Origin: Planctomycetaceae bacterium
Lineage (GTDB): Bacteria > Planctomycetota > Planctomycetia > Pirellulales > Pirellulaceae
Assembly (NCBI GenBank): GCA_021298315.1
Contig: JAJTFC010000001.1
Coordinates: 1-64,000, forward strand
Direction of reading: 5' to 3'
DNA: 64,000 nucleotides
The notes under the pieces were generated by a model. It worked only from the letters and a program-made list of their open reading frames with translations. It had not been told where the DNA came from and did no database searches. Within the stretch, counting starts at the first letter, position 1. The number at the start of each line of letters is the position of its first letter. Of this stretch, positions 1 to 64,000 are shown piece by piece. A program made the translations under genes and the position numbers.

Positions 1-4
1 ATAG

Positions 5-236
5 CTAGTAGCCCGAACCGTGAGGGAGGTAGCGATAGTACACGGTCGATGGCTTCGCGTGACGCTTACTCGAGTGCTTCCTCGTTTACACGTCGGGTTA
101 CTGGGCCTGCGGCCCATGACCTAGTAGCCCGAACCGTGAGGGAGGTAGCGATAGTACACGGTCGATGGCTTCGCATGACGGTTACTCGAGTGCTTCCTCG
201 TTTACACGTCGGGTTACTGGGCCTGCGGCCCATGGT
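5..236. repeat. 116-bp tandem duplication, two copies
   Basis: Two head-to-tail copies begin at 5 and 121 (period 116 bp) and are nearly identical; the visible differences are near 59/175 and 65/181. Each copy ends with a short perfect inverted repeat, TGGGCC-TGC-GGCCCA, able to form a 6-bp hairpin. Repeats of this kind are common in planctomycete intergenic DNA. The window begins at the first copy, so more copies could lie outside. No protein-like reading frame is supported here. Confidence 0.9.
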
Positions 237-237
237 T

Positions 238-254
238 ACCCCCAAGTTGGGGGT
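238..254. repeat. Perfect 8-bp inverted repeat
   Basis: ACCCCCAA and TTGGGGGT are separated by one G, directly downstream of the 116-bp duplication and about 100 bp before the PQQ-protein gene. It could be a transcriptional end structure for an upstream plus-strand gene or part of the repeat element. There is no T-run after it, so a classical terminator is not supported. Confidence 0.6.
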
Positions 255-354
255 TGGCAGGCCTCTAAAACGATAAGAGCCTAAGGATGCCGAAGGCCTA
301 TGTATTAGTCAGCCTACTTGTTTAATCAACCTACTTGTGAAGTGCGGGTGTTGC

Positions 355-1644
355 ATGTCTAAGGAAATTCGTTCAGGGGCAGGTTTTGGAAAGCTTTCTC
401 GTCGGTTCTTCAATTTCTCGCTTCTGTCTGCAACTGCGGTAACGTCCTTGGGAGGGTTTGCAGCGTCTAAGGCTCTCGCGGAAGAAGGGCAGCAGTGGTT
501 GACTTGGCGTGGAAACAGCCGAGACAGTCTGGTCCATGATCAAGCTTGGCCAAACTCTTTGACGGAAGCGAACTTCAAACAGCTTTGGACTGTACCCTTC
601 GGTGACAGCTACTCGGGGCCTATTGTGACGACCAATTCGGTTTTCACCACCGAGACGATCGATGGTAAAGAGCGGGTCACTTGCGTGGATCGCAAGTCGG
701 GGCAAACGCGATGGAGCAAGGACTGGGAAGGATCGATGAAGGTTCCTTTCTTTGCGGCTCGCAACGGTAGTTGGATTCGATCGACTCCGGCATCGGATGG
801 CGAAACGATTTTTGTCGGTGGCATTCGCGATGTGATGGTCGCATTGGATTGCCAAACCGGTGAAGAGAAATGGCGAATGGACTTTGGAGCGAAATTTGGC
901 AAGGTGCCGGATTTTGGAATGGTGTGTTCCCCGCTGATCGAAGGTGATTTTATCTATGTGCAGGCCGGCAAGGGTTTGCATAAGCTCAACAAGAAAGATG
1001 GTTCGATTGTTTGGTCGTCATTGGGAGATAATGGGGATATTATGTCCAGCGGTGCTTTCTCGTCACCCGTGATAGCCACGGTCGATGGAAAAAGGCAGTT
1101 GCTTGTTCAAACTCGATCCTACTTAGCCGGTGTCGACTTAGAAAGCGGCTCGAAGCTTTGGAGCAAGGACATCACTTCCTTTCGCGGCATGAATATCCTC
1201 ACGCCAACGGTTTGGGACAATGGAATCTTTACGAGCAGTTACGGTGGCAGATCATTGCTTTTGGACGTGGACTCTGGGAGTGCCAAGGCTCGATGGGAAA
1301 ACAAGGTCGAAGGGTACATGTCTTCTCCGGTCGTTATCGATCATTATCTCTACATGCACCTGAGGAATAAGCGTTTCACTTGCATCGACCTGAAGGAAGG
1401 CAAAGAGATGTGGATCACAAGGCCTTACGGGGAGTATTGGAGCATGGTGAGCAACGGAGAGAAAATTCTGGCTTTAGATCAGGCCGGAAAAATAAGGTTG
1501 ATCGCACATAACCCAACTGAGTATACAATGCTCGGGGAGTTGAAGATCACTGACGAGGAAGCATGGGCCCATCTTGCCATTGCTGGCTCGGACGTGGTCG
1601 TTAGGACGCAAAAATCGCTATGTCTTTATCAATGGAAAGACTAA
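355..1644 (+). CDS. Exported PQQ-like beta-propeller protein
   Basis: Predicted 429-residue exported protein. The N-terminus has a twin-arginine-like motif (SRRFF) followed by a hydrophobic stretch and an Ala-rich cleavage region near ALAEEG, suggesting Tat or Sec export. The mature part has recurring blade signatures of PQQ/YVTN-type propellers, each ending in G-x-x-x-W (GQTRW, GEEKW, GSIVW, GSKLW, GKEMW), as in BamB-like or quinoprotein-like proteins. No catalytic PQQ-dehydrogenase residues can be assigned, so an enzyme activity is not claimed. The ATG at 355 is preferred to the in-frame GTG at 337, which would add a Cys-rich hexapeptide before the signal. A second small gene starts 4 bp after the stop, so the two are probably co-transcribed. 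Confidence 0.85.
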   Translation: MSKEIRSGAGFGKLSRRFFNFSLLSATAVTSLGGFAASKALAEEGQQWLTWRGNSRDSLVHDQAWPNSLTEANFKQLWTVPFGDSYSGPIVTTNSVFTTETIDGKERVTCVDRKSGQTRWSKDWEGSMKVPFFAARNGSWIRSTPASDGETIFVGGIRDVMVALDCQTGEEKWRMDFGAKFGKVPDFGMVCSPLIEGDFIYVQAGKGLHKLNKKDGSIVWSSLGDNGDIMSSGAFSSPVIATVDGKRQLLVQTRSYLAGVDLESGSKLWSKDITSFRGMNILTPTVWDNGIFTSSYGGRSLLLDVDSGSAKARWENKVEGYMSSPVVIDHYLYMHLRNKRFTCIDLKEGKEMWITRPYGEYWSMVSNGEKILALDQAGKIRLIAHNPTEYTMLGELKITDEEAWAHLAIAGSDVVVRTQKSLCLYQWKD

Positions 1645-1648
1645 TTCG

Positions 1649-2134
1649 ATGTCTTCGGACGATTTGACTACGGCCAGCGGAAGATTAACCGAAACTTTTG
1701 GTGGCCCGTCCCAGAACACTTTGGGTTCTGGGGTATTCCTGAGCGAGACGGATTTGGACAGTGCGAAGCTGGACGATTACGCTAAGTCGATGTATCAGCA
1801 TTTCGTGGGTAAGGCTTGGGAGCAAATCGGAGCTGAGAACTGGGACAAAACATGGCAGATTCTTTATCGTCGCCCTGCCGAATCGAAGACGGGGATTCTA
1901 AAAGAGCTACAGAGCCTAGGTGATGCTGCCACGGAGCTGGCGGCTTCGCAGTTGACGGAGAACCATGACGATCCGGAGGGAGCTGCCGGGGCGATTGTGG
2001 GGGTCTTTGACTCTCCGTCGATTTCCTGTGTATCGGTTTACCGAATCGGGGACACCGAAGCGATCACTGGCGTTCTCTTGGCAGGCCTCTTGCCCACGGA
2101 GCGAGCAGTCGCCTTGGTCTTCCTCATGGATTGA
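1649..2134 (+). CDS. Hypothetical protein, 161 aa, after PQQ gene
   Basis: Not recognised. The ATG at 1649 lies 4 bp after the stop of the propeller gene, with GGAAAGA about 8 bp upstream as a plausible ribosome site, so coupled translation is likely. The product is acidic and apparently soluble, with no signal peptide. It begins with a Ser/Thr/Gly-rich tail of about 35 residues, followed by a helical part with conserved-looking Trp residues (KAWEQIG, NWDKTWQ) and a C-terminal hydrophobic segment. The open frame extends upstream into the propeller gene, but that part is a shadow. Confidence 0.6.
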   Translation: MSSDDLTTASGRLTETFGGPSQNTLGSGVFLSETDLDSAKLDDYAKSMYQHFVGKAWEQIGAENWDKTWQILYRRPAESKTGILKELQSLGDAATELAASQLTENHDDPEGAAGAIVGVFDSPSISCVSVYRIGDTEAITGVLLAGLLPTERAVALVFLMD

Positions 2135-2244
2135 GTAACATAACATCAGGCCAATACCGTCAAATCGACAATCTGAATCATTTTAGGAACGATTGGATTT
2201 GAGTGTATTTCGGCGCATGCCGAGGGGTTTTTGAAAGCGGTTGG

Positions 2245-2342
2245 GCGCAAGCCCTCCGGTTAAGGTTCAAGGTTCACCGGACGGCTTGCGCCGTTCCGCT
2301 TTGAAAGACGACTCACCGGGCAGCTTGCGCTGATCGGCTTTT
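2245..2342. repeat. Intergenic inverted and direct repeat cluster
   Basis: The 238-bp gap between two convergent genes holds a 16-bp inverted repeat with one mismatch (2245-2260 with 2276-2291, about 15-base loop) that could form a strong hairpin. The right arm with its flank (about 2273-2302) recurs imperfectly at about 2312-2342, sharing the core CACCGG-x-x-GCTTGCGC. Elements with this GCAAGC/GCTTGC and CCGGTGA signature look like dispersed planctomycete intergenic repeats. Because both flanking genes end here, the hairpin could act as a bidirectional transcription end, but no T-tract is evident. Confidence 0.7.
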
Positions 2343-2372
2343 ATCATTTGCCGATGACTAGGAAATGCAATG

Positions 2373-4247
2373 CTACTGATACTCGTCTCGATTGATCTGA
2401 TAGGATTCGAGTTTACGGTACATCGTAGCCCTCGATATTCCCAGTAGTTCTGTTGCTTCGTTGATGCTACCTCGACTTCGACGCAGCGCTTCTCGAATCA
2501 GCTTTTGTTCCCAGTGCTCGATGTTGAGTGAATCCAAGTCAGCATCGTTGATGGTTTCATGAAGCGACAATTCGCTGGCTTTGATCTCTGAACCATTTGC
2601 CAAAACGATCGCGCTATCGATGACATTTCGGAGTTGTCTTACATTTCCAGGCCAAGCATACTTTCGGAGCTTCTCTCTGGCTTGGTCGGAAAGCTTCAAT
2701 TGCGGACGACCGTGAAGTTTTACGAAGTGTTCGAAAAAGTGATTTATCAACAGATCGATGTCTTGGTCTCGTTGACGAAGTGGTGGGATAAAGAGTTCGA
2801 AAACACTGAGTCGATAGTAGAGATCTTCGCGAAATCTCTTTTCCTGCACGAATTCTTTCAGATCTCTGTTGGTCGCTGCGATGATGCGAACATCGACTTT
2901 GATTTCTTTACGACCACCGACGGGTAAGAAGGGGTGGCCTTCGAGGATCCGCAGTAGTTTCGCTTGGCCTTCGAGGGTCATCTCACCTAGTTCATCCAGG
3001 AACAACGTGCTATTGTTGGCTTGTTCGAACCAGCCGATATGATCTTTATCCGCACCGGTGAAGGCTCCTTTGACATGCCCGAACAGTTGACTTTCCATGA
3101 GTTCCGAGGGTATTGCGGCACAATTGACACTGAGCATGGGCCTATCGGCTCGTGAACTCGCCTTGTGAATGGCTCTTGCCACGAGTTCTTTTCCTGAACC
3201 GCTTTCCCCTCGAATTAGAATGCAACCTGAAGCTCTCGCCACACGAACAATTTTTTCTTTGAGTTCGGACATCAGGGGGCTAGTGCCGATCAGCTCGTCG
3301 AATTCCGCATTGCGATTCTGAAGCCGATCGTGATTGATCTTCAGAACCTGGGATTCCCTGACGCGTACGATCGTCGCCGAGAGAATGCTCGATGCAGCGA
3401 TTGCGAAGTCAAATGCATGCGGGGGAAAGATTTCTTTATCTCGATACAGATGAATCGCCCCGATGGTTTTGCGATCATCCAGAAGCGGGACGCATATCGC
3501 ATCCTTAAAGGATCGCAATGCTCCTTCTTTGTTTGCCGGTTGCTTGTCTTTGTTGGATTCCTGTTGTATCCATACGGCTTTTCCGTGTTTGCAGACCAAC
3601 TCGGTCAACTGATCGCTCAGGTCTAGTTTTTTGTTTTTCGGGTTATCTGGATATTGGTAACTTACATCAAGCAATCCATATTCGTTGGCGACGAGAAAAG
3701 CGACAGCGGTGGCTTGTGTTCGAACTCTTAGTACTTCGGTCGCGATGCTTGCAACCTCGTCGGGCGTGGATAGAGAGAGGCAGTTGACTGATAACTGGTG
3801 TAGATCAGCGACATCGTCGCTCCGACCAGCCTCTTTCAGAGCTCGGAATGCAGACATACCCGGTGCGAGGTTTCCGATGCTCGAGTCGCTCTCGGGAGTC
3901 GGAACCAAGTCTTGGGATTGATTGAGAACTTCGACCGTTTGCTCATCGATATTGGATTCATCGACGAAGCGTAATTCGGTTCCACCTAAGCGGATTTCAT
4001 CTCCGTCAGCAAGGACAGCTTCGTCGATCTTGGATCGATTGACTTGGGTGCCATTTCGAGAACCGGCATCGAACAGCGACCATCTCCCGTTGCTATAGCG
4101 AATTTTGGCATGTATCCGAGAGCAGAGCGGGTCGTTGAGTTGAACTTGGCATTCGGCACCGCGACCGACCAAAGATTCGATGTGCCGGTTGAGGGGCAAC
4201 TTGGCGTTCAAATCCGAACCGCGGATAACTTTTAGATAACTAGACAT
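2373..4247 (-). CDS. FHA-GAF sigma-54-dependent transcriptional activator
   Basis: A 624-residue regulator of the NtrC/bEBP class. Residues 1-95 form an FHA phosphothreonine-binding domain (GRG at 28-30, SRIH at 43-46, SRNGT at 63-67). Residues about 145-290 resemble a GAF domain. Residues about 315-555 are the AAA+ core with Walker A (GESGSGKE), the sigma-54 contact loop GAFTGA, Walker B (LFLDELGE) and an arginine-finger region (REDLYYRL). The C-terminal 40 residues are a Fis-type helix-turn-helix. It should remodel sigma-54 RNA polymerase at enhancer-dependent promoters. The FHA domain replaces the usual response-regulator receiver, implying control by a Ser/Thr kinase. It is a single gene with its own upstream gap; its targets cannot be read from the window. 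Confidence 0.95.
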   Translation of the reverse strand: MSSYLKVIRGSDLNAKLPLNRHIESLVGRGAECQVQLNDPLCSRIHAKIRYSNGRWSLFDAGSRNGTQVNRSKIDEAVLADGDEIRLGGTELRFVDESNIDEQTVEVLNQSQDLVPTPESDSSIGNLAPGMSAFRALKEAGRSDDVADLHQLSVNCLSLSTPDEVASIATEVLRVRTQATAVAFLVANEYGLLDVSYQYPDNPKNKKLDLSDQLTELVCKHGKAVWIQQESNKDKQPANKEGALRSFKDAICVPLLDDRKTIGAIHLYRDKEIFPPHAFDFAIAASSILSATIVRVRESQVLKINHDRLQNRNAEFDELIGTSPLMSELKEKIVRVARASGCILIRGESGSGKELVARAIHKASSRADRPMLSVNCAAIPSELMESQLFGHVKGAFTGADKDHIGWFEQANNSTLFLDELGEMTLEGQAKLLRILEGHPFLPVGGRKEIKVDVRIIAATNRDLKEFVQEKRFREDLYYRLSVFELFIPPLRQRDQDIDLLINHFFEHFVKLHGRPQLKLSDQAREKLRKYAWPGNVRQLRNVIDSAIVLANGSEIKASELSLHETINDADLDSLNIEHWEQKLIREALRRSRGSINEATELLGISRATMYRKLESYQINRDEYQ

Positions 4248-4354
4248 GTAGCATGGGGAGGACAGAAGGCTTGCGAGTCGAGCGAATTGCCCGATTATAG
4301 ACGATCTGTCTCATTTTGCTACAAGCGAAACTTCTCGTGTTCCGCTTGGAAAAA

Positions 4355-5245
4355 TCAGATAGGTAGAGATTCGCGGGCGAGAATATCACGACCTATGGTC
4401 ATCATCTCTTGGCAATCGATGGTTTTGGAGTTGTTTTCGAAGAGGCTGGCTACGGAGGCTTTATGGATTTTCATCTTCAGTCCGCCTACACCAAGAGCAC
4501 CGTAATCGAATCTTTCGCCTCGCAAGACGGCTTTGTCGGTCAGGGCGATTTCATCGATACCCAGTGGGGGTACGGCATTGAGATCGATAGCGACACGAAG
4601 CTCTTTGGCTTGTTTGAGTTGATCGGACGTCATCAAACGAACTCCGGCGGCTCCGCAAGCGAAGACCATTTGAGATTCGCGGATTGCCTTTTCCGTCCAA
4701 ACATCGTCAGCGCTGGAGATCGCAATGAGTCGACTCGTTGGGATACCTTGAGCGACGAGTTGGTCGACACATTCCTGTGATCGCTCCAAGGATCTCGAGG
4801 AAAGGTAGACGGTACACTTCTCGTTGGCGAGTATTTTTGAGACTCGTTGTCCGACTGGACCAGTGGCCGCCAGGACCAGGGCAGTGTTTCCCTCGAGTTG
4901 GACATGTCTTGATGCGCTGATGACGGCCGCAGCGGCAGTGCTGTTAGAACCATTGCAATCGATCATGACAGAGACTTTGAACGGATCGAACATCGCATCG
5001 ATTGCGTTCCTGAAAACTTGTTCTCCGTGAACGACGTTGGCACCGCCGACGAAAATAGCTGTGTGCTTAAGATCTTGAGGGCCGCGCGTATACATCGCTC
5101 CGTGCACCAGATCCCGAACTTGTTCCGGTTTGACGTTGGCATACTGGAGCAATCGTTCTGCCCCGGCATCCATCGCGACAACGGCATCAAAAACACTTGC
5201 TTGAGGATCGGTATCGAGTTGGATCAGGATCCTGCGTTTGGACAT
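4355..5245 (-). CDS. mtdC: NAD(P)-dependent methylene-tetrahydromethanopterin dehydrogenase
   Basis: Predicted 296-residue MtdB/MtdC-type enzyme oxidising methylene-H4MPT to methenyl-H4MPT with NAD(P)+ in the tetrahydromethanopterin C1 pathway, which planctomycetes share with methylotrophic proteobacteria. Family signatures are visible: an N-terminal LIQLDTDPQASVFDAV, IDCNGSNSTAAAA in the pterin-binding part, the nucleotide loop ATGPVGQR, and a C-terminal GALGVGGLKMKIHKA. The ATG at 5245 is chosen because homologues begin right at this beta strand; an in-frame TTG at 5293 would add 16 residues and abut the preceding gene. It follows the MDR dehydrogenase gene directly, suggesting an operon for C1 or alcohol/aldehyde oxidation. 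The symbol follows the planctomycete MtdC class; MtdB is the alternative. Confidence 0.88.
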   Translation of the reverse strand: MSKRRILIQLDTDPQASVFDAVVAMDAGAERLLQYANVKPEQVRDLVHGAMYTRGPQDLKHTAIFVGGANVVHGEQVFRNAIDAMFDPFKVSVMIDCNGSNSTAAAAVISASRHVQLEGNTALVLAATGPVGQRVSKILANEKCTVYLSSRSLERSQECVDQLVAQGIPTSRLIAISSADDVWTEKAIRESQMVFACGAAGVRLMTSDQLKQAKELRVAIDLNAVPPLGIDEIALTDKAVLRGERFDYGALGVGGLKMKIHKASVASLFENNSKTIDCQEMMTIGRDILARESLPI

Positions 5246-5293
5246 ATCGGGACTTACTTTCGCGGTTGGCTTTATGGGAATGGTGGTTGGCAA

Positions 5294-6340
5294 TTAGGAA
5301 GCAAGATCAGGGCGAACTTCGAGGACGGCCTTGGCAATTTTGCCTGAGTGCATCGTTTCAAATGCATCATGCCAGTGTTCGAGGCTCCAGGATCCGCCGA
5401 CGATTTTCTGGACATCGAGCGAACCATTGGCCAGCAGCAATAAAACTCTTTCCCAGATGGCCCAAGTGTGAGAGAAGCTACCTTGAAGTGTGATGTTTTT
5501 CTGGACAAGTGGATCGATGGAAAATCCAAGTGGATCGCGTCCCCATCCGACTTTGCTGATCCAGCCGGCGGGCCGTACGACATCGATTGCCGTTTTCAAT
5601 GTGGCAGAGACTCCGGCGGCATCCACGACACCTTCGCAGCCGAGTCCGTCGCGCTGGGTCGCCCAAGGTTTAAGTTGTTCGGAGTAGAGGGGAGTGCATC
5701 CGAGTTCTTTTGCGATATTGAGTCTGGTTTGGTCTTGGGGTAGCCCAACGACCGCGACATCAGCACCCCTTAGTTTCGCTAGAGCTCCGCAAAGCAAACC
5801 GATAGGTCCTGGGCCGAGTACAGCGATACGATCCCCGGGAAGGATGTTGGCATTGGCCACTACAGCGCTAAAGGCCACGCAGCATGGCTCGGTAAGGGCC
5901 GCGTAGCGTAATGGGAGATTGTCGGGGACTTTGTGCAAACATCGTTCGGGAACTTTGACAAACCGAGTCATCGCTCCATGGGTACCGTATCCGAATCCTT
6001 TGCGATTCGGATCGAGGTTGTACTTGCCTATTCGGGTCATCGGGGAATTTTGGTCGATGATCGCTGCGGTTTCACTGCAGACGCGGTCCCCTTCGCGAAA
6101 CGCTGTGACGTTGGCACCTGTTTTGACGATACGTCCTGCGAACTCATGCCCAAGGGTGACCGGATAGTTCACTGGCCAGCTATGAAGTCCTGCCCATTGG
6201 TGCAAGTCGCTACCGCACACGCCGACGGCTGCGACCTCCATGAGGGTATCGCTAGGGCCGATATCGGGAATATCGATTTCACGAAGTTCCACGGACATCG
6301 GTTCCTGGGCAAAATTCACAACAGCAGGCTGCTTGTTCAT
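5294..6340 (-). CDS. Zinc-type MDR alcohol/polyol dehydrogenase
   Basis: A 348-residue medium-chain dehydrogenase of the threonine/sorbitol dehydrogenase branch. Catalytic-zinc ligands are in place: C42 in GVCGSD, H65-E66 in LGHEF, and E151 in TEPC. The Rossmann nucleotide loop is VLGPGPIGLLCG. The lobe that normally carries four cysteines for structural zinc (about 88-112) keeps only C88, so that zinc site is probably lost although the surrounding GKYNLDPNRKGFG frame is retained. The substrate is unknown. It is immediately upstream of mtdC on the same strand, so a role in alcohol or aldehyde oxidation feeding the H4MPT pathway is possible but inferred only from context. Confidence 0.88.
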   Translation of the reverse strand: MNKQPAVVNFAQEPMSVELREIDIPDIGPSDTLMEVAAVGVCGSDLHQWAGLHSWPVNYPVTLGHEFAGRIVKTGANVTAFREGDRVCSETAAIIDQNSPMTRIGKYNLDPNRKGFGYGTHGAMTRFVKVPERCLHKVPDNLPLRYAALTEPCCVAFSAVVANANILPGDRIAVLGPGPIGLLCGALAKLRGADVAVVGLPQDQTRLNIAKELGCTPLYSEQLKPWATQRDGLGCEGVVDAAGVSATLKTAIDVVRPAGWISKVGWGRDPLGFSIDPLVQKNITLQGSFSHTWAIWERVLLLLANGSLDVQKIVGGSWSLEHWHDAFETMHSGKIAKAVLEVRPDLAS

Positions 6341-6405
6341 AGCGATCTCTTAACGAACACAATCAGAATAAAAAAGAAGGAGTTCTATCGGTTGAATGCT
6401 TGGAT

Positions 6406-7452
6406 TTAGGCGTTGAGTGGAACCGATGGATTGTCTGCGATATTCACCCAAACGTGGACGTGAGGGTATCCCCTAAAGTGCCAAACAAAGCTTGGGCCTT
6501 CGAGTCTCCAGTTATCCCAGGTCTTATCCCCGCCGGAGTCTTCATCGGTGTAGAAAGCTAAATGGAGTTTATCGAGTCCACCTTGAGCTTCCAAGCAAGC
6601 GATCGCTTCTTGTCGATCGACCGTTCGGAATGGTTCGACGAGTTTAGCAAGAACCTTTTGGAGTTCTTGGCGTTGGTCTTTTGAAAGCTCGCTCACTGGG
6701 ATACCCTGGAAGGATCCGGTGGGTCGAAATCCGACGGCGCTCTCGCTGGGAGACTCGGCAACTTCGGCCATTTTTCGTTGTTTGCCATCGAGCATTTGGT
6801 AAACACCGTTTGCAGCGATTGCTTGCTCCCAAAAAACGTTACCTGGGTGATCGGTGCCTTCATCGTCGGAACCCGCGGCGTGTCCATAGAAGATAGGGCC
6901 ACCGAAGGCGACATGCTTTTGGGTGTTGCCATCGCAGCGAAGGGTCGAGTGTCGACCCGTTAAGACGAATTCAAAGCGGTCGGATCCGGGCGTGCCGAAG
7001 ATCGCAAGGCTTTGACCTTTTCCCCAACCTCCCATATCGTCCTTGAATTGCTTGTAGAAACGATCGTGCCAACTCGGATCGATGATGCCTTCAAAGATGG
7101 CTTTGACAATCTCTCGCTGGTCCGATGTGTAGAAATCGCTCAAGAGAGTCGGTTTGGTGATGTTCCAGTTATTGGCGATACGAGTCCTCAGGAGCCCACG
7201 ATCCTTCGTGGTATGGTCCCAATCAAAGCAAACTGCTTGGCGTTGGTTATCCGACAACGAATCGTAAAGGTTTTTGACGAGCGATTCGGGTGTGTTTTGC
7301 TTGCGTGCCTCAGCGATTGGGGATGCAAGCAGATCGGTCGCTCCGGTCATCCCCGCAAGACCTAGTGCACCGGCAGAGGCCAGAAATGCGCGTCGGTTCT
7401 GGTGCTGGAATTGGGGTTTGATCGAGTCAGACAAGTCGTGATTGGAATTCAT
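6406..7452 (-). CDS. DUF3500 family exported protein
   Basis: A 348-residue protein with a Tat-like signal (QNRRAFLASAGALGLAG near residues 18-35). The body matches the DUF3500 pattern as I know it: a central FGTPGSDRFEFVLTGRH segment, a GGPIFYGHAAG segment, and a C-terminal GPSFVWHFRGYPHVHVWVN. The function of DUF3500 is not established. Its His-rich, GxH-bearing core suggests a metal- or substrate-binding secreted enzyme, but that is speculation. The ATG at 7452 is chosen because the signal peptide begins there; the open frame continues 163 codons upstream without protein-like character. It stands alone, divergent from the RDD operon. Confidence 0.85.
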   Translation of the reverse strand: MNSNHDLSDSIKPQFQHQNRRAFLASAGALGLAGMTGATDLLASPIAEARKQNTPESLVKNLYDSLSDNQRQAVCFDWDHTTKDRGLLRTRIANNWNITKPTLLSDFYTSDQREIVKAIFEGIIDPSWHDRFYKQFKDDMGGWGKGQSLAIFGTPGSDRFEFVLTGRHSTLRCDGNTQKHVAFGGPIFYGHAAGSDDEGTDHPGNVFWEQAIAANGVYQMLDGKQRKMAEVAESPSESAVGFRPTGSFQGIPVSELSKDQRQELQKVLAKLVEPFRTVDRQEAIACLEAQGGLDKLHLAFYTDEDSGGDKTWDNWRLEGPSFVWHFRGYPHVHVWVNIADNPSVPLNA

Positions 7453-7762
7453 GAGCACACCACGGGTAAAAAAAGGGAGGCTTGGAGGTGGGGACTGGCA
7501 AGTAACTCGCCCAAGTAACTCATCAGAATAGGTTAGTTTAGCAAAAAATCTAGGAGCTTGGAGAACCCGATTGCCAAGAGCTTGCAGATGTGCAATCGAA
7601 TCGCGTAGGATCCCAAGAGAAGCGACGCAAATGGGATTTTCCCGAAGAAAATCATGACACAAGCAGATTTCGTCGAGGCGATTAATCCGACCAGTTATGA
7701 TATAACTTGCTAGGGAAGTCGAACCCGAACGATTTGGTTGAGCCAGCTTTTGGAAACAAGCG
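7453..7762. other. Divergent intergenic region, no gene
   Basis: A 310-bp gap between the divergently transcribed DUF3500 gene and the RDD operon, so it must hold both promoters. It contains a short direct repeat CAAGTAACTC near 7500-7525. An AT-rich TTATGATATAA (7695-7705) sits about 60 bp before the RDD start and could serve as a -10 element, but no convincing -35 box is paired with it. Nothing else is supported. Confidence 0.4.
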
Positions 7763-8653
7763 ATGAGTGCACAGAAGGCACTAGATCTCAATGCGACGGT
7801 CATGACGCCGGAGAACATCCAGTTCGAGTACCGGTTGGCCGGGCCATTTCGCAGGTTTCCGGCCTTCCTGTTGGATTTGTTCATTCGAGCAGCCACTCTC
7901 TTAGCCATTGGAATCTTGATCGTCTGTTCGGGAATCCTCACTCTCCTTCCGGCAGTCGGTGCGATAGGCTATTTCATCATGGCCGTGGGGTACTTCCTGT
8001 TCGATTGGTTTTACGGATTAATTTTCGAGACGATTTGGAGCGGACGAACTCCCGGAAAGAGGATGAGCGGATTGCGGGTCATATCGGTCGATGGCCGACC
8101 CATCAGTGCTTACCAAGCGACCATTCGCAATTTTCTCAGGTTCGGTGATTTAGCCCCGCTAGCATCCTTTCAGATCTTGACTGCGGAAGCTCCGCCGGCC
8201 TACTGGATTCCGACCGGAGGAGTGGCACTGCTGTGCATCCTCATGACGGCAAGATTTCAGAGACTTGGAGATTTGGCTGCCGGCACCATGGTCATCGTCG
8301 ATGAGCGCAAATGGGTTCCTCCCAAACTCAAGCTCAACGATCCGGCGATGAATCCCTTGGTCGAAGCGATTTCACCGAGTTTTCGGATGACTCGAACGAT
8401 GCTTCGGACGGTCGCTTTGTATGTGGAGCGTCGTGGGCGTTTATCTCCGGCAAGGCGCAAGGAGCTTGCATCCTTGTTAGCCAGAGAAGTCATGGAAAGT
8501 GCGGGTGTGCCGCCGACGAGTGATCCGGATTTGTTTCTCTGTGCGCTGTACAAACGAGAGTATGATGCACAGTGGAAATCGAATGAAAAGCCTGACAATG
8601 GCAGGGCTAACTTGGATAAAGCTCCTAAAAAGCTCAGTGAGGTTAGTGCATGA
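7763..8653 (+). CDS. RDD family membrane protein
   Basis: A 296-residue inner-membrane protein. The RDD domain occupies about residues 15-180: an opening YRLAGPFRRFPAFLLDLFIRA, two to three hydrophobic segments, and the diagnostic ERTPGKR-like motif seen here as SGRTPGKRMSGLRV, followed by QRLGDLAAGTMVIVDER. The C-terminal 110 residues are cytoplasmic, charged and helical. RDD proteins are putative ion or small-molecule transporters of poorly defined substrate. It is first in a five-gene run and its stop overlaps the next start as ATGA at 8650-8653, so the operon is translationally coupled. Confidence 0.9.
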   Translation: MSAQKALDLNATVMTPENIQFEYRLAGPFRRFPAFLLDLFIRAATLLAIGILIVCSGILTLLPAVGAIGYFIMAVGYFLFDWFYGLIFETIWSGRTPGKRMSGLRVISVDGRPISAYQATIRNFLRFGDLAPLASFQILTAEAPPAYWIPTGGVALLCILMTARFQRLGDLAAGTMVIVDERKWVPPKLKLNDPAMNPLVEAISPSFRMTRTMLRTVALYVERRGRLSPARRKELASLLAREVMESAGVPPTSDPDLFLCALYKREYDAQWKSNEKPDNGRANLDKAPKKLSEVSA

Positions 8654-9630
8654 GGACCGCAGAGCTCGTCGAGCAGCGACGGAAAGCTTGGTTTGAATTG
8701 GATGAATTATGCGAGATGCCGTTGGCTAGTTGGCGGCCCCAGCAAGCGATGCGATTTGCCGCGCTTTACAGGGCAGCTTGTACGGATCTTGCGATGTCCG
8801 ATCAGCTCAAGTTGCCACCTGCGACGATCGACTACCTGCAACGGCTCGTGGCACGATCCCACAGCAGGCTTTATAGTTCCAATTCATTTCCTGTCTCTAC
8901 TTGGTATCGATTTATCACTGAAACCGCTCCCCGAGCGGTTTTCAATGACATTTGCGTGAGAATCGCGTTTTGCGTATTTTTCGGAATGTTCAGTATCGCG
9001 GCATTTCTCGCATGGGCGGAGGGAATCTTCCCGAACTTTGCCGAAAGCATTATGGGTCAGCAGCAGATCGAGCAATTGGAAAGTATGTACTCAGCACCGA
9101 TGGATGGGAATCAAGAGCAGTACATCATGAAGGCGGCTTACTACATTCAGCATAACACAAGCATTGGGCTCGAATGTTTTGCCCTTGGAACGCTCATTAT
9201 TCCGACGATTGTGAAGCTCGCTTACAACGCTTTGGTCCTAGGTGCGGCTTTTGGTTACATGGCTAGGGCGGACGTGAGCCAAGGGGACAATTTTTTTCAG
9301 TTCGTTACAGCCCATGGAGTCTTCGAGTTGACGGCCATTGCTTTATCGGCTGCGGCTGGTTTGCGACTGGGAGTCGGTTGGGTATTTACCAATGGCCTCA
9401 CAAGAATCGATTCGTTCAGAAAGAATGCCGAGCGCGCGTTGCCATTGATCTTGGTATCTGTGGCGTTATTCATCCTGGCTGCGTTTACGGAGGGATTTAT
9501 TTCGCCATCCCCATTACCGTACACCTTCAAGATTCTTTGGGCGATTGGAAGCGCTTCGGCATTGATGTTCTATTTCTGCATCATGGGCTATCCGGTGGAG
9601 AGTCCTCGGGATGGGTCTAAGGGAGCTTAG
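8650..9630 (+). CDS. SpoIIM-like (stage II sporulation protein M family) membrane protein
   Basis: A 326-residue protein of the SpoIIM/DUF95 family. A soluble helical N-terminus of about 100 residues (RRKAWFELDELCE, YRAACTDLAM) precedes about five to six hydrophobic segments between residues 110 and 320, including SIGLECFALGTLIIPTIVKL. Planctomycetes do not form endospores; SpoIIM relatives commonly sit with RDD, DUF4129, MoxR and DUF58 genes, and an envelope or cell-shape role has been proposed from such context. It overlaps the RDD gene by 4 bp and is followed after 3 bp by the next gene. Confidence 0.88.
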   Translation: MRTAELVEQRRKAWFELDELCEMPLASWRPQQAMRFAALYRAACTDLAMSDQLKLPPATIDYLQRLVARSHSRLYSSNSFPVSTWYRFITETAPRAVFNDICVRIAFCVFFGMFSIAAFLAWAEGIFPNFAESIMGQQQIEQLESMYSAPMDGNQEQYIMKAAYYIQHNTSIGLECFALGTLIIPTIVKLAYNALVLGAAFGYMARADVSQGDNFFQFVTAHGVFELTAIALSAAAGLRLGVGWVFTNGLTRIDSFRKNAERALPLILVSVALFILAAFTEGFISPSPLPYTFKILWAIGSASALMFYFCIMGYPVESPRDGSKGA

Positions 9631-9633
9631 GAC

Positions 9634-10575
9634 ATGCAACTGGACAAGACCGCAATCGCTATAACGCAACGGAATTTAGACGAGATTCTTGACCTGAGTT
9701 TGTCTGTACTCAGGCGTTATGGAGCGAAACTGTTGATCGTCGCTTTTTTAGGAGCTTTGCCCTTTGCGATCATCAATGCGCTGTTGCTGAGTTCTCGCAC
9801 GATTTCTGGTGGGTACGTTTTGGATACGTACGATCGCGCGGTCTTCCTTTTTTGGATGGCAGCATTGGTCTACGTCGAGTCTCCTTTGGCGATGGCCCCT
9901 GTGACGATGGTTTTGGGAAATATGATGTTCGGTATCGCCAGTACCAAAGGGGAACTCAGAAGCACGATGCGCAAGCAGTGGTTTCCGATCGTTTGGATTA
10001 TGTCGATACTTCGCGGGGTAATTCCCCTGATGACGTTGATCTTTTTGGTCGAGTTTGTTTCTTACGATCGCAGTTTTGCAACCGGCATTGGAACATTTTG
10101 GATCTGTTTGCTATTGGTGATTGTGTTTCTGGTGCGTGGCTTTAGACCTTTTACTCCCGAAATTCTTCTTTTGGAGAGATGTCCTTGGTATGCCCGAAAA
10201 AAAAGGGGGGGAAACGACGAGCCGACCAAGTCGACGATCACCCATACCCAGAGGTCGGCGCGTATCCATCAAAACGGGGGAGAGCTTCTGTTGACCACGA
10301 TTCTCGTCGGCATGGTCGCATTTTTTTTCCTTGGTGTGTTGATCGTTTCAAGCATTACTCTGGTCGGATCTGTCGCAGGGGCTTGGTCATGGGGTTGGTG
10401 GATGGATTGGTTCCTTTATCCCTTAGCACTTTGGATCGTCGCATTTTGGGGCACGATCGTTCGATTTTTGATTTATATGAATATGAGGATACGGGGTGAG
10501 GGATGGGAATTGGAGCTCAAGCTCAAGGCTGAGGCTCGGCGATTTTTGGAGGCTAAGGAGCGGCATCTTGTTTAG
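9634..10575 (+). CDS. Conserved-context multi-pass membrane protein
   Basis: A 313-residue membrane protein with no family I can name. It has about five to six hydrophobic segments (from residue 33 LLIVAFLGALPFAIINALLL to about 290) and a basic cytoplasmic loop around residues 178-205 beginning RCPWYARKKRGG. The ATG is 3 bp after the SpoIIM-like stop with GGGAGC upstream, and the end overlaps the DUF4129 gene, so it belongs to the RDD-SpoIIM operon. Proteins of similar topology occupy this position in related clusters; a structural or assembly role in the membrane complex is inferred. Confidence 0.8.
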   Translation: MQLDKTAIAITQRNLDEILDLSLSVLRRYGAKLLIVAFLGALPFAIINALLLSSRTISGGYVLDTYDRAVFLFWMAALVYVESPLAMAPVTMVLGNMMFGIASTKGELRSTMRKQWFPIVWIMSILRGVIPLMTLIFLVEFVSYDRSFATGIGTFWICLLLVIVFLVRGFRPFTPEILLLERCPWYARKKRGGNDEPTKSTITHTQRSARIHQNGGELLLTTILVGMVAFFFLGVLIVSSITLVGSVAGAWSWGWWMDWFLYPLALWIVAFWGTIVRFLIYMNMRIRGEGWELELKLKAEARRFLEAKERHLV

Positions 10576-11455
10576 TGTTGATCGCTTTATTTTCATCATT
10601 CTATGTTTGTGGGCTGCCCAGCCAGGCGCCATTGCCCAAGAGGATCCTCGTTTGCAAGGCGAAGCACTCAGGCGCGGGACGAATCCGGTTTGGGCCGATG
10701 TCCAACAAGAAGGTGTGCAGTATGGTGCAAAACCAATGGGTCGGGACGATCTGGAGACTCGCGATAAGTGGGCTGATGATGCTGGGACCTTTTGGTCTTG
10801 GCTATTTGGGAATGGAAATAGCAATTCAAGTTTCAGTCGTAGCAACACGGGTACAAGCGGTTCTTGGTCACCATTTTGGACAGACTTTTGGAGTTGGTTT
10901 TTCTACCTTCTGTACTACGGTATTTTGATTCTTCTAGCTATTGGTCTCATAGGCGGTTTTGTCTGGCTACTACAGAGTCAGGATCTTATATGGGGCTGGC
11001 GAAGATCCCGGAATTTTGATCAGACCGAAGATCTTCAGGCACAGCAAGCGAAGTATTCTGATTTACCGGTCGAGTTGGAGCGAGGTTTGCTAGGGTTGAA
11101 AGCCCAAGCCTCGGCGTTGAAGGATCAAGGTGACTATTCGAAGGCGATCGTCTATCTGTTTAGCTATCTGTTGGTCGAGCTCGATTCGGCCCATTGCATC
11201 TTGCTATCGAAGGGAAAGACGAATTACCGCTACCTGAGAGAGTTGGCCCGACATAGATCTTTAGAAATGCGACTCGAACGCGTCGTCATGTTGTTCGAGG
11301 AGTGCTATTTTGGACGCCGAACAATTACCAAGCAACAGTTTGATCCTATTTGGGAGGATCTTCCGAACTTCGAAGCGGAGATCAAAAAAGCATCGAATCT
11401 CGCACATGAACCTTCGACTTCTGGCGAAACACAACTCGCAGGAGCCTCATCTTGA
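10568..11455 (+). CDS. DUF4129 domain membrane protein
   Basis: Predicted 295 residues: a signal peptide (FIFIILCLWAAQPGAIAQ), an extracytoplasmic linker rich in Ser/Asn/Gly, one transmembrane segment (LLYYGILILLAIGLIGGFVWLL), and a cytoplasmic C-terminal DUF4129 domain with ALKDQGDYSKAIVYLFSYLL and the closing FEECYFGRRTITKQQF. I choose the TTG at 10568 because AAGGAG lies at 10555-10560 with 7-bp spacing and the signal peptide then starts directly; an ATG at 10496 would overlap the upstream gene by 80 bp and add a charged leader. DUF4129 proteins are often found with transglutaminase, MoxR and DUF58 genes. Confidence 0.85.
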   Translation: MFSVDRFIFIILCLWAAQPGAIAQEDPRLQGEALRRGTNPVWADVQQEGVQYGAKPMGRDDLETRDKWADDAGTFWSWLFGNGNSNSSFSRSNTGTSGSWSPFWTDFWSWFFYLLYYGILILLAIGLIGGFVWLLQSQDLIWGWRRSRNFDQTEDLQAQQAKYSDLPVELERGLLGLKAQASALKDQGDYSKAIVYLFSYLLVELDSAHCILLSKGKTNYRYLRELARHRSLEMRLERVVMLFEECYFGRRTITKQQFDPIWEDLPNFEAEIKKASNLAHEPSTSGETQLAGASS

Positions 11456-12903
11456 GAACCTCTTTAGTCAATCTTCCTAAGAGAGCTTTCCTGTGGCTTT
11501 TTGTGGCTATTTTTTCGACGTTGACTGGCTGTAAAACCGAGGTCTCCAACAACTACGGCGGGAGTGACTCCCAGGACTCCGAGCGCAGTCCTGGCGGTCT
11601 GACCGTGTTCCGGGAAATGGTAAAGTCTCGCAAAAGATCAACGGAATCCTTACTGAACCTTAGCCCCACGCTTGAGAAGAGGTTTCAAACTCTGGTTTGG
11701 AGCCCGAATTATTTTCCGCAACACGATAAAGCAACTGTGGATCGAATCGACAATTGGTTGCGGTCAGGTGGTAAAACCCTAGTTTACATTGGACGCGATT
11801 TTTCGCCAAACGCGGAGTACTGGAATCGTATATCAAGTCAACCGACGAGTCCATTGAATGCTAAAGCCAGAGCGATTGGACAAACCCAAAGTTCCAATGA
11901 GGCCATTGAATTGGACGAGCTTAGAGATGGGACTAGGCCGCTCTTGATCACTCCCTGGTTCTACTGGCGGCAAGTCCCTGGGGCTTTCGAAGAGGTTGGC
12001 AAGTTCCAAGGGGAATGGTCAGGCATCGAATCGCTTGCAAAGCCCGATATGCAAATCCGATCTCCATTGGTGCCTTTTAAGAAAGGGGATGTGGATGCTT
12101 TGATCAAGGAGCTTGATTGGGATCCAGCGACAACTGCGGGCGTTACGGCCAAGACCGGTTCGACTACAGTTCCCCCACCCCCGAGAAAATGGTTCAATAG
12201 AACGATACAGCGAGGTGTGGTCTGGGGTAACAACATTGGACAAAAGGTTTGGAATACCGACGACCGTGATCTGCTAGCGATTGCGAAAGGAATCCAGCAA
12301 GGCGATCTGGATAGCCCAACTACTTTGTTAGCTACCAGCGATGGAGTGCCCTTGATCACAGAAGTGAGGTATCGCAGCAGCTCGAGTCGAGTCTTGATCC
12401 TATCGAACATTTCGATGGTTTCCAATTTGGGATTGCTCAACCGTTCGAATCGGGATCTGGCCGATAGAATCATAAGTAGATTCGAGACCGGTGCAGTCGG
12501 TTTTATCGCCGGAGAGAACGACCCAACGCTGCGTAAGGGGCTAGCCCACGAAGAGCACAAGGGGTTCGAAATGCTTACGGTTTGGCCGTTCAATGCTATG
12601 ACAATCCATGCGGCATTACTCGCCATCGTGGCAGCCATTGCTGCTTTTCCTATCTTCGGAAGACCAAGAAGCGCACCGGTCAAATCCAGCGTAGACTTTT
12701 CAGAACACGTTGAATCGCTTGGGGAATTGCTGCGAGCAACTGATGGTAGTCAGTACGCCAAGGATGCGATCAGCAAATATTTCAGAGTGGTGCGTCGAGA
12801 TACGAAATCGGCCTGGGCTACGAGAATTACGGCTGAGCAACGCTCAGAGCAAGCCAAGCCCGAAGACGAACCATCGCCCTACAGCGATTCTTCGAACTCC
12901 TAA
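11452..12903 (+). CDS. DUF4350 domain protein, putative lipoprotein
   Basis: A 483-residue protein starting at TTG, overlapping the DUF4129 stop as TTGA with GGAGCC 5 bp upstream. The N-terminus looks like a lipoprotein signal (WLFVAIFSTLTGC, Cys near residue 27). A DUF4350-like Rossmann region follows (LVWSPNYFPQHDKATVDRID, WLRSGGKTLVYIGRDF). A transmembrane helix lies near residue 385-400 (TIHAALLAIVAAIAAFPIFG) and a charged cytoplasmic tail ends the protein. In many bacteria this gene precedes a MoxR AAA+ ATPase and a DUF58 gene; here it is the last gene of the operon, meeting the S9 peptidase gene tail-to-tail with a 4-bp overlap. Confidence 0.82.
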   Translation: MRTSLVNLPKRAFLWLFVAIFSTLTGCKTEVSNNYGGSDSQDSERSPGGLTVFREMVKSRKRSTESLLNLSPTLEKRFQTLVWSPNYFPQHDKATVDRIDNWLRSGGKTLVYIGRDFSPNAEYWNRISSQPTSPLNAKARAIGQTQSSNEAIELDELRDGTRPLLITPWFYWRQVPGAFEEVGKFQGEWSGIESLAKPDMQIRSPLVPFKKGDVDALIKELDWDPATTAGVTAKTGSTTVPPPPRKWFNRTIQRGVVWGNNIGQKVWNTDDRDLLAIAKGIQQGDLDSPTTLLATSDGVPLITEVRYRSSSSRVLILSNISMVSNLGLLNRSNRDLADRIISRFETGAVGFIAGENDPTLRKGLAHEEHKGFEMLTVWPFNAMTIHAALLAIVAAIAAFPIFGRPRSAPVKSSVDFSEHVESLGELLRATDGSQYAKDAISKYFRVVRRDTKSAWATRITAEQRSEQAKPEDEPSPYSDSSNS

Positions 12904-15245
12904 GGAGATTGCAGATGTCGGCGGAAAAAATCATCTCGACGCCGCTTGCAATAAGGTGTCGAGCCCACACCGTGACCGCCCCCAGGAATATACAGAAGGT
13001 CGAAATCCTTGTTGGCCCGAACAAGCGCATCGACGACTTGCATGGTTGACGCCGGATCGACATTTGAATCGAGTTCACCGACGACCAACTGCAACTTGCC
13101 TTGCAATCGATGGGCATTAGCAACATTAGAATTCGCCTCGTAGTGTGGGCCGAGAGGCCAACCCATATAAAGTTCGTTCCACCATACTTTGTCCATCCGA
13201 TTGTCATGGCAACCGCAATCGGCCACTGCTGCATCATAAAATTCTCCGAAGAAAAGCAAAGCGGCAAGTGCGTTTTGACCACCGGCAGAGCCTCCATAGA
13301 TTCCAACTCGCTCGATATCCAGTTCGGGATACTCCTTGGCGGCAGCTTGCATCCAGAGAATTCGGTCTGGGAATCCGCCGTCGCTCAAATTGCGGTAGCT
13401 CACATCGTGAAAAGCTTTACTGCGGTTCGAGGTTCCCATTCCATCAATCTTCACAACTACAAAACCTTGATCCGCCAAGCCGTGGAACTCCGCCAATGCT
13501 GAAAAGTTTTTTGGGACGAAGGAGTCTTGAGGACCAGCATAGATGTTTTCGATCACTGGGTACTTCTTTCCAGGCTCAATCGACCGGGGTCTTACGATGA
13601 TGCCGTAAATATCGGTTTGGCCGTCTCGCCCTTTTGCCACGAATCGGATCGGCTTGTTGCTATCGGTCCACAGGTCTTTCGAACTATTGACTTCCAGCTC
13701 GAGGATCAACGCCCCATTGACGGCAGACCTTAGTTCATGGACAGGGGGTAAGTCGACCCGTGAATAGGTGTCGATGAGCCACTGCCCATCGGGTGAAAAA
13801 TCGACGGTATGGTCGCCGTCGCCTTGCGTGAGTTGGGTCAGATTTTGGCCGTCGAAATCGACTCGGCATAGATGGCGATGATAGGGATCCTGACCGTGGG
13901 CGATTCCGCCTGCATAAAACCAAATCTGCTGTTTCGCAGTGTCGATTTTTTCGATGGATCGTACTACCCATTCGCCGCTGGTGACTTGATTGATAAGCTC
14001 GCCATCATCCACCGAATAGCGATACAAATGATACCATCCATCTCTTTCACTCCCCCATAGAATCTGACGATTGTCCAAGATCCATTCCCTATAGGCCTTG
14101 GCGGCATAGTCGATGTAGGTCGGGCTGGCTTCCTCGATCAGCGAACTGACCAATCCTGTCGTAGGGTCGACAGCGATGAGCCTTATGACTTGATGCCCAC
14201 GCTGGTTGTAGAAGAATGTAAATCGATTGTTTGTAGCATCCCATCGGATCTGTTCGATCGACCATGGGTTATTGAAAAGGGAGTTATCAAGAGGAACGAG
14301 AGTCCCGGTATTTAAGTCGAAGAGTCGGAGGATTGGACGATCGAGCTTGTCTCCTGGTTTGTCGTACCGAATGGTTTTCGTCTTGGGCTGCAATTGGTCG
14401 CGGGGCGAGGATTCCACAAGCGTTATTTCTCGATGATCTCCTTGTTCGGTTTGCAGGGTCATGGCAAAACGATGATCCGAGGACCAGTAGATCGGTTGAT
14501 CATATCGGCTCGTCTCGCTACCCATCGCTTGGCCAAGATTTGCAGTATCGAGAACGATCTGGCCTGAATCTGAGAGGAAACGGATTTGATATTGGTCCCG
14601 CTCTACCTTGAATCGTCCCTGAGGAATTGTTCCATCGGTTGCATCGCCGGAATTGCGGTTGGCTCTACGGCGCCCGTTGCGATTCGGGAATAGCGAATCA
14701 GACTCGATATTCATGCTTTGGATTTCTAGCAGTTGGCCTTGGGAGGAAGCCACGGAGGACCATATCGGTTTCTTGCCATCGAAACTCGCTGCCCAAGAGT
14801 GCCCGGCAAAGGTCGATTGTTTGCGGGATTGGTTTGGTGAGAGCTTGCCATAACTGCGAGGGACGCCTTGGAAATCGATCCAAAAGAACTCAACTTCTTT
14901 GTCCGTGAGATTTTTGATTTCGATGTCGATTCGGGCTTCATCGAGCGTTTCAGAAGGATCGATGCGTCCGGAGGAGGATTGTTGGGTCAGGGGAAAACCA
15001 GCAAGTTTCTGCAGTTCGTCAAGCGATTCGGCTCGCAGAATTATTTTCTTGGATGGTTCAACCCAGACAAATTGTCGCTGTCCTGTTGGGCTGGATTTGG
15101 AGTACCAAAATCCCTTGTCCTGAATCCATTGGGGTTTGATTTTATGAAGGATTTGATCGTTTTTTTGCGCAATCGATGTTGTTGGCCCAAGGAGTAAAAT
15201 TACAAGAACCGCTATCCAATGGGTGGGTTCGAAAGATGTCCGCAT
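12900..15245 (-). CDS. S9 (DPP IV-type) prolyl peptidase with embedded VHL-beta domain
   Basis: A 781-residue exported serine peptidase. A signal peptide (WIAVLVILLLGPTTSIAQ) is followed at residues about 106-158 by a segment that aligns without gaps to the human VHL beta domain. A DPP IV N-terminal beta-propeller follows to about residue 520, then a C-terminal alpha/beta hydrolase domain with GGSAG nucleophile elbow (S653), acid D726 and H758 in GGGHG. S9 enzymes cleave short peptides after proline. The ATG at 15245 has GGAG 6 bp upstream. It stands alone, convergent with the RDD operon. The VHL segment is discussed as a finding; its function here is inferred only. Confidence 0.93.
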   Translation of the reverse strand: MRTSFEPTHWIAVLVILLLGPTTSIAQKNDQILHKIKPQWIQDKGFWYSKSSPTGQRQFVWVEPSKKIILRAESLDELQKLAGFPLTQQSSSGRIDPSETLDEARIDIEIKNLTDKEVEFFWIDFQGVPRSYGKLSPNQSRKQSTFAGHSWAASFDGKKPIWSSVASSQGQLLEIQSMNIESDSLFPNRNGRRRANRNSGDATDGTIPQGRFKVERDQYQIRFLSDSGQIVLDTANLGQAMGSETSRYDQPIYWSSDHRFAMTLQTEQGDHREITLVESSPRDQLQPKTKTIRYDKPGDKLDRPILRLFDLNTGTLVPLDNSLFNNPWSIEQIRWDATNNRFTFFYNQRGHQVIRLIAVDPTTGLVSSLIEEASPTYIDYAAKAYREWILDNRQILWGSERDGWYHLYRYSVDDGELINQVTSGEWVVRSIEKIDTAKQQIWFYAGGIAHGQDPYHRHLCRVDFDGQNLTQLTQGDGDHTVDFSPDGQWLIDTYSRVDLPPVHELRSAVNGALILELEVNSSKDLWTDSNKPIRFVAKGRDGQTDIYGIIVRPRSIEPGKKYPVIENIYAGPQDSFVPKNFSALAEFHGLADQGFVVVKIDGMGTSNRSKAFHDVSYRNLSDGGFPDRILWMQAAAKEYPELDIERVGIYGGSAGGQNALAALLFFGEFYDAAVADCGCHDNRMDKVWWNELYMGWPLGPHYEANSNVANAHRLQGKLQLVVGELDSNVDPASTMQVVDALVRANKDFDLLYIPGGGHGVGSTPYCKRRRDDFFRRHLQSP

Positions 15246-15436
15246 GAAAGACTCCGATTTTTGGTTACTTTTGGGCGACTCGACCGATCTGGATTTTAGC
15301 CGGAAAGTTTGTCGTTGTGACTAGCCAACACGCCGTTGCTGAACAAGGATATAGGGGTTGGTGTTGACGCTTCAGACTGGATGCGCTGATCGAAATTGTG
15401 AATGAAGGAAACTCGTTTTAGTCCTACTAAGGTACT

Positions 15437-17056
15437 GTGCCTCCGACTCTTCCACCGCTGATTCTGCCTCTTGTCGCCTCCCTGGTTGGCTTGGGAATCT
15501 CGATCGCATTGACTCCATTCGTTAGGCATTACGCGCTGAGGTTCGGGTTAGTGGACTACCCGGATCGTCGTCGCAAATTGCATTTGCAGCCCGTCGCTCG
15601 ATGTGGCGGGATTGTATTGCTTGCAACGCTCTTGCTGAGCGTTTCTCTTGCTTTCTTAATCTTCCCAGGTCAATCAATCCATTTGGTACAGAAATCCTCC
15701 CAGGCGATCTCGCTTGGGATCGGTGCTATAGCGATCACGATTTTGGGATTGATCGACGACAAGTATGGGATGTTAGGCAAGCAGAAGCTGGCCTTTCAAA
15801 TTTTGATCTGCTTGGGGATTATCTCTTTTGGCTTTTCGATCGACACGATTCAAATCTTTGGCTATCCGATCGATTTAGGTCTGATTGCTTGGCCTGTGAC
15901 GTTGATGTGGTTGCTCTTGTGTATCAATTCGATCAATTTGATCGATGGTGCCGATGGTGTTTGTCCAACGGTCGGATGGATTGCTTTTGCGGCCGTAGCG
16001 ATCATCAGTTCCTACACTGGGAACCACATGGAGGCGATCATCGCCGCTTCATTGGCAGGTGCACTTGTAGGTTTTCTTGTGTACAACCTGCCGCCGGCTA
16101 GCGTGTTTCTTGGCGACAATGGCAGCATGCTTATCGGATTATTCCTCGGGGTCTTAACGATGCGATCGTGGTTCTCCAAGGACTCGTCGATGTCGATTAC
16201 CATCCCATTGGTGCTAATGGCGATTCCGATTTTTGATTCATCGATGGCCGTCGTAAGGCGGAAGCTAACCGGACGGAGTCTTTTTTCCGTCGATCGCGGG
16301 CACCTTCACCACCACTTGATCCGACGAGGGTTCCAAGACCGTGCACTCGTAGGCATCATCACCTTGTTCTCTTTCCTGACTGCCAGTGGAGCCGTTGCCG
16401 GTGTGTTGCTTGGTTCCGATTGGATTTCCTTAGCAACCATGGCTTTTTCGATTGGTGCGTTGGTTGTTTTCAAGCTGTTCGGATTTGCCGAGTTGAAACT
16501 CATGTACCATCGGATCGAAGGATTTTGCACCTCGCTGTTTATCCGACCCGATTGCATTGATTCCTTTGTTCATCAAGAATCTGTTCATCTACAAGGAACC
16601 AGAAACTGGGATGTGATTTGGCAAACTTTAGTGGAATTTGCCGAAAAGCATGGGCTCAGTCGCATCGAAATGGATTTGAATATGCCTTGGCTCCACGAAG
16701 GGTACCATGCCGAGTGGCAAAAGGCTGAGTTGCCTGAGGGCCCAAGGCGATGGAGTCTAAAATTTCCGCTAATACTCGGTGGCGAGAGCTTTGGGGGCCT
16801 AGAGTTTATCGGAAAGCAGCAAGAAGGTGAAAGTCTTTTAGTGCTAGCCCAGTTGACCGAACTTCTCGATGCGATACACAGCCAACTAGAGGCTTTCCGG
16901 TGCGACCACGAAGAAAACAGCAGTTCAGAAAGCCCACGAGACGAAGTAACCACGCGTGGTTCTAAGGTAGCGGTGGCAGCCGAAAAATCCGGATTTCTTC
17001 CCAGTAGCACGGGAGTTGTGACCTCAGGTGTCACAGCGGCTGTCGAAATTCCTTAG
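15437..17056 (+). CDS. WecA/MraY-type undecaprenyl-phosphate sugar-1-phosphate transferase with C-terminal extension
   Basis: A 539-residue polytopic membrane enzyme starting at GTG. The family's cytoplasmic motifs are present: GLIDDKYGM, the NLIDGADGV Mg2+ motif, FLGDNGSMLIG, and the HLHHHLIRRGF loop typical of WecA/TagO. It should transfer a HexNAc-1-phosphate from UDP-sugar to undecaprenyl phosphate, the first step of a surface polysaccharide. About eleven hydrophobic segments run to residue about 355. The remaining 185 residues form a soluble domain (IEMDLNMPWLHEGYHAEW, LKFPLILGGESFGGLEF) with GAF-like character that ordinary WecA lacks. It stands apart from other glycan genes; the sugar transferase and deacetylase genes are 37 kb away. 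Confidence 0.9.
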   Translation: MPPTLPPLILPLVASLVGLGISIALTPFVRHYALRFGLVDYPDRRRKLHLQPVARCGGIVLLATLLLSVSLAFLIFPGQSIHLVQKSSQAISLGIGAIAITILGLIDDKYGMLGKQKLAFQILICLGIISFGFSIDTIQIFGYPIDLGLIAWPVTLMWLLLCINSINLIDGADGVCPTVGWIAFAAVAIISSYTGNHMEAIIAASLAGALVGFLVYNLPPASVFLGDNGSMLIGLFLGVLTMRSWFSKDSSMSITIPLVLMAIPIFDSSMAVVRRKLTGRSLFSVDRGHLHHHLIRRGFQDRALVGIITLFSFLTASGAVAGVLLGSDWISLATMAFSIGALVVFKLFGFAELKLMYHRIEGFCTSLFIRPDCIDSFVHQESVHLQGTRNWDVIWQTLVEFAEKHGLSRIEMDLNMPWLHEGYHAEWQKAELPEGPRRWSLKFPLILGGESFGGLEFIGKQQEGESLLVLAQLTELLDAIHSQLEAFRCDHEENSSSESPRDEVTTRGSKVAVAAEKSGFLPSSTGVVTSGVTAAVEIP

Positions 17057-17132
17057 CAGGGCGGTCTTTTCCGAGGCCTTCTCGGTGGCCGTCTTGAGTT
17101 CGGGTTTTCGCACAACTAGAAGTTGAAAACGG

Positions 17133-17411
17133 ATGCCAAAGTATTACGTGCAAAGTGGTTTGTTTCGTGGCGTTGTGGTTCGCAGGAATGCGAAAGAGGC
17201 GGCGCGTTGGGCCGTTGAATTTGTGATGAACAAACCCAAGGGGAACCAGACCCAGCAACTCGACTCAGACGTGGGCTTGTTCCGGCTTGGAAAGTTCATC
17301 AGCACCAGCGAGCGTGGGTTCTCGCGAAAAGATAGGCTCAAAACACCGACGTCCGAAGCCGTACTTGATTGGATGATCGCTGCGGCAACCGACGCGCAGC
17401 CGAGGCCCTAG
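17133..17411 (+). CDS. Small hypothetical protein, 92 aa
   Basis: Not recognised. A basic, compact protein starting YYVQSGLFRGVVVRRNAKEA, with no signal peptide or membrane segment. Its frame, its ATG start and its position in an otherwise empty 360-bp gap support it as real; the N-terminal half reads like a small beta-beta-alpha fold. It lies 76 bp after the WecA-like gene on the same strand and ends 7 bp before the end of the convergent DUF1501 gene. Confidence 0.6.
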   Translation: MPKYYVQSGLFRGVVVRRNAKEAARWAVEFVMNKPKGNQTQQLDSDVGLFRLGKFISTSERGFSRKDRLKTPTSEAVLDWMIAAATDAQPRP

Positions 17412-17418
17412 AGGCAAG

Positions 17419-18861
17419 CTAGCTCCACAGTTCCAATACCGGACGACCGCCGTCAACGATTGCAGTAGGTCGATTTTGGAAGTCCATCACTCGCATTTCT
17501 GGATCAATACCAAGAGCATAGTAAATCGTCGCGGCTAGATCCTCTGGAGATACAGGTCGCTCGATTGGATAAGCGGCATCCTTGTCCGATTTACCGATGA
17601 GATTCCCACCTCGTACTTTGCCACCTGCTATCACTGCTGGGAAAAGCGTGCTCCAGTGGTCACGTCCCCATTGTGCATTCGCAGTTGGCGTGCGTCCCAT
17701 CTCGCCTATCGCGATGACCAACGTTTCCTCTAGCATCCCGCGTTGTTCCAGGTCGAGTATCAGTGCCGAGCAAGCTTGATCAAAGGTCGGGAGAAGATGC
17801 TTTCCGACATCATCGCTATTGCGGTGGGAATCCCAGCTATATCCATCGACGCAGTCGTATTGGACAGTGACGAAACGTATCCCCGCTTCGATCAGTCTTC
17901 TTGCCATTAACGTTGACTGGCCGAACAAGTGCCTTCCGTATCGATCTCGGATTCCATCGGGCTCCTGACGTATGTCCAAAGCATTTCTTGTGGCATTCGA
18001 TGTCGCAAGAGCAAAAGCGCGTTGGCGGAATATATCTAGATCGGATTCCATGGTCCGATCCACTTTTATTATTTGCCGATTGAGTTGGCTAAGTAGTGAT
18101 TGCCGAGCCTGCATGCGATCAAGAACCAATCCTTCGCGCGGATCAAGTCCTGAGATGCGGTAGCTAAGTTCCTGATCGCTACAGTCGCGCCAGTAGGGGT
18201 TGTCCTCTTTGGATTTTTTGTCAATGCGCGTCGTTAATGGATTGTAGCGTTGTCCAAGCCACCCGGCATGCTCGCCCGGACGCGGGTATTGTCCGTCTTC
18301 CTGTAGCCTCCCGAGAGAATTAGGAATCACCATGTAGCTGGGCAATTGTTGCTCGAGCCCGAAACGCTGCTGATCGACAAACTCGACGATCGAGCCCATC
18401 GATGGCCAGTCTTTTGGCGTCGGAGCGAATCCTCCTCCGATCGGCACGTGCCAACGTTTGCCTGTCTGCAGATAATGTGCACCTCCACTGTGATCGTTGA
18501 ACGTGTGCGACATGGTTCTTATCACAGCGTATTTGTCGGCAATCTGCGCCATGTTCGGCAGGTGTTCGCAGATTCTTAGTTCAGGATTTTTAGAGGAAAT
18601 AGGTCGATAGGGGCCCCGGATTTTCTCTGGGGCTTCTGGCTTCATATCGAAGGTTTCAAGCTGGCTTGGCCCTCCAAAGAGGAAAAGGAAGATCACGGAT
18701 TTGCATTTAGCGATCATGCCTTGTTCAGAATTTGCAAGGGATTCCAGTTTCATGACTTCCTGCAAGCCGATTCCGAGCAATCCCGCTCCACCGGCCTTTA
18801 GGATGCCTCGACGCGTAGGCGTCGTAGGTCCCGGTAGTCCCGATCCTAAAATCGTCAACAT
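17419..18861 (-). CDS. DUF1501 family secreted protein
   Basis: A 480-residue DUF1501 protein, a sulfatase-fold-like family greatly expanded in planctomycetes. It has a Tat-type leader (TRRGILKAGGAGLLGIG), the early signature FLFLFGGPSQLETFDMKP, and the later GEMGRTPTANAQWGRDHW and GGKVRGGNLIGKSDKDA. DUF1501 genes are usually partnered with PSD1 cytochrome genes in secreted catabolic systems. Here it stands without such a partner: neighbours are a small unknown gene (convergent) and the divergent isomerase-like gene. Its substrate cannot be inferred. Confidence 0.92.
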   Translation of the reverse strand: MLTILGSGLPGPTTPTRRGILKAGGAGLLGIGLQEVMKLESLANSEQGMIAKCKSVIFLFLFGGPSQLETFDMKPEAPEKIRGPYRPISSKNPELRICEHLPNMAQIADKYAVIRTMSHTFNDHSGGAHYLQTGKRWHVPIGGGFAPTPKDWPSMGSIVEFVDQQRFGLEQQLPSYMVIPNSLGRLQEDGQYPRPGEHAGWLGQRYNPLTTRIDKKSKEDNPYWRDCSDQELSYRISGLDPREGLVLDRMQARQSLLSQLNRQIIKVDRTMESDLDIFRQRAFALATSNATRNALDIRQEPDGIRDRYGRHLFGQSTLMARRLIEAGIRFVTVQYDCVDGYSWDSHRNSDDVGKHLLPTFDQACSALILDLEQRGMLEETLVIAIGEMGRTPTANAQWGRDHWSTLFPAVIAGGKVRGGNLIGKSDKDAAYPIERPVSPEDLAATIYYALGIDPEMRVMDFQNRPTAIVDGGRPVLELWS

Positions 18862-18946
18862 GTTGCACCCTGGTGAGCATTATGAATAATGTGCGGGCAG
18901 AAGTTCCCCGTTTCGGATTCTTTATTCTAACCCCTGAAGAGTAGCG

Positions 18947-19780
18947 ATGCTGTCACTGAAGAAAAATATCCGTCAATCGATTGTCGGTTGGTGCTATCAA
19001 GCTTGCGGAGACCAATGGTCGATCGATCGACTCTGCGAGGTCACGCGTGAACTTGGTTGCGACGCCGTCGAGATTGTCCCCTTCGAAGACTGGGATACGC
19101 TCAAAAAACATAACATCGTTTGTGCTCTAGCACCTAACGGTATGCCCGGTGCACCTTTTGTCAAAGGACTCAACAACAAGGCTTATCATCCTCAGGTCAT
19201 CGATTGCATGACCCAAGCGATCGAAACGACTTCGGCAGCCGGCTTTCCTAACGTCATCGCCTTTACCGGGTACAAATGGCGAGATGCCGAGGATCCCAAC
19301 AGTGGAGAGATTTCGAAACAAGAGTGCATCGAAAACTGCGTCGCAGGTCTTAAGCAGCTTGCAAGCCTTGCAGAGAGATCCAAGGTCACGATCTGCTTAG
19401 AACATCTGAATACCCGAGACGGAAGCCATCCGATGAAAGGCCATCCCGGATATCAAGGAGATGACATCGATCTGGTTGCTCAGATCGTTCGCTCGGTCGG
19501 TAGCGAGCGAGTGAAAATGCTATTTGATGTTTACCATGTTCAAATCATGCACGGGGACGTAATGAGAAGACTCGATGAACACATCGACATTATCGGCCAC
19601 GTTCACGTCGCTGGAAATCCTGGACGCAATGAACTCGACGATCAACAAGAAATCAACTTCCCCCCGATCATGCGCAAGCTGCATAAGCTTGGATACCGTG
19701 GATATGTTGGACAGGAATTCATCCCAACTCGAGACGCTTATGCAGGCCTCAAAGAAGCCGTATTGCTCTGCGATGTCTGA
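18947..19780 (+). CDS. hyi: Hydroxypyruvate isomerase-like TIM-barrel protein
   Basis: A 277-residue cytoplasmic protein of the xylose isomerase-like TIM-barrel (AP endonuclease 2) superfamily, closest in pattern to hydroxypyruvate isomerase. Metal and substrate positions expected for this fold are visible: E145-region ICLEHLNTRDG, KMLFDVYHVQIMHGD, the GHVHVAGNPGRNE loop and the final GQEFIP. It would interconvert hydroxypyruvate and tartronate semialdehyde, but relatives act on other sugars, so the exact reaction is uncertain. No glyoxylate carboligase or tartronate reductase gene accompanies it. It is transcribed alone, divergent from the DUF1501 gene. Confidence 0.8.
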   Translation: MLSLKKNIRQSIVGWCYQACGDQWSIDRLCEVTRELGCDAVEIVPFEDWDTLKKHNIVCALAPNGMPGAPFVKGLNNKAYHPQVIDCMTQAIETTSAAGFPNVIAFTGYKWRDAEDPNSGEISKQECIENCVAGLKQLASLAERSKVTICLEHLNTRDGSHPMKGHPGYQGDDIDLVAQIVRSVGSERVKMLFDVYHVQIMHGDVMRRLDEHIDIIGHVHVAGNPGRNELDDQQEINFPPIMRKLHKLGYRGYVGQEFIPTRDAYAGLKEAVLLCDV

Positions 19781-19794
19781 TCGAAATGTGTGCT

Positions 19795-20931
19795 TTACTC
19801 CATGAGCGTTTGCCTAGTTCGCGCGTAGGCAAAAGGAGCGAAGAACAACAGTGGAATCCATGTCACCACTGCTGGTGTGAGCAAATGACTCGAACCGCAA
19901 AGCATGGCGGATGCGGTGGTGACTCCAAAAAATAGGCCATAAGTCAGCACGCAAGCGATGGTCAGTTGCACAATGTTGCGACGACGACTCGTTAGGACGA
20001 AGGGGAGCCCTAAGAGCAATTGGGTTGCATCGGTCAGCGGCTGTAAAAATCGTTGGTGGATGAGCATTTGGAGATCGTCGCCATAGTAATCACCTTGGTT
20101 ACGAGCACGCCACACCAAGTCCGCAGTCGATGCAAACTGTTTCGCTGAACTTCCCCGAAGCATATCGAACTCGACGCTGCTGGGGACAAAACATGTGTCG
20201 GAGGCCAACCAAGGCGTATCGGAAGGGAGTCTCAGGTAGTCGATCCCATCGACGCTTACCGAGGGCTGGGTCAGGAATTTCGGACTGCCCAATCCCGATA
20301 AAAGATAGCCCGCTGGAGTCGTGGAATCACCGGCTTGATAGGTCGCCGTTTCTGCTTGGATTTGGCCAACCAGTTTGGATGCGGGTCCGAAAAGCACAAA
20401 AACCGGATTTCGGATCGTCCGCGATTGCTCCACAATGCTTTTGCCAGCAATCAATAGTCCGAACTCACTGTCCTCAGTCGGCCGGATCGGAAGGACTCGC
20501 TCTGTTCCTTGGAGATCCTGAGGGGTACGAGTCAGGATGTGGCTGTACTTGGGGATCCAAATTTCCCTGGAAACGGCACTCAGTGTGATGACCGATGCAC
20601 ATACGATCAAAATAGGACGAATAATACGGGCCTTGCTGATCCCTGCAGCGAGCATGGCAGTCCATTCGTTGGTTCGATAAAGCCATGCGACCACAAACAG
20701 CATAGAAAGCAATGCTGTCAAACCACAAGTTCGATCGAAGATCGTCAGCAGAACCGGACCGAAGTATTCGGCAAGGGCCAGTGGCAGACTCCCTCGGATC
20801 CGACCGTATTCGAGGAGTTCATCGAGGTTCGTAAAAATCTGCGCAATGACCAACAGACCGGCTAGCGTGATAAAGCAAACCAGGAAAACGCGAAAAAACA
20901 GAACCATCAAATAACGATCAATCCGGGTCAT
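19795..20931 (-). CDS. LptF/LptG family permease (YjgP/YjgQ)
   Basis: A 378-residue inner-membrane protein. It opens with the family pattern TRIDRYLMVLFFRVFLVCFI and has three N-terminal transmembrane helices to about residue 120, a periplasmic beta-jellyroll region (about 130-270), and three C-terminal helices. With LptB it would form the ABC exporter that moves LPS from the inner membrane to the periplasmic bridge. Whether it is LptF or LptG cannot be settled from sequence alone, and no second lpt gene is nearby. It ends 14 bp from the convergent isomerase-like gene. Confidence 0.88.
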   Translation of the reverse strand: MTRIDRYLMVLFFRVFLVCFITLAGLLVIAQIFTNLDELLEYGRIRGSLPLALAEYFGPVLLTIFDRTCGLTALLSMLFVVAWLYRTNEWTAMLAAGISKARIIRPILIVCASVITLSAVSREIWIPKYSHILTRTPQDLQGTERVLPIRPTEDSEFGLLIAGKSIVEQSRTIRNPVFVLFGPASKLVGQIQAETATYQAGDSTTPAGYLLSGLGSPKFLTQPSVSVDGIDYLRLPSDTPWLASDTCFVPSSVEFDMLRGSSAKQFASTADLVWRARNQGDYYGDDLQMLIHQRFLQPLTDATQLLLGLPFVLTSRRRNIVQLTIACVLTYGLFFGVTTASAMLCGSSHLLTPAVVTWIPLLFFAPFAYARTRQTLME

Positions 20932-21014
20932 AATTCGCTAGCTTAGCAATGATCGCACGACCATTTCAAGGTCATTGTTTTGATAATGAGAGTTCATGCA
21001 CCGAGAGCGTTAGC

Positions 21015-22466
21015 TCATCGTAAAATCGGTTGGATGACGGCACCTTCCACGTTGGTCAATCGCCGTTGGATTCCGTTGTGCTGATAAGTCAAACGTTCGT
21101 GATCCAAGCCTAGCAAATGGAGGATGGTTGCGTTGAAATCGTATAATGGGTGTATGTCCTCGATCGCCTTAACACCTAGTTCGTCGGTTTGACCGTGGCT
21201 AACGCCTCCTCGAATGCCAGCCCCTGTCATCCAACAGGTAAACCCGTCGGGATTATGATCTCGTCCTTTTGCACCCTTTTGGAAAAACGGCATCCTTCCA
21301 AACTCGGTACACCAAACCACAAGTGTCTCATCGAGCAAACCTGACGCTTTTAGATCTCGAATCAATGCGGCAACAGGCTGATCCATAATCGCTGCGTGGA
21401 CATCGTATTGGTTTTTTAAATCATTATGGCCATCCCAATTGAGCTTGCCTGCACTAGCGTAGGCACCATTGAACAACTGAACGAAGCGAACACCGCTTTG
21501 AATTAGGCGTCTGGCAAGGATGCAATTACGGGCGAAAGCCGCTTTCTCTTTGTTGGACGAATCGTCTGCACCATAAGCTTTCAGCACATGAGCTGGCTCG
21601 CGGTCGATATCGGTGATCATTGGAACACTCAGTTGCATTCTTGCAGCCAGCTCGTAGCTTGCTATTCTGGCTGCTAACTGTGCATCATCGGGAAACTGAT
21701 CGAGATGTCGGCGTTGGATTTTCTCCAATAATTTGCGAGTAGCAGCTTCCGCGGTCTCATTCGAATCAGCAACCTTTAGATGCCGTACCGGATCGCTGGC
21801 AGAAAAGGTTGTGCCTTGGAATGCGGCGGGTAGGAAACCGGGTCCCCAATTATTCGAACCATTCTGAGGTACCCCCCGGGGATCGGGGATCGCAACATAG
21901 GCAGGGAGGTTTTCGCATTGGCTGCCCAACGCATAGGTCACCCAGGCGCCCAGGCTTGGAAAGCCATCGAGATTAAACCCTGTTGAGAGAAAATTCTCAG
22001 CGGGGCCGTGAGTATTGGATTTGCTAGTGAGCGAATGGACAAAGGCAATATCGTCGGTAAGGTCGGCCAGATGCGGGAGTAGATCACTGACAAACTTGCC
22101 ACTTTGCCCTCGCTGACGGAACGTGTATTGCGGTCTAGCGAGATTTCCAGCCGGCCCTTGAAAGGTCACCGAAGGCCCACCGGGCAAGGGTCGATCATCC
22201 CACTCGATCAACTTGGGCTTGTAATCCCATGTTTCCAGTTGGCTGACAGCACCGGCACAAAAGATCACTAAAACATTCTTGGCCTTGGCTTGGAAATGCG
22301 GAGCTCGGGGCGCGTAAGGGTTAGCGGGATCTATCTGAACTGCAGACTCTGATGATTTGCCGCTTGCAAGCAGTCGATCGCTGCTCAGGAGGCTTGTCAA
22401 TGCGATCGAGCCTAAGGCCGTCGAGGCTTGGGTAAGAAAGTTTTTTCGATTAAGTAACGGATGCAC
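21015..22466 (-). CDS. DUF1501 family secreted protein, partner of PSD1 gene
   Basis: A 483-residue DUF1501 protein starting at GTG with AGGAC 5 bp upstream. The leader ([22 protein letters not shown]) resembles a degenerate Tat signal. Family signatures are [42 protein letters not shown] and [12 protein letters not shown]. It lies 17 bp downstream of the PSD1 cytochrome gene on the same strand, the standard pairing in planctomycetes, so the pair would act together outside the cytoplasm on an unknown organic substrate. The upstream partner is damaged, so this system may be non-functional or polar effects may apply. Confidence 0.93.
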
Positions 22467-22483
22467 TTAAGTCCTGCATTTCA

Positions 22484-22800
22484 TCAGGGGAAAAAGACAA
22501 ATTCATTGCAATTGAACAACGCACGGCAAAGGTATTCGATCCCGAATTGCTGGACAACCGGCAAGGCATCGTCGATCTCTTCGGGGGTCGCATGGCGGAG
22601 CAAGCAGCGTTGGTAAGCCGCATCGATCAGTGACTTTGGATCGGCATCAACACTCTTGCGAAGCAAATCCGCCAGTGCAGCAGATTGTTCGAGCGTGAAA
22701 CGACTGTTCAACAAGTTCAACGCTTGAATCGGAGTCGTCGAGGTGCGTCGTAGGCTCGTGCTTTGACCCGCATCGGGACAATCAAAGGCGCCGAAAACAG
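22484..22800 (-). pseudogene. Detached C-terminus of the DUF1553 domain
   Basis: In a frame different from the upstream cytochrome ORF, the minus strand from about 22800 reads VFGAFDCPDAGQ, then STTPIQALNLLNSRFTLEQ, down to LFNCNEFVFFP. This is the standard DUF1553 C-terminus. The shortest open frame starts at TTG 22720, overlapping the upstream stop as TTGA, so a separate peptide could in principle be made, but the homology runs upstream of that start. Compared with intact relatives, about 25-30 residues (the segment before VFGAFD, normally with an RRMIY-like motif) are also missing, so a deletion rather than a single-base sequencing error is likely. Confidence 0.85.
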
Positions 22801-25722
22801 GGTCTCGCTCTCCTGTTGGTAAAGATCAAATCCACGTCCGTACATGGTGAGGCTGAGCTGACCGCTGACGAAAAGAATCGAATCCCGGAGTGACTCAGCT
22901 TCAAGTCGTCGTCTCGGATACCTCCAAAGCAATCGAGCATCCGCATCCGTTGAGTTCCCGGCCTGGTTGCTTTGGGCTACTTGTCGATAGGTGCGAGAAA
23001 GGACGATCAGTCGATGAAGAGATTTAAGCGACCAATTACTTTCGATCAATCGCACGGCGAGCCAATCGAGCAGTTCCGGGTTTGTCGGTGGGGTTCCATT
23101 GAGTCCAAAGTCGTTGGATGTCTCGACCAAACCAATTCCGAAATGCCCTTGCCAGATCCGATTCGCAATGACGCGAGGAGTAAGCGGATTGGTGTCAGAC
23201 GCTATCCAATCGGCGATCGCTAGTCTGCGTTGCTTGTCCGATGCTGAGGGATCAAGCTGGATAGAACCAAAAAAGGAGGGAATGGCAGGTGCGATGGATT
23301 GTCTGGGTTGCTCGGGATCCCCGCGATGCAAAAGATGGATCGGATCGGGAGTTCGAAACTTTCCCGCAAAGGCTTTTTGATTCTCCTGGCTCGTTCGACG
23401 CTTGGCTTGGAGTTCTTTGCGCCTGTTTTCCAACTCCTTAACCGCTTTGGATTCGACGTCTGAGAGTCTGTAGGCGGCAACATTCGAAAGGGTGTGAGGT
23501 TTTGGTGTTGCTGGGTCTGTCGGGTACACGGATCTGTCAGAGTCGTCGGCGACGATTCTCCAGGTTCCATTCGAATCGAGTGTTTCGATGCGGTATCGAA
23601 TAGCGAGTCGATCTTGATAAGTACCTTCGCGATCTCTCCCCCAGACGATGCTTTCAATATGCTGCTGATTTGCAAATTCGAACGTCAAGCTACCTTTTCC
23701 GATGGTGTCTGACATCCAACTATGGCTGTTTCCATACAAGCCATCGTTGATCAATCGCAGTTCATGCCTATTGGGACTTACCGAATCCCCCGTCGAAGTG
23801 ACCTTTGTCCCATGTTTCGCCAAAGCCACATTTTCGCCAATTGCGTTAAAGATTTCTAGCTCATCGATGCATGGTTCTAGGTTGCTTGTTTCAAGAATGG
23901 TAAATCGGAGGCTATTGGTTTTCGTAGGGGTAATACGCTCGAGGTTCATTGTCGGTTGGACGACCGGTCTTTGGGGTAAGACCTTTTGGATGTCTTCGAG
24001 TTGATTGGGATCTGTTCCGATTTGGATTCGATAAGCCGTTGCGGTTCGGTCGTTGAATTGACCGAGTCGGTCTCGCCCCCAAACAATTTTGGAAATCGTT
24101 TCTACGTTCGACAGTTCGAGCAATACCCAGCCTCGGCCTGATTGATCGCTCATCCAGCTCGAAGAGTTACCGGTGATCCCGTCATGGATGTGTTGGAGTT
24201 TATGAATTTGGGATTCGCGACTTCCCGAAGCTGTCGCTTTAGTTCCATAGTTTGCGAGGGCAACGTTTTTAGCATCATTGCCGAGAGTCCAGACCTCCAG
24301 CTCATCGATACAAGGTTCGATCAGACCGAGTGTCGGGTGCAAATTTGCATCCCAAATCTCTAGCTTTACAAATCGTGCGGGCTTTGGATCGAATCTGACG
24401 ATGTTCTCGATAGAATTCGGTACATCAGCAGGGGCAGACTGTGGACGTGCGACCGGTTCGTATTTTCGAAGCTGCTGATCGATCGCATGGAGTTCCTTGT
24501 CGATCAGCTCTTGGAGTGTTTTCTGTTCATTAGCCCAAGGCGTATCGACGATGCGGTCTTCGTACTCAACACCAGCGACAAAGGCTTGCATCGCATAGTA
24601 ATCCTCTTGAGTAATTGGATCGAATTTATGATCGTGACAACGAGCGCAACCGATACTCAAGCCCAGAAAGGATTGGCCGATGTTGACCACGATTTCATCG
24701 ATAGCGTCCTGTCGTGCAAGTCGTTTGCTGGGTTCATCGGCACCAATTTGTCCAGGGAGCAACACCGATGCGGTGATCAGAAAACCCGTCGCGGTGTCTT
24801 GTCCAAGTCCGTCTCCAGCGATTTGTTGACGTATGAACTCCTTGAAGGGCAGATCGTTATCAAGGGCTTGAATCACATAGTCGCGATAGTGCCAGGCGTG
24901 TGGTCGTTCCGTGTTGACCTCAAATCCATGGGTATCTGCATAGCGCACTACGTCGAGCCAATGCTGAGCCCAACGCTCCGCATACCTCGGTGAGGCTAAA
25001 AGCTCATCGACGACGCGCTCATAAGCATTGGGTTGGTCGTGATGGCTCGAAAACCACTTGGCTAGCTCTGGATCTGGCGGCAGGCCATGCAAGTCGAAAG
25101 AAATCCGGCGCAGCCACTGAATCGCAGTGGCCATAGGAGAAAAATCTAAGCCGCTACGCTTGAGTTTCTCTGCAACAAGATCATCGATCGATAACGTGGA
25201 ATGCTCCTTGTTGAGAGGTTTGAAACTCCAGTGGTTTTTCGGGTCTGGTAGTTCAGTCGTATCTATTCCATCGGGCCACGGAGCACCGGCTTGGATCCAA
25301 GCTTTAAGCTTTTCAACCTGGTCGGTTGATAAGGCCGGGTATCCTGAATCATTCGGGGGCATTCGCTCGGATGGGTTGGGATTCGATACCCAATCGAGAA
25401 TGGGGCTTTTGCCGGGTGTTGACGGATCGATCAAGGGTCCATAATTGTCTCCGCCGTGCAGGGCGCGAGACTTGATGTCCAAGCGAAAGCCGGATTTCTG
25501 TTTGTCCTTTCCGTGGCACCCATAGCAGTGATTCTCAAAGATCGGGCGTACATCTCGAACGAAATCGACGGTTGAAAGCGTCAGGGGCTCTTGGGCTTGC
25601 AAGGTTCCCTGGCTAAGGCGTAGGCAAGGATTCCAGATTGCAAAGAATACGACCCCCAGCGTTGCGAAACGTGTGAAACCGTTATGAATCGATGCTAAAA
25701 AAAATTGGATCAACCGCCGCAT
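22717..25722 (-). CDS. PSD1/DUF1549/DUF1553 cytochrome c protein with two discoidin-like inserts (frame-broken)
   Basis: The intact part of a secreted planctomycete cytochrome. It has a signal peptide, then a PSD1 cytochrome domain with heme motif CYGCH, then DUF1549 (YAERWAQHWLDVVRYADTHG), two discoidin/NPCBM-like carbohydrate-binding repeats (about residues 440-760) each opening with EPCIDELE and carrying W-x-SD and IVWGRDR, and the start of DUF1553 (ANRIWQGHFGIGLVET). The frame shifts after SETLF and ends at TGA, so the normal C-terminus is missing here and continues in another frame at 22484-22800. The ATG at 25722 is preferred for the signal peptide; the open frame reaches 25809. It forms an operon with the downstream DUF1501 gene. 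Confidence 0.88.
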   Translation of the reverse strand: MRRLIQFFLASIHNGFTRFATLGVVFFAIWNPCLRLSQGTLQAQEPLTLSTVDFVRDVRPIFENHCYGCHGKDKQKSGFRLDIKSRALHGGDNYGPLIDPSTPGKSPILDWVSNPNPSERMPPNDSGYPALSTDQVEKLKAWIQAGAPWPDGIDTTELPDPKNHWSFKPLNKEHSTLSIDDLVAEKLKRSGLDFSPMATAIQWLRRISFDLHGLPPDPELAKWFSSHHDQPNAYERVVDELLASPRYAERWAQHWLDVVRYADTHGFEVNTERPHAWHYRDYVIQALDNDLPFKEFIRQQIAGDGLGQDTATGFLITASVLLPGQIGADEPSKRLARQDAIDEIVVNIGQSFLGLSIGCARCHDHKFDPITQEDYYAMQAFVAGVEYEDRIVDTPWANEQKTLQELIDKELHAIDQQLRKYEPVARPQSAPADVPNSIENIVRFDPKPARFVKLEIWDANLHPTLGLIEPCIDELEVWTLGNDAKNVALANYGTKATASGSRESQIHKLQHIHDGITGNSSSWMSDQSGRGWVLLELSNVETISKIVWGRDRLGQFNDRTATAYRIQIGTDPNQLEDIQKVLPQRPVVQPTMNLERITPTKTNSLRFTILETSNLEPCIDELEIFNAIGENVALAKHGTKVTSTGDSVSPNRHELRLINDGLYGNSHSWMSDTIGKGSLTFEFANQQHIESIVWGRDREGTYQDRLAIRYRIETLDSNGTWRIVADDSDRSVYPTDPATPKPHTLSNVAAYRLSDVESKAVKELENRRKELQAKRRTSQENQKAFAGKFRTPDPIHLLHRGDPEQPRQSIAPAIPSFFGSIQLDPSASDKQRRLAIADWIASDTNPLTPRVIANRIWQGHFGIGLVETSNDFGLNGTPPTNPELLDWLAVRLIESNWSLKSLHRLIVLSRTYRQVAQSNQAGNSTDADARLLWRYPRRRLEAESLRDSILFVSGQLSLTMYGRGFDLYQQESETLFSAPLIVPMRVKARAYDAPRRLRFKR

Positions 25723-25800
25723 GGGCCAAGACTCTCTGTGGAGCCAGGGGATTGGAAATAAGGTTGGGTTTTTAACCTCGATGGCATTATAACTTAGACT

Positions 25801-25960
25801 GAACCGCAAGAGTTCCGGTAGTACCGGTTCTGTCGTTTATTTGTGAGGTACAAGGCTCGGATAGCGTGGGCCAAACCAATAATCGGCTAAAATAGCCGTG
25901 GCATGGGAGCCGGATGCCTAAAATAGGTTTCAGGAGGATCGCTGGGATCTGTGGAACCTA
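25801..25960 (+). promoter_or_regulatory. Hairpin-rich leader before the giant gene pair
   Basis: The 284-bp gap between the divergent cytochrome gene and the giant genes carries several short inverted repeats on one side of the start: CCGGTA-G-TACCGG (25815-25827, also GAACCG/CGGTTC at 25801/25825), CGGCTA-AAA-TAGCCG (25884-25898), GGCAT/ATGCC (25900/25915), and AGGTT/AACCT about 30 bases apart around 25925-25960. Together they suggest a folded 5' leader or operator region. No known riboswitch class is recognised. Confidence 0.45.
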
Positions 25961-26006
25961 ACACGAATCACGGGAAGTTTGAGTGTCACATAAAGGACGC
26001 GAAAGA

Positions 26007-29000
26007 ATGTTTGCCCCGAGGCCGAACAAGGTGGCTTGGGATCAAGATCGGCACGCTTGCCTTACGGGCGGAAGGCTATTTGTGTTGTTGCGCCTTATGG
26101 GCCTGGTTTCATCAAGTCAACTTCTTTACGTCTTGATTGGGTTTTGGATTGCATTTTTACCGCTCGATGCGATGCATCGATTGAGCGCTCAGGATCCCAC
26201 AACTACACCTTCCGGTAGCATGATGCCACCGGAGAACTTGCCTAGGGTTGTGGGCCCTGGGGTGTTGCCTGATTTGATGTACATGAGAAACAGCAAGGGG
26301 GAAGAGATTCTCGTCCCACGTGCAAGATACGAAGAATTCGAGCGCCTTTTGATGGAGACCGAACTCGGCGGTGAAGGGCTTAGTGCTACACCGAGTTTGA
26401 ATCAATTGGATCTATTGATAGAGCCGGTATCGGACTACGCCAAAGTACAAGTTCGAGGAATGATCGCGTTAAAAAAAGCGAACAGAACCACTTGGACGAT
26501 CCCGATTGCATTGAGCCAACTGCAATGGATTCCGGCCAGTAAAGAAGGGGCTGAGGGTTCGCCGAAGCCAGACGAGTCCGGCTCACAGTCAGCTTACGAT
26601 GGAATTGAGAGCATCTCGGCTACGGCTCAGGCTAACGGTTATCTTTGGCGTGTGGGGCCAGGAAAATCGCTTCAAAGAAAGCTCGCTGTCGATGCGGTTT
26701 GCAAGTTCGTGACGACTCCTAGTGGCAATACCCTGCGGCTTGATCTGCCACCGGCTGCGACGGTCATTAAGCTGAAGCTGCCAAAGGGGGAGTGGGACTT
26801 GAATGCAACCGGAGGAGGCAACGAAGTAGTCGAGCCATTGCAGGTTCAAGGCGAGCATTCTGTCGCCATTGTTCGAACCTCCTCAAACTCGATCAATCTG
26901 ACTTGGAATCGCAAGACGAATCGAGATGCGATTGCAGCCGTCGAAGTTCGGAGTCAAACAAAATTTTCACCTGCTGGAGATGCGAACCGTTGGCGAGCCG
27001 ATTCGGCGATTTCGATACGGGGCCCAGTCAAACTTGGAGGTAAACGACTTCGTTGGGCGCTACCTCGACAAGGGGTATTGCGGGAAGCCAACTCCGATAG
27101 GATCGTTTTTTCAAACTACCGTCTGATTAGGGATTTTATTGGAAGCACTTCGGATAAACAGGGTTCTTCTGCGATTGTCCCTGGCGCGTCAGACCCTCCG
27201 ACTCTTGTTCGAGACAATCCATCTGATTTTTGGTGGATCGAGATTGATGAAGGTTATAGCCGAAGCGAACTGGATTTGAATCTTGAGTGGGAGTTGACAC
27301 GATTACCCACTGATTTGCAGGTTCGCTTCGAAGCTCCGAAGTTCGAGGGCGTTGATCGACACAACGGGAGCATTGAGTTTGCTGTACCTCGGATCAATTC
27401 GATCGATTGGAATCCCATAGGGAATGTTCAATTGATTCGGCAATCTCAAGCTGCCGATGGGAGCGAATCGATTGTTTACACTTTTCAATTTGATGGTCAA
27501 GAGGCGGGGATCTCAACACAATGGACCACGGTAGCCGATCAACCCAGAATCATCTCCCAGCAGAGGATCGAGGTACGTGAAAATCAGTTGGTTCTACGTG
27601 GTACGATCGAGTTTGGAAGCGATCCGATTCAGTTACCTCTTTTGCAGTTGGAGGCAGAGGGCTGGAAACCGGAACGAGTGGCCCTGTACCCGTCGGATAT
27701 TGATGTTCCATTGGATTCCATCAATGAAGCTGGTAAGTCACCCTCAGAGAACTCACAGGGGGGGTGGTCGTTACCGATAAACGCAAACCTTTGGATTCGC
27801 AGTAGTGCGAAAAACCGGTCCATCGCAACGGAAGCGAATCGAAGCGACAGACCTAGCGAGGGCAATTCCGTGGGGCTTAACCTCGGAAATCCTCTTGAGA
27901 TTCTAGCTAACTCGACGGATAAAAAGGAATCCAATTCGACTTGGAAAATTGAGTATCTACTTAGCCGGTCTATTTCGAACCAATCGAACGATCTAAGTTT
28001 GAGTTTACCGAGACTTTCTTGGCTCTCCCAAGAGTCCCAACAGAGAGTCTACCGAACCGCACCTGGTAGTTTACTTGTTTACAGTTGGCCTTACCGACTC
28101 ACAGCGCAACCCGATGCGTGTGTTGCAGTCGTCGAAACATCGCTAGATCGTATTCTTCAGAAGCAAGTATTCTCTGGTGGATCTGGACCAACGCCATTCA
28201 TGCTACAGTATCTGATCGCCGACTCGTCGAGCGTCAGCAGGTGGGTAGGTACAAGAAACAGAAAAGGCTCGTTCGTCACTTCGAACCTTTCGGCAAACGC
28301 GACACCGACCCGCGATTCGATTCGATGGGATCTTCGGTGGGATTGTAGGTGTTTGGGAAGTCGTCCTACTTCTCTTAGGATTGGACTTCCAATCGATCCT
28401 AACTCATCCAAAAATGAGCAGGCGATTTCTGATTTGTCAGTTCAAATGGACAGCACTGCTGTTCCATTCGAGTGGCTTGCGCCCGATGCTTCTCTTGCCT
28501 CTGGATACCGTTGGGCCAAATTGAGCATACCCGAGGTAGCTATCGATGGGAGCAACCGCCTAGACTTCCTTTTGGAGGTAAAGTATCTCGCTGAGGAATC
28601 ATCGCTAAAGAAACCGGATCAGCAGTTCGCACTGGGTTTAAACCTAGCAATCCTTGATTCTGCCAGACCAAACGAACAAGTCTTGGTCGAGGCCATGTCT
28701 GTTCGCATGCTCGATTCTGATTCATTGAGTTTGGTTCCACTCACTGAGTCGAGCCAAGGCTATATCGTAGTCGATCCAAGTGCACCTCGAGTTGCAGTAA
28801 CGGCCGTGCGTCGAACCAACCAACGAAGTCCCGAAATAAAAATAGATGGCGAGTGGATACAAACAATTGTCAATGCACTTGAGCAAAGAGATCGCTATGT
28901 TGTTCGCTTTCATACCGAGCAAAAAACCATCAGGGTGCCGGCATCAGGTACGATGATTCGTGAAGCAGAATGGATGCTCGATGGACAGCGGGCTAACATC

Positions 29001-29798
29001 CGCGAAGATCAAGAGGAAAAGGGTTGGGCAATCATTTACATCCCGGATTCGAATGCTTCGAATGAATCCACGACTCATGTTTTAGAGGTCTTTACCACTC
29101 AGACGGTGGCTAAAGGATGGTTTCGCAGGGTTCAGCCTATCGGTCCAAGATTTGCGCCAAATCCTTCGAACTCACCGTTGATATGGCAGATTATCGTTCC
29201 AAGAACTGAGCATCTTGTATCCAGTACTCAAAACGCTTTACCCATGTACCGGTGGACGTGGCGAGACTTGGTGCTACGTCGGGTCGGAGAGACAAGCCAA
29301 GAACAGATCGAACAGCGGTTCGGTGCAACAAAGCAACCGATTTTGGCACTTCAGGTCAATCAATACGATCTTACAAGCATCGCCTCTAGCCAACCGCTCG
29401 AAGCGAGATTTGTGCCCAGCGCTATCATATGGCTACCGGTATCGATCCTGGTTTTATGTTTGGCAACGGTGATGAAAGACAATCGATGGATTCGCTGGCC
29501 TTGGTTTTGGGCATGCTTGCTCGCTGCGTTCTTTATCTTTTCTCAGATCGCTTGGGATATATCGCTTCTTGTGCTGCAGGCAGCCGTAGCTTCCGTCGGG
29601 CTTGCTGTGCTCTATTCGATTGTCCGATGGTTGATGGATCGGAGAGCTCGAAGAAGGAGCATCTTTGTTTCTAGGCAATACACGTCGCCGAATACCAATG
29701 CGAAAGTCAACGCAAGTGGTAGGAATCAAAAAAGGTCGATCGGCGACGCATCGGCTCTGAAGTCGACAGTGACTGTGAAAACAAGGGATTCTCGATGA
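26007..29798 (+). CDS. Giant secreted/membrane-anchored protein, module A (1263 aa)
   Basis: No known family recognised. After a signal or anchor segment (LLYVLIGFWIAFLPLDAM) the protein has a short conserved-looking head (GEEILVPRARYEEFERLL), then about 1000 residues of predicted beta-rich, Ser/Asn-rich extracytoplasmic sequence, then a C-terminal block of three hydrophobic segments (WLPVSILVLCLATV, FWACLLAAFFIFSQIAW, LQAAVASVGLAVLYSIV) followed by a basic cytoplasmic tail. ATG at 26007 has AAAGGA 8 bp upstream; an in-frame GTG at 25983 is the alternative. The stop overlaps the next start (ATGA), so the two giants are translationally coupled. The head and the tail pattern recur twice in the next protein. 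The topology fits a large surface or periplasmic structure held in the inner membrane. Confidence 0.85.
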   Translation: MFAPRPNKVAWDQDRHACLTGGRLFVLLRLMGLVSSSQLLYVLIGFWIAFLPLDAMHRLSAQDPTTTPSGSMMPPENLPRVVGPGVLPDLMYMRNSKGEEILVPRARYEEFERLLMETELGGEGLSATPSLNQLDLLIEPVSDYAKVQVRGMIALKKANRTTWTIPIALSQLQWIPASKEGAEGSPKPDESGSQSAYDGIESISATAQANGYLWRVGPGKSLQRKLAVDAVCKFVTTPSGNTLRLDLPPAATVIKLKLPKGEWDLNATGGGNEVVEPLQVQGEHSVAIVRTSSNSINLTWNRKTNRDAIAAVEVRSQTKFSPAGDANRWRADSAISIRGPVKLGGKRLRWALPRQGVLREANSDRIVFSNYRLIRDFIGSTSDKQGSSAIVPGASDPPTLVRDNPSDFWWIEIDEGYSRSELDLNLEWELTRLPTDLQVRFEAPKFEGVDRHNGSIEFAVPRINSIDWNPIGNVQLIRQSQAADGSESIVYTFQFDGQEAGISTQWTTVADQPRIISQQRIEVRENQLVLRGTIEFGSDPIQLPLLQLEAEGWKPERVALYPSDIDVPLDSINEAGKSPSENSQGGWSLPINANLWIRSSAKNRSIATEANRSDRPSEGNSVGLNLGNPLEILANSTDKKESNSTWKIEYLLSRSISNQSNDLSLSLPRLSWLSQESQQRVYRTAPGSLLVYSWPYRLTAQPDACVAVVETSLDRILQKQVFSGGSGPTPFMLQYLIADSSSVSRWVGTRNRKGSFVTSNLSANATPTRDSIRWDLRWDCRCLGSRPTSLRIGLPIDPNSSKNEQAISDLSVQMDSTAVPFEWLAPDASLASGYRWAKLSIPEVAIDGSNRLDFLLEVKYLAEESSLKKPDQQFALGLNLAILDSARPNEQVLVEAMSVRMLDSDSLSLVPLTESSQGYIVVDPSAPRVAVTAVRRTNQRSPEIKIDGEWIQTIVNALEQRDRYVVRFHTEQKTIRVPASGTMIREAEWMLDGQRANIREDQEEKGWAIIYIPDSNASNESTTHVLEVFTTQTVAKGWFRRVQPIGPRFAPNPSNSPLIWQIIVPRTEHLVSSTQNALPMYRWTWRDLVLRRVGETSQEQIEQRFGATKQPILALQVNQYDLTSIASSQPLEARFVPSAIIWLPVSILVLCLATVMKDNRWIRWPWFWACLLAAFFIFSQIAWDISLLVLQAAVASVGLAVLYSIVRWLMDRRARRRSIFVSRQYTSPNTNAKVNASGRNQKRSIGDASALKSTVTVKTRDSR

Positions 29799-32700
29799 GA
29801 AGATTTTCCCTCGTTCTACTGGCGATTATTCTCGTTCCGCTGGGATCGATTTTCGCACAGGAAATCGGTACCAATGAGCAAGCTTCAGAACAACCGATCG
29901 TCGAGAGGCCCTTTCGTCGAATATTCGTTCCGCAATCGGATCTGCCCGAGTCGCAACTCGATAATCTCAGACCCCTTGAGATCGACAAACTTCCAGCAGC
30001 CCTTGAACGGATTGTCCGACGCAATACCGAGTCGATGGATCCATTAGGGAGTTCAAAGCAAAGCTTATACTCGCTCCACGCTGTGGCTCAGTTGATAGGG
30101 GCAGATCTTTTATCGGAACGAACAAAACTAGTTTGGGAACCATCGACGAATCGACCCTACACAGGGGGGACGGATCTTCAAGCCCGAGAGCGATTAAAGC
30201 CATGGAATCTTGCGATTGAAAATATTCTCGAGGAATCGAATTCCCAAAAAGCGTCCGGTCAACTCAAACCGAGTAATGATCGAATCGGAGAAACGGACAT
30301 CAATCCAGGAAACCCATTAGCTAACAGCTCACCGACTTGGTTGTATGATTCGAGCGGACAACCTTATGTTCAAAAAAGTAGCAATGAAACTTGGGTTCGC
30401 TGGTCGCTACGGTCCTCAAGCGGTAGCGCTCCGAATCAACTGAATTACGAAGCCCAAATTCCTAAGACGGTTGACGGTTGTTTGGTATTGCTCCTTCCAA
30501 GGTCTGCAAAAATAGACAAAGCCAGCGTTGTCGTCAGGGAACTCGATGGATGGGAGTCGGCCGTTAGGAGACTAGGATCCTGGCCCGATCAAAACCCTTT
30601 GCTAGGAACTTCGCTCGGAACAACCGTTGGAAGTAGGTATTGGTTGTTGGAATTCAGCGGTCAAGAGGTCATTTCATTTACGATTGATCTTGGTCAAGGC
30701 TCCTCGCGTGGGCAACTGCTCGATTTGCCAAAGGAGTGGGGCATCGATCGATTGTTCTCTAAGCAAACGCTGCAGTATTCGGTCCATGCGCAAGAGATGA
30801 GAATCATCGGTGAATGGGAGTGGAATGAAACATCGGGTGCCGGACAAGGCATCCAATTGGAATTGCCAGAGGGGGTAAAGGTACGATCCATTGCGATCAA
30901 TGATCGAGAGACAGCAATTGCGCTCGATGATAAAAGGATGATCGTGAGCGTCCCTGAATCGTCTCCCAGCGCTTCAATCGGCACCGGGGCAAGGCTGAGG
31001 ATGACTGCCGAATTTTTAACCTCCATCAATCAACTCCAAACCGATGCGTCTGGGAATTTTTTGATACCCACCATAAAAACCACAAACGGAACCATCGTAT
31101 CAGGAACGACAATTCTTCAAGATCAGTTCGACGGCAGATTTGTTGGTATTGATCCAGAGCGTGGCAGACTCGAATCGGTCCGAAAGAACTCCGATGGTCT
31201 TCATCGCTTTGAATTCTCATGGCATCGCAATGCACCGATTTTTCGATGCGATATTCAGAAGCAAGCATTGCAAACAGAGCTGGAGTCCGTCGCGGGGATT
31301 CGTATTGATTCGAATCGTTGCGTAGCGAATGTTCGCATCAGATTACCTTCTCCGCGATCCATAGTGGGTGAAATCCTCAGTGTACCCGGCGGTTGGACGA
31401 TCGATGCAAAAGCAATTACTGTCAAACCGCAATCGGCATCCGGAATCGCCAGCTTCGATGAATCCAACAACACGATTAAGATCGACGGACGAAAGGTTAG
31501 TTCGACCGACGCCACGATCGAATTTCAAATATCTAAGAACCTCGATACGCCTGCTGAATTAGACTTATCTAATCTACCGTGGATATCTATATCAAACCAC
31601 AAAGTTCGCAAGTGCCTCTACGTGGAGCCAGATGCTTCCAACCGTTTGAGCTTCCGTGGCCGCACAACCCAATGGGTTATGCCAGAACAAGAACTGACTC
31701 CATGGCAGCGAGAATCTCTACCGAGGCTCTCAAGGGCATTGGTTTTCGGCATGCGTGAAGACCGCTTACCACCTCTGGTCGTATCGTCGATCGAAGAAAA
31801 ATTGGTGATGCCAATAGACATCCGAGTCCGTCGCGTAAACGACCTATGGAAGCTAGAGCATCGCTTTGAACTATCCTCAGATTGGTTGGAATTGCCGCAA
31901 ATTCGAATTGAACTGCCAGCCGGTTTTACCTGGTACTATGAGTCGTCTGAGCGACTTCCGATTGCCAATTCTTTCGATCCGGAATCCGGCCAATGGGTTG
32001 TCGATACACGGAGCCTAATCAATCAGTCCGACAAAGAAAATTTCGGGGTTATTGTCGCGGTTCGTTCCGAGCCTGTAGATTCGGAGAGCCTGCAATTAGA
32101 TGTTCCACGGGTGCGTGAAGCCCAACGAACCACATACGAATTGAAACTTACCGACCCCTTAGTTCTCAAAAGCAGTGCAGGAATAACCGCAGGGATAGAA
32201 CAAGACAACTCTGGTTACACCTACCGATGGATTCAGGTTGCACCAAAAGCAATGTCGGAGGAGCACAAAAAACAGGAACCTTCACGACTCGAAATCATCG
32301 ACTCGAATCAACCCAAAGACCGTTCAGTTTATCTATACGACACAAGCTTGGATTTATTGATTGACTCCTTCGCTCATCAAGTTGCCGAGATCCAAACAAA
32401 ACTCGTCTTGCCCGATTTCCAAGGGAATGCGCTGAAGATCTTTCACCCGGAAGGATGGCAAATCACTGATTGTTTTATTGTTCATGAAGATCAAAAGCAA
32501 AATGTCCCTTGGTTCGAAGATTCAATGAAATCATCCAAGATTGTTATTGATCATGCCAGTGAAAGTGCAGCACCTTTGCTTCACGTACGCCTAGTCGGTC
32601 CGCAAGCAGCTTTTGTGAAAGATTCGTTTCGATTTCTCCCACAGTGGCTAAGTTCTAGATTGCATCGGAATGTGAGATTCAGCATCCCCGATATAGGTTT

Positions 32701-35700
32701 GGGCGAAGATGGTTTCGAGTTTTCGCGACTGGACGTCTGGTATCCAGAGCCGTTAACTCTAAAGATCCCGCACTTTGGGCGTCCTCTAAGCGGTGGGATT
32801 TGGCCGGTCTGGAGTTGGACTTCAAGAACCCTCGGATCGATCGCTCAGCCGGAGGACAAAAACGAACAGTCGGTTTTTGGACCAAACACGGGTACTCGGA
32901 CGTCGGATATTCTTCCTACGGGAAATTGGAAGAAAACCTCCCTTGAAGAGTTACAAGTCGTGGCAAAACAAGAGATGGTTTTGGTTCTCTCGGATCAGTC
33001 CTCCTGGGGTGCTTGGCTGACCGTCTTTGCTGCAGTCTTTTCTTCGAGCTTTTACGTACGGTGGCCAAAAGTATTGCTAGGCTTGGCGATGGCACTGTGG
33101 GTGGGTTCGGTTTGGCTCGATACACCTTATAGCACCATTTGTCAGCAAATTTTTGTAGGTACTGCTTCAGGTGCCTTGCTATATCTGCTTTATCATATCG
33201 TACATCCTATGTCGGTCAGCAGTTCATCGAATGCAAAATCCGATCGTTCTAGCACTTGGGCCTGGAGCCTTTTACCTTTCGGATTGATCTCGATGGTACT
33301 GGCACAACCCAATCGTGGGTTGTCTCAAGACCCTGCCGATTCAACAGCCAGGGTTTTTGATATCCTTATCCCAATTAGCCCCGATGGTGAACTTGCGGGC
33401 ACGAATATTTATGTACCGGAAGAGTTGCTCAAGATCATCGAGCAGGATGACCGGGAAAAGCGACAACGCGATTCGGTCGGCTTGCTCGCGTCGAGCAAAC
33501 ATAATCTTCGGTTGGATAGTCGAACGTTCGGTTTCGGTAATGCTGACCAACCCTTGACTAGCACCTACGAATTTTGGATTAGTGATTCCGCTGTCGGAAA
33601 GGCAATACGAATACCTTTCCCCTCTGAATCCGTGAAACTGAGCCGCTTTAGTGTCGATGGTATCGAGGTTCTCTCAGGGAGATTAACGAAGACGGATACC
33701 GAGTTGGTATGGTTTCCCGATCGGGCAGGTCGCCGCGCGGTTCAGATCGATGCGCAAGTTCGAATGAGAAGTCTTGATGCGGCTGATTCAAGTGCAAGCT
33801 TTGGGAATCAAGCTTTTACCAATTTAGCGATCGCTTCTGGAACACTAGGTACAGAGAAACGCGGAGCGAAGGTTTGGGGGATTGCCACGAATATTCTGCC
33901 TGTAGCAAATTCGATTTTAGAAGTTGATACCGACGGTGCTTGGTGGATTTCGGTTGCCGCATGTGGCAGATCAGCCAATCCAGCTCAGGGCCGCGTGGTT
34001 ATCCAGCTTGGAAACAAAAGTCGTATCGAAGGTTTTTTCCAGCCACCTACTTCTTCTCCAAACCGAACATCAACCCTTGCCATGCCCAGCGACTCTTCTC
34101 CAAGCGGAGGAGAGGTTCCCACGATGAATACCGAGTTGTTTCTAGATAGCGACCAGCTGCTGGCAAAAACCGTGATCGAGTTCCCCCAAAACATGGTGCT
34201 TGCCGGTGAAATTGAGATCGAATCGGATTCTCAATGGTTACCCATCGGTACCCAATGGGGAGATGCTCAATTGATCGACGTACGTACCGGCAGTACGCTC
34301 GACAGGAAACGATATGCCATGCGGTGGAGAAATCTTGAGCCCAGCGGATCGGAAACAATCAGTCCGAATACTCAGAAGAAGGTGATCACTACAACTTGGA
34401 TCCCAATAGGGGATAGTGGGATCCGAAATATTTTGTTTGCCGAATGCCGGGATCGACGAGTTCGACAGGGTGTATTACGGTATTCCCGAAGTCCGGGATC
34501 GATTTGGACGTTAGACGGAATCAGCAGTTGGATACCAGCGATCAATTCGAAGGAACGACTCGATTGGCCCGAATTGAAGGATCCACCACTGACAACCAAC
34601 CTGCGTATTCCCATCAGTAGTGGATTTGGCGTTCTACGACGACAATCCTTAGAGCCATTACAGCAATTGTCCGCAACCAGTAGGGTCCATCTGGAATCGC
34701 AACGAACAAGGCTGACGACGACCATTAAGCTTGATGGTTCATTGGGCCAGCGTGCCCCCCTGCTCTTCGAGATCCCAAACGAATATCAAGTTCAAAACGT
34801 CCTGTCCCCTAGTGGAACACTGGACTTTCTAACGTGGGTGAAAGATTCAAAATCCTATTTGCAGGTTCTTGTCGATCGACAGTCCAATTTAATCGGTGAG
34901 CTCACTATTGAGTCTAAATCCAGTTTGCCAATAGGCGATACAGAAGCTTTCGGCTTCGATTGGCCTGAGATTAAGGCATCGGTTGGTTGGGCTAACACCA
35001 TTCCGATGTCGTTATCAGCAGACCCATCATGGACTATTTTGGACGATGGTTCCAATCAAGCTACTAAACGATTGCAAGGCGCGGGTGAAGGGCGAGTTCT
35101 TTTGCAAACCAAAGACGGAAATGATCGTCGTCCATCGATACGTATCCAAAGAGCGGAGCCTAAATGGGAAGGCACACTGCTGATCAAATCCTCCCAATCC
35201 GAATCCGGCCAGCAAGTTTTGCAAATTGTTGGATTTCAGCCTCAGAGAGCATCGGGAGATTGGTACGGATTGGAATTGTCTATCCCACGCGAACTGTCTT
35301 CGTCCTGGTCGAGTAAAAACCCATCTGCTGAACTGACGAATCTGCGATGGAATCACAGACTTCTTTTAATAGAACCAGTTCCCACCGCATTGGTCGATCA
35401 GCAGCAGTCGATCGATTTTATGATTGAACTGACACCAGAGCAATCCATCAGACTGGATCCGCTATTTTTCGAACAGATCGAAATCAATGGGCGGAAACCA
35501 AGCGAACTGTATCTTGCTTACCAAGAACCCGATATCCTCTCTGGGCTCGCACAAGATCGACAACCCATTGCACAAAAACTCGATGGGCCTATTCGCATGG
35601 CGATCGGTATTACCGAAGACGATTGGCTCCTGGGGAGGCTGACCAAGCCTCTAACGAGCCTTGAGGAAACGCAGATGCTGAAAGTAGAATCCGAATATCA

Positions 35701-36637
35701 ACAACGCTTTGCTAAACACATTCAACTTGCAGACGGCTTGTACCTTTCCCAAATTTGGATTGAAGGCCGCAGAGATTTCTTGTCCAGTGGTCGGCTCAAG
35801 TGGAACTGTCCAGTTGGATGGATTTGTACGAAATCCTATATCAACGGAGAGAACTTCCCGTTCAAACAAGAGGGCTCCCAAGTTGACGTCTTTTGCCCAT
35901 CTATAGAATCCAACGCCAAGGTGGATTTGTGGTTTTCGCTCGACGCACAAGCATCTGCGAATGTATCTCAGGATTCTTTACCCCAATTGCAAGGCACTCA
36001 CAGCCCCGGCGAGATTCTCCTTGTTAGCACCCCATCAAACCGTCGCAACAAGCAGTCGGGCGTTTTATTTGAACGAAACGCTTGGGTCAGTATGCTTAGC
36101 CAACAGATCCCTTCGACACCTAATGCGTCCGACTCTAGGTGGTTGAGATATGGCGCTAAAGAGTTGGCAGAATTGATGTGGAGATCGGCCGAAATGCATG
36201 GTGACGACAAGGACACAATGTCTAGCGTAGAATTCGGAAAAGCGGCTGAGGTCCTTTTCAACTTACCCTGGACCACTCGGGATGAATACAATCAGCTTAT
36301 CCAAAGTGCCCAAGCATCAGTCCATTCGATCAAAAAATACGATTCGAGTGAAACGACTCAGGCCAAGGGCACGGTTCCTTTGGATCACCGTTTGGTACAG
36401 ACGGCCTTTCCACTGTTTGTTTTTTCGATCTTGATTTGGATATGGAATCGCTATCAAGTTTGGTTTCAGAACCGCAACTGGTGGAAACTGCTTGGTATCG
36501 CCGGTCTATGGTGGTTGATTTTCGCGGATTTGTGGATCCCGAGTTTGCTTGCCCTGTCGGCTGCGATTTTAGTGATCGACAGTTTCTGGATGCTTAGCGT
36601 GCAGTTTCGACAAAGCGGGACTCTCGCACCACGGTAA
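29795..36637 (+). CDS. Giant secreted/membrane-anchored protein, modules B1 and B2 (2280 aa)
   Basis: No known family recognised. A signal peptide ([19 protein letters not shown]) leads two successive modules. B1 has a head ([21 protein letters not shown]), a beta-rich body, and an internal membrane block near residues 1070-1135 ([35 protein letters not shown]). B2 has a head ([14 protein letters not shown]), a second beta-rich body, and a terminal membrane block at about 2200-2268 ([29 protein letters not shown]). The membrane blocks resemble the one that ends the preceding 1263-residue protein, so the pair appears to hold three diverged copies of one module. Start overlaps the upstream stop as ATGA; the 3' end overlaps the RNase Y gene by 44 bp. 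Function unknown; an envelope scaffold or surface role is inferred from topology only. Confidence 0.88.
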
Positions 36638-38186
36638 CTTTGATTTCACCTGGGTAGGTTAATTGCTCTTCGAAGGCTTTGGCGATATCTCTGCAGATTT
36701 TCGCGGCGGTAGCATCATCGGTCTCTTTTGAGCTAACGATCACACGCAACTCTCGGCCGGCTTGGATCGCGAAGGCTTGTTCGACCCCATGGAAACCTTT
36801 CGCAATGGTTTCGAGTTCTTCCATCCGTTTGACGTATCGTTCTAGTGACTCGCGTCTGGCTCCAGGTCGAGAGGCGCTGCACGCGTCGGCCGTTGCGACC
36901 AAAAGAGTGTAAGGGAACTCGGTGGTCAATTGATCGTGATGGCCAAGAGCAGCATGGACGACATGCTCGTTTTCCCCGGATCTTTTGAGTAGATCGGCAC
37001 CGATCTTTGGATGTCCTCCTTCGAGTTCATGGTCGGCTGCTTTTCCAATATCATGCAAGAGTCCGCAGCGGCGGGCTGTGTTGGCATTGAGTCCAACCAT
37101 CTCAGCCATCATGCCTGAGAGAAATGCGACTTCGATGGAGTGTCTTAGAACGTTCTGTGAATAGCTAGTTCGAAAATGCAAGCGACCTAGCATCTCGATA
37201 ACCCGATCCCCGAGTCCCTGAAGATTGACTTCTTGTGCGGCCTCTTCCCCCTTGCGAAGGATGAAGGCATCCATCTCTTTTTCCGTTGTCGCGATAACTT
37301 CTTCAATCCTTGTCGGATGAATTCGACCATCGGCAACGAGTTTCGCCATCGCCTGTCTGGCCACTTCGCGCCGCACGGGATCAAAGCCGCTGACGATCAC
37401 GACTCCCGGTGTATCATCAATAATCAGATCGCAGCCTGAGGCTTTTTCAAAGGCGCGGATATTTCGTCCTTCACGTCCAATAATCCGACCCTTCATCTCA
37501 TCGTTTGGAATATCGATCGACGAAGTGGTGCTTTCGGAGGTTTGGGCCGAAGCGTATCTTTGCATGGCAGTGAGCAAGATATCTTGAGCCTTCTGCTGAG
37601 CGGACTCCGCTACCTTCTTCTCGTGCTTTAGAAGCACCGATCCGAGTTCTCCTTGGAGTTCTTTCTCCAGAAGTTCCATGAGTTGTCTTTTGGCTTCGTC
37701 TTTCGAAAGCCCGGTAACTCGCTGCAAATCGGCTTGAACTTGCGTGATCAGCTTGCTGTATTGATCCGATTTCTTGCTGATGTCTTCGAGTTTCTCAGCT
37801 ACTTTGCGTTGATTCGATTCAACAAATTTCTCTTGCTTTTTTAGATCGTCTGACGCCTGTCTGACCGTTTGCTCCCGAGATGCGATCTGACTTTCTCGAT
37901 CGCGGATCTCCTCACGCTGCTTCTTGAGATCTACTTCGAACTGGTTCTGCAACGTGAGGAGTTTTTCCTTTTGCTCAAGTTCTGATTTTTTTACAAGGTT
38001 GTCCGCTTCTAGTTGAGCCTGTTCGAGGAGCCTCTTGGATTGGGTTTTGGCATCTTGTCCAAGAAATTTTTGAATGATCGCAACGGCTACGGCTCCGAAA
38101 ATCAAGCCGGCCAAAGCGTACAACACACCATTGTCACCGGAGTTCGAAGGTGTTTGTGCTAGTAGAGAGGAAAAGCTTATGTTCAC
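36594..38186 (-). CDS. rny: Ribonuclease Y
   Basis: A 530-residue membrane-anchored endoribonuclease that initiates mRNA decay. It has an N-terminal membrane helix ([19 protein letters not shown]), a long coiled coil (residues about 45-210), a KH domain with [15 protein letters not shown], and the HD phosphodiesterase domain with [14 protein letters not shown] and GHHDQ. Length and order match the family. It starts at GTG. The last 44 bp overlap the end of the giant 2280-residue gene on the other strand, so the two transcripts are complementary at their 3' ends. Confidence 0.97.
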
Positions 38187-38294
38187 GCGAGGGAGTCTTT
38201 CTAAATTCAGCGAAACACACCGCTTTGTGGCGATGCATCTCGACTACCTTCGCTCGGTGATCTTCCTGGTTGAATGACTAGACTTAAGCCCGAT

Positions 38295-38618
38295 TTAGTC
38301 TTTGTATTGCCCGCTTGCAGTGCCATAACGATGCAATGCCGGTCGCAATTCTAGATGCAGAGCGTTTCCCGTCAGAGGGGACGCTGAGCTGTTCGAAGCG
38401 TGGAGTCGATTCCGCAGGTGCTCTGTCTCTTCAGCGTTGGTGCCATCAGGCACACTACCCAATCCGCTCGCAAGCAACTCGCGATCAGAAGCGTCCAGCG
38501 AATGGTTGCCAAGGAGGCAAGAATGCAGGATTGGCGTCGACCTTGGGCCAAAAGCCAACCATGCAATCCACCCGAGCACCAATAATGCAAGGACCAGGAC
38601 AGGAACAAGCAGGGTCAT
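38295..38618 (-). CDS. Small single-pass membrane protein, 107 aa
   Basis: Not recognised. Starting at ATG 38618 it has one N-terminal hydrophobic helix (LLVPVLVLALLVLGWIAWLAF) and a soluble tail of about 75 residues with several Leu/His/Ser-rich turns. The frame is open 53 codons further upstream, but the membrane helix argues for this start. It lies between the RNase Y and threonine aldolase genes on the same strand. A competing plus-strand frame (38315-38809) has no protein-like features. Reality is likely but not certain. Confidence 0.5.
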   Translation of the reverse strand: MTLLVPVLVLALLVLGWIAWLAFGPRSTPILHSCLLGNHSLDASDRELLASGLGSVPDGTNAEETEHLRNRLHASNSSASPLTGNALHLELRPALHRYGTASGQYKD

Positions 38619-38805
38619 TGGAAAATCATCGAAGCGATTTAGCTGGATGCCGTCTCTCCCGACTTGCGGAAGGGAACCGCCAGCACCCGAAGCGACCTGG
38701 ATTGTATCAAATCGAATCCTTAAGCGAAACAACAGACAGCGGATTTCCGAAACTTGACCAAGTTTCAGCATCTGCAAGTTGCCAATCCGCTATATCCGTT
38801 GCTTT

Positions 38806-39846
38806 TTAAACGGTCCGATTTTTCCCAGCAACCCGTCGTATCGCCTCGCAGGCACGGTGAATCTGATCCGTCGATACATCCAGATGGGTTACCATCCGGA
38901 TGGCTATAGGACTGAAAGCCATGACGCGAACGCCATGTTTTTCCAGTTCCGTCGCGAAACTTTGAGCGGTTCCCCATGCCCGAGAAACGTGAAAAATAAG
39001 GATGTTCGTCTCGGGTTCCCCACCCATGACGCTCAAGAAATCGAACTCACCGACTGCTTGGGCTAACATCCTTGCGTGCTCATGGTCGATCGCCAATCGT
39101 TCGATGTGATGATCCAGGGCATAAATCGCCGCCGAGGCTACCACGCCAACTTGCCGCATCCCACCCCCAAAAAGCTTCCGAGCCCGACGGGCCTTTGATA
39201 CAAACTCGTGAGTTCCCGCTAAGCAACTCCCCAACGGTGCTCCTAAGCCCTTGCTGAAACAAACACTTACGGAGTCAAACGGAGATGCCAGTTCTTTGAG
39301 ACTAAGTCCGGTGGCCACCGAAGCATTAAACAAGCGAGCACCATCGAGGTGTGTCTGCAAACCCGATTCGTGAGCCCAGTCGCACACCCGCACCACCTGA
39401 TCTTGAGGCTGTAGCTTACCGCTTCCACGATTGTGAGTGTTTTCTAAACACAATAAGCGAGTCTGAACCATGTGCTCGTTGACCGGACGCACAGAATTCT
39501 CTAAATCATCGAGAGTCAAAACTCCCTGTACGCCTTGTAGGGTCTTTGCAACTAGGCCACTTAATTGGGCAAAAGCTCCTTGCTCGTAATTGTAGATATG
39601 GCAATCGCTGTCGCATAAAAACTCGTCCCCCGGCTTGCAATGCACTCGAAGTGCTATCTGATTGGTCATCGTACCGCTGGGCATAAATATCGCCGCTTGC
39701 TTGCCTAGCATTTCCGCAGTGCGTCTCTGAAGGGCATCGAGCGTCGGATCGACATCGATCACATCATCACCCACCTCGGCTCGAAACATGGCTTCTCGCA
39801 TGCCAACCGTTGGACGCGTCACTGTGTCACTTCGCAAATCAATCAT
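38806..39846 (-). CDS. ltaE: Low-specificity L-threonine aldolase
   Basis: A 346-residue PLP fold-type I enzyme cleaving L-threonine or allo-threonine to glycine and acetaldehyde. It opens with the family signature IDLRSDTVTRPTVGMREAM, has GDDVIDVDPT and MPSGTMTNQIAL, and the PLP-lysine segment VCFSKGLGAPLGS. H-rich ENTHNRGSG lies in the active site. Length is typical. The gene is monocistronic or read together with the small membrane gene downstream (187 bp gap). Upstream DNA (39853-39888) contains ACTGTTCCTTTTTT twice. Confidence 0.95.
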   Translation of the reverse strand: MIDLRSDTVTRPTVGMREAMFRAEVGDDVIDVDPTLDALQRRTAEMLGKQAAIFMPSGTMTNQIALRVHCKPGDEFLCDSDCHIYNYEQGAFAQLSGLVAKTLQGVQGVLTLDDLENSVRPVNEHMVQTRLLCLENTHNRGSGKLQPQDQVVRVCDWAHESGLQTHLDGARLFNASVATGLSLKELASPFDSVSVCFSKGLGAPLGSCLAGTHEFVSKARRARKLFGGGMRQVGVVASAAIYALDHHIERLAIDHEHARMLAQAVGEFDFLSVMGGEPETNILIFHVSRAWGTAQSFATELEKHGVRVMAFSPIAIRMVTHLDVSTDQIHRACEAIRRVAGKNRTV

Positions 39847-40133
39847 TTATCCCACTGTTCCTTTTTTAAACTGTTCCTTTTTTTACCATTCCTAGTACCC
39901 GTGGAGTTCTTCTAGCCATCGAGCCATCGTTTGGGCGGCTTGCCAAGGTGCAAACCTATAAAAAATAGCGAAATCGCCCTAAAAAGGTTGATTTGTCCGT
40001 TCAGTCTCGACAAATCGCCCACTAAAAACCTTACCATGATGACATCACAAGATGCGTGGCAAATTGGCTCGCTGATCAACGGCAAGTATGAGTATCTAGT
40101 CCCTTTCGGGCAATCAACCCTAGGAGCTTTTCG

Positions 40134-41192
40134 ATGAGTAACGCTGCAATTTCTTCCCTGGTTCAAACCGGCACGAAACTCTACCTCGACTCGATCGATC
40201 CGGATCTTGTGAAATTAAACCTCGCTTGGGGTGCCGTTGGTGCTACCAGCAATCCAATCATCATTTCTAATCTAATTCGCACCGGTCGATTCGACTCGAT
40301 GATCGCCGATCTGATTTCCGAGGGACTCGATGACGATACCATCTGCTGGAAACTGACCGACGCACTCGTCTCCCAAGCCCAAGAAGAGTTCATGCCTTGC
40401 TGGAAACAATCACAAGGAAACACCGGTTGGGTCAGCTTCGAACTTGATCCTCTTCTCGAAGATCCAGAAGTGAATCTGCCCCATGCAGAGCGAGTTGAAA
40501 GATACATCGAACTTGGAAAAAAGTGGTCTGCCAATCAAAGCAACCGAATGATCAAAGTCCCCGCAACACCCGCAGGACTTGATGCGATCGGCCCTCTGGC
40601 GGCTCATGGTGTTACTCTGAATGTCACTTTGATTTTCACCACTCGGCAATACCGTATCGCACGCGACAATGTATGGGCAGGTGCAAAAAAGCGAGCCACG
40701 CTCAATCAATTCAAAAGCGTCTACAGCATCTTTGTCTCTCGCGTTGATCAGTATACGGGTGAGAACTGCAAAACCCTTTCGAGCGACGCTCAAGGTCTCT
40801 ATGGCATCTTGAACGCTAAGCGGATTTGGAAAGAAAACCAAGAGTTCTGGGCTTCGAACCCAACTCCTCTGCAACAAGAAATCATCTTTGCTAGCACCGG
40901 AACAAAAAACGCTGCCGATGCACCTTGGAAGTACGTTGCAGCTTTGGCAGGGTCGGACATCCAAACCAACCCGCCTGAAACCAATGCTGCCGTGGCTGCT
41001 AGTTCCCAGCAGTTTTCATCCAAAGTCGCAGAATTCCCCTCGGATACCATTTGCAAGGAATTGGATGCTGCCGTCGAGGTTCAGCACATGGAAAACACTC
41101 TGATGGAACAAGGTGTCGCGAAGTTCGTAGCCCCCCAAAAACAACTTCTGCAAACCATTCGTGACAAGCGAGCAATCCTGGCTATCCGATAA
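40134..41192 (+). CDS. Transaldolase-like protein
   Basis: A 352-residue transaldolase-family TIM barrel. Family landmarks are VGATSNPIIISNLI near the N-terminus, the Schiff-base lysine in NRMIKVPATPAG, and GVTLNVTLIFTTRQY. It would transfer dihydroxyacetone units in the pentose-phosphate pathway, but it is longer and more divergent than TalB, so its exact substrate is uncertain. AGGAG lies 7 bp before the ATG. The 286 bp upstream hold no supported gene. The secretin-N giant gene follows about 80-200 bp later on the same strand. Confidence 0.85.
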   Translation: MSNAAISSLVQTGTKLYLDSIDPDLVKLNLAWGAVGATSNPIIISNLIRTGRFDSMIADLISEGLDDDTICWKLTDALVSQAQEEFMPCWKQSQGNTGWVSFELDPLLEDPEVNLPHAERVERYIELGKKWSANQSNRMIKVPATPAGLDAIGPLAAHGVTLNVTLIFTTRQYRIARDNVWAGAKKRATLNQFKSVYSIFVSRVDQYTGENCKTLSSDAQGLYGILNAKRIWKENQEFWASNPTPLQQEIIFASTGTKNAADAPWKYVAALAGSDIQTNPPETNAAVAASSQQFSSKVAEFPSDTICKELDAAVEVQHMENTLMEQGVAKFVAPQKQLLQTIRDKRAILAIR

Positions 41193-41387
41193 ACTTTACC
41201 CAGGGCGAACTTGCTTTTGGCATCGCAATCCCTACCAATCGCATGATCCACTTCCGGTGACGAACCGGGAGTGCTTTTTCTAGATCTGCCGATTATAGTA
41301 CACGACTCGATGCCGATCTCTAAACCACCTGCGGACTTCGGTCCGTCCCACCGGTGGCGCTGGTTTCTCGAACTATTTTACCCAACC

Positions 41388-44300
41388 ATGATTCTCAGGC
41401 TCCTTTCGCGTGCCGCGACCTTGGCGTTGCTCCTTTTTGCAGCCTCCTCGATCGCCCTTGGACAATCCCCCGATTTGGCTCGTCTGGTGCTCCCTGAGGT
41501 CGCTGAACGACTGAGCCTTTCCGATACCCAAAGGGCTGATATCCAAAAGCTTGTCCAAGACCAAGCCGCTGCGGTCGCTTCGGCTACCGATGCCGTTACC
41601 AAAGCATCAACGAAAAAATCGTTCGATGAAAAGATCACCGCCCTTTTGACCCCAGAGCAAAAAAACCTACTGGCCGAACTCGATGAGAATCGCAAGCTCC
41701 GCTTTCAGTTTCGCGAGATGAAATGGGACGATGTTCTCGAATGGTTCGCCGAGCAACAAGATCTCACGCTCGTGATGGATCGAACTCCTCCGGGGACATT
41801 CACTTATAGCGATGCGAGAACCTACACTCCTACTGAGGGGATCGATCTGATCAATAGTGTTCTGATGACGCGAAATTATTCGCTCATGCGGCGCAACAAA
41901 ATGCTCGTGGTCGTCGAACTGAGCGACTCGCTACCTCTTGAATTGATCCCCCGAATCAAACTTGAGGAACTTGCCACACGCGGTCGTTTCGAATTGGTCT
42001 CCGTCGCATTTCCTCTCGGTGGAAGACCTATCGATGCGGTACTCGGTGAAGTCAAACCTTTTCTTAGCAATTACGGTCGCGCAATTCCGCTGGCCCAAGG
42101 CACCCAACTGTTGGTTGTCGAGAATGCTGGCAAGATGCAAACCATCAACGAGTTGATCGCGTCGATCCCGGTGCCTAAGGTTCCGCCAAAACCGGAACCG
42201 GTTCCTCCACCAAAGCCCGTTTTTGCAACCTATTCTCTGGGGAATCTCGATCCGGCGGCGGTGCTCAAGACAATCCAAACGCTCATCTCTTCGGACAATA
42301 TCACCGTCGATCCGAAAACCGCTGTGCTCAGCGCATATGTCCCACCCGACACCCAAGCAACCATCAAATCAATCATCGAAAAGATGACCGAAAACGCGTT
42401 TGGAAACAACCAGCTCGAATCGGTCGCTTACCAAGCCTCTAAAGCGGTTCCTGAAGATCTCAAAAAGCAAATCTTAGCGATCGCTCCCAATGCAATCGTA
42501 CTTACCTCGACCGATCGGGTGCAAGTCACGGCGACAACTGCCGAGCAAGCGCTCATTCGTGCAGGCTTGATCGGACTGGATATTACCCCGGTGATCGATT
42601 CCCCAAACATGAAGGTTTTTGAGATCGACCCAGCGTTAGCCACCATCGCTGAGACAGCGATGAAAGCATTTCTTCCCAAAGCCCAAGTCGGTGCGAATTC
42701 CGGGGCCGGTGCTTTGATCGTAAGAGGTACTGAAAAGGATATCCAACTGGCCTCCGAAATATTCGACATCTGGAAAAAATCGCAGGTTAATAAGTCCCTG
42801 CAAATGAAATCGTTTCCCCTCGATCGGATCGCTGATACCAAGTGGCTCACTACGGTCACGAAATTGGTTCCCAATGCGAGTCTATGGTTAAACCCCGAAG
42901 GTAAAGAATTGCTGATGCTCGCTGCACCGTCGGATATCTCGGCAGTGGAGTCCTCACTTCCAACCTTGCTCAATCTCCTTCCAAAACCCGCAAATCGTGA
43001 ACTCAAGCTGTACGTTCTTACCAAGAACCAACTCGCAAGACGTGCGCTGCTTGCCGCCGAACTGCCAACGGATCTCGCGTCGGTAAAACTCGTCGATGGC
43101 ACCAATAAGGAAGAGCTTTTCGTTTGGGCCGAACCGAATCAACACCAGCTGTTCAAGAATTTTTTGGATAGCCTCGATCAAGCGGCTCCGATTCCGACGG
43201 CTAACGTTCTAAAGACTTATCCGCTCGAGACGACTGAGTCCACTCTCGTGCAGACGTTACTGACCTCGGAATTCGCCGAAGCCAAAGTGACTCTCGATAC
43301 CGAAGGAAAGCGACTGAATATCATCGCTCCTGAAGTCCTCCACCAGAGAATAGCCGATCGGCTTTCCTCGATCGAAAAAGAGCTACCCAAGCGGCCTATG
43401 CTGCGACTGGAATCTTACTCGGTCCCTGGAATGACGGCCGCTGCACTCAGTACTGCGCTGACTCCGTTAACGACCAAAGCACGCGTTAGTGTTGATTCGG
43501 CTAAAGATCGGTTGCTCATCACGACCGATGAACCCAACCATTTGGAAATCAAACAACTCATTGAAGCAATGAGTGCTCAAGCGACGCCTGATAAACAAAA
43601 GCTTGTTGTGGTTTATCCGATCCAACATGCAAGTCCCACGCAAATCAAAACTGTCTTGGATCTAATCACCACGGGCGCAACTACGCTTGCAGATGAGAAA
43701 CTCAAGCAGTTGACCGTGACAGGATCGATTGAAAGTCAGGGGTTTGCGAAGTCGACGATCGAACAAATGGATCGGCCTCGAGCAGGCGACGGAAGCCCAA
43801 AGGAAATCCGCAGTTTTGATACGAAAAAAACATATGCGACATACCTCTTGCCGTTGCTGCAAAAAATCTATCCCGATGTCGATCTGGCGGCTGATGCAAC
43901 AACCAACCGGATCCTGGCAACTGGAACAAAGGTCGAATTGGACCTGATCGGTCAATCGCTCGATCGCTTGATCTTGTCCCCGGATGGATCCCCACAAAGC
44001 GTTAAAACGTATTCGGTCCCAAGTGGCGACATGACGACGCTTCCTACGATCCTCGGACAAATTGCACCTCAGGCCCTGATCAGTTCGGATGCGACCTCCA
44101 GAACGGTCACTGTTTTCGCAACCGATGACCAACACTCGAGAGTGGCTCAAGCGATCGAACAAATCAGCAAAACGGCGACCAGTGCCAAGCAGCCTGCCAC
44201 CTATAACGTCAAGCCAACACAAGTCACAGCGGTTCAAACTGCGTTGATCACGTTGTTCCCAACGGCTAGCGTCGCCGCCGTGCCAACGGCTGGCCAACTG

Positions 44301-47066
44301 ATTGTTGTGGCAACCGAGGATCAACAATCCAAAATAGCATCGGTCATTCAAATGCTAGATGGCCAAGGTGTAGCTGCGGAACGAAGTATACGGGTCATCC
44401 GAGTTGATCCCGATCGCATGGATGCATCGACCATGGTCAATGCACTCTCGCAGTCTATTCCTGCTGGGGTTCAGCTCGAAGCCAATGTTAGGACGCAAAC
44501 CATCACAATCGTTGGAACCAAGGAAGAGATCGAGCAAGTCGCCAAGAAGATCGACGAAGTTCAGCAGCAAGTCCCTCCACCGGATCCGTCGCAATCGGTG
44601 GTTTATCCTCTGCAGTATGGCAATCCAGTTTCTGCCTATACGATCATTTCAGCGATGATCCCCAAAGCGGTGGTTGTCTACGATACGACAGGCAAATCTG
44701 TGGCAGTAACGGCCAAACCATGGGAACACAATCAAGTTCGAGAGCTTTTAAAGAGTTTTGATGCGCCCAGAAGCGATGCGACGGTAACCAAGATCTACAA
44801 GCTCAAGCAATCCAACGCCTATGGACTTGCGACGGTGCTTGCAGCCCAGTTTCCGACGGCAAGCATCTATGGTGGACGCACCGACGGAACCTTGATCGCT
44901 ACGGCTAGCCCGGTTCAACACGAGAAGATTGCGGAACTGGTCAAAGATCACGATCAAGGTGCGGTTGAAATAGCAACCCGCGTTTTTCCACTACAGAAAG
45001 CGGAGTCGTTGACTCTTAGAGCAGCTATCGCTGCGTCTTCCGAAAGGATCACCGCCACTGCAGATACCACCACCAACAGCCTGATCGTCACGGCACCGAC
45101 TCCTGAGATGCAACGTGTTGAGCAGATTGTTCGCGAGATCGATACTCCGGATGCGGTGGGCAAGGTGACCAAGTACTATCCGCTCACAAGCGCTGAACCA
45201 ATCCCCATGTCAAGAGCCTTGGCCGAAAGCTATCCCAAGGCGAAATTCTCATCGGATTCGGCAAACGGGGGGATCTATATCACTGGAACATCTCAGGAGC
45301 ACGAAGATCTCGCGACACTTATTGAAGAGATCAATAAACAACCAGGGAAAGCACCTTCGACGCGAACCTTCCTGATGCAGTACGCAAGTCCAGATATTGT
45401 CGCTCGAGCTATTACCGGTGCTCTTGGTTCGCGCACGTCGGCAGGGGTAAGTTACAATCGAGATTCCAAGACCGTTTTCGCAACGGGAACCCTGCAGGAG
45501 CTCCAATCGATCGAACAGATGATCAAGGTAATGGACACCCCGGGAGCAAAAGATAGCGCTCGAAGACTCGAAATTTTCTCGTTACAAGGCATCGATGGTA
45601 GGTCGCTTGAAAACGCGATCGAAAGCTTGTTCAAAGACACCTCGGGTGCCTATGTCCAATACGACAACGTCAATGAACAACTCTTGGTAACCGGTAGCAC
45701 AAACCAAATCGCGATGGTACAAGAAGCCATCAAGAAGCTCGCGCCCCCGGCTAGATCCCTTGAAATTTTCAGTCTGGCAAACAACGATCCGTTTGCGATG
45801 AAGACCGCCATCGAAGCGTTATTCCAAGACGAACCCACGCAGACGGCTCCGAGTCTTTCAGTCGATTCAAGTCAGCAACAACTCATTGTCCGGGCGACAA
45901 AAGAACAGTTTGATGCCATCAAACAGCTCATGCAACGCATGGGTGAGAATCCTTCTATTGCGGCCCTTGGAGTCAACCCGTCAAACGGCAATGCTAATGA
46001 CTATCCGCCCGGTAGCATTGGAAATTCCAAATCGAATGCGTCCAGCGGACAAAGACTCAGGACTGTTCCAGTGAATCGCAATCCGAAACAACTGCTCGAG
46101 GATGTGCAACGGCTTTGGCCTCTGATCCGTTCAAATCCCATCCAAGTTGTCGATCCAAAGGAATTGGACAAGCCCCAGCAAGACTTGGATAAGGGGGCAA
46201 GCAGAATCATCAAATCGAATCCATTCCTAGGGAAACTTATCTCCGCCCAAGAACCGAAAGAGCTACACCAGGAGTCGGCACCGCAGCAACCCCCTCTGGT
46301 CGTTGTTGCAGGTGATGGTCAATGGACCTTAGCCTCCGATGACCCAGAGGCTTTAATCGCCATGGAACGACTCCTGAGCACCCTGCTCAATCCAACCGTA
46401 GAACCCTTTGCAACTGCAGGGAATTTCTCGGTGTATATCCTCAAGCATGCTGATGCCAAGCAGATTCGGGAACTGCTTGGTGAATTGTTTCGATCCAACG
46501 AACGCCGTTCGAGTTCGTCTTCGACAAGCTCGGCGATGGATGTCTTGCAAAGAGTGAAGATCGTCTCGGATGCGAGAACCAATGCACTGGTTATCGGAGG
46601 CAATAAGGCCGATCGTAAGATCATCGAGGAACTTCTGGGAGTTTTTGACTCCAAGGATTTAATCGATCGCCTGCAGCAGATAACCCCAACGATCATTCCT
46701 ATCGCAAGCGCAAGTGCCGATACGATCTCCGACTTGGTTCGCGACGTGTACAAATCGCAACTGACCAGCGGTGCCGGAAGGGATCCTTTGGATATTCCAG
46801 AGGGTGTTTCCAGTGAAGTAGCGACGATACTCCAGCAGATCAATGCACAAACCTCTGGACCACTCTTGACGATGTCGGTCGATAAGACATCGAACTTGAT
46901 CGTGCTCCGGGGGCCCAACGAGTTGACCAATGAGATCAAGTCTTTCATTGACAAGATAGACCAGCAAGCCTCCGATGGTCCATCTCGAAGGATCCAAGTG
47001 CTAAAGCTCGAATCGACCAACTCGAAAAACCTTGAAAAAGCTTTGAAGATTCTCAGCGGGAAGTGA
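41388..47066 (+). CDS. Giant protein of more than 20 tandem secretin-N-like domains, no secretin barrel
   Basis: About 1892 residues. A signal peptide (LLSRAATLALLLFAASSIALGQ) and a helical head with a TonB-short/N0-like part (KWDDVLEWFAEQQDLTLVMD, as in secretin N0 domains) are followed by about 20 consecutive repeats of roughly 65-80 residues (42,000-45,960), each with the pattern V-x-x-YPL ... L ... P-x-A-x-V ... TN-x-LIVTA ... I-x-x-LD. Three more spaced repeats and a partial one end the protein. These match secretin N1/N2 (NolW-like) ring domains. The C-terminal secretin beta-barrel is absent. Open frame begins at GTG 41271; ATG 41388 is chosen for the signal peptide, with ATG 41310 possible. 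It ends 14 bp inside the convergent MnmE-like gene. A periplasmic spacer or multimeric scaffold role is inferred. Confidence 0.88.
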   Translation: MILRLLSRAATLALLLFAASSIALGQSPDLARLVLPEVAERLSLSDTQRADIQKLVQDQAAAVASATDAVTKASTKKSFDEKITALLTPEQKNLLAELDENRKLRFQFREMKWDDVLEWFAEQQDLTLVMDRTPPGTFTYSDARTYTPTEGIDLINSVLMTRNYSLMRRNKMLVVVELSDSLPLELIPRIKLEELATRGRFELVSVAFPLGGRPIDAVLGEVKPFLSNYGRAIPLAQGTQLLVVENAGKMQTINELIASIPVPKVPPKPEPVPPPKPVFATYSLGNLDPAAVLKTIQTLISSDNITVDPKTAVLSAYVPPDTQATIKSIIEKMTENAFGNNQLESVAYQASKAVPEDLKKQILAIAPNAIVLTSTDRVQVTATTAEQALIRAGLIGLDITPVIDSPNMKVFEIDPALATIAETAMKAFLPKAQVGANSGAGALIVRGTEKDIQLASEIFDIWKKSQVNKSLQMKSFPLDRIADTKWLTTVTKLVPNASLWLNPEGKELLMLAAPSDISAVESSLPTLLNLLPKPANRELKLYVLTKNQLARRALLAAELPTDLASVKLVDGTNKEELFVWAEPNQHQLFKNFLDSLDQAAPIPTANVLKTYPLETTESTLVQTLLTSEFAEAKVTLDTEGKRLNIIAPEVLHQRIADRLSSIEKELPKRPMLRLESYSVPGMTAAALSTALTPLTTKARVSVDSAKDRLLITTDEPNHLEIKQLIEAMSAQATPDKQKLVVVYPIQHASPTQIKTVLDLITTGATTLADEKLKQLTVTGSIESQGFAKSTIEQMDRPRAGDGSPKEIRSFDTKKTYATYLLPLLQKIYPDVDLAADATTNRILATGTKVELDLIGQSLDRLILSPDGSPQSVKTYSVPSGDMTTLPTILGQIAPQALISSDATSRTVTVFATDDQHSRVAQAIEQISKTATSAKQPATYNVKPTQVTAVQTALITLFPTASVAAVPTAGQLIVVATEDQQSKIASVIQMLDGQGVAAERSIRVIRVDPDRMDASTMVNALSQSIPAGVQLEANVRTQTITIVGTKEEIEQVAKKIDEVQQQVPPPDPSQSVVYPLQYGNPVSAYTIISAMIPKAVVVYDTTGKSVAVTAKPWEHNQVRELLKSFDAPRSDATVTKIYKLKQSNAYGLATVLAAQFPTASIYGGRTDGTLIATASPVQHEKIAELVKDHDQGAVEIATRVFPLQKAESLTLRAAIAASSERITATADTTTNSLIVTAPTPEMQRVEQIVREIDTPDAVGKVTKYYPLTSAEPIPMSRALAESYPKAKFSSDSANGGIYITGTSQEHEDLATLIEEINKQPGKAPSTRTFLMQYASPDIVARAITGALGSRTSAGVSYNRDSKTVFATGTLQELQSIEQMIKVMDTPGAKDSARRLEIFSLQGIDGRSLENAIESLFKDTSGAYVQYDNVNEQLLVTGSTNQIAMVQEAIKKLAPPARSLEIFSLANNDPFAMKTAIEALFQDEPTQTAPSLSVDSSQQQLIVRATKEQFDAIKQLMQRMGENPSIAALGVNPSNGNANDYPPGSIGNSKSNASSGQRLRTVPVNRNPKQLLEDVQRLWPLIRSNPIQVVDPKELDKPQQDLDKGASRIIKSNPFLGKLISAQEPKELHQESAPQQPPLVVVAGDGQWTLASDDPEALIAMERLLSTLLNPTVEPFATAGNFSVYILKHADAKQIRELLGELFRSNERRSSSSSTSSAMDVLQRVKIVSDARTNALVIGGNKADRKIIEELLGVFDSKDLIDRLQQITPTIIPIASASADTISDLVRDVYKSQLTSGAGRDPLDIPEGVSSEVATILQQINAQTSGPLLTMSVDKTSNLIVLRGPNELTNEIKSFIDKIDQQASDGPSRRIQVLKLESTNSKNLEKALKILSGK

Positions 47067-48174
47067 TTCGAACGCTGAATCGATCTTCAAGCGATTGCTG
47101 CTGTCGGGTTGTAAAAAGCACTGCTTGGCCTGCCGGAGGAATCGTCGGCACAAGTCGCTTGGAAATGGCCTGGAGCAACTCAGGGATTCCTTCTCCGGAA
47201 ACGGAACTGACTCGTATGGGGCGGATGTTCGCCTCGGCTCGTGGGTTGGAGCAAGTTTTGTTTTCTAACCTTACATCGGATTTGGTTTCGACGATTAGCG
47301 ACCTACTAGGATTGAGGTCTAGGAGATGCTGATGCTCCGTGGTCCAACCTTCAGCAGGGTCGACAAGAATTAGTTGCAGGTCTGCAGTGCGACTTGCATG
47401 GATCGCGCGGCGGACCCCCTCCTTTTCAATCACATCGCCTGCCGTTCGGATACCTGCACTATCTTGGATGCGCACGGGCCAACCATCGATACTCGTTTCC
47501 TCGGCCAGCATGTCTCGCGTGGTTCCAGCTTGTTCATGGACGATAGCTCTTTGGTATCCAAGCAGGCGATTGAGCAGACTGCTTTTTCCGACGTTGGGTG
47601 GTCCGCAAAGAAGGATTTCAAACGGCTCAATCAGGTGCAAGCCAAGATCATTCCAGATACGAATTTCGTCGGCAAGTCGACGCGCAAGTTGCATCTCCCC
47701 CTGTAGGATCGCTGCATCGATCTGTTTCAAAGCGCGAACCGATGCGCCTTTTTGCTGGTCCAGAAGAATCCGGGAAGTTCGGATCGTTTTTGCCTTCACG
47801 AGTCCCATCGTGGCTTGGGCGATCAAGGGATCATCGCAATTCCTTTCGCACCAGTTTTCGTAAGTTTCGATGACGATACCTTCGGCAGCCATCATGTTTA
47901 AGATGGATTGAGCGGCAAGTTTTCCCCCATGACAATGCAATTCGTAGCGGTTTTCTGAGGTTCGGCACACGATGATCGATTCGCCAACCGCTTGATCGCA
48001 ATGGAATTCCCCGTAGCGTATCGCATCCATCGTTAAACCACTTAGGCTCTTAGCGGAAGTCCAATGGCGATCGATCCACGCACTGGAAGCAGGGCCCGAG
48101 AGTTCAATCACGCTGATAGCGGAAGGTGTCTCCCCGGTGATCCTACATGCGGTAGTAGTGATTTGATTGACCAA
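47053..48174 (-). CDS. MnmE-like GTPase lacking the C-terminal CxGK region
   Basis: A 373-residue protein starting at TTG. It has a TrmE-type N-terminal folate-binding-like part (ELHCHGGK at 78-85), a helical segment, and a GTPase domain with GPPNVGKS (191-198), GTTRD (217-221), DSAGIR (238-243) and TKSD (297-300). True MnmE, which modifies wobble uridine of tRNA with MnmG, is about 450 residues and ends in FC-x-GK; this protein ends soon after the G5 region and has no such cysteine, and DTAG is changed to DSAG. It may be a paralogue with another role. It overlaps the secretin-N gene tail-to-tail by 14 bp. Confidence 0.85.
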   Translation of the reverse strand: MVNQITTTACRITGETPSAISVIELSGPASSAWIDRHWTSAKSLSGLTMDAIRYGEFHCDQAVGESIIVCRTSENRYELHCHGGKLAAQSILNMMAAEGIVIETYENWCERNCDDPLIAQATMGLVKAKTIRTSRILLDQQKGASVRALKQIDAAILQGEMQLARRLADEIRIWNDLGLHLIEPFEILLCGPPNVGKSSLLNRLLGYQRAIVHEQAGTTRDMLAEETSIDGWPVRIQDSAGIRTAGDVIEKEGVRRAIHASRTADLQLILVDPAEGWTTEHQHLLDLNPSRSLIVETKSDVRLENKTCSNPRAEANIRPIRVSSVSGEGIPELLQAISKRLVPTIPPAGQAVLFTTRQQQSLEDRFSVRITSR

Positions 48175-48280
48175 CTTGACTTTCGATCACAAATGGCGAA
48201 CTGAAGGATAGGTACGGTCAGAGTTTAATGCGGTAAATGTATTTAAGGTAGTAGATCGAGTTTACGATTTGGAGCGCAAA

Positions 48281-48499
48281 TCATAGGCGGTCTGTTTTGT
48301 TAGGGTCGCCAGGTGGAATTTTTGGATCGTCGCTTTTCTGGGACTTTGGAAGTCGACCTGCTTGTTCGAGCGCTCGGTGCAAAACACACTCGATCTGGCC
48401 ATTGAGGCTCCTAAACTCATCGTCAGCCCAACACCGAAGCGCTTCGAGCACTTCGGGGGTAATTCTCAATAAAAAGTTATCGCGCTTGGCCATACTCAC
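48281..48499 (-). CDS. Small Arc-like ribbon-helix-helix protein
   Basis: A 72-residue protein, MAKRDNFLLRITPEVLEAL in its core, which is the Arc/RHH pattern with the conserved RSLNGQIECVLHRAL helix pair. Such proteins bind DNA as dimers in other contexts, but members of this particular group commonly sit directly after SPFH genes and their function is not established. Here it lies 44 bp downstream of the SPFH gene on the same strand, the same arrangement. Starts at MSMAK or, two codons in, MAK are equally possible. Confidence 0.85.
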   Translation of the reverse strand: MSMAKRDNFLLRITPEVLEALRCWADDEFRSLNGQIECVLHRALEQAGRLPKSQKSDDPKIPPGDPNKTDRL

Positions 48500-48543
48500 A
48501 ATCTTCCATCAAACCGGCAAGGGTTCCAAGCCTTGCGAAATCA

Positions 48544-49518
48544 CTAATAAATCGTTCCTGCATTGATTACCGGCTGCGCGTGCCGATCACTGCAAAGTAC
48601 AACAAGAAGATTAGACACCATCGCAGCCTTGCGATCATCATCCAACTCGACGATTTGATCGCGGCTCAAGTGCTCGAGCGCTTGTTGAACCATACCGACC
48701 GCACCATCGACGATCTTGGCCCTGGCCGCAACCACTGCACTTGCTTGCTGCCGTTGTAACATCGCTGCGGCGATCTCGGGTGCATAAGCCAAATGGCATA
48801 TGCGTGCCTCGATGACTTGGACACCGGCTTTCTCTAGCCGATCTTGGATGTCCTTTCTGAGTTGCTCACATATCTCCTCAGTCGAACCCCGCAAGGAGAT
48901 TTCGTGATCCTCACTGTCGTAAGGGTAGCGGGACGCCAGGCTCCTGAGGGCCGACTCACTTTGTACCCCAACGAAGTCCTCGTAATCGTCAACCTCGAAC
49001 AACGCCTCGGCCGTGTTGACGACCTTCCATACAACCACGGCGGATATCTCGATCGGATTCCCATCGCGGTCGTTGACCTTCGAAGGCCTACCGACCGTGC
49101 GAGATTTATGCTGGACCACGACACCTGCCTCGTTTTTCCTCTCGGCCACATTCGTTGAACCGGTTTCAAAATTCCTCACCCGAAGCGACACCTTTTTCTT
49201 CGAGAAAAACGGATTTACCCAATAGAACCCAGACTTAGATACCGTTCCTCGGTAGTCACCGAACAAGAGCAGCACCCGAGAGTCATTGGGTTGAACAGCA
49301 AGAAAACCAAACATGCAAGTAAGTGCAGCTAAACCCAAAACCACCCCAACGATCACGAGCCCAATGTAAGTTGGGTTCGATATGCCCAAGATGATCAGAG
49401 TAGGAACCGCTAGGACCGACAATAGCACCATGACGAGCATGCCCCATCCGCTCGGGGGAAAATACGGTTTCTCTGTGACAATTGCTTTCTCGGCGACAAT
49501 TGCTTTCTCAGCGCTCAT
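48544..49518 (-). CDS. SPFH/band 7 (stomatin-like) membrane protein
   Basis: A 324-residue protein with two N-terminal hydrophobic helices ([38 protein letters not shown]) and an SPFH domain ([12 protein letters not shown] to [14 protein letters not shown]), ending in a helical flotillin-like tail ([23 protein letters not shown]). An insertion near residues 120-148 ([20 protein letters not shown]) lengthens the usual strand hairpin. The first 15 residues contain a duplicated AEKAIV, from an 18-bp direct repeat at about 49474-49510. SPFH proteins form membrane rings that organise microdomains. It is probably co-transcribed with the Arc-like gene. Confidence 0.93.
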
Positions 49519-49770
49519 AAAAATGCCCTTTCGTCTGTGTAAAAAGCATCGGAGTAAATACCATCGTTGGTACCGGCTGGCTTCAGCGGACGGATATCTT
49601 TATGATATCACCACGATTCCGCCTTGCAATGATGGCCGGGAGGTCTTGTTTTTGAGGCGCGAATTTCCTGCATGAACTCCTGTTCCAAAAACGTTAAATA
49701 TGTTCACAATCTCCGAGAGCTTCATCGCTGCTGTTCGTTACTCCTTCCGTCTTTGTAGGCAAGTGCACCC

Positions 49771-50118
49771 ATGAAACCGATCGACTACCTGAAAAACCTT
49801 GTCATCATGGCTTCTGCTGATGGCGCACTGACCGAACGGGAAATTGATTGGCTAGTGGACCGTTGTAGCGAACTGGGACTCGATGAAGCGGATCTTGGAA
49901 ACGCTTTGGAATTTGCCATTAGCGATCATGCGACGATGAAGCTTCCGAAGGTGCGTGAGGAGCAAATCCAATTACTATCGGACTTGATCAAGATCATGGC
50001 GGCCGATGGTCAACTCGATGAAATCGAGAAACGTTTGTTTGCGGTCGCTGCCGCCAAAATGAATGTGCAGCAAAAAGAGCTCGATCAATTGATTACGAAA
50101 CTCGTTGGCAAGGATTAA
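49771..50118 (+). CDS. TerB-like protein
   Basis: A 115-residue helical cytoplasmic protein of the TerB/tellurite-resistance superfamily. Two acidic helix-start motifs, ASADGALTEREID and MAADGQLDEIEKR, are the usual metal-binding positions. TerB-like domains occur in stress and chemical-defence contexts, and many planctomycete copies are stand-alone proteins of unknown function. No other ter genes are nearby. The 252 bp upstream are shared with the divergent SPFH gene and show no gene. Confidence 0.85.
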   Translation: MKPIDYLKNLVIMASADGALTEREIDWLVDRCSELGLDEADLGNALEFAISDHATMKLPKVREEQIQLLSDLIKIMAADGQLDEIEKRLFAVAAAKMNVQQKELDQLITKLVGKD

Positions 50119-50158
50119 CAGCCAAGCATATAACGATTGCGCTACAACGGTGGTTCTG

Positions 50159-51037
50159 CTACTGGCAGAACCCTTTGAGTGCTTCGATCAGATCTAGCAT
50201 TTGAGATTTTGAAAAACCGTTCCAATCATTGGCCCGGTAGCGAAGGATGCATAGCTTGAGTGGATCGACGGCTTCAACGATATCCAGTGGTAACTTGCCT
50301 AGCCCTTCGAATGGATTCTTTGCTGGGATCGTTTCGCCCGACATCTCGGTAACCACATCGGTTTGGCTGACTGGTTCAAGCGACTGTCCATGATCGTCAT
50401 CACCGAAATCTGGTCCTTCGTTCAGAGGACTGCTCTCGAATGGCTCTTGCGACTGATCTTGCGAATCTTCGTTTACAGGGGATGGGGCATTGGACGACTC
50501 AAAACCATCATCTGTTTCGGATTCGATTCGGTTGGTTTCGTTAGCGACGACAGTATCTGCCGTTTGACCATCTGCTAGCTGCATCGATTCGGCTCGCATG
50601 CGGCACATTTTGCTGATGCTCCATCGACTCTTGGATGCTCCTTCAAGCCACAATTCGGCGTCATCCCAATCGATTGCAGCCCAAAAATGGGTCCAAAAGA
50701 GTTTGGGATATTCTCCGTAGGTTTCCCCAAACCGATCGTAAACGCGACGAAGTCTTCCAACATGTTGGCACGTGACGTATCCGACGCGTGTGGCCCAAGC
50801 TTCATCGCTGTATTGGTTCGATGGGGTTCCTTCGGCGATCAAGGCAGCCCGCCACTGGGCGATGATACGACCTTTCTCCCAATTGGTATCACTGGATAAC
50901 TGTTGCCATCGCCCCACAAACAAATCTGAATGGGCATCGGAATTATCAACGCCAATGGGTTCAGAGGATTTCTTCGAAACCTCGTCGAGAGCTTCGTCGG
51001 AAATCACGGCATTGGATTCACTGGTTGGCTTTTTCAT
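50159..51037 (-). CDS. Hypothetical protein, 292 aa, acidic
   Basis: Not recognised. The first 160 residues look folded and mostly helical with many tryptophans (VGRWQQLSSDTNWEKGR, KLFWTHFWAAIDWDDAELW, KSRWSISKMCRMRAE). A long acidic Ser/Glu/Asp linker (about 165-255) is followed by a short C-terminal helix region (FSKSQMLDLIEALKGF). ATG 51037 is preferred to an in-frame TTG at 51085. It is 122 bp downstream of the FHA gene on the same strand, and the folded part is of the kind I associate with planctomycete-only proteins. A phosphothreonine partnership with the FHA protein is possible but unproven. Confidence 0.65.
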   Translation of the reverse strand: MKKPTSESNAVISDEALDEVSKKSSEPIGVDNSDAHSDLFVGRWQQLSSDTNWEKGRIIAQWRAALIAEGTPSNQYSDEAWATRVGYVTCQHVGRLRRVYDRFGETYGEYPKLFWTHFWAAIDWDDAELWLEGASKSRWSISKMCRMRAESMQLADGQTADTVVANETNRIESETDDGFESSNAPSPVNEDSQDQSQEPFESSPLNEGPDFGDDDHGQSLEPVSQTDVVTEMSGETIPAKNPFEGLGKLPLDIVEAVDPLKLCILRYRANDWNGFSKSQMLDLIEALKGFCQ

Positions 51038-51159
51038 GGATTCATTCCATTTGAGCGGATCGAGTTGATGACCTTGGAGGCTCAAAGCCTACAAAAGACC
51101 AAAGCTCGATCAAGCTGAAAAATGAAAAAAATAATCCGGGAGTAACCCCCACAACGAGT

Positions 51160-53202
51160 TTATGGGATCGGCTGATCCGAAACTTCTGGATTCGTAGAAT
51201 TTTCGGATTCCGGGTTCTCAATAGGTTCAACCCTTTGAGCCTCTTGGCTCGATGTGTCTGGCTCCTTTACCGCTTCTTGTTCTTCTGTCGGTAATGCAGA
51301 CGGAACATCCGGTGACACTTTAGGAGGACTAGGTTGATATTCGCGTTCTTGTTCAGGCTTAGCGAAAGTAATCTTTTGCCAAATCAGTTCTCGCCATCCT
51401 TCTGGGATATTTTGCCAAGCCAATGGCCCCACGAAAAAAGAGATTGCCGTCAATACGATCGCAAACATCATCCAGCGAAAAAACGTCTTTCTTGCATCTC
51501 GATATCGGAGTCCCATCAAGGATCCAAGCACAAGTGACTCATCTTCGGATTGACTTGCTGCAAGTAACTCTGACTCGTCCTCATGTTTTTGCAGACGTTT
51601 TCTATTAGCCGTTGATTGGCTACCTAGATTCAGAGGATCCTTGGAATTATCACGTTCCGCGATTTCTCGACGACGGCCAGTGTTGTTGGGTAACCATCCC
51701 GATAGTTTGGCAGTTGTGCGTTGGATCCACGACCCCTCTTGGCTTCGGAATTCGTCCTCCCGGGCCACAGAGGCGTGAACCTCTGGTTCCTTCCCCTTAG
51801 GATCGCTTGCTTGAACCCTTGACGCAGATGGACTCGAGTTTTTTTTCTCAGGCTTGGGTATAGCGATCGAGTTTGTAGAGGTGGATCGAGCCTTTTGGTC
51901 GTTGGGGGGTTTGGGTTTCGTAAGTGATGTGCCGTGCGGACTGGATGTTTGATTCGGCAGCGAAGCGTGCAACGAAGCATCGACCGGTGCGCTATCTTTC
52001 TTAGAACCCGAAAGACGACTTGTCTGAACGCTTTTTTCAACGATTTCCCGAAGCGAGTCGATCGTCTCGATCAGTTGCTGAGAGTTTTGTTCAAGGATTT
52101 CTGGAATCGAGACCAAAGACTTTTCGACTCCATCGAGTCGGGACGTTAGTTTCTCGAATTCTTCGGCTATACGTTCCTGAGATACGGCTACGCGCTGGAG
52201 TCCGGCGATCAAGTCTGTTTCGGTTTTCTGCGTCGTAGGACTACTTTCCTTCGGGGGATCCTCTTTCCGGTCACCCAGGGGGATATGTATACCCGCCTTT
52301 TTCGTATTGCCTGTATCGAAACCTATGGCTCGAACCAAACGATCTTTGACTGAGTGAATGTTGGATGCCATCGACGACGCTTGACGCTCTGAGGAGGGCT
52401 CCTTGGACTCATTCGGAAGCGGAAGGCTAGTGAACTGACTACGAACCTCGACAATCTGACTTGGGCGAGATGCGTTGTACAAAAATCTCACAGCTTCAAA
52501 AGTGATGTTGGAAATTCGCAGTTTTCCGCCAATCTCTAGGACCTGTCCATTTGCAGGAGCGTTTTCCATCAGGGTTGGGTATTGGCCAAACAAATCAACA
52601 ACTCGGCATGATTCGCCTTGTTGCTCCCCCCGAAAAATAATCGCTTGGTACTTGCTGATATGCTTGTGGTTAGCTCGCAGGTGGCAACTCGATGCCGTCC
52701 CCAGAACCGATATCGCAGAGAGTAATCGTAACTGGGGCGCACTGTTTTCAGGTGAAAAAAAACCAGATCGAGCAACAAGCGTGTTAGGAAACACTCGAAC
52801 ATCTTCGACGTTGAAGTTCTCCCAAGAAAAACTTTCTGGTTCTGGGATCTGCGGTCCGGACGGTTCGATCGATTCAACCGTGATCCTCGCGTTTGGCTGA
52901 ATCCAAACCGTCGCTCCTGGAAGAGCAAACACCGGCTCGCAAACCGAAGCAGGAACGCTCTCAACGAGCTCGATCACTGCAACATAGCCTTTGCTAATTT
53001 GCAGATAAACGCACACGGGAGCCGGTAGACCTGGAATACAAAACTCGCAACGAGGATCGCTGCCAATCCTTGCAAATGGTTGATCCAATTCAATTCGATG
53101 CGTCTTACCCAAAAAGGCGCACTCGAGGCGCACCTTGGCACCGCCCCATTGAAGTTGGGGAAGGCTCGTCGTGTTTGTTGTCCCCTGCGATGAATTGCCC
53201 AT
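51160..53202 (-). CDS. FHA-domain protein with C-terminal membrane anchor
   Basis: A 680-residue protein. Two FHA-like beta-sandwich segments lie near residues 22-115 (FARIGSDPRCEFCIPG) and 155-240 (VLGTASSCHLRANHKHISKY), the second retaining a S/N-rich recognition loop. The middle (about 265-560) is low-complexity and charged, with coiled-coil character around 330-395. A single hydrophobic helix (FFRWMMFAIVLTAISFFVG, about 588-610) puts the acidic, Pro/Glu-rich C-terminal tail on the outer face. Topology suggests a cytoplasmic phosphothreonine receptor tethered to the membrane. It is divergent from the sugar transferase gene across a 447-bp gap. Confidence 0.85.
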   Translation of the reverse strand: MGNSSQGTTNTTSLPQLQWGGAKVRLECAFLGKTHRIELDQPFARIGSDPRCEFCIPGLPAPVCVYLQISKGYVAVIELVESVPASVCEPVFALPGATVWIQPNARITVESIEPSGPQIPEPESFSWENFNVEDVRVFPNTLVARSGFFSPENSAPQLRLLSAISVLGTASSCHLRANHKHISKYQAIIFRGEQQGESCRVVDLFGQYPTLMENAPANGQVLEIGGKLRISNITFEAVRFLYNASRPSQIVEVRSQFTSLPLPNESKEPSSERQASSMASNIHSVKDRLVRAIGFDTGNTKKAGIHIPLGDRKEDPPKESSPTTQKTETDLIAGLQRVAVSQERIAEEFEKLTSRLDGVEKSLVSIPEILEQNSQQLIETIDSLREIVEKSVQTSRLSGSKKDSAPVDASLHASLPNQTSSPHGTSLTKPKPPNDQKARSTSTNSIAIPKPEKKNSSPSASRVQASDPKGKEPEVHASVAREDEFRSQEGSWIQRTTAKLSGWLPNNTGRRREIAERDNSKDPLNLGSQSTANRKRLQKHEDESELLAASQSEDESLVLGSLMGLRYRDARKTFFRWMMFAIVLTAISFFVGPLAWQNIPEGWRELIWQKITFAKPEQEREYQPSPPKVSPDVPSALPTEEQEAVKEPDTSSQEAQRVEPIENPESENSTNPEVSDQPIP

Positions 53203-53649
53203 GATTTCCGCTGATTACTCTAGCAATTCCTCAAGACCAGAAAACCTCTGCTAAGAGTCTGTCCAAACCTCCAAAAAATCTGCCACTCAATCTTAGATTT
53301 TATTTTTCGGGTAAATCCCGATGCGGGTTCCATACTAAGCGAACATCAAGCGCGTTAGCTTACCAATTAGGATGCACCATACGCCATTGCCCGATCATCT
53401 GTAACAATTGGTAAAGTCCTCCCGAGGGATATCTTGAGAAGAGTTCCTTGCCTAAAGCTAAAAACCCTGTATTTTTCCTGTTCGGATAGTCGATCCCAAC
53501 GCCCATGGATGTTGCCAGGAGTGATTGGGATAATCGAAAATTCATGAACTCCAAGAAAGGCTATCCGTTGCCAACAATACCTTTGGCAGTCATACTGATA
53601 GGGAAGCCCTTCGGGAAATACTCACTTGTCTCAAATTTGACCACCAACT
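53203..53649. other. Divergent intergenic region, no gene supported
   Basis: The 447 bp between the FHA gene (minus) and the sugar transferase gene (plus) must carry both promoters. Short open frames exist (for example minus 53360-53554) but start late, lack a Shine-Dalgarno and show no family resemblance. No strong hairpin or repeat was found. Confidence 0.6.
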
Positions 53650-54537
53650 ATGTCAGAACCCGTGGCCTTGAATTCTCCAGAAGTTTTCCACGACAGCACT
53701 CGAAGTCACGGCAATTACGAGAACCTCAAGTTGTCGGCTGCTCCAAAAAATCCTTTTGACATTCCCGAGGAACTCCGGGGCGAAGAAATCGCTCCTGGCG
53801 TTTTGGAAACCCTTGACGTTACGGCTTATCACGACTGGAAGCGTTTGTGGGAATTTCCGCTCGCACTGGTACTTGCTGTGCCTGCATTGACAGTGACCGG
53901 CTTGCTTTGGGTTGTCGTTAAACTTACCAGCAAGGGGCCTGGGATCTATGCCCAGAAGCGAAGTGGTAAAGACGGTCGCGAATTCACGATGTACAAGCTC
54001 AGAAGCATGCGCGTGGATGCCGAGAAGAATGGGATCCAATGGTGCGCAGGCGATGCCGACAATCGAATCACCCCGCTTGGGTACTGGCTCAGGAAACTCC
54101 ATCTCGACGAACTCCCTCAAATCATCAATGTTCTCAATGGCGACATGTCCTTTTGTGGCCCCCGGCCAGAAAGACCCGAAATCGTCCAGCATCTTGAGAA
54201 ATGCGTTCCCTACTATCGCTCACGGCTAAAGGTGCGTCCGGGAATAACTGGATTTGCACAAATCAATCTTCCCGCTGATAGCGACACCGTGTCGGTAATG
54301 AAAAAACAGACCCTTGATCTCGATTACATCGAGAATGCATCGTTGAGCGCAGATGTCCGAATGGTTGGATGTACGGCACTTCGTCTGGTGGGTGTTCCAG
54401 GACGCCTTGCAACAAAAGTCGCCGGATTAGTAAGAAGTCCCGAGAGCTCCAAGTTCAGCAATTACTACATCGATCTCTGGCAACGGTGTGAAGCCTTCAA
54501 AAAGGACAAGTCTCGGAGCGAGGAAACATCCTCATAG
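53650..54537 (+). CDS. Bacterial sugar transferase (polyprenyl glycosylphosphotransferase)
   Basis: A 295-residue enzyme of the WcaJ/PglC core type. After an N-terminal extension of about 60 residues there is one membrane hairpin (FPLALVLAVPALTVTGLLW), then the catalytic domain with KLRSMRVDAE, GYWLRKLHLDELPQ, GDMSFCGPRPERPE and RPGITGFAQIN. It would link a sugar-1-phosphate to undecaprenyl phosphate at the inner membrane. Unlike WcaJ it has no four-helix N-terminal domain. The deacetylase gene follows at once, with AGGAG overlapping this stop, so they form one unit for exopolysaccharide. Confidence 0.95.
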   Translation: MSEPVALNSPEVFHDSTRSHGNYENLKLSAAPKNPFDIPEELRGEEIAPGVLETLDVTAYHDWKRLWEFPLALVLAVPALTVTGLLWVVVKLTSKGPGIYAQKRSGKDGREFTMYKLRSMRVDAEKNGIQWCAGDADNRITPLGYWLRKLHLDELPQIINVLNGDMSFCGPRPERPEIVQHLEKCVPYYRSRLKVRPGITGFAQINLPADSDTVSVMKKQTLDLDYIENASLSADVRMVGCTALRLVGVPGRLATKVAGLVRSPESSKFSNYYIDLWQRCEAFKKDKSRSEETSS

Positions 54538-54540
54538 GAG
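54536..54540 (+). promoter_or_regulatory. Shine-Dalgarno AGGAG that supports an ATT start
   Basis: AGGAG overlaps the TAG stop of the sugar transferase and sits 8 bases before ATT at 54549. Nothing else in the reachable frame provides ATG, GTG or TTG between the last in-frame stop (54489) and the conserved catalytic segment, so this site points to the ATT codon as the start of the deacetylase. Confidence 0.6.
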
Positions 54541-54548
54541 AAGCTTCG

Positions 54549-55409
54549 ATTCGCTCTGAGCCCAAGCATATATTCTCGATCGATGTCGAGGATTATTACC
54601 ACGTATCGAACTTTGATTCGATAGCTCCCCGCGATAGTTGGCCCCATTGGGAACAACGTGTCGAGGCAAACACAAACCGTATGCTCGATCTTCTCGAGAG
54701 AAAATCGATCAAATCTTTTTGCTATTTTCTCGGATGGGTCGCCGAGCGATACCCAGATCTGGTGCGAAGGGCGGTGTCCCAAGGCCATGTCATTGGGTCT
54801 CACACCTACTGGCATCGAATGATCTACCAGCACACTCCAACTTCGCTTCATCTCGATCTTGGGATGGCCAATGGAATACTTTCTCAATTAGCCAATTACC
54901 CAATACGACACTTTCGAGCTCCGACATTTTCAATCACTAAAAAATCCGCTTGGGCTGTCGCTATTCTCAAACAGCACGGTTTCGAACACGACAGCAGTGT
55001 CGTTCCAATCCGGCATGACCGCTACGGTGTGCCTGACTCGCCGTTGGACTCCTATTACCTAAAAAGTGGTGGTCAGGAAATCGCAGAGCATCCGGTGAGC
55101 GTTCTTAGCTCGACTCTCTATCGATTGCCAATAGGTGGCGGCGGGTACTTTCGTATTTTCCCCTGGTGGTTTACCCGTTGGGCCCTACGCAAAATCGAAA
55201 AATCTGGTCGCACGATTCATTTCTATATCCATCCTTGGGAAATCGACCCCGAACAACCCATCGCACACCAACTCAGCAGATTTTCGAGATTCCGTCACTA
55301 CCGCAATCTCCATCGTTGCTACGAGCGTCTCGAAAAGCTCTTTGATACGTTCTCATTTGGAAACCTCGATTTGCCCACTCCAAAGGGTAGCTACCTACTC
55401 GACGGATAG
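54549..55409 (+). CDS. Polysaccharide deacetylase (XrtA-associated, DUF3473 type), probable ATT start
   Basis: A NodB-fold carbohydrate esterase of about 286 residues. Reading upstream of the first ATG (54681) in frame gives HIFSIDVEDYYHVSNFDS, the family's metal-binding first motif, then RVEANTNRMLDLLE, CYFLGWVAERYPDL, GSHTYWHRMIY with the two His ligands, HFRAPTFSIT, and the C-terminal HFYIHPWEID. These are the DUF3473 features of exopolysaccharide deacetylases seen with exosortase or wzx/wzy clusters. Starting at ATG 54681 would drop the catalytic Asp, so ATT at 54549 with its AGGAG is favoured. It follows the sugar transferase in one operon and ends overlapping the convergent caspase-like gene by 19 bp. 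Confidence 0.8.
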   Translation: MRSEPKHIFSIDVEDYYHVSNFDSIAPRDSWPHWEQRVEANTNRMLDLLERKSIKSFCYFLGWVAERYPDLVRRAVSQGHVIGSHTYWHRMIYQHTPTSLHLDLGMANGILSQLANYPIRHFRAPTFSITKKSAWAVAILKQHGFEHDSSVVPIRHDRYGVPDSPLDSYYLKSGGQEIAEHPVSVLSSTLYRLPIGGGGYFRIFPWWFTRWALRKIEKSGRTIHFYIHPWEIDPEQPIAHQLSRFSRFRHYRNLHRCYERLEKLFDTFSFGNLDLPTPKGSYLLDG

Positions 55410-56413
55410 AGAATTCTAGCCAGTTCCACGAGCAGTTTCTCAAGATCGCCATAGTAAGCCTCTTGTGTCATCGCTGCCTTTTTATCTCGCAACGCATCGA
55501 TTTGATTTTCAATCTCCGTTATCTTGTCTTTGTCCGTCTTCGCAAGCAACTTGGTTCCCTTTGGTTCGACAAGCCAAATGCGTCGAGCTAATTCTCCATC
55601 AGCGATGCCCTTCTCCGGTCGTTTGATTGGTCGCAAGCCACGAAAGAAATCCATGCTCGTTCCCTTGCCATCCCCGTTGTCATCAAAGATCGGATGCTCG
55701 GTAGCGAGCAACTTCTTTTCCTGATAATATCGCTCGGTCTTTCGACTTGCGGCGACATACGCCTCCAAAACTGAAATCGAATCGTCGTGATCCAAGTCCG
55801 AGGTGATGTCCCCGAGGCTTTGAGCAAAATAACCTCCGAACCGTGAGAAATTTGTCTCCGAGCCGCTTTTGGTCGCAGTGATGACCACTCGATCTGGTCC
55901 TGCCAGACTAGCTAAAAAGGGCCCCGAACTCGATGCGCAGACTGCAATCATCCAACGGTGCTTGGATCCTTTTAGCCACTGTCCCAACTCCATCGATGAT
56001 ACGTCAGCCCCCCTTAAATTGAACTTTGCTACTTTTCCGTCATAGGTTCCGTGACCTATGAGCACAAGCCAGCAGGTACTCGGTTCATCCATGCCCTCTA
56101 CCGAGGAAATCCATCGACGCAAGCGATCTCGATCTTCTTGCCTTTGATCCCCCTGATCCAAATCGTTGGCTCCTGCCTCACCTATCCAAACAGGCAATAG
56201 GCCTTCTGTGGTCTTTAGCCATTGGCTGCGCCATTCCTGAAACATCTCTCCATACTCGGACTCCCCAGGTGCCCCAATCACAATGCATACAGTCGATTGG
56301 GGATCACTAGCATTGAGAATCCTGCCAGTCTGAATCCCCCAAATTAGCAGCAGCATACTGATACGAACCAAAAACCCTAGATTCGCTCTTCGAAGGTAGC
56401 TAAGCCAAACCAT
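55391..56413 (-). CDS. C13/caspase-like cysteine protease with EF-hand loop
   Basis: A 340-residue exported protein. The N-terminal hydrophobic segment (LVRISMLLLIWGIQTG) is followed by a caspase-fold domain with catalytic His in LIGHGTYDG (H121) and Cys in IAVCASSSGPF (C159). A canonical 12-residue EF-hand loop, DLDHDDSISVLE (206-217), and a second Asp-rich stretch, FDDNGDGKGT, suggest Ca2+ binding. The C-terminal third is charged and helical. It belongs to the legumain/gingipain-like C13 group often linked to planctomycete Bat-like clusters. ATG 56413 is chosen; it overlaps the end of the upstream VWA gene by 14 bp, so it is the last gene of that operon. Confidence 0.9.
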   Translation of the reverse strand: MVWLSYLRRANLGFLVRISMLLLIWGIQTGRILNASDPQSTVCIVIGAPGESEYGEMFQEWRSQWLKTTEGLLPVWIGEAGANDLDQGDQRQEDRDRLRRWISSVEGMDEPSTCWLVLIGHGTYDGKVAKFNLRGADVSSMELGQWLKGSKHRWMIAVCASSSGPFLASLAGPDRVVITATKSGSETNFSRFGGYFAQSLGDITSDLDHDDSISVLEAYVAASRKTERYYQEKKLLATEHPIFDDNGDGKGTSMDFFRGLRPIKRPEKGIADGELARRIWLVEPKGTKLLAKTDKDKITEIENQIDALRDKKAAMTQEAYYGDLEKLLVELARILYPSSR

Positions 56414-58817
56414 GACGACGCCTCCACCACCATTCGATTGCCAAGCAACCGATCGCAAATCCCAATAGCCAAGGTGTATGCCACAGTGGCGACGTACGAT
56501 TCTGAGTAAATCTCAATTGATCGATTGGTATTTTGTTCCTTATGGATTCTAAAGAACCATATGGGATCAACTCCCCACCGCTGGATTCGGCAATCGAAAC
56601 AAGGGACTCTTGATCGATGCTGATGTTGGCGAGTTCCTCAGCCTCTGGCTCGTACACAAAAGCCATCTGAGAGTGGCCGATGACACTTCCATCAGGTTCA
56701 CAGGCCCGTGCTGTGACATGGTATACACCACTGTCTCGCATGAGAAAACTCGTCTGGTATAAACCAGCGTTTTCCAGGGATGGAGTACCTTTGGTTTTCA
56801 TCGACTCGCCCTCGGGCGGTTTGATTTCGATCTCGACAAGTGCGTTATCCATCGAGGCAAATCCTTGGTCTCTAACTTGCACATCGATCAATCGTCTTGA
56901 ATTCTGCTTCGCGTCGATCCGACCCGTCATTTGAACTCTGCGAGGAATATCGACGATCAAGCCTCGAATCAGTTGCCTCCACCCTTGATAAAAGGGACTG
57001 ACATTTTCCTGGGTATTCATCATGGCCCAACGCCATAAGTCACCTACCATCAAGGAACCTGTGGTCCCTTTGCCGAACTTTTGAACCACCAGCAAAGGTG
57101 CTTTTTGTCCATCGGGCAACTGTCCCTCGGCAAGCACTCTTGCCCCAGCCTTGATCTGACTGGTTCTATTCCACACCTGAAAAACAGGCATTTGATCCAA
57201 CCGTTTGCGTTCGTCGAGTTCGTTGTCATGCAAGCGTAAGTAAGGTTGCAACCAACCTTCACGCGATAGCTGATAGCGAATAGTATCTGGAGCTTCTTGC
57301 TCTATGTTCGGAATGTCCATCTGAGGCTCTTGTGGATCTCCGTAAACGGGTAGCAACTGACCAAGCACCGAATCGCGAAAACTCCGTCCTCGCATGCTTT
57401 CTTGACCCCCAAGCATCAATAGTGTGCCACCCCGCTGTGAAACGAATTGTCTAAGCAATTGCAACTGATCGACGGTGAAAAACTCCGTCTCCAAATCATC
57501 GATAATAACCATCGAATAAGCATAAAGTTCCTGGATGTCCTTGGGGAATCCACTTGCTAACTCCTCTTTTCCTGCGACACCGAGCCTCGCAAAGACCGGC
57601 TCGTTGTACTTCTCCTTCTCCTCGTCTGAAATATCCTCAAAACCGGAAAATAGAGGGTTTGTATCGCCGCTGCCTTTCCCTCGAAAACTAAACTTGGGCT
57701 GCTTTTTTGCGATCCGTACCAGTGCCGACATGGACACCTCGGCATCGTCACTCAATGCACGCTGAAGAAATTTGAACTCCCAATTCGGTCTGCCTGATAG
57801 GTAGAGAATTCGATAGGGTCCCATGGCACGGTCAACAGCCACAAAACGACGATTGTTGTCGAGCGTCATTTCCAGGCCAGGAATCTCTCTCAAAGATCGG
57901 CATGCGAGCATGTAGCCCTGAGAACCATTTTCCTTGGGTCGAAACTGGAACCGAAACACCGGCCTTTTCGAACTCGATGTTAGCTCAATAACTTGCGTTT
58001 GAAGCACCGTTTGATTCATATCCTCCAAACGGACTTCAACCCTTTCCGAAGCCAACCCGCGATGTCCAAGGCTCGCTGAAATCGTGACCGGAGCGGTTTC
58101 GAAATCACTTGTCTGAACACTGACATCCTGAATCCATAAATCTCGCCTCTGGTCTCCTTGAGGGGGTATCAGCACAGGAAAAACGGGAGTCTTCGCGTTA
58201 GCGATTTCCTTGGCTGCTTCTTGAAAGCCTATCCTATTGGTACTTCGTCCATCGGTTATCAAGACAATGGCTGCAGGAGGCTCTGACACGTATCGTGACT
58301 TAAGCGTTGCAATGGCCCCTTGTATGTTCGATGAGTACTGGGATCCGTTCCACCCCTTAAAATCATCCACGGAATTCAATTGGTCTGCAAAAAGATACTT
58401 GCGAATCCTATATTGCGTTCCGAGCTCCTCAAGCCAATGTGCATCGTCTGCGATAACCTTTGAGAAACTCTCAAGCAGATCCTCTTGCTCCTTTTCCACC
58501 CCGGTAGGTGAAAGATCCCGATCCGCAGAACCCGGCCTCTGATACAAAGCCCTCATCGATCGGCTGTTGTCCAGAAGTACGGCAATTGTGTTGGCTTGCG
58601 ACTTTGGCACCGTTGTGGTGCGTATCGGATCCAAGAGACAAAAACACATGATGCCAAGCCCCAGTGAGCGAATCAATGCTCCTATCCACCGAACCTTGGG
58701 TGACTGCGCTGGTTGATACGACGACCAACCCGCCAAGCTCAAGAGGGCCCAAAGCAAGATTACCGCAGGGGCCCAGGCCCCCTTTGTAAATAAAATTCCA
58801 TCCACCCAATGGCTCAC
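56400..58817 (-). CDS. VWA/GATase1-like membrane protein of the Bat-like operon
   Basis: An 805-residue membrane protein starting at GTG (GTGA overlap with the upstream gene). Two N-terminal helices are followed by a VWA domain with VLLDNSRSM as an atypical MIDAS and IVLITDGRST, an Ig-like region, a GATase1-like domain (YRILYLSGRPNWEFKFLQRAL, GGTLLMLGGQES), and a C-terminal membrane helix (WLLGFAIGCLAIEWWWRRR). In other bacteria the BatA/BatB genes of this arrangement have been linked to oxidative-stress tolerance; the planctomycete version is usually annotated only as VWA or glutamine amidotransferase-like. It is third in a four-gene operon. Confidence 0.88.
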   Translation of the reverse strand: MSHWVDGILFTKGAWAPAVILLWALLSLAGWSSYQPAQSPKVRWIGALIRSLGLGIMCFCLLDPIRTTTVPKSQANTIAVLLDNSRSMRALYQRPGSADRDLSPTGVEKEQEDLLESFSKVIADDAHWLEELGTQYRIRKYLFADQLNSVDDFKGWNGSQYSSNIQGAIATLKSRYVSEPPAAIVLITDGRSTNRIGFQEAAKEIANAKTPVFPVLIPPQGDQRRDLWIQDVSVQTSDFETAPVTISASLGHRGLASERVEVRLEDMNQTVLQTQVIELTSSSKRPVFRFQFRPKENGSQGYMLACRSLREIPGLEMTLDNNRRFVAVDRAMGPYRILYLSGRPNWEFKFLQRALSDDAEVSMSALVRIAKKQPKFSFRGKGSGDTNPLFSGFEDISDEEKEKYNEPVFARLGVAGKEELASGFPKDIQELYAYSMVIIDDLETEFFTVDQLQLLRQFVSQRGGTLLMLGGQESMRGRSFRDSVLGQLLPVYGDPQEPQMDIPNIEQEAPDTIRYQLSREGWLQPYLRLHDNELDERKRLDQMPVFQVWNRTSQIKAGARVLAEGQLPDGQKAPLLVVQKFGKGTTGSLMVGDLWRWAMMNTQENVSPFYQGWRQLIRGLIVDIPRRVQMTGRIDAKQNSRRLIDVQVRDQGFASMDNALVEIEIKPPEGESMKTKGTPSLENAGLYQTSFLMRDSGVYHVTARACEPDGSVIGHSQMAFVYEPEAEELANISIDQESLVSIAESSGGELIPYGSLESIRNKIPIDQLRFTQNRTSPLWHTPWLLGFAIGCLAIEWWWRRRHGLA

Positions 58818-61800
58818 TTGGACTGCTCTCCTCCGAGTCTCTCAAAATAGCGATCCAACTCCGATCGAAACTTTTCTGGCACAGGGTCGCGATCCAACGG
58901 AATCAACTCATTCTGCTTGGCCGTCTTTCGCACCAGCTCCTCTTGAACCTTGCGTTGCAATTCCTTAAGCGGATTCGATACCATCTTCTTGACTAGATCC
59001 CATTGGGGTTCTTTCGAATGCCTTTTGTATTCCATACGAAATTCCCTCGCCGCCTCGCGAACGCGCGTTGCCTGAGCTTTCAACTCCGTATCGCGTACTA
59101 ATTCCTCGATATCTCGCAATTGATCGGTCCACCTCGCATAATCCTCTCCCATCAGTGGTGCACGGAGTTCAGTTCCGCCAGAGCCTTGATCCTCCGAAAT
59201 CCGTTGCCTGAGCTGCTCTAACACGCTCTGGCCCCCAGTGTTCTGGCCCCCAGTGTTCTGGCCCCCAGTGTTCTGGCCCTCAGTGTTCTGGCCCTGTTCG
59301 CTCTGACGCTGAGCGTTTTTCGCCTGAGAATCGCCAGGCGGATCGCCCGGTGAGACTCCTTCCTGGGCTTGTCCCTCCCGGGGTTGCCCCTCCTGCGGTT
59401 GCCCCTCCTGGGGTTGTCCGGCTCGTGATTGCTCTCTTTGTGGACTCTCAGATTGCGATTCCTTATTTGGAGTTCGCTGCGTGAATTCCTGCTCGATGGC
59501 GCGATTGGCTTGCTCCAATTCCTGCAGTGCCCTTTTGAGCGACTCTTCCTCAGACCCTAAAACGCTCTGGCTCGATCGTTGAATTTTATCTTTGAGTCCT
59601 TGCAAATCCTTACTGACTTCTTTGGACTCTTCGACCGCAGGCTGATCCATACCCCGCTCGATCATCATCGGAATGCGTTCGAGTCGCTGCTGCGTCGGCT
59701 GTTGGTTAGCCTCTCGATAGGTTTCATAAAGCTGCTCAGCCAAAAGAGCTTCGCTACCTTCTGCCCGCTGGACGGTCTCTTTGATTTGCTCGAGCAACTC
59801 GACGTAATCTTGCTTCTGATCCTTCCAAGCCTCTAGGGTTTGCTGCTGAGTCGAAGGCTCCTGATTCAATTCCGAATCACTCCGCAGAAGAGATTCACGG
59901 GGCTCTATGTTCTTGTTTGGCGATTGTTCTCTTTCAGACGTCCCCTCTGCGGTTATTCCCGATTGCTCGGCTAGTTTCCGTTCTAATTGCGATTGCTTCT
60001 GCGCAAGCTTCTCCGCCTGTTTAACGAGGCTTTCGACATCTCTTTGCAAAGCTTCAGAACTTTGCTCCCTGAGCTTTTCCCTCGTCTCCTCAACATTTTG
60101 CTGGGCTCGCGTACCAGAATTGAGTGCCGCCGCTGGCGCAGAGTCCCTTAGCTGCTGCTGGCTCTCTTGCATCTGTTGGCGTGCACTCTCGATGGCTTGC
60201 CGCGATTCTTCGAGAGCGTTCCTTGTTTCCGACTCGTTCATTCGCTCTATCAATTCGTCGGCATCTTGAACCAACTCTTGCTGCTCTTCCCTTAGCCGAT
60301 CAAGTCTCTCCTGCAACTCCTTCTTGGCCTCTTGGTCTTTTGCGGCTTGAAGGGCCAAATCAAGTTCCCGAACTTGCTCATTGAGATCTTGCTGCCGGCG
60401 GGCGAGCTCGTCCAATCGATTCATGACCTGCCGGATCTGGCGTTCAGCAGGTGACTCCTCGGACATCGGTTGCGACTCTTCTTCGTAACGACTGGGGTCT
60501 TGCTCAAGCTGCAATTGTTCAATTTGCTGTTGGCGATTGCGTTGGCTGGAGGACTGCGACCGTTGGTTTTGAGATTGCTGTTGCTGATTTTGTGTAACCT
60601 CATGCTCGCGGGCGCGTAGTCTAAGTAGTCCCTCATAAGCCGCCCGCATCGACTTGATCGCATCTCGCAAACCGATCGACTCTGAATTTGCTTCAATGGA
60701 CTGGAGATCCCTGAGAGCTTCCCCCATGTTGGCTTGCAACTGCAAAAGATCTTGAAGTGATTCAGGGCTTTGCAAATCCTCTTTGAGCTTCTCACTCTGC
60801 TCGATCGCTTGCTGTTGCGAATCTTCGACAACCTGCACCTTTTCCAAAAATTCCTGCGATTGTGGCTCCTTTGAATTGCCCGTACCGCGAAGAAGATTCC
60901 AAGTTGCGGTAATGATCTTCTTTTGAAGTTCGGCCAACTCCTCGGCCTGCTGGGCACCTGGGGATCCCCCTTGCTGTTGTTGCTGCTGTTGCCGCTGCTG
61001 AGTGGCCGATGCATCACCTTCTCGAAACAGCTCCTCAAAGGGCCGGATCTCCGCAAAAAACATTTCACTATCGACTCTGCGCGGTTGCCCGTTTCGATCC
61101 AAGTCTTCAGTCCAAAAGTGGTAAGTGACCAACTGATCCGCCTTGGCTTGCATCGCTTCAAGGTCAATCAAATGCATCAGATCGCGTTTCTTCTTGGCGA
61201 TATCGCTTTCTCCAGTTGCTGGTAACTCAATCTCGTTGGGCTCATTATCCCCAATCGATATGCTGATACCCGCGCGCTGGATTCCAAAGTCATCTTGCAC
61301 TTTCGCTCCCACCATCATCTCTTGGATCGGAGATACCCTCTGGTCAGACGCAGAAGTCAGCTTCAATTCCGGTTCGCGATTCGGGATCACCTTGACGATG
61401 AACTCTTCGGACATCTTTTCTGTCCTTCCCTGCTGATCTACAAGTTCAAGACGATAGCGATTAGAACCGGTTGGTGTTTCTTCAATACGGTAATTCGTCG
61501 GATCCTCGGATAAGGGAGCAAGCTGGGTGGTCTTCCCGTTCTCATCAATCCACTGAGCCGACGCAACCTCTTTGTTCAGCTTCAAATCCCAAACAACCTG
61601 AGCTCCATCAACCACAGAGACTCGGCGGGTGTTGATCACCCTTTTATCCTCTTGCTGAGCATAAGACGGCGATTGGATCAAGGCATCGCTTTGAACCACG
61701 CTCGGATGCTCAAAGATCTCAATCGAAAATGATTCGCTCTGCTTGGTGTCGCTCTCAACGCGATACCGAAACGACTCCTTTACCTTCCTAAGTATTCCGC

Positions 61801-62485
61801 TGGCAATCGGATCTTTTAGACTCCGTTGCAAACTGATATTTTGCGTCGCGTCTCCAGCTTCCTCAACCACCAGACGGACGTCTTCAGCGAATTCATCGGG
61901 GAAGCGAACCGTTACGAGGAGATCGGCTCCTTTTTCAATCTGTGCATCTCCTGGTTCAACTTGCCAGTCCACAAGCAATTCGCGTTTGCCACCGGATGAC
62001 GGTCCAACGCTTTTGAATTTGCCTGGCATCATCCATGGAAGCGAGACGGTCGTTAGTAGCAAAATCCATTGAATGCACCATAGAAAGGAAAGCCGACCAC
62101 GCGGAACAATCTGGTTCCATTCCGTCCTCTTAGCATGGGAGAGAGTCTCTTCAATAAGTTTCCGTCTAAGGAACTCAGAAGTGTTCGGATTGGCAGGCTC
62201 GATGGCTGTCAATAACTTCTCGTCGAGTTCGGGGAACTGGCCTTCAATCCGCTCGGCCAGTGCTCGCAAATCACGATATCCAAAACGACTCCATACCAAC
62301 AGAAGGCCAGCCCCTACGAGGATCAATCCGATCAAGAGACGGTAAGGAACCCCGAGCCCTTGACGAAAAGCAGTAATAATCCCGATCAAGAGCACAGACC
62401 AGAAAGCAATCAGCAATAAAGCCAGTATCTGACTTCGAAGTCGTTTTGCCAGTTGCACTAAGCGATGTTGAATCATTCGATCCAT
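58814..62485 (-). CDS. Giant coiled-coil membrane protein (DUF4175-like)
   Basis: A 1223-residue protein. ATG 62485 is preceded by AGGAG with 7-bp spacing, overlapping the upstream gene's stop region. Three hydrophobic segments lie in the first 170 residues (ILALLLIAFWSVLLIGIITA, LLIGLILVGAGLLLVW, WCIQWILLLTTVSLPWMM), then an Ig-like region, then a very long Gln/Glu-rich coiled coil (about 500-1000). A low-complexity stretch with EGQPQ and NTGGQ repeats precedes a conserved C-terminal helical domain (WTDQLRDIEELVRDTELKAQ, MVSNPLKELQRKVQEELVRK). The pattern fits DUF4175-type proteins next to Bat genes. A mechanical or scaffold role at the membrane is inferred. Confidence 0.88.
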   Translation of the reverse strand: MDRMIQHRLVQLAKRLRSQILALLLIAFWSVLLIGIITAFRQGLGVPYRLLIGLILVGAGLLLVWSRFGYRDLRALAERIEGQFPELDEKLLTAIEPANPNTSEFLRRKLIEETLSHAKRTEWNQIVPRGRLSFLWCIQWILLLTTVSLPWMMPGKFKSVGPSSGGKRELLVDWQVEPGDAQIEKGADLLVTVRFPDEFAEDVRLVVEEAGDATQNISLQRSLKDPIASGILRKVKESFRYRVESDTKQSESFSIEIFEHPSVVQSDALIQSPSYAQQEDKRVINTRRVSVVDGAQVVWDLKLNKEVASAQWIDENGKTTQLAPLSEDPTNYRIEETPTGSNRYRLELVDQQGRTEKMSEEFIVKVIPNREPELKLTSASDQRVSPIQEMMVGAKVQDDFGIQRAGISISIGDNEPNEIELPATGESDIAKKKRDLMHLIDLEAMQAKADQLVTYHFWTEDLDRNGQPRRVDSEMFFAEIRPFEELFREGDASATQQRQQQQQQQGGSPGAQQAEELAELQKKIITATWNLLRGTGNSKEPQSQEFLEKVQVVEDSQQQAIEQSEKLKEDLQSPESLQDLLQLQANMGEALRDLQSIEANSESIGLRDAIKSMRAAYEGLLRLRAREHEVTQNQQQQSQNQRSQSSSQRNRQQQIEQLQLEQDPSRYEEESQPMSEESPAERQIRQVMNRLDELARRQQDLNEQVRELDLALQAAKDQEAKKELQERLDRLREEQQELVQDADELIERMNESETRNALEESRQAIESARQQMQESQQQLRDSAPAAALNSGTRAQQNVEETREKLREQSSEALQRDVESLVKQAEKLAQKQSQLERKLAEQSGITAEGTSEREQSPNKNIEPRESLLRSDSELNQEPSTQQQTLEAWKDQKQDYVELLEQIKETVQRAEGSEALLAEQLYETYREANQQPTQQRLERIPMMIERGMDQPAVEESKEVSKDLQGLKDKIQRSSQSVLGSEEESLKRALQELEQANRAIEQEFTQRTPNKESQSESPQREQSRAGQPQEGQPQEGQPREGQAQEGVSPGDPPGDSQAKNAQRQSEQGQNTEGQNTGGQNTGGQNTGGQSVLEQLRQRISEDQGSGGTELRAPLMGEDYARWTDQLRDIEELVRDTELKAQATRVREAAREFRMEYKRHSKEPQWDLVKKMVSNPLKELQRKVQEELVRKTAKQNELIPLDRDPVPEKFRSELDRYFERLGGEQSK
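59228..59287. repeat. 15-bp coding tandem repeat, four copies
   Basis: CTGGCCCCCAGTGTT is repeated at 59228, 59243, 59258 and 59273 (last copy CTGGCCCTCAGTGTT). It encodes NTGGQ/NTEGQ in the coiled-coil protein and is a likely site of copy-number variation without frameshift. Confidence 0.9.
59362..59421. repeat. Second 15-bp coding tandem repeat, four diverged copies
   Basis: Four diverged 15-bp units with the frame CCTGGGGTTG-x-CCCT start at 59362, 59377, 59392 and 59407 and encode the EGQPQ/EGQPR series of the same protein. Divergence between units indicates it is older than the neighbouring NTGGQ repeat. Confidence 0.8.
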
Positions 62486-62495
62486 GTTGGCTCTC

Positions 62496-64000
62496 CTACG
62501 AACTAGTCGCTTGCGTTTGCACAAAGCGTGCGCGGACCGCAGCGAAAATAGATTCCAAACCCGCAATGAGAATGACCGCTAATAAAATCCACCACCAACC
62601 GCGCTGATTGGCTTCAAGTTGCTCGGCAAGCTGATGCTTGCGGGATGACTCCTCACGGGCCAGATCCGTGGGCAGCTTCCGATCTAGCGAGATACCGAAC
62701 CGAGCAAATTCTTCAAGATCGATCGGGTCGGTCAAACTCTCACTGCGAGGGATATTGACTGCAAAAAATTCGTCCGCTTCTCGATCTGGAAAAATCCCTG
62801 GCGAATCAAACCGGCCCGCCGGGACTCCTGGAATCGCATCACCACAGAAAAATTGCGGCAAAGGCCGCAATGGACTCGCTTGTTCGAACATCGATGACAG
62901 TATCGGAACAAATTTGCTCGACAGTGCCAATTGACTTTCCGTTGGCTGCCAACCTGCAGCCAGAACTGTAACACTTCCCTTACCAAGCGATCGTTCGAGC
63001 AGAGCCGGTGCTTGGTTATCGAACCTGGCCAGTACCTTCCATGATTCTTCTTGGATCCCTTGGATGCTGCGGTGATGCCAAAATCGAATCTTGGTAAAGT
63101 CATTGAATTTGGGATCCGCAAAAGCTGCAAATACCGGATGGGACATATCAATGTTCTCCAGCAACTGGTAATTACTTTGGGTTCCTTCTGTTATCTTCAC
63201 CGAATCATCAGGAAACCATAACTTCCAAATCTCCTCGATCCGCTGCGCATCGATAGGTTCCTCGTGCCGATCTAAAACCCAAAATACGTGAAGCCCACGT
63301 TCGATGGAATCTTTGAGTCCATTTGCCCAAAGCTTGTCCATGGAACTCGATGCTACCACCCAACTTGGTGGTTTCGCTGCAGACTCCGGGAATCCATCGA
63401 CAGGATCCTTGACCTCCCACTCGATATCGAGTCCAGGTTGGGAAAGTGGAACACGAGTTGCAAAATACCATAATGAATTCTTTGGGTCTTGCTCCTGCGA
63501 GTCGATGCACCAAGCCTTGGACATCCGGCGTTTGCCTCGATAAACAAATTGCCGATTGTCGAAGGGTTGATCGTCACCTTCTAATTCAAGAACCAAAGGA
63601 GCATCCGATGGATGATCCCTCGCATCAGGCTGCGAAAACTGAACGATTTGCTGCTGTCCAGCCGGAACGAAAACATCCAGCGATTCGCTCGGTAGCCTTG
63701 CACCTTGGGCGTCTAGCCACCGGAGCGTAAACTTTTCGATCTTCGAACGCGAAGAGTTTCGAATCGACACACGTTCGATCGCCTGGGCGCTCACGGTCGA
63801 ATCATCAGATTTTGGTAGTATCGCTATCGCAGCGTTTCCCAAATATTTAGCTTGGCAGACCAGTGGAATCACCGATACCTCAGAAGGCCATTGGATGGAA
63901 CCAAGCGATTCGATGGAATTGCCTTCTTGAAAATCCGAGACAATCGCAACCTCCCCGATTTTTATCGAGTCGTCTCCGTTCTCCTCCTGCTTGAGAATAT
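62496..64000 (-). CDS. BatA-like aerotolerance protein, N-terminus outside window
   Basis: Partial gene, at least 500 residues; the frame is open to the window edge with no start needed inside. The readable start (VAIVSDFQEGNSIESLGSIQ) is the end of a VWA domain, followed by an Ig-like region (FTLRWLDAQGARLPSESLDV), a GATase-like part (WVLDRHEEPIDAQRI), and a C-terminal membrane helix (GWWWILLAVILIAGLESIF). This order matches the BatA-type proteins that head planctomycete VWA operons. The stop is 10 bp before the coiled-coil gene's ATG, so the four genes to 55391 form one operon. The MoxR and DUF58 genes expected upstream would lie beyond 64000. Confidence 0.88.
   Translation of the reverse strand, partial: ILKQEENGDDSIKIGEVAIVSDFQEGNSIESLGSIQWPSEVSVIPLVCQAKYLGNAAIAILPKSDDSTVSAQAIERVSIRNSSRSKIEKFTLRWLDAQGARLPSESLDVFVPAGQQQIVQFSQPDARDHPSDAPLVLELEGDDQPFDNRQFVYRGKRRMSKAWCIDSQEQDPKNSLWYFATRVPLSQPGLDIEWEVKDPVDGFPESAAKPPSWVVASSSMDKLWANGLKDSIERGLHVFWVLDRHEEPIDAQRIEEIWKLWFPDDSVKITEGTQSNYQLLENIDMSHPVFAAFADPKFNDFTKIRFWHHRSIQGIQEESWKVLARFDNQAPALLERSLGKGSVTVLAAGWQPTESQLALSSKFVPILSSMFEQASPLRPLPQFFCGDAIPGVPAGRFDSPGIFPDREADEFFAVNIPRSESLTDPIDLEEFARFGISLDRKLPTDLAREESSRKHQLAEQLEANQRGWWWILLAVILIAGLESIFAAVRARFVQTQATSS

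Follow-up and report, generated by a model that had tools for sequence, protein, structure and literature searches.

The beta domain of VHL, the protein with which animals recognise hydroxyproline when they sense oxygen, has a genuine counterpart inside a bacterial peptidase. The 781-amino-acid product of an open reading frame on the minus strand (12900-15245, start codon ATG) of the window, i.e. the whole 64,000-nucleotide stretch of DNA that was analysed, is a member of the S9 prolyl oligopeptidase family, with propeller and hydrolase domains and a Ser-Asp-His triad, and carries the VHL beta domain at residues ~105-176. We tentatively propose, with confidence somewhat below even, that it is an exported peptidase whose VHL module captures a side chain, hydroxyproline being the leading candidate, and thereby holds the substrate for catalysis. 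The features of the gene are as follows.

12900..15245, minus strand: gene of the 781-aa S9 family serine peptidase into which the VHL beta domain is inserted (ORF; Pfam matches to DPPIV_N, Peptidase_S9 and VHL; PDB matches)
15165..15245, minus strand: N-terminal export-signal-like segment, residues 1-27 (sequence read by eye; helix 8-18 in the model)
14718..14933, minus strand: seven-stranded VHL beta domain, residues 105-176 (Pfam, profile search, AlphaFold2, PDB fold search)
13743..14492, minus strand: DPPIV_N beta-propeller region, residues 252-501 (Pfam, E 9.8e-42)
12909..13493, minus strand: Peptidase_S9 catalytic domain, residues 585-779 (Pfam, E 2.2e-41)
13287..13289, minus strand: catalytic Ser653 in GGSAGG (alignments with relatives)
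13068..13070, minus strand: catalytic Asp726 (alignments with relatives)
12972..12974, minus strand: catalytic His758 (alignments with relatives)
13179..13211, minus strand: residues 679-689 (C-H-D-N-R-M-D-K-V-W-W), position of the DPP4-type proline S1 pocket wall (alignments)

Judging from the N-terminal segment, the peptidase is probably exported, in agreement with the preliminary description, which had suggested that it could be secreted. The host is a Pirellula-like planctomycete.

The preliminary description had placed a VHL-beta domain, aligned without gaps to human VHL, in a bacterial peptidase, and the sequence and structure searches bear this out. PF01847 matches residues 109-151 with an E-value of 4.6e-9 and 36.6 bits (40.3 bits in the genome-wide search), above the curated gathering cut-off of 21 in Pfam; the domain is already detectable by Pfam's model. 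A phmmer search with the 72-residue stretch retrieves human VHL weakly (E 0.009-0.018, residues 116-153); in that search two CD276 chains outrank it by chance. A profile of 35 S9-borne domains reaches human VHL at E 1.6e-12 to 1.7e-11 (about 2e-12 at best) in a gap-free alignment of 62 residues; the next different protein stands at E 0.18. AlphaFold2 predicted a VHL beta-sandwich with seven strands at residues 105-175, both in the whole protein and in the isolated domain (pLDDT 85.1 for the latter). In a PDB fold search with the isolated domain all 50 matches listed were VHL entries (TM 0.57-0.68 by query length), the best crystal-structure match being at 2.0 A over 82 columns and the matches listed spanning 1.8-7.5 A. 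Since the Pfam, profile and fold searches are concordant, a chance resemblance is ruled out. Animal contamination is ruled out as well: among 392 genomes from the phylum, 56 (the window's own genome included) contain PF01847, in frame with bacterial enzymes. The alpha domain for elongin C, which would mark an orthologue of the pVHL tumour suppressor, has no match among the eight Pfam families listed for the protein, and in the model the VHL domain is followed by a disordered segment, in which two short helices lie, and then by propeller strands.

The domain occupies one propeller region, within the same ORF, in 38 of 80 S9 relatives (in L035 only as a cut piece), and in two others (L088 and L089) it is found in another ORF of the locus. 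Relatives were counted as VHL-positive only at E<=0.01 to our own domain model, so strongly decayed copies could escape; among the 40 without the domain, 38 have a linker of 3-23 residues at that site, and L072 and L085 have 50 and 67 residues there. From the end of the domain to the catalytic Ser there are 423-559 residues (median 472; 56 sequences). The domain is by no means confined to peptidases of this family. By Pfam, its other hosts include sulfatases, SASA esterase-type, GH127-type, F5/8-NPCBM, LRR, metallopeptidase-like and kinase-MORN proteins, and its occurrence on the sulfatase, esterase-type, GH127-type, LRR and kinase proteins runs counter to a narrow prolyl link. Twenty VHL-domain proteins were scanned with Pfam and the remaining host labels were given by likeness to these, namely five putative sulfatase rows, two of three SASA, two of four LRR, one of two NPCBM, L114 and L120. 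The metallopeptidase-like label covers nine rows, L013 and L021 among them; in the seven that were scanned, L020 is above the Pfam cut-offs, L012, L030, L129 and L130 give weak matches, and in L123 and L128 only VHL is matched.

Five residues of human VHL (W88, Y98, S111, H115 and W117) constitute the hydroxyproline site according to the accessible part of a review (PMC9528729), and the residues of this site are almost invariably conserved in animals, as stated in the accessible part of a second paper (PMC6650433). In the alignment the residues of the putative pocket are all present in the planctomycete protein, with Thr for Ser111:

14880..14882, minus strand: W122, equivalent to human VHL W88 (67/67 domains; 15/16 further S9 domains)
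14850..14852, minus strand: Y132, equivalent to Y98 (66/67 domains; 16/16 further S9 domains)
14811..14813, minus strand: T145, equivalent to S111 (Thr in 57, Ser in 9 and Pro in 1 of 67 domains; Thr in 16/16 further S9 domains)
14799..14801, minus strand: H149, equivalent to H115 (67/67 domains; 61/61 and 16/16 S9 inserts; 17/33 and 4/5 domains elsewhere)
14793..14795, minus strand: W151, equivalent to W117 (67/67 domains; 16/16 further S9 domains)

The twelve identities listed in the preliminary description (N112, W122, F125, G127, P129, Y132, L135, P137, R141, G148, H149 and W151) are all present, the replacement of S111 is confirmed at T145, and the conservation of the pocket residues extends to the S9 homologues. 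Among 61 S9-inserted domains W88, H115 and W117 are found in all, and Y98 and a Thr or Ser at position 111 in 60 each; in 16 further S9-inserted domains, from weaker Pfam hits, the pocket is intact except for one W88 (Tyr in L140). The domains examined were all 77 PF01847 match rows in the phylum genomes: the window, 30 rows with loci (L001 and L003-L031), 25 rows in hand-picked stretches, and 21 rows added after the 94-domain comparison. That comparison leaves out the window's own row (L002), a copy of L001 (L131), a domain cut by a contig end (L035), and L056, L083 and L109, whose contigs were regarded as identical with those of other rows; L135, among the 21 rows added later, repeats L040 by its letters. 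Across the family N78, W88, Y98, S/T111, H115 and W117 are conserved; F91 (12/67), P95 (12/67) and R107 (32/67) are poorly so, L101 varies among aliphatics, the pocket-side N67 and R69 of VHL are not conserved, and I109 is mostly Gln. H115 is lost in 17 of the 38 domains placed outside S9 inserts (kinship uncontrolled) and is thus dispensable for the fold; its retention in the S9 inserts therefore looks like the result of selection. The sole S9 protein seen with a C-terminal VHL domain (L114) has lost this His. This loss, like the divergence at N67, R69, I109 and S111, counts against the hydroxyproline reading.

It is possible, though on the unlikely side, that the domain is a general planctomycete targeting module whose ligand is not hydroxyproline but a glycan, a cell-surface polymer or some different feature of a peptide. 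The variety of host proteins described above and the Thr in place of Ser111 in most domains are consistent with such a role; the S9 inserts, however, keep the pocket residue for residue, and the decay of the pocket on sulfatase-, esterase-, LRR- and GH127-type proteins suggests differing uses and not one. Quite unlikely, in our estimate, is a structural insert, serving stability or an oligomer contact, in which the aromatics would be fold residues without a ligand. W88, N78, T/S111 and mostly W117 persist in His-less domains, and some of the 'pocket' may therefore serve the structure. The domain is also dispensable: a quick tree of 79 S9 rows requires at least 11 changes between its presence and absence, four of them forced by well supported branches. 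Against this stand the His (61/61 and 16/16) and the Tyr (60/61 and 16/16) of the S9 inserts, both variable elsewhere. The pocket may also be closed or face the propeller.

The catalytic apparatus is intact irrespective of the VHL domain. Ser653 is found in 57 of 59 VHL-bearing rows (one gap, one Ala) and in 42 of 42 rows without the domain, and Asp726 and His758 in all rows reaching those positions (36/36 and 42/42, respectively). Because S9 relatives with the same catalytic residues lack the VHL domain, it is not needed for catalysis. The hydrophobic proline S1 pocket of DPP4 consists of Y631, V656, W659, Y662, Y666 and V711 according to the accessible part of PMC10420935. With the DPP4 numbers transferred through alignments of DPP8, DPP9, 8pba and the Porphyromonas gingivalis enzyme (DPP4 itself not being among the aligned sequences), the first five correspond to A654, C679, N682, D685 and W689, and V711 alone is kept. 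Almost all homologues share these replacements, whether or not they carry the VHL domain, so the earlier claim of cleavage after proline lacks support; the aligned residues suggest that it lacks the hydrophobic proline pocket of the DPP4/PTP (S9B) type. Segment 236-250, which lies opposite the Glu that binds the substrate N-terminus, contains no recognisable Glu pair in our protein, the alignment being weak there. The preliminary version, a Pro/Hyp-specific exopeptidase fed hydroxyprolyl peptides by the VHL domain, is highly improbable: prolyl tripeptidyl aminopeptidase and DPP4 enzymes are its closest relatives of solved structure, and a paper cited in PMC9147577 reportedly concerns a bacterial DPP4 active on a 4-hydroxyproline substrate, but five of the six DPP4 S1 residues differ family-wide, with Asn and Asp among the replacements.

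A hydroxyproline ligand would have to be foreign, which counts against the proposal: the prolyl-hydroxylase-like PF13640, the only hydroxylase family searched, finds no match in the window's genome, which is 89.6% complete, and self-made hydroxyproline was set aside on this ground. A single strong PF05544 gene (E 1.6e-80) in this genome is of the proline racemase/hydroxyproline epimerase type, with both Cys motifs (MCGH and SPCGTGT). It lies near serA- and serC-like genes (by eye), and no hydroxyproline catabolism genes are visible around it. PF05544 (E<1e-20) is present in 23 of 56 VHL genomes versus 54 of 336 others, and PF13640 in 18 of 56 versus 45 of 336. Within the window's class there is no difference (14/15 versus 18/25 and 6/15 versus 13/25, respectively); outside it, the figures are 9/41 versus 36/311 (p 0.08) and 12/41 versus 32/311 (p 0.002). 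As genome size and kinship are uncontrolled, this weak genome-level link is given little weight.

The explanation that we favour is the capture of a hydroxyproline-like side chain. In this proposal the VHL domain, inserted near the start of the propeller of a DPP4-like S9 peptidase with an intact triad, would be an accessory ligand-binding module; its pocket residues are those of human VHL with Thr for Ser111. The identity of the domain, its common insertion region, the triad and the conservation of the pocket residues come from the computations; ligand binding, hydroxyproline as the ligand and the recruitment of substrate go beyond them. Most likely the module would capture a small side chain presented by a peptide or an extracellular protein, trans-4-hydroxyproline being the leading candidate and, from the residues kept, a plausible ligand; the bound substrate would then be held for the catalytic chamber, and the bond cut need not follow a proline. 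More doubtful is a wider extension, in which VHL domains are a bacterial extracellular module that, through the pocket that reads HIF, supplies exported peptidases with algal or animal proteins rich in hydroxyproline, whereas on sulfatase-, esterase- and GH127-type proteins the domains lacking the His recognise a different ligand. If hydroxyproline is bound, the VHL reader would be a module found far outside animals and the ubiquitin system, dozens of natural variants (Thr111, His-less) would be at hand for probing the requirements of the pocket, and one way in which planctomycetes break into proteins rich in hydroxyproline could be named. Even with another ligand, the loss of the His on other host proteins provides a natural comparison.

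EMK97_00595 of Litorilituus sediminis, for which a signal was predicted, is an already published VHL-domain protein from a bacterium; the text of that paper (PMC9002001) does not contain the word peptidase, and in its accessible part the protein is read as a tumour-suppressor analogue and no pocket analysis was seen. Apart from it, we found in the open-access literature no study of VHL domains in planctomycetes or of their bacterial function. For the protein as a whole, sequence comparison and Foldseek both give as the best relative of solved structure the prolyl tripeptidyl aminopeptidase of P. gingivalis (PDB codes: 2d5l and 2dcm; TM 0.57-0.60 by query length), which shares the triad and is absent from the VHL-type matches of the phmmer and profile searches. 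It differs in the neighbour of the catalytic Ser (Tyr there, Ala here), in the S1 wall (W/Y/Y there, N/D/W here) and in Glu636, named in the title of 2z3w, which aligns with the invariant Lys686. DPP4, DPP8 and DPP9 (S9B) share the fold, the triad and the equivalents of Tyr547 (the oxyanion Tyr569 of our protein), Asn710 and Val711, and differ in having GWSYGG in place of GGSAGG and in the five S1 residues given above. Human pVHL (PDB codes: 1lm8 and 1lqb) resembles the bacterial domain in its fold, in the gap-free profile alignment, in W88, Y98, H115 and W117 and in a hydroxyl side chain at S111; the bacterial domain differs by having no detected alpha domain, by Thr for Ser111, by the loss of N67 and R69, and by its position inside a peptidase.

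The peptidase encoded in the window carries, judged by its sequence and its predicted fold, a real VHL domain.
12900-15245, minus strand: S9 peptidase gene with VHL insert (ORF, 781 residues)
residues 109-151, minus strand: VHL (Pfam)
residues 252-501, minus strand: DPPIV_N (Pfam)
residues 585-779, minus strand: Peptidase_S9 (Pfam)
15437-17056, on one side of the VHL-S9 gene: glycosyltransferase-4 (GT4) gene
on the other side, a plus-strand row: RDD, SpoIIM, one matchless gene, DUF4129-like, DUF4350-like

The VHL-beta domain claimed by the preliminary description is borne out by Pfam, a profile search and the predicted fold. The PF01847 HMM scored 36.6 bits in the protein scan (cut-off 21) and 40.3 bits at this gene in a search of the window's genome, and matched none of 14 control genomes. 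The window's own stretch is too diverged in sequence to match human VHL firmly (E 0.009-0.018, with two CD276 chains scoring better); a profile from 35 S9-borne bacterial domains retrieved VHL at E 1.6e-12 over 62 gap-free residues, the next non-VHL protein standing at E 0.18. AlphaFold2 predicted seven strands in the domain, both within the full protein (mean pLDDT 88.6) and in isolation (pLDDT 85.1), and the predicted fold matches VHL entries: all 50 Foldseek matches listed from the PDB for the isolated model are VHL (rmsd 1.8 to 7.5 Å), the best having E 7.8e-6, TM 0.67 when normalised to the query length, rmsd 2.0 Å over 82 columns and 21% identity. The N-terminus reads by eye as an export signal, with a helix predicted at residues 8-18.

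The closest named relatives of the protein (74-79% identity, best segment) belong to Pirellula or unnamed Planctomycetota MAGs (loci L032-L035), where the four neighbours from SpoIIM to DUF4350 also have homologues; those of the GT4 neighbour occur at L032 (fragment), L033, L034 and L036-L038. A second VHL-S9 gene of the assembly (G000:C161, L131) adjoins homologues of the window 11452-17056 neighbours (GT4 79%, DUF4350-like 53% identity) and clusters with L033-L035 on a quick tree; its region may be a contig of a second species in the MAG (4.43% contamination) or a segmental copy. Elsewhere in the window, two adjacent very large ORFs (25983-29798 and 29795-36637; 1271 and 2280 aa) matched no Pfam family at E 1e-5, and an ORF of 1931 aa (41271-47066), long by secretin standards, has three Secretin_N stretches.

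Of 392 genomes sampled from the phylum, 56 contain PF01847 (77 matches). The VHL domain lies within the S9 ORF in 38 of the 80 relatives fetched with the window protein (L035 being a cut piece), Armatimonadota and Verrucomicrobiota records among them, and on a different ORF at L088 and L089. VHL-less relatives have 3-23 residues at the insertion place in 38 of 40 cases, and 50 and 67 in the other two. In 56 sequences, 423-559 residues (median 472) separate the domain from the catalytic Ser downstream of it. A quick 79-row tree of the catalytic half has the domain's presence switching at least 11 times, by gain or loss, four switches being forced by well supported branches.

According to an excerpted review, the human hydroxyproline site comprises W88, Y98, H110, S111, H115 and W117, S111 and H115 bonding to the hydroxyl, Y98 to the carbonyl, and H110 via its backbone (PMC9528729); the excerpt of another source describes the pocket as nearly invariant among animals (PMC6650433). 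The retention of pocket residues, also claimed earlier, holds at the sequence level: all 67 bacterial domains compared have W88, H115 and W117, 66 have Y98, and position 111 is mostly Thr (57; Ser in 9). N78 is the sole further invariant position (67/67), and the surrounding N67, R69, I109 and F91 are not conserved.

We grouped 94 domains by host protein, as raw counts irrespective of kinship, into 61 S9 inserts and 33 other placements (32 non-S9 proteins and L114, an S9 protein with a C-terminal VHL domain). S9 inserts have H115 in 61/61 and Y98 in 60/61, whereas the other placements have His (17), Ala (14) or Asn (2) at H115, with Y98 in 27/33 and W117 in 30/33. As the earlier S9 domains from the PF01847 genome search were mostly strong matches, its remaining 21 rows were added: 16 further S9 domains (one repeating locus L040) all have Y98, Thr111, H115 and W117, with W88 in 15, and five additional other placements have His (4) or Ala (1). 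Among the 94 domains, H115 is absent from 3/3 SASA-type, 4/4 LRR, the GH127 and 6/9 sulfatase-type domains; the other three sulfatase-type domains retain His, with Y98 replaced by Thr and W117 by Phe. Metallopeptidase-like rows have His in 9/9 and Tyr in 7/9, only one of the nine passing the Pfam cut-off as a metallopeptidase. The VHL fold therefore endures without the His, and its maintenance in S9 inserts suggests a functional role; W88, N78 and T/S111, retained whatever the host, may be partly structural.

Genus g123 (genomes G148, G281, G117, G349; L112-L117) has several VHL domains on diverse hosts (LRR, SASA-type, sulfatase, NPCBM-F5/8, GH127-type, and S9 with C-terminal VHL). At L116:3518-4432 (minus strand), the domain, with its pocket His replaced by Asn, sits on the C-terminal side of the middle and C domains of GH127; hydroxyproline-linked arabinosides are substrates of some GH127 enzymes. 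At L124:1933-3654 (minus strand), a VHL domain (22.8 bits) with all pocket residues in place (W, Y, S, H, W) is on a protein kinase with MORN repeats.

We propose that the insert would be a ligand-binding module with a human-type hydroxyproline pocket, hydroxyproline being the leading putative ligand, and that it would recruit substrate to the S9 peptidase, whatever the bond preference. No gene of PF13640, a prolyl-hydroxylase-like family, was found in the window's genome (89.6% complete), therefore the ligand would be external, e.g. algal or animal proteins.

The domain itself is detected by any Pfam scan; what this analysis adds is the residue-level contrast among host proteins and the apparently non-proline S1 pocket. 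The catalytic triad is intact in nearly all aligned S9 rows. The DPP4 S1 pocket, as listed in an excerpted source (Y631, V656, W659, Y662, Y666 and V711; PMC10420935), was placed by HMMER alignments to DPP8, DPP9, 8pba and the P. gingivalis enzyme, and corresponds to A654, C679, N682, D685, W689 and V729 in the window protein. Among rows reaching each position, with and without the VHL domain respectively, A654 is found in 57/58 and 42/42, C679 in 40/41 and 42/42, N682 and D685 each in 37/38 and 42/42, and W689 and V729 each in 36/36 and 42/42. The proposal that the enzyme cleaves after proline finds no support in this comparison, in which five of the six DPP4 S1 residues are replaced in homologues with and without the VHL domain. 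For the Glu residues by which DPP4-like enzymes bind the N-terminus of the substrate, the alignments gave low-confidence positions: P. gingivalis Glu636 lines up with Lys686, and residues 236-250 of the window protein, in a weakly aligned stretch, contain no Glu pair. Compared to DPP4, the Tyr to Trp and Val to Cys changes are mild, while Tyr to Ala, Trp to Asn and Tyr to Asp are not, and by these residues the window-type S9 peptidases are a family with a P1 preference of its own.
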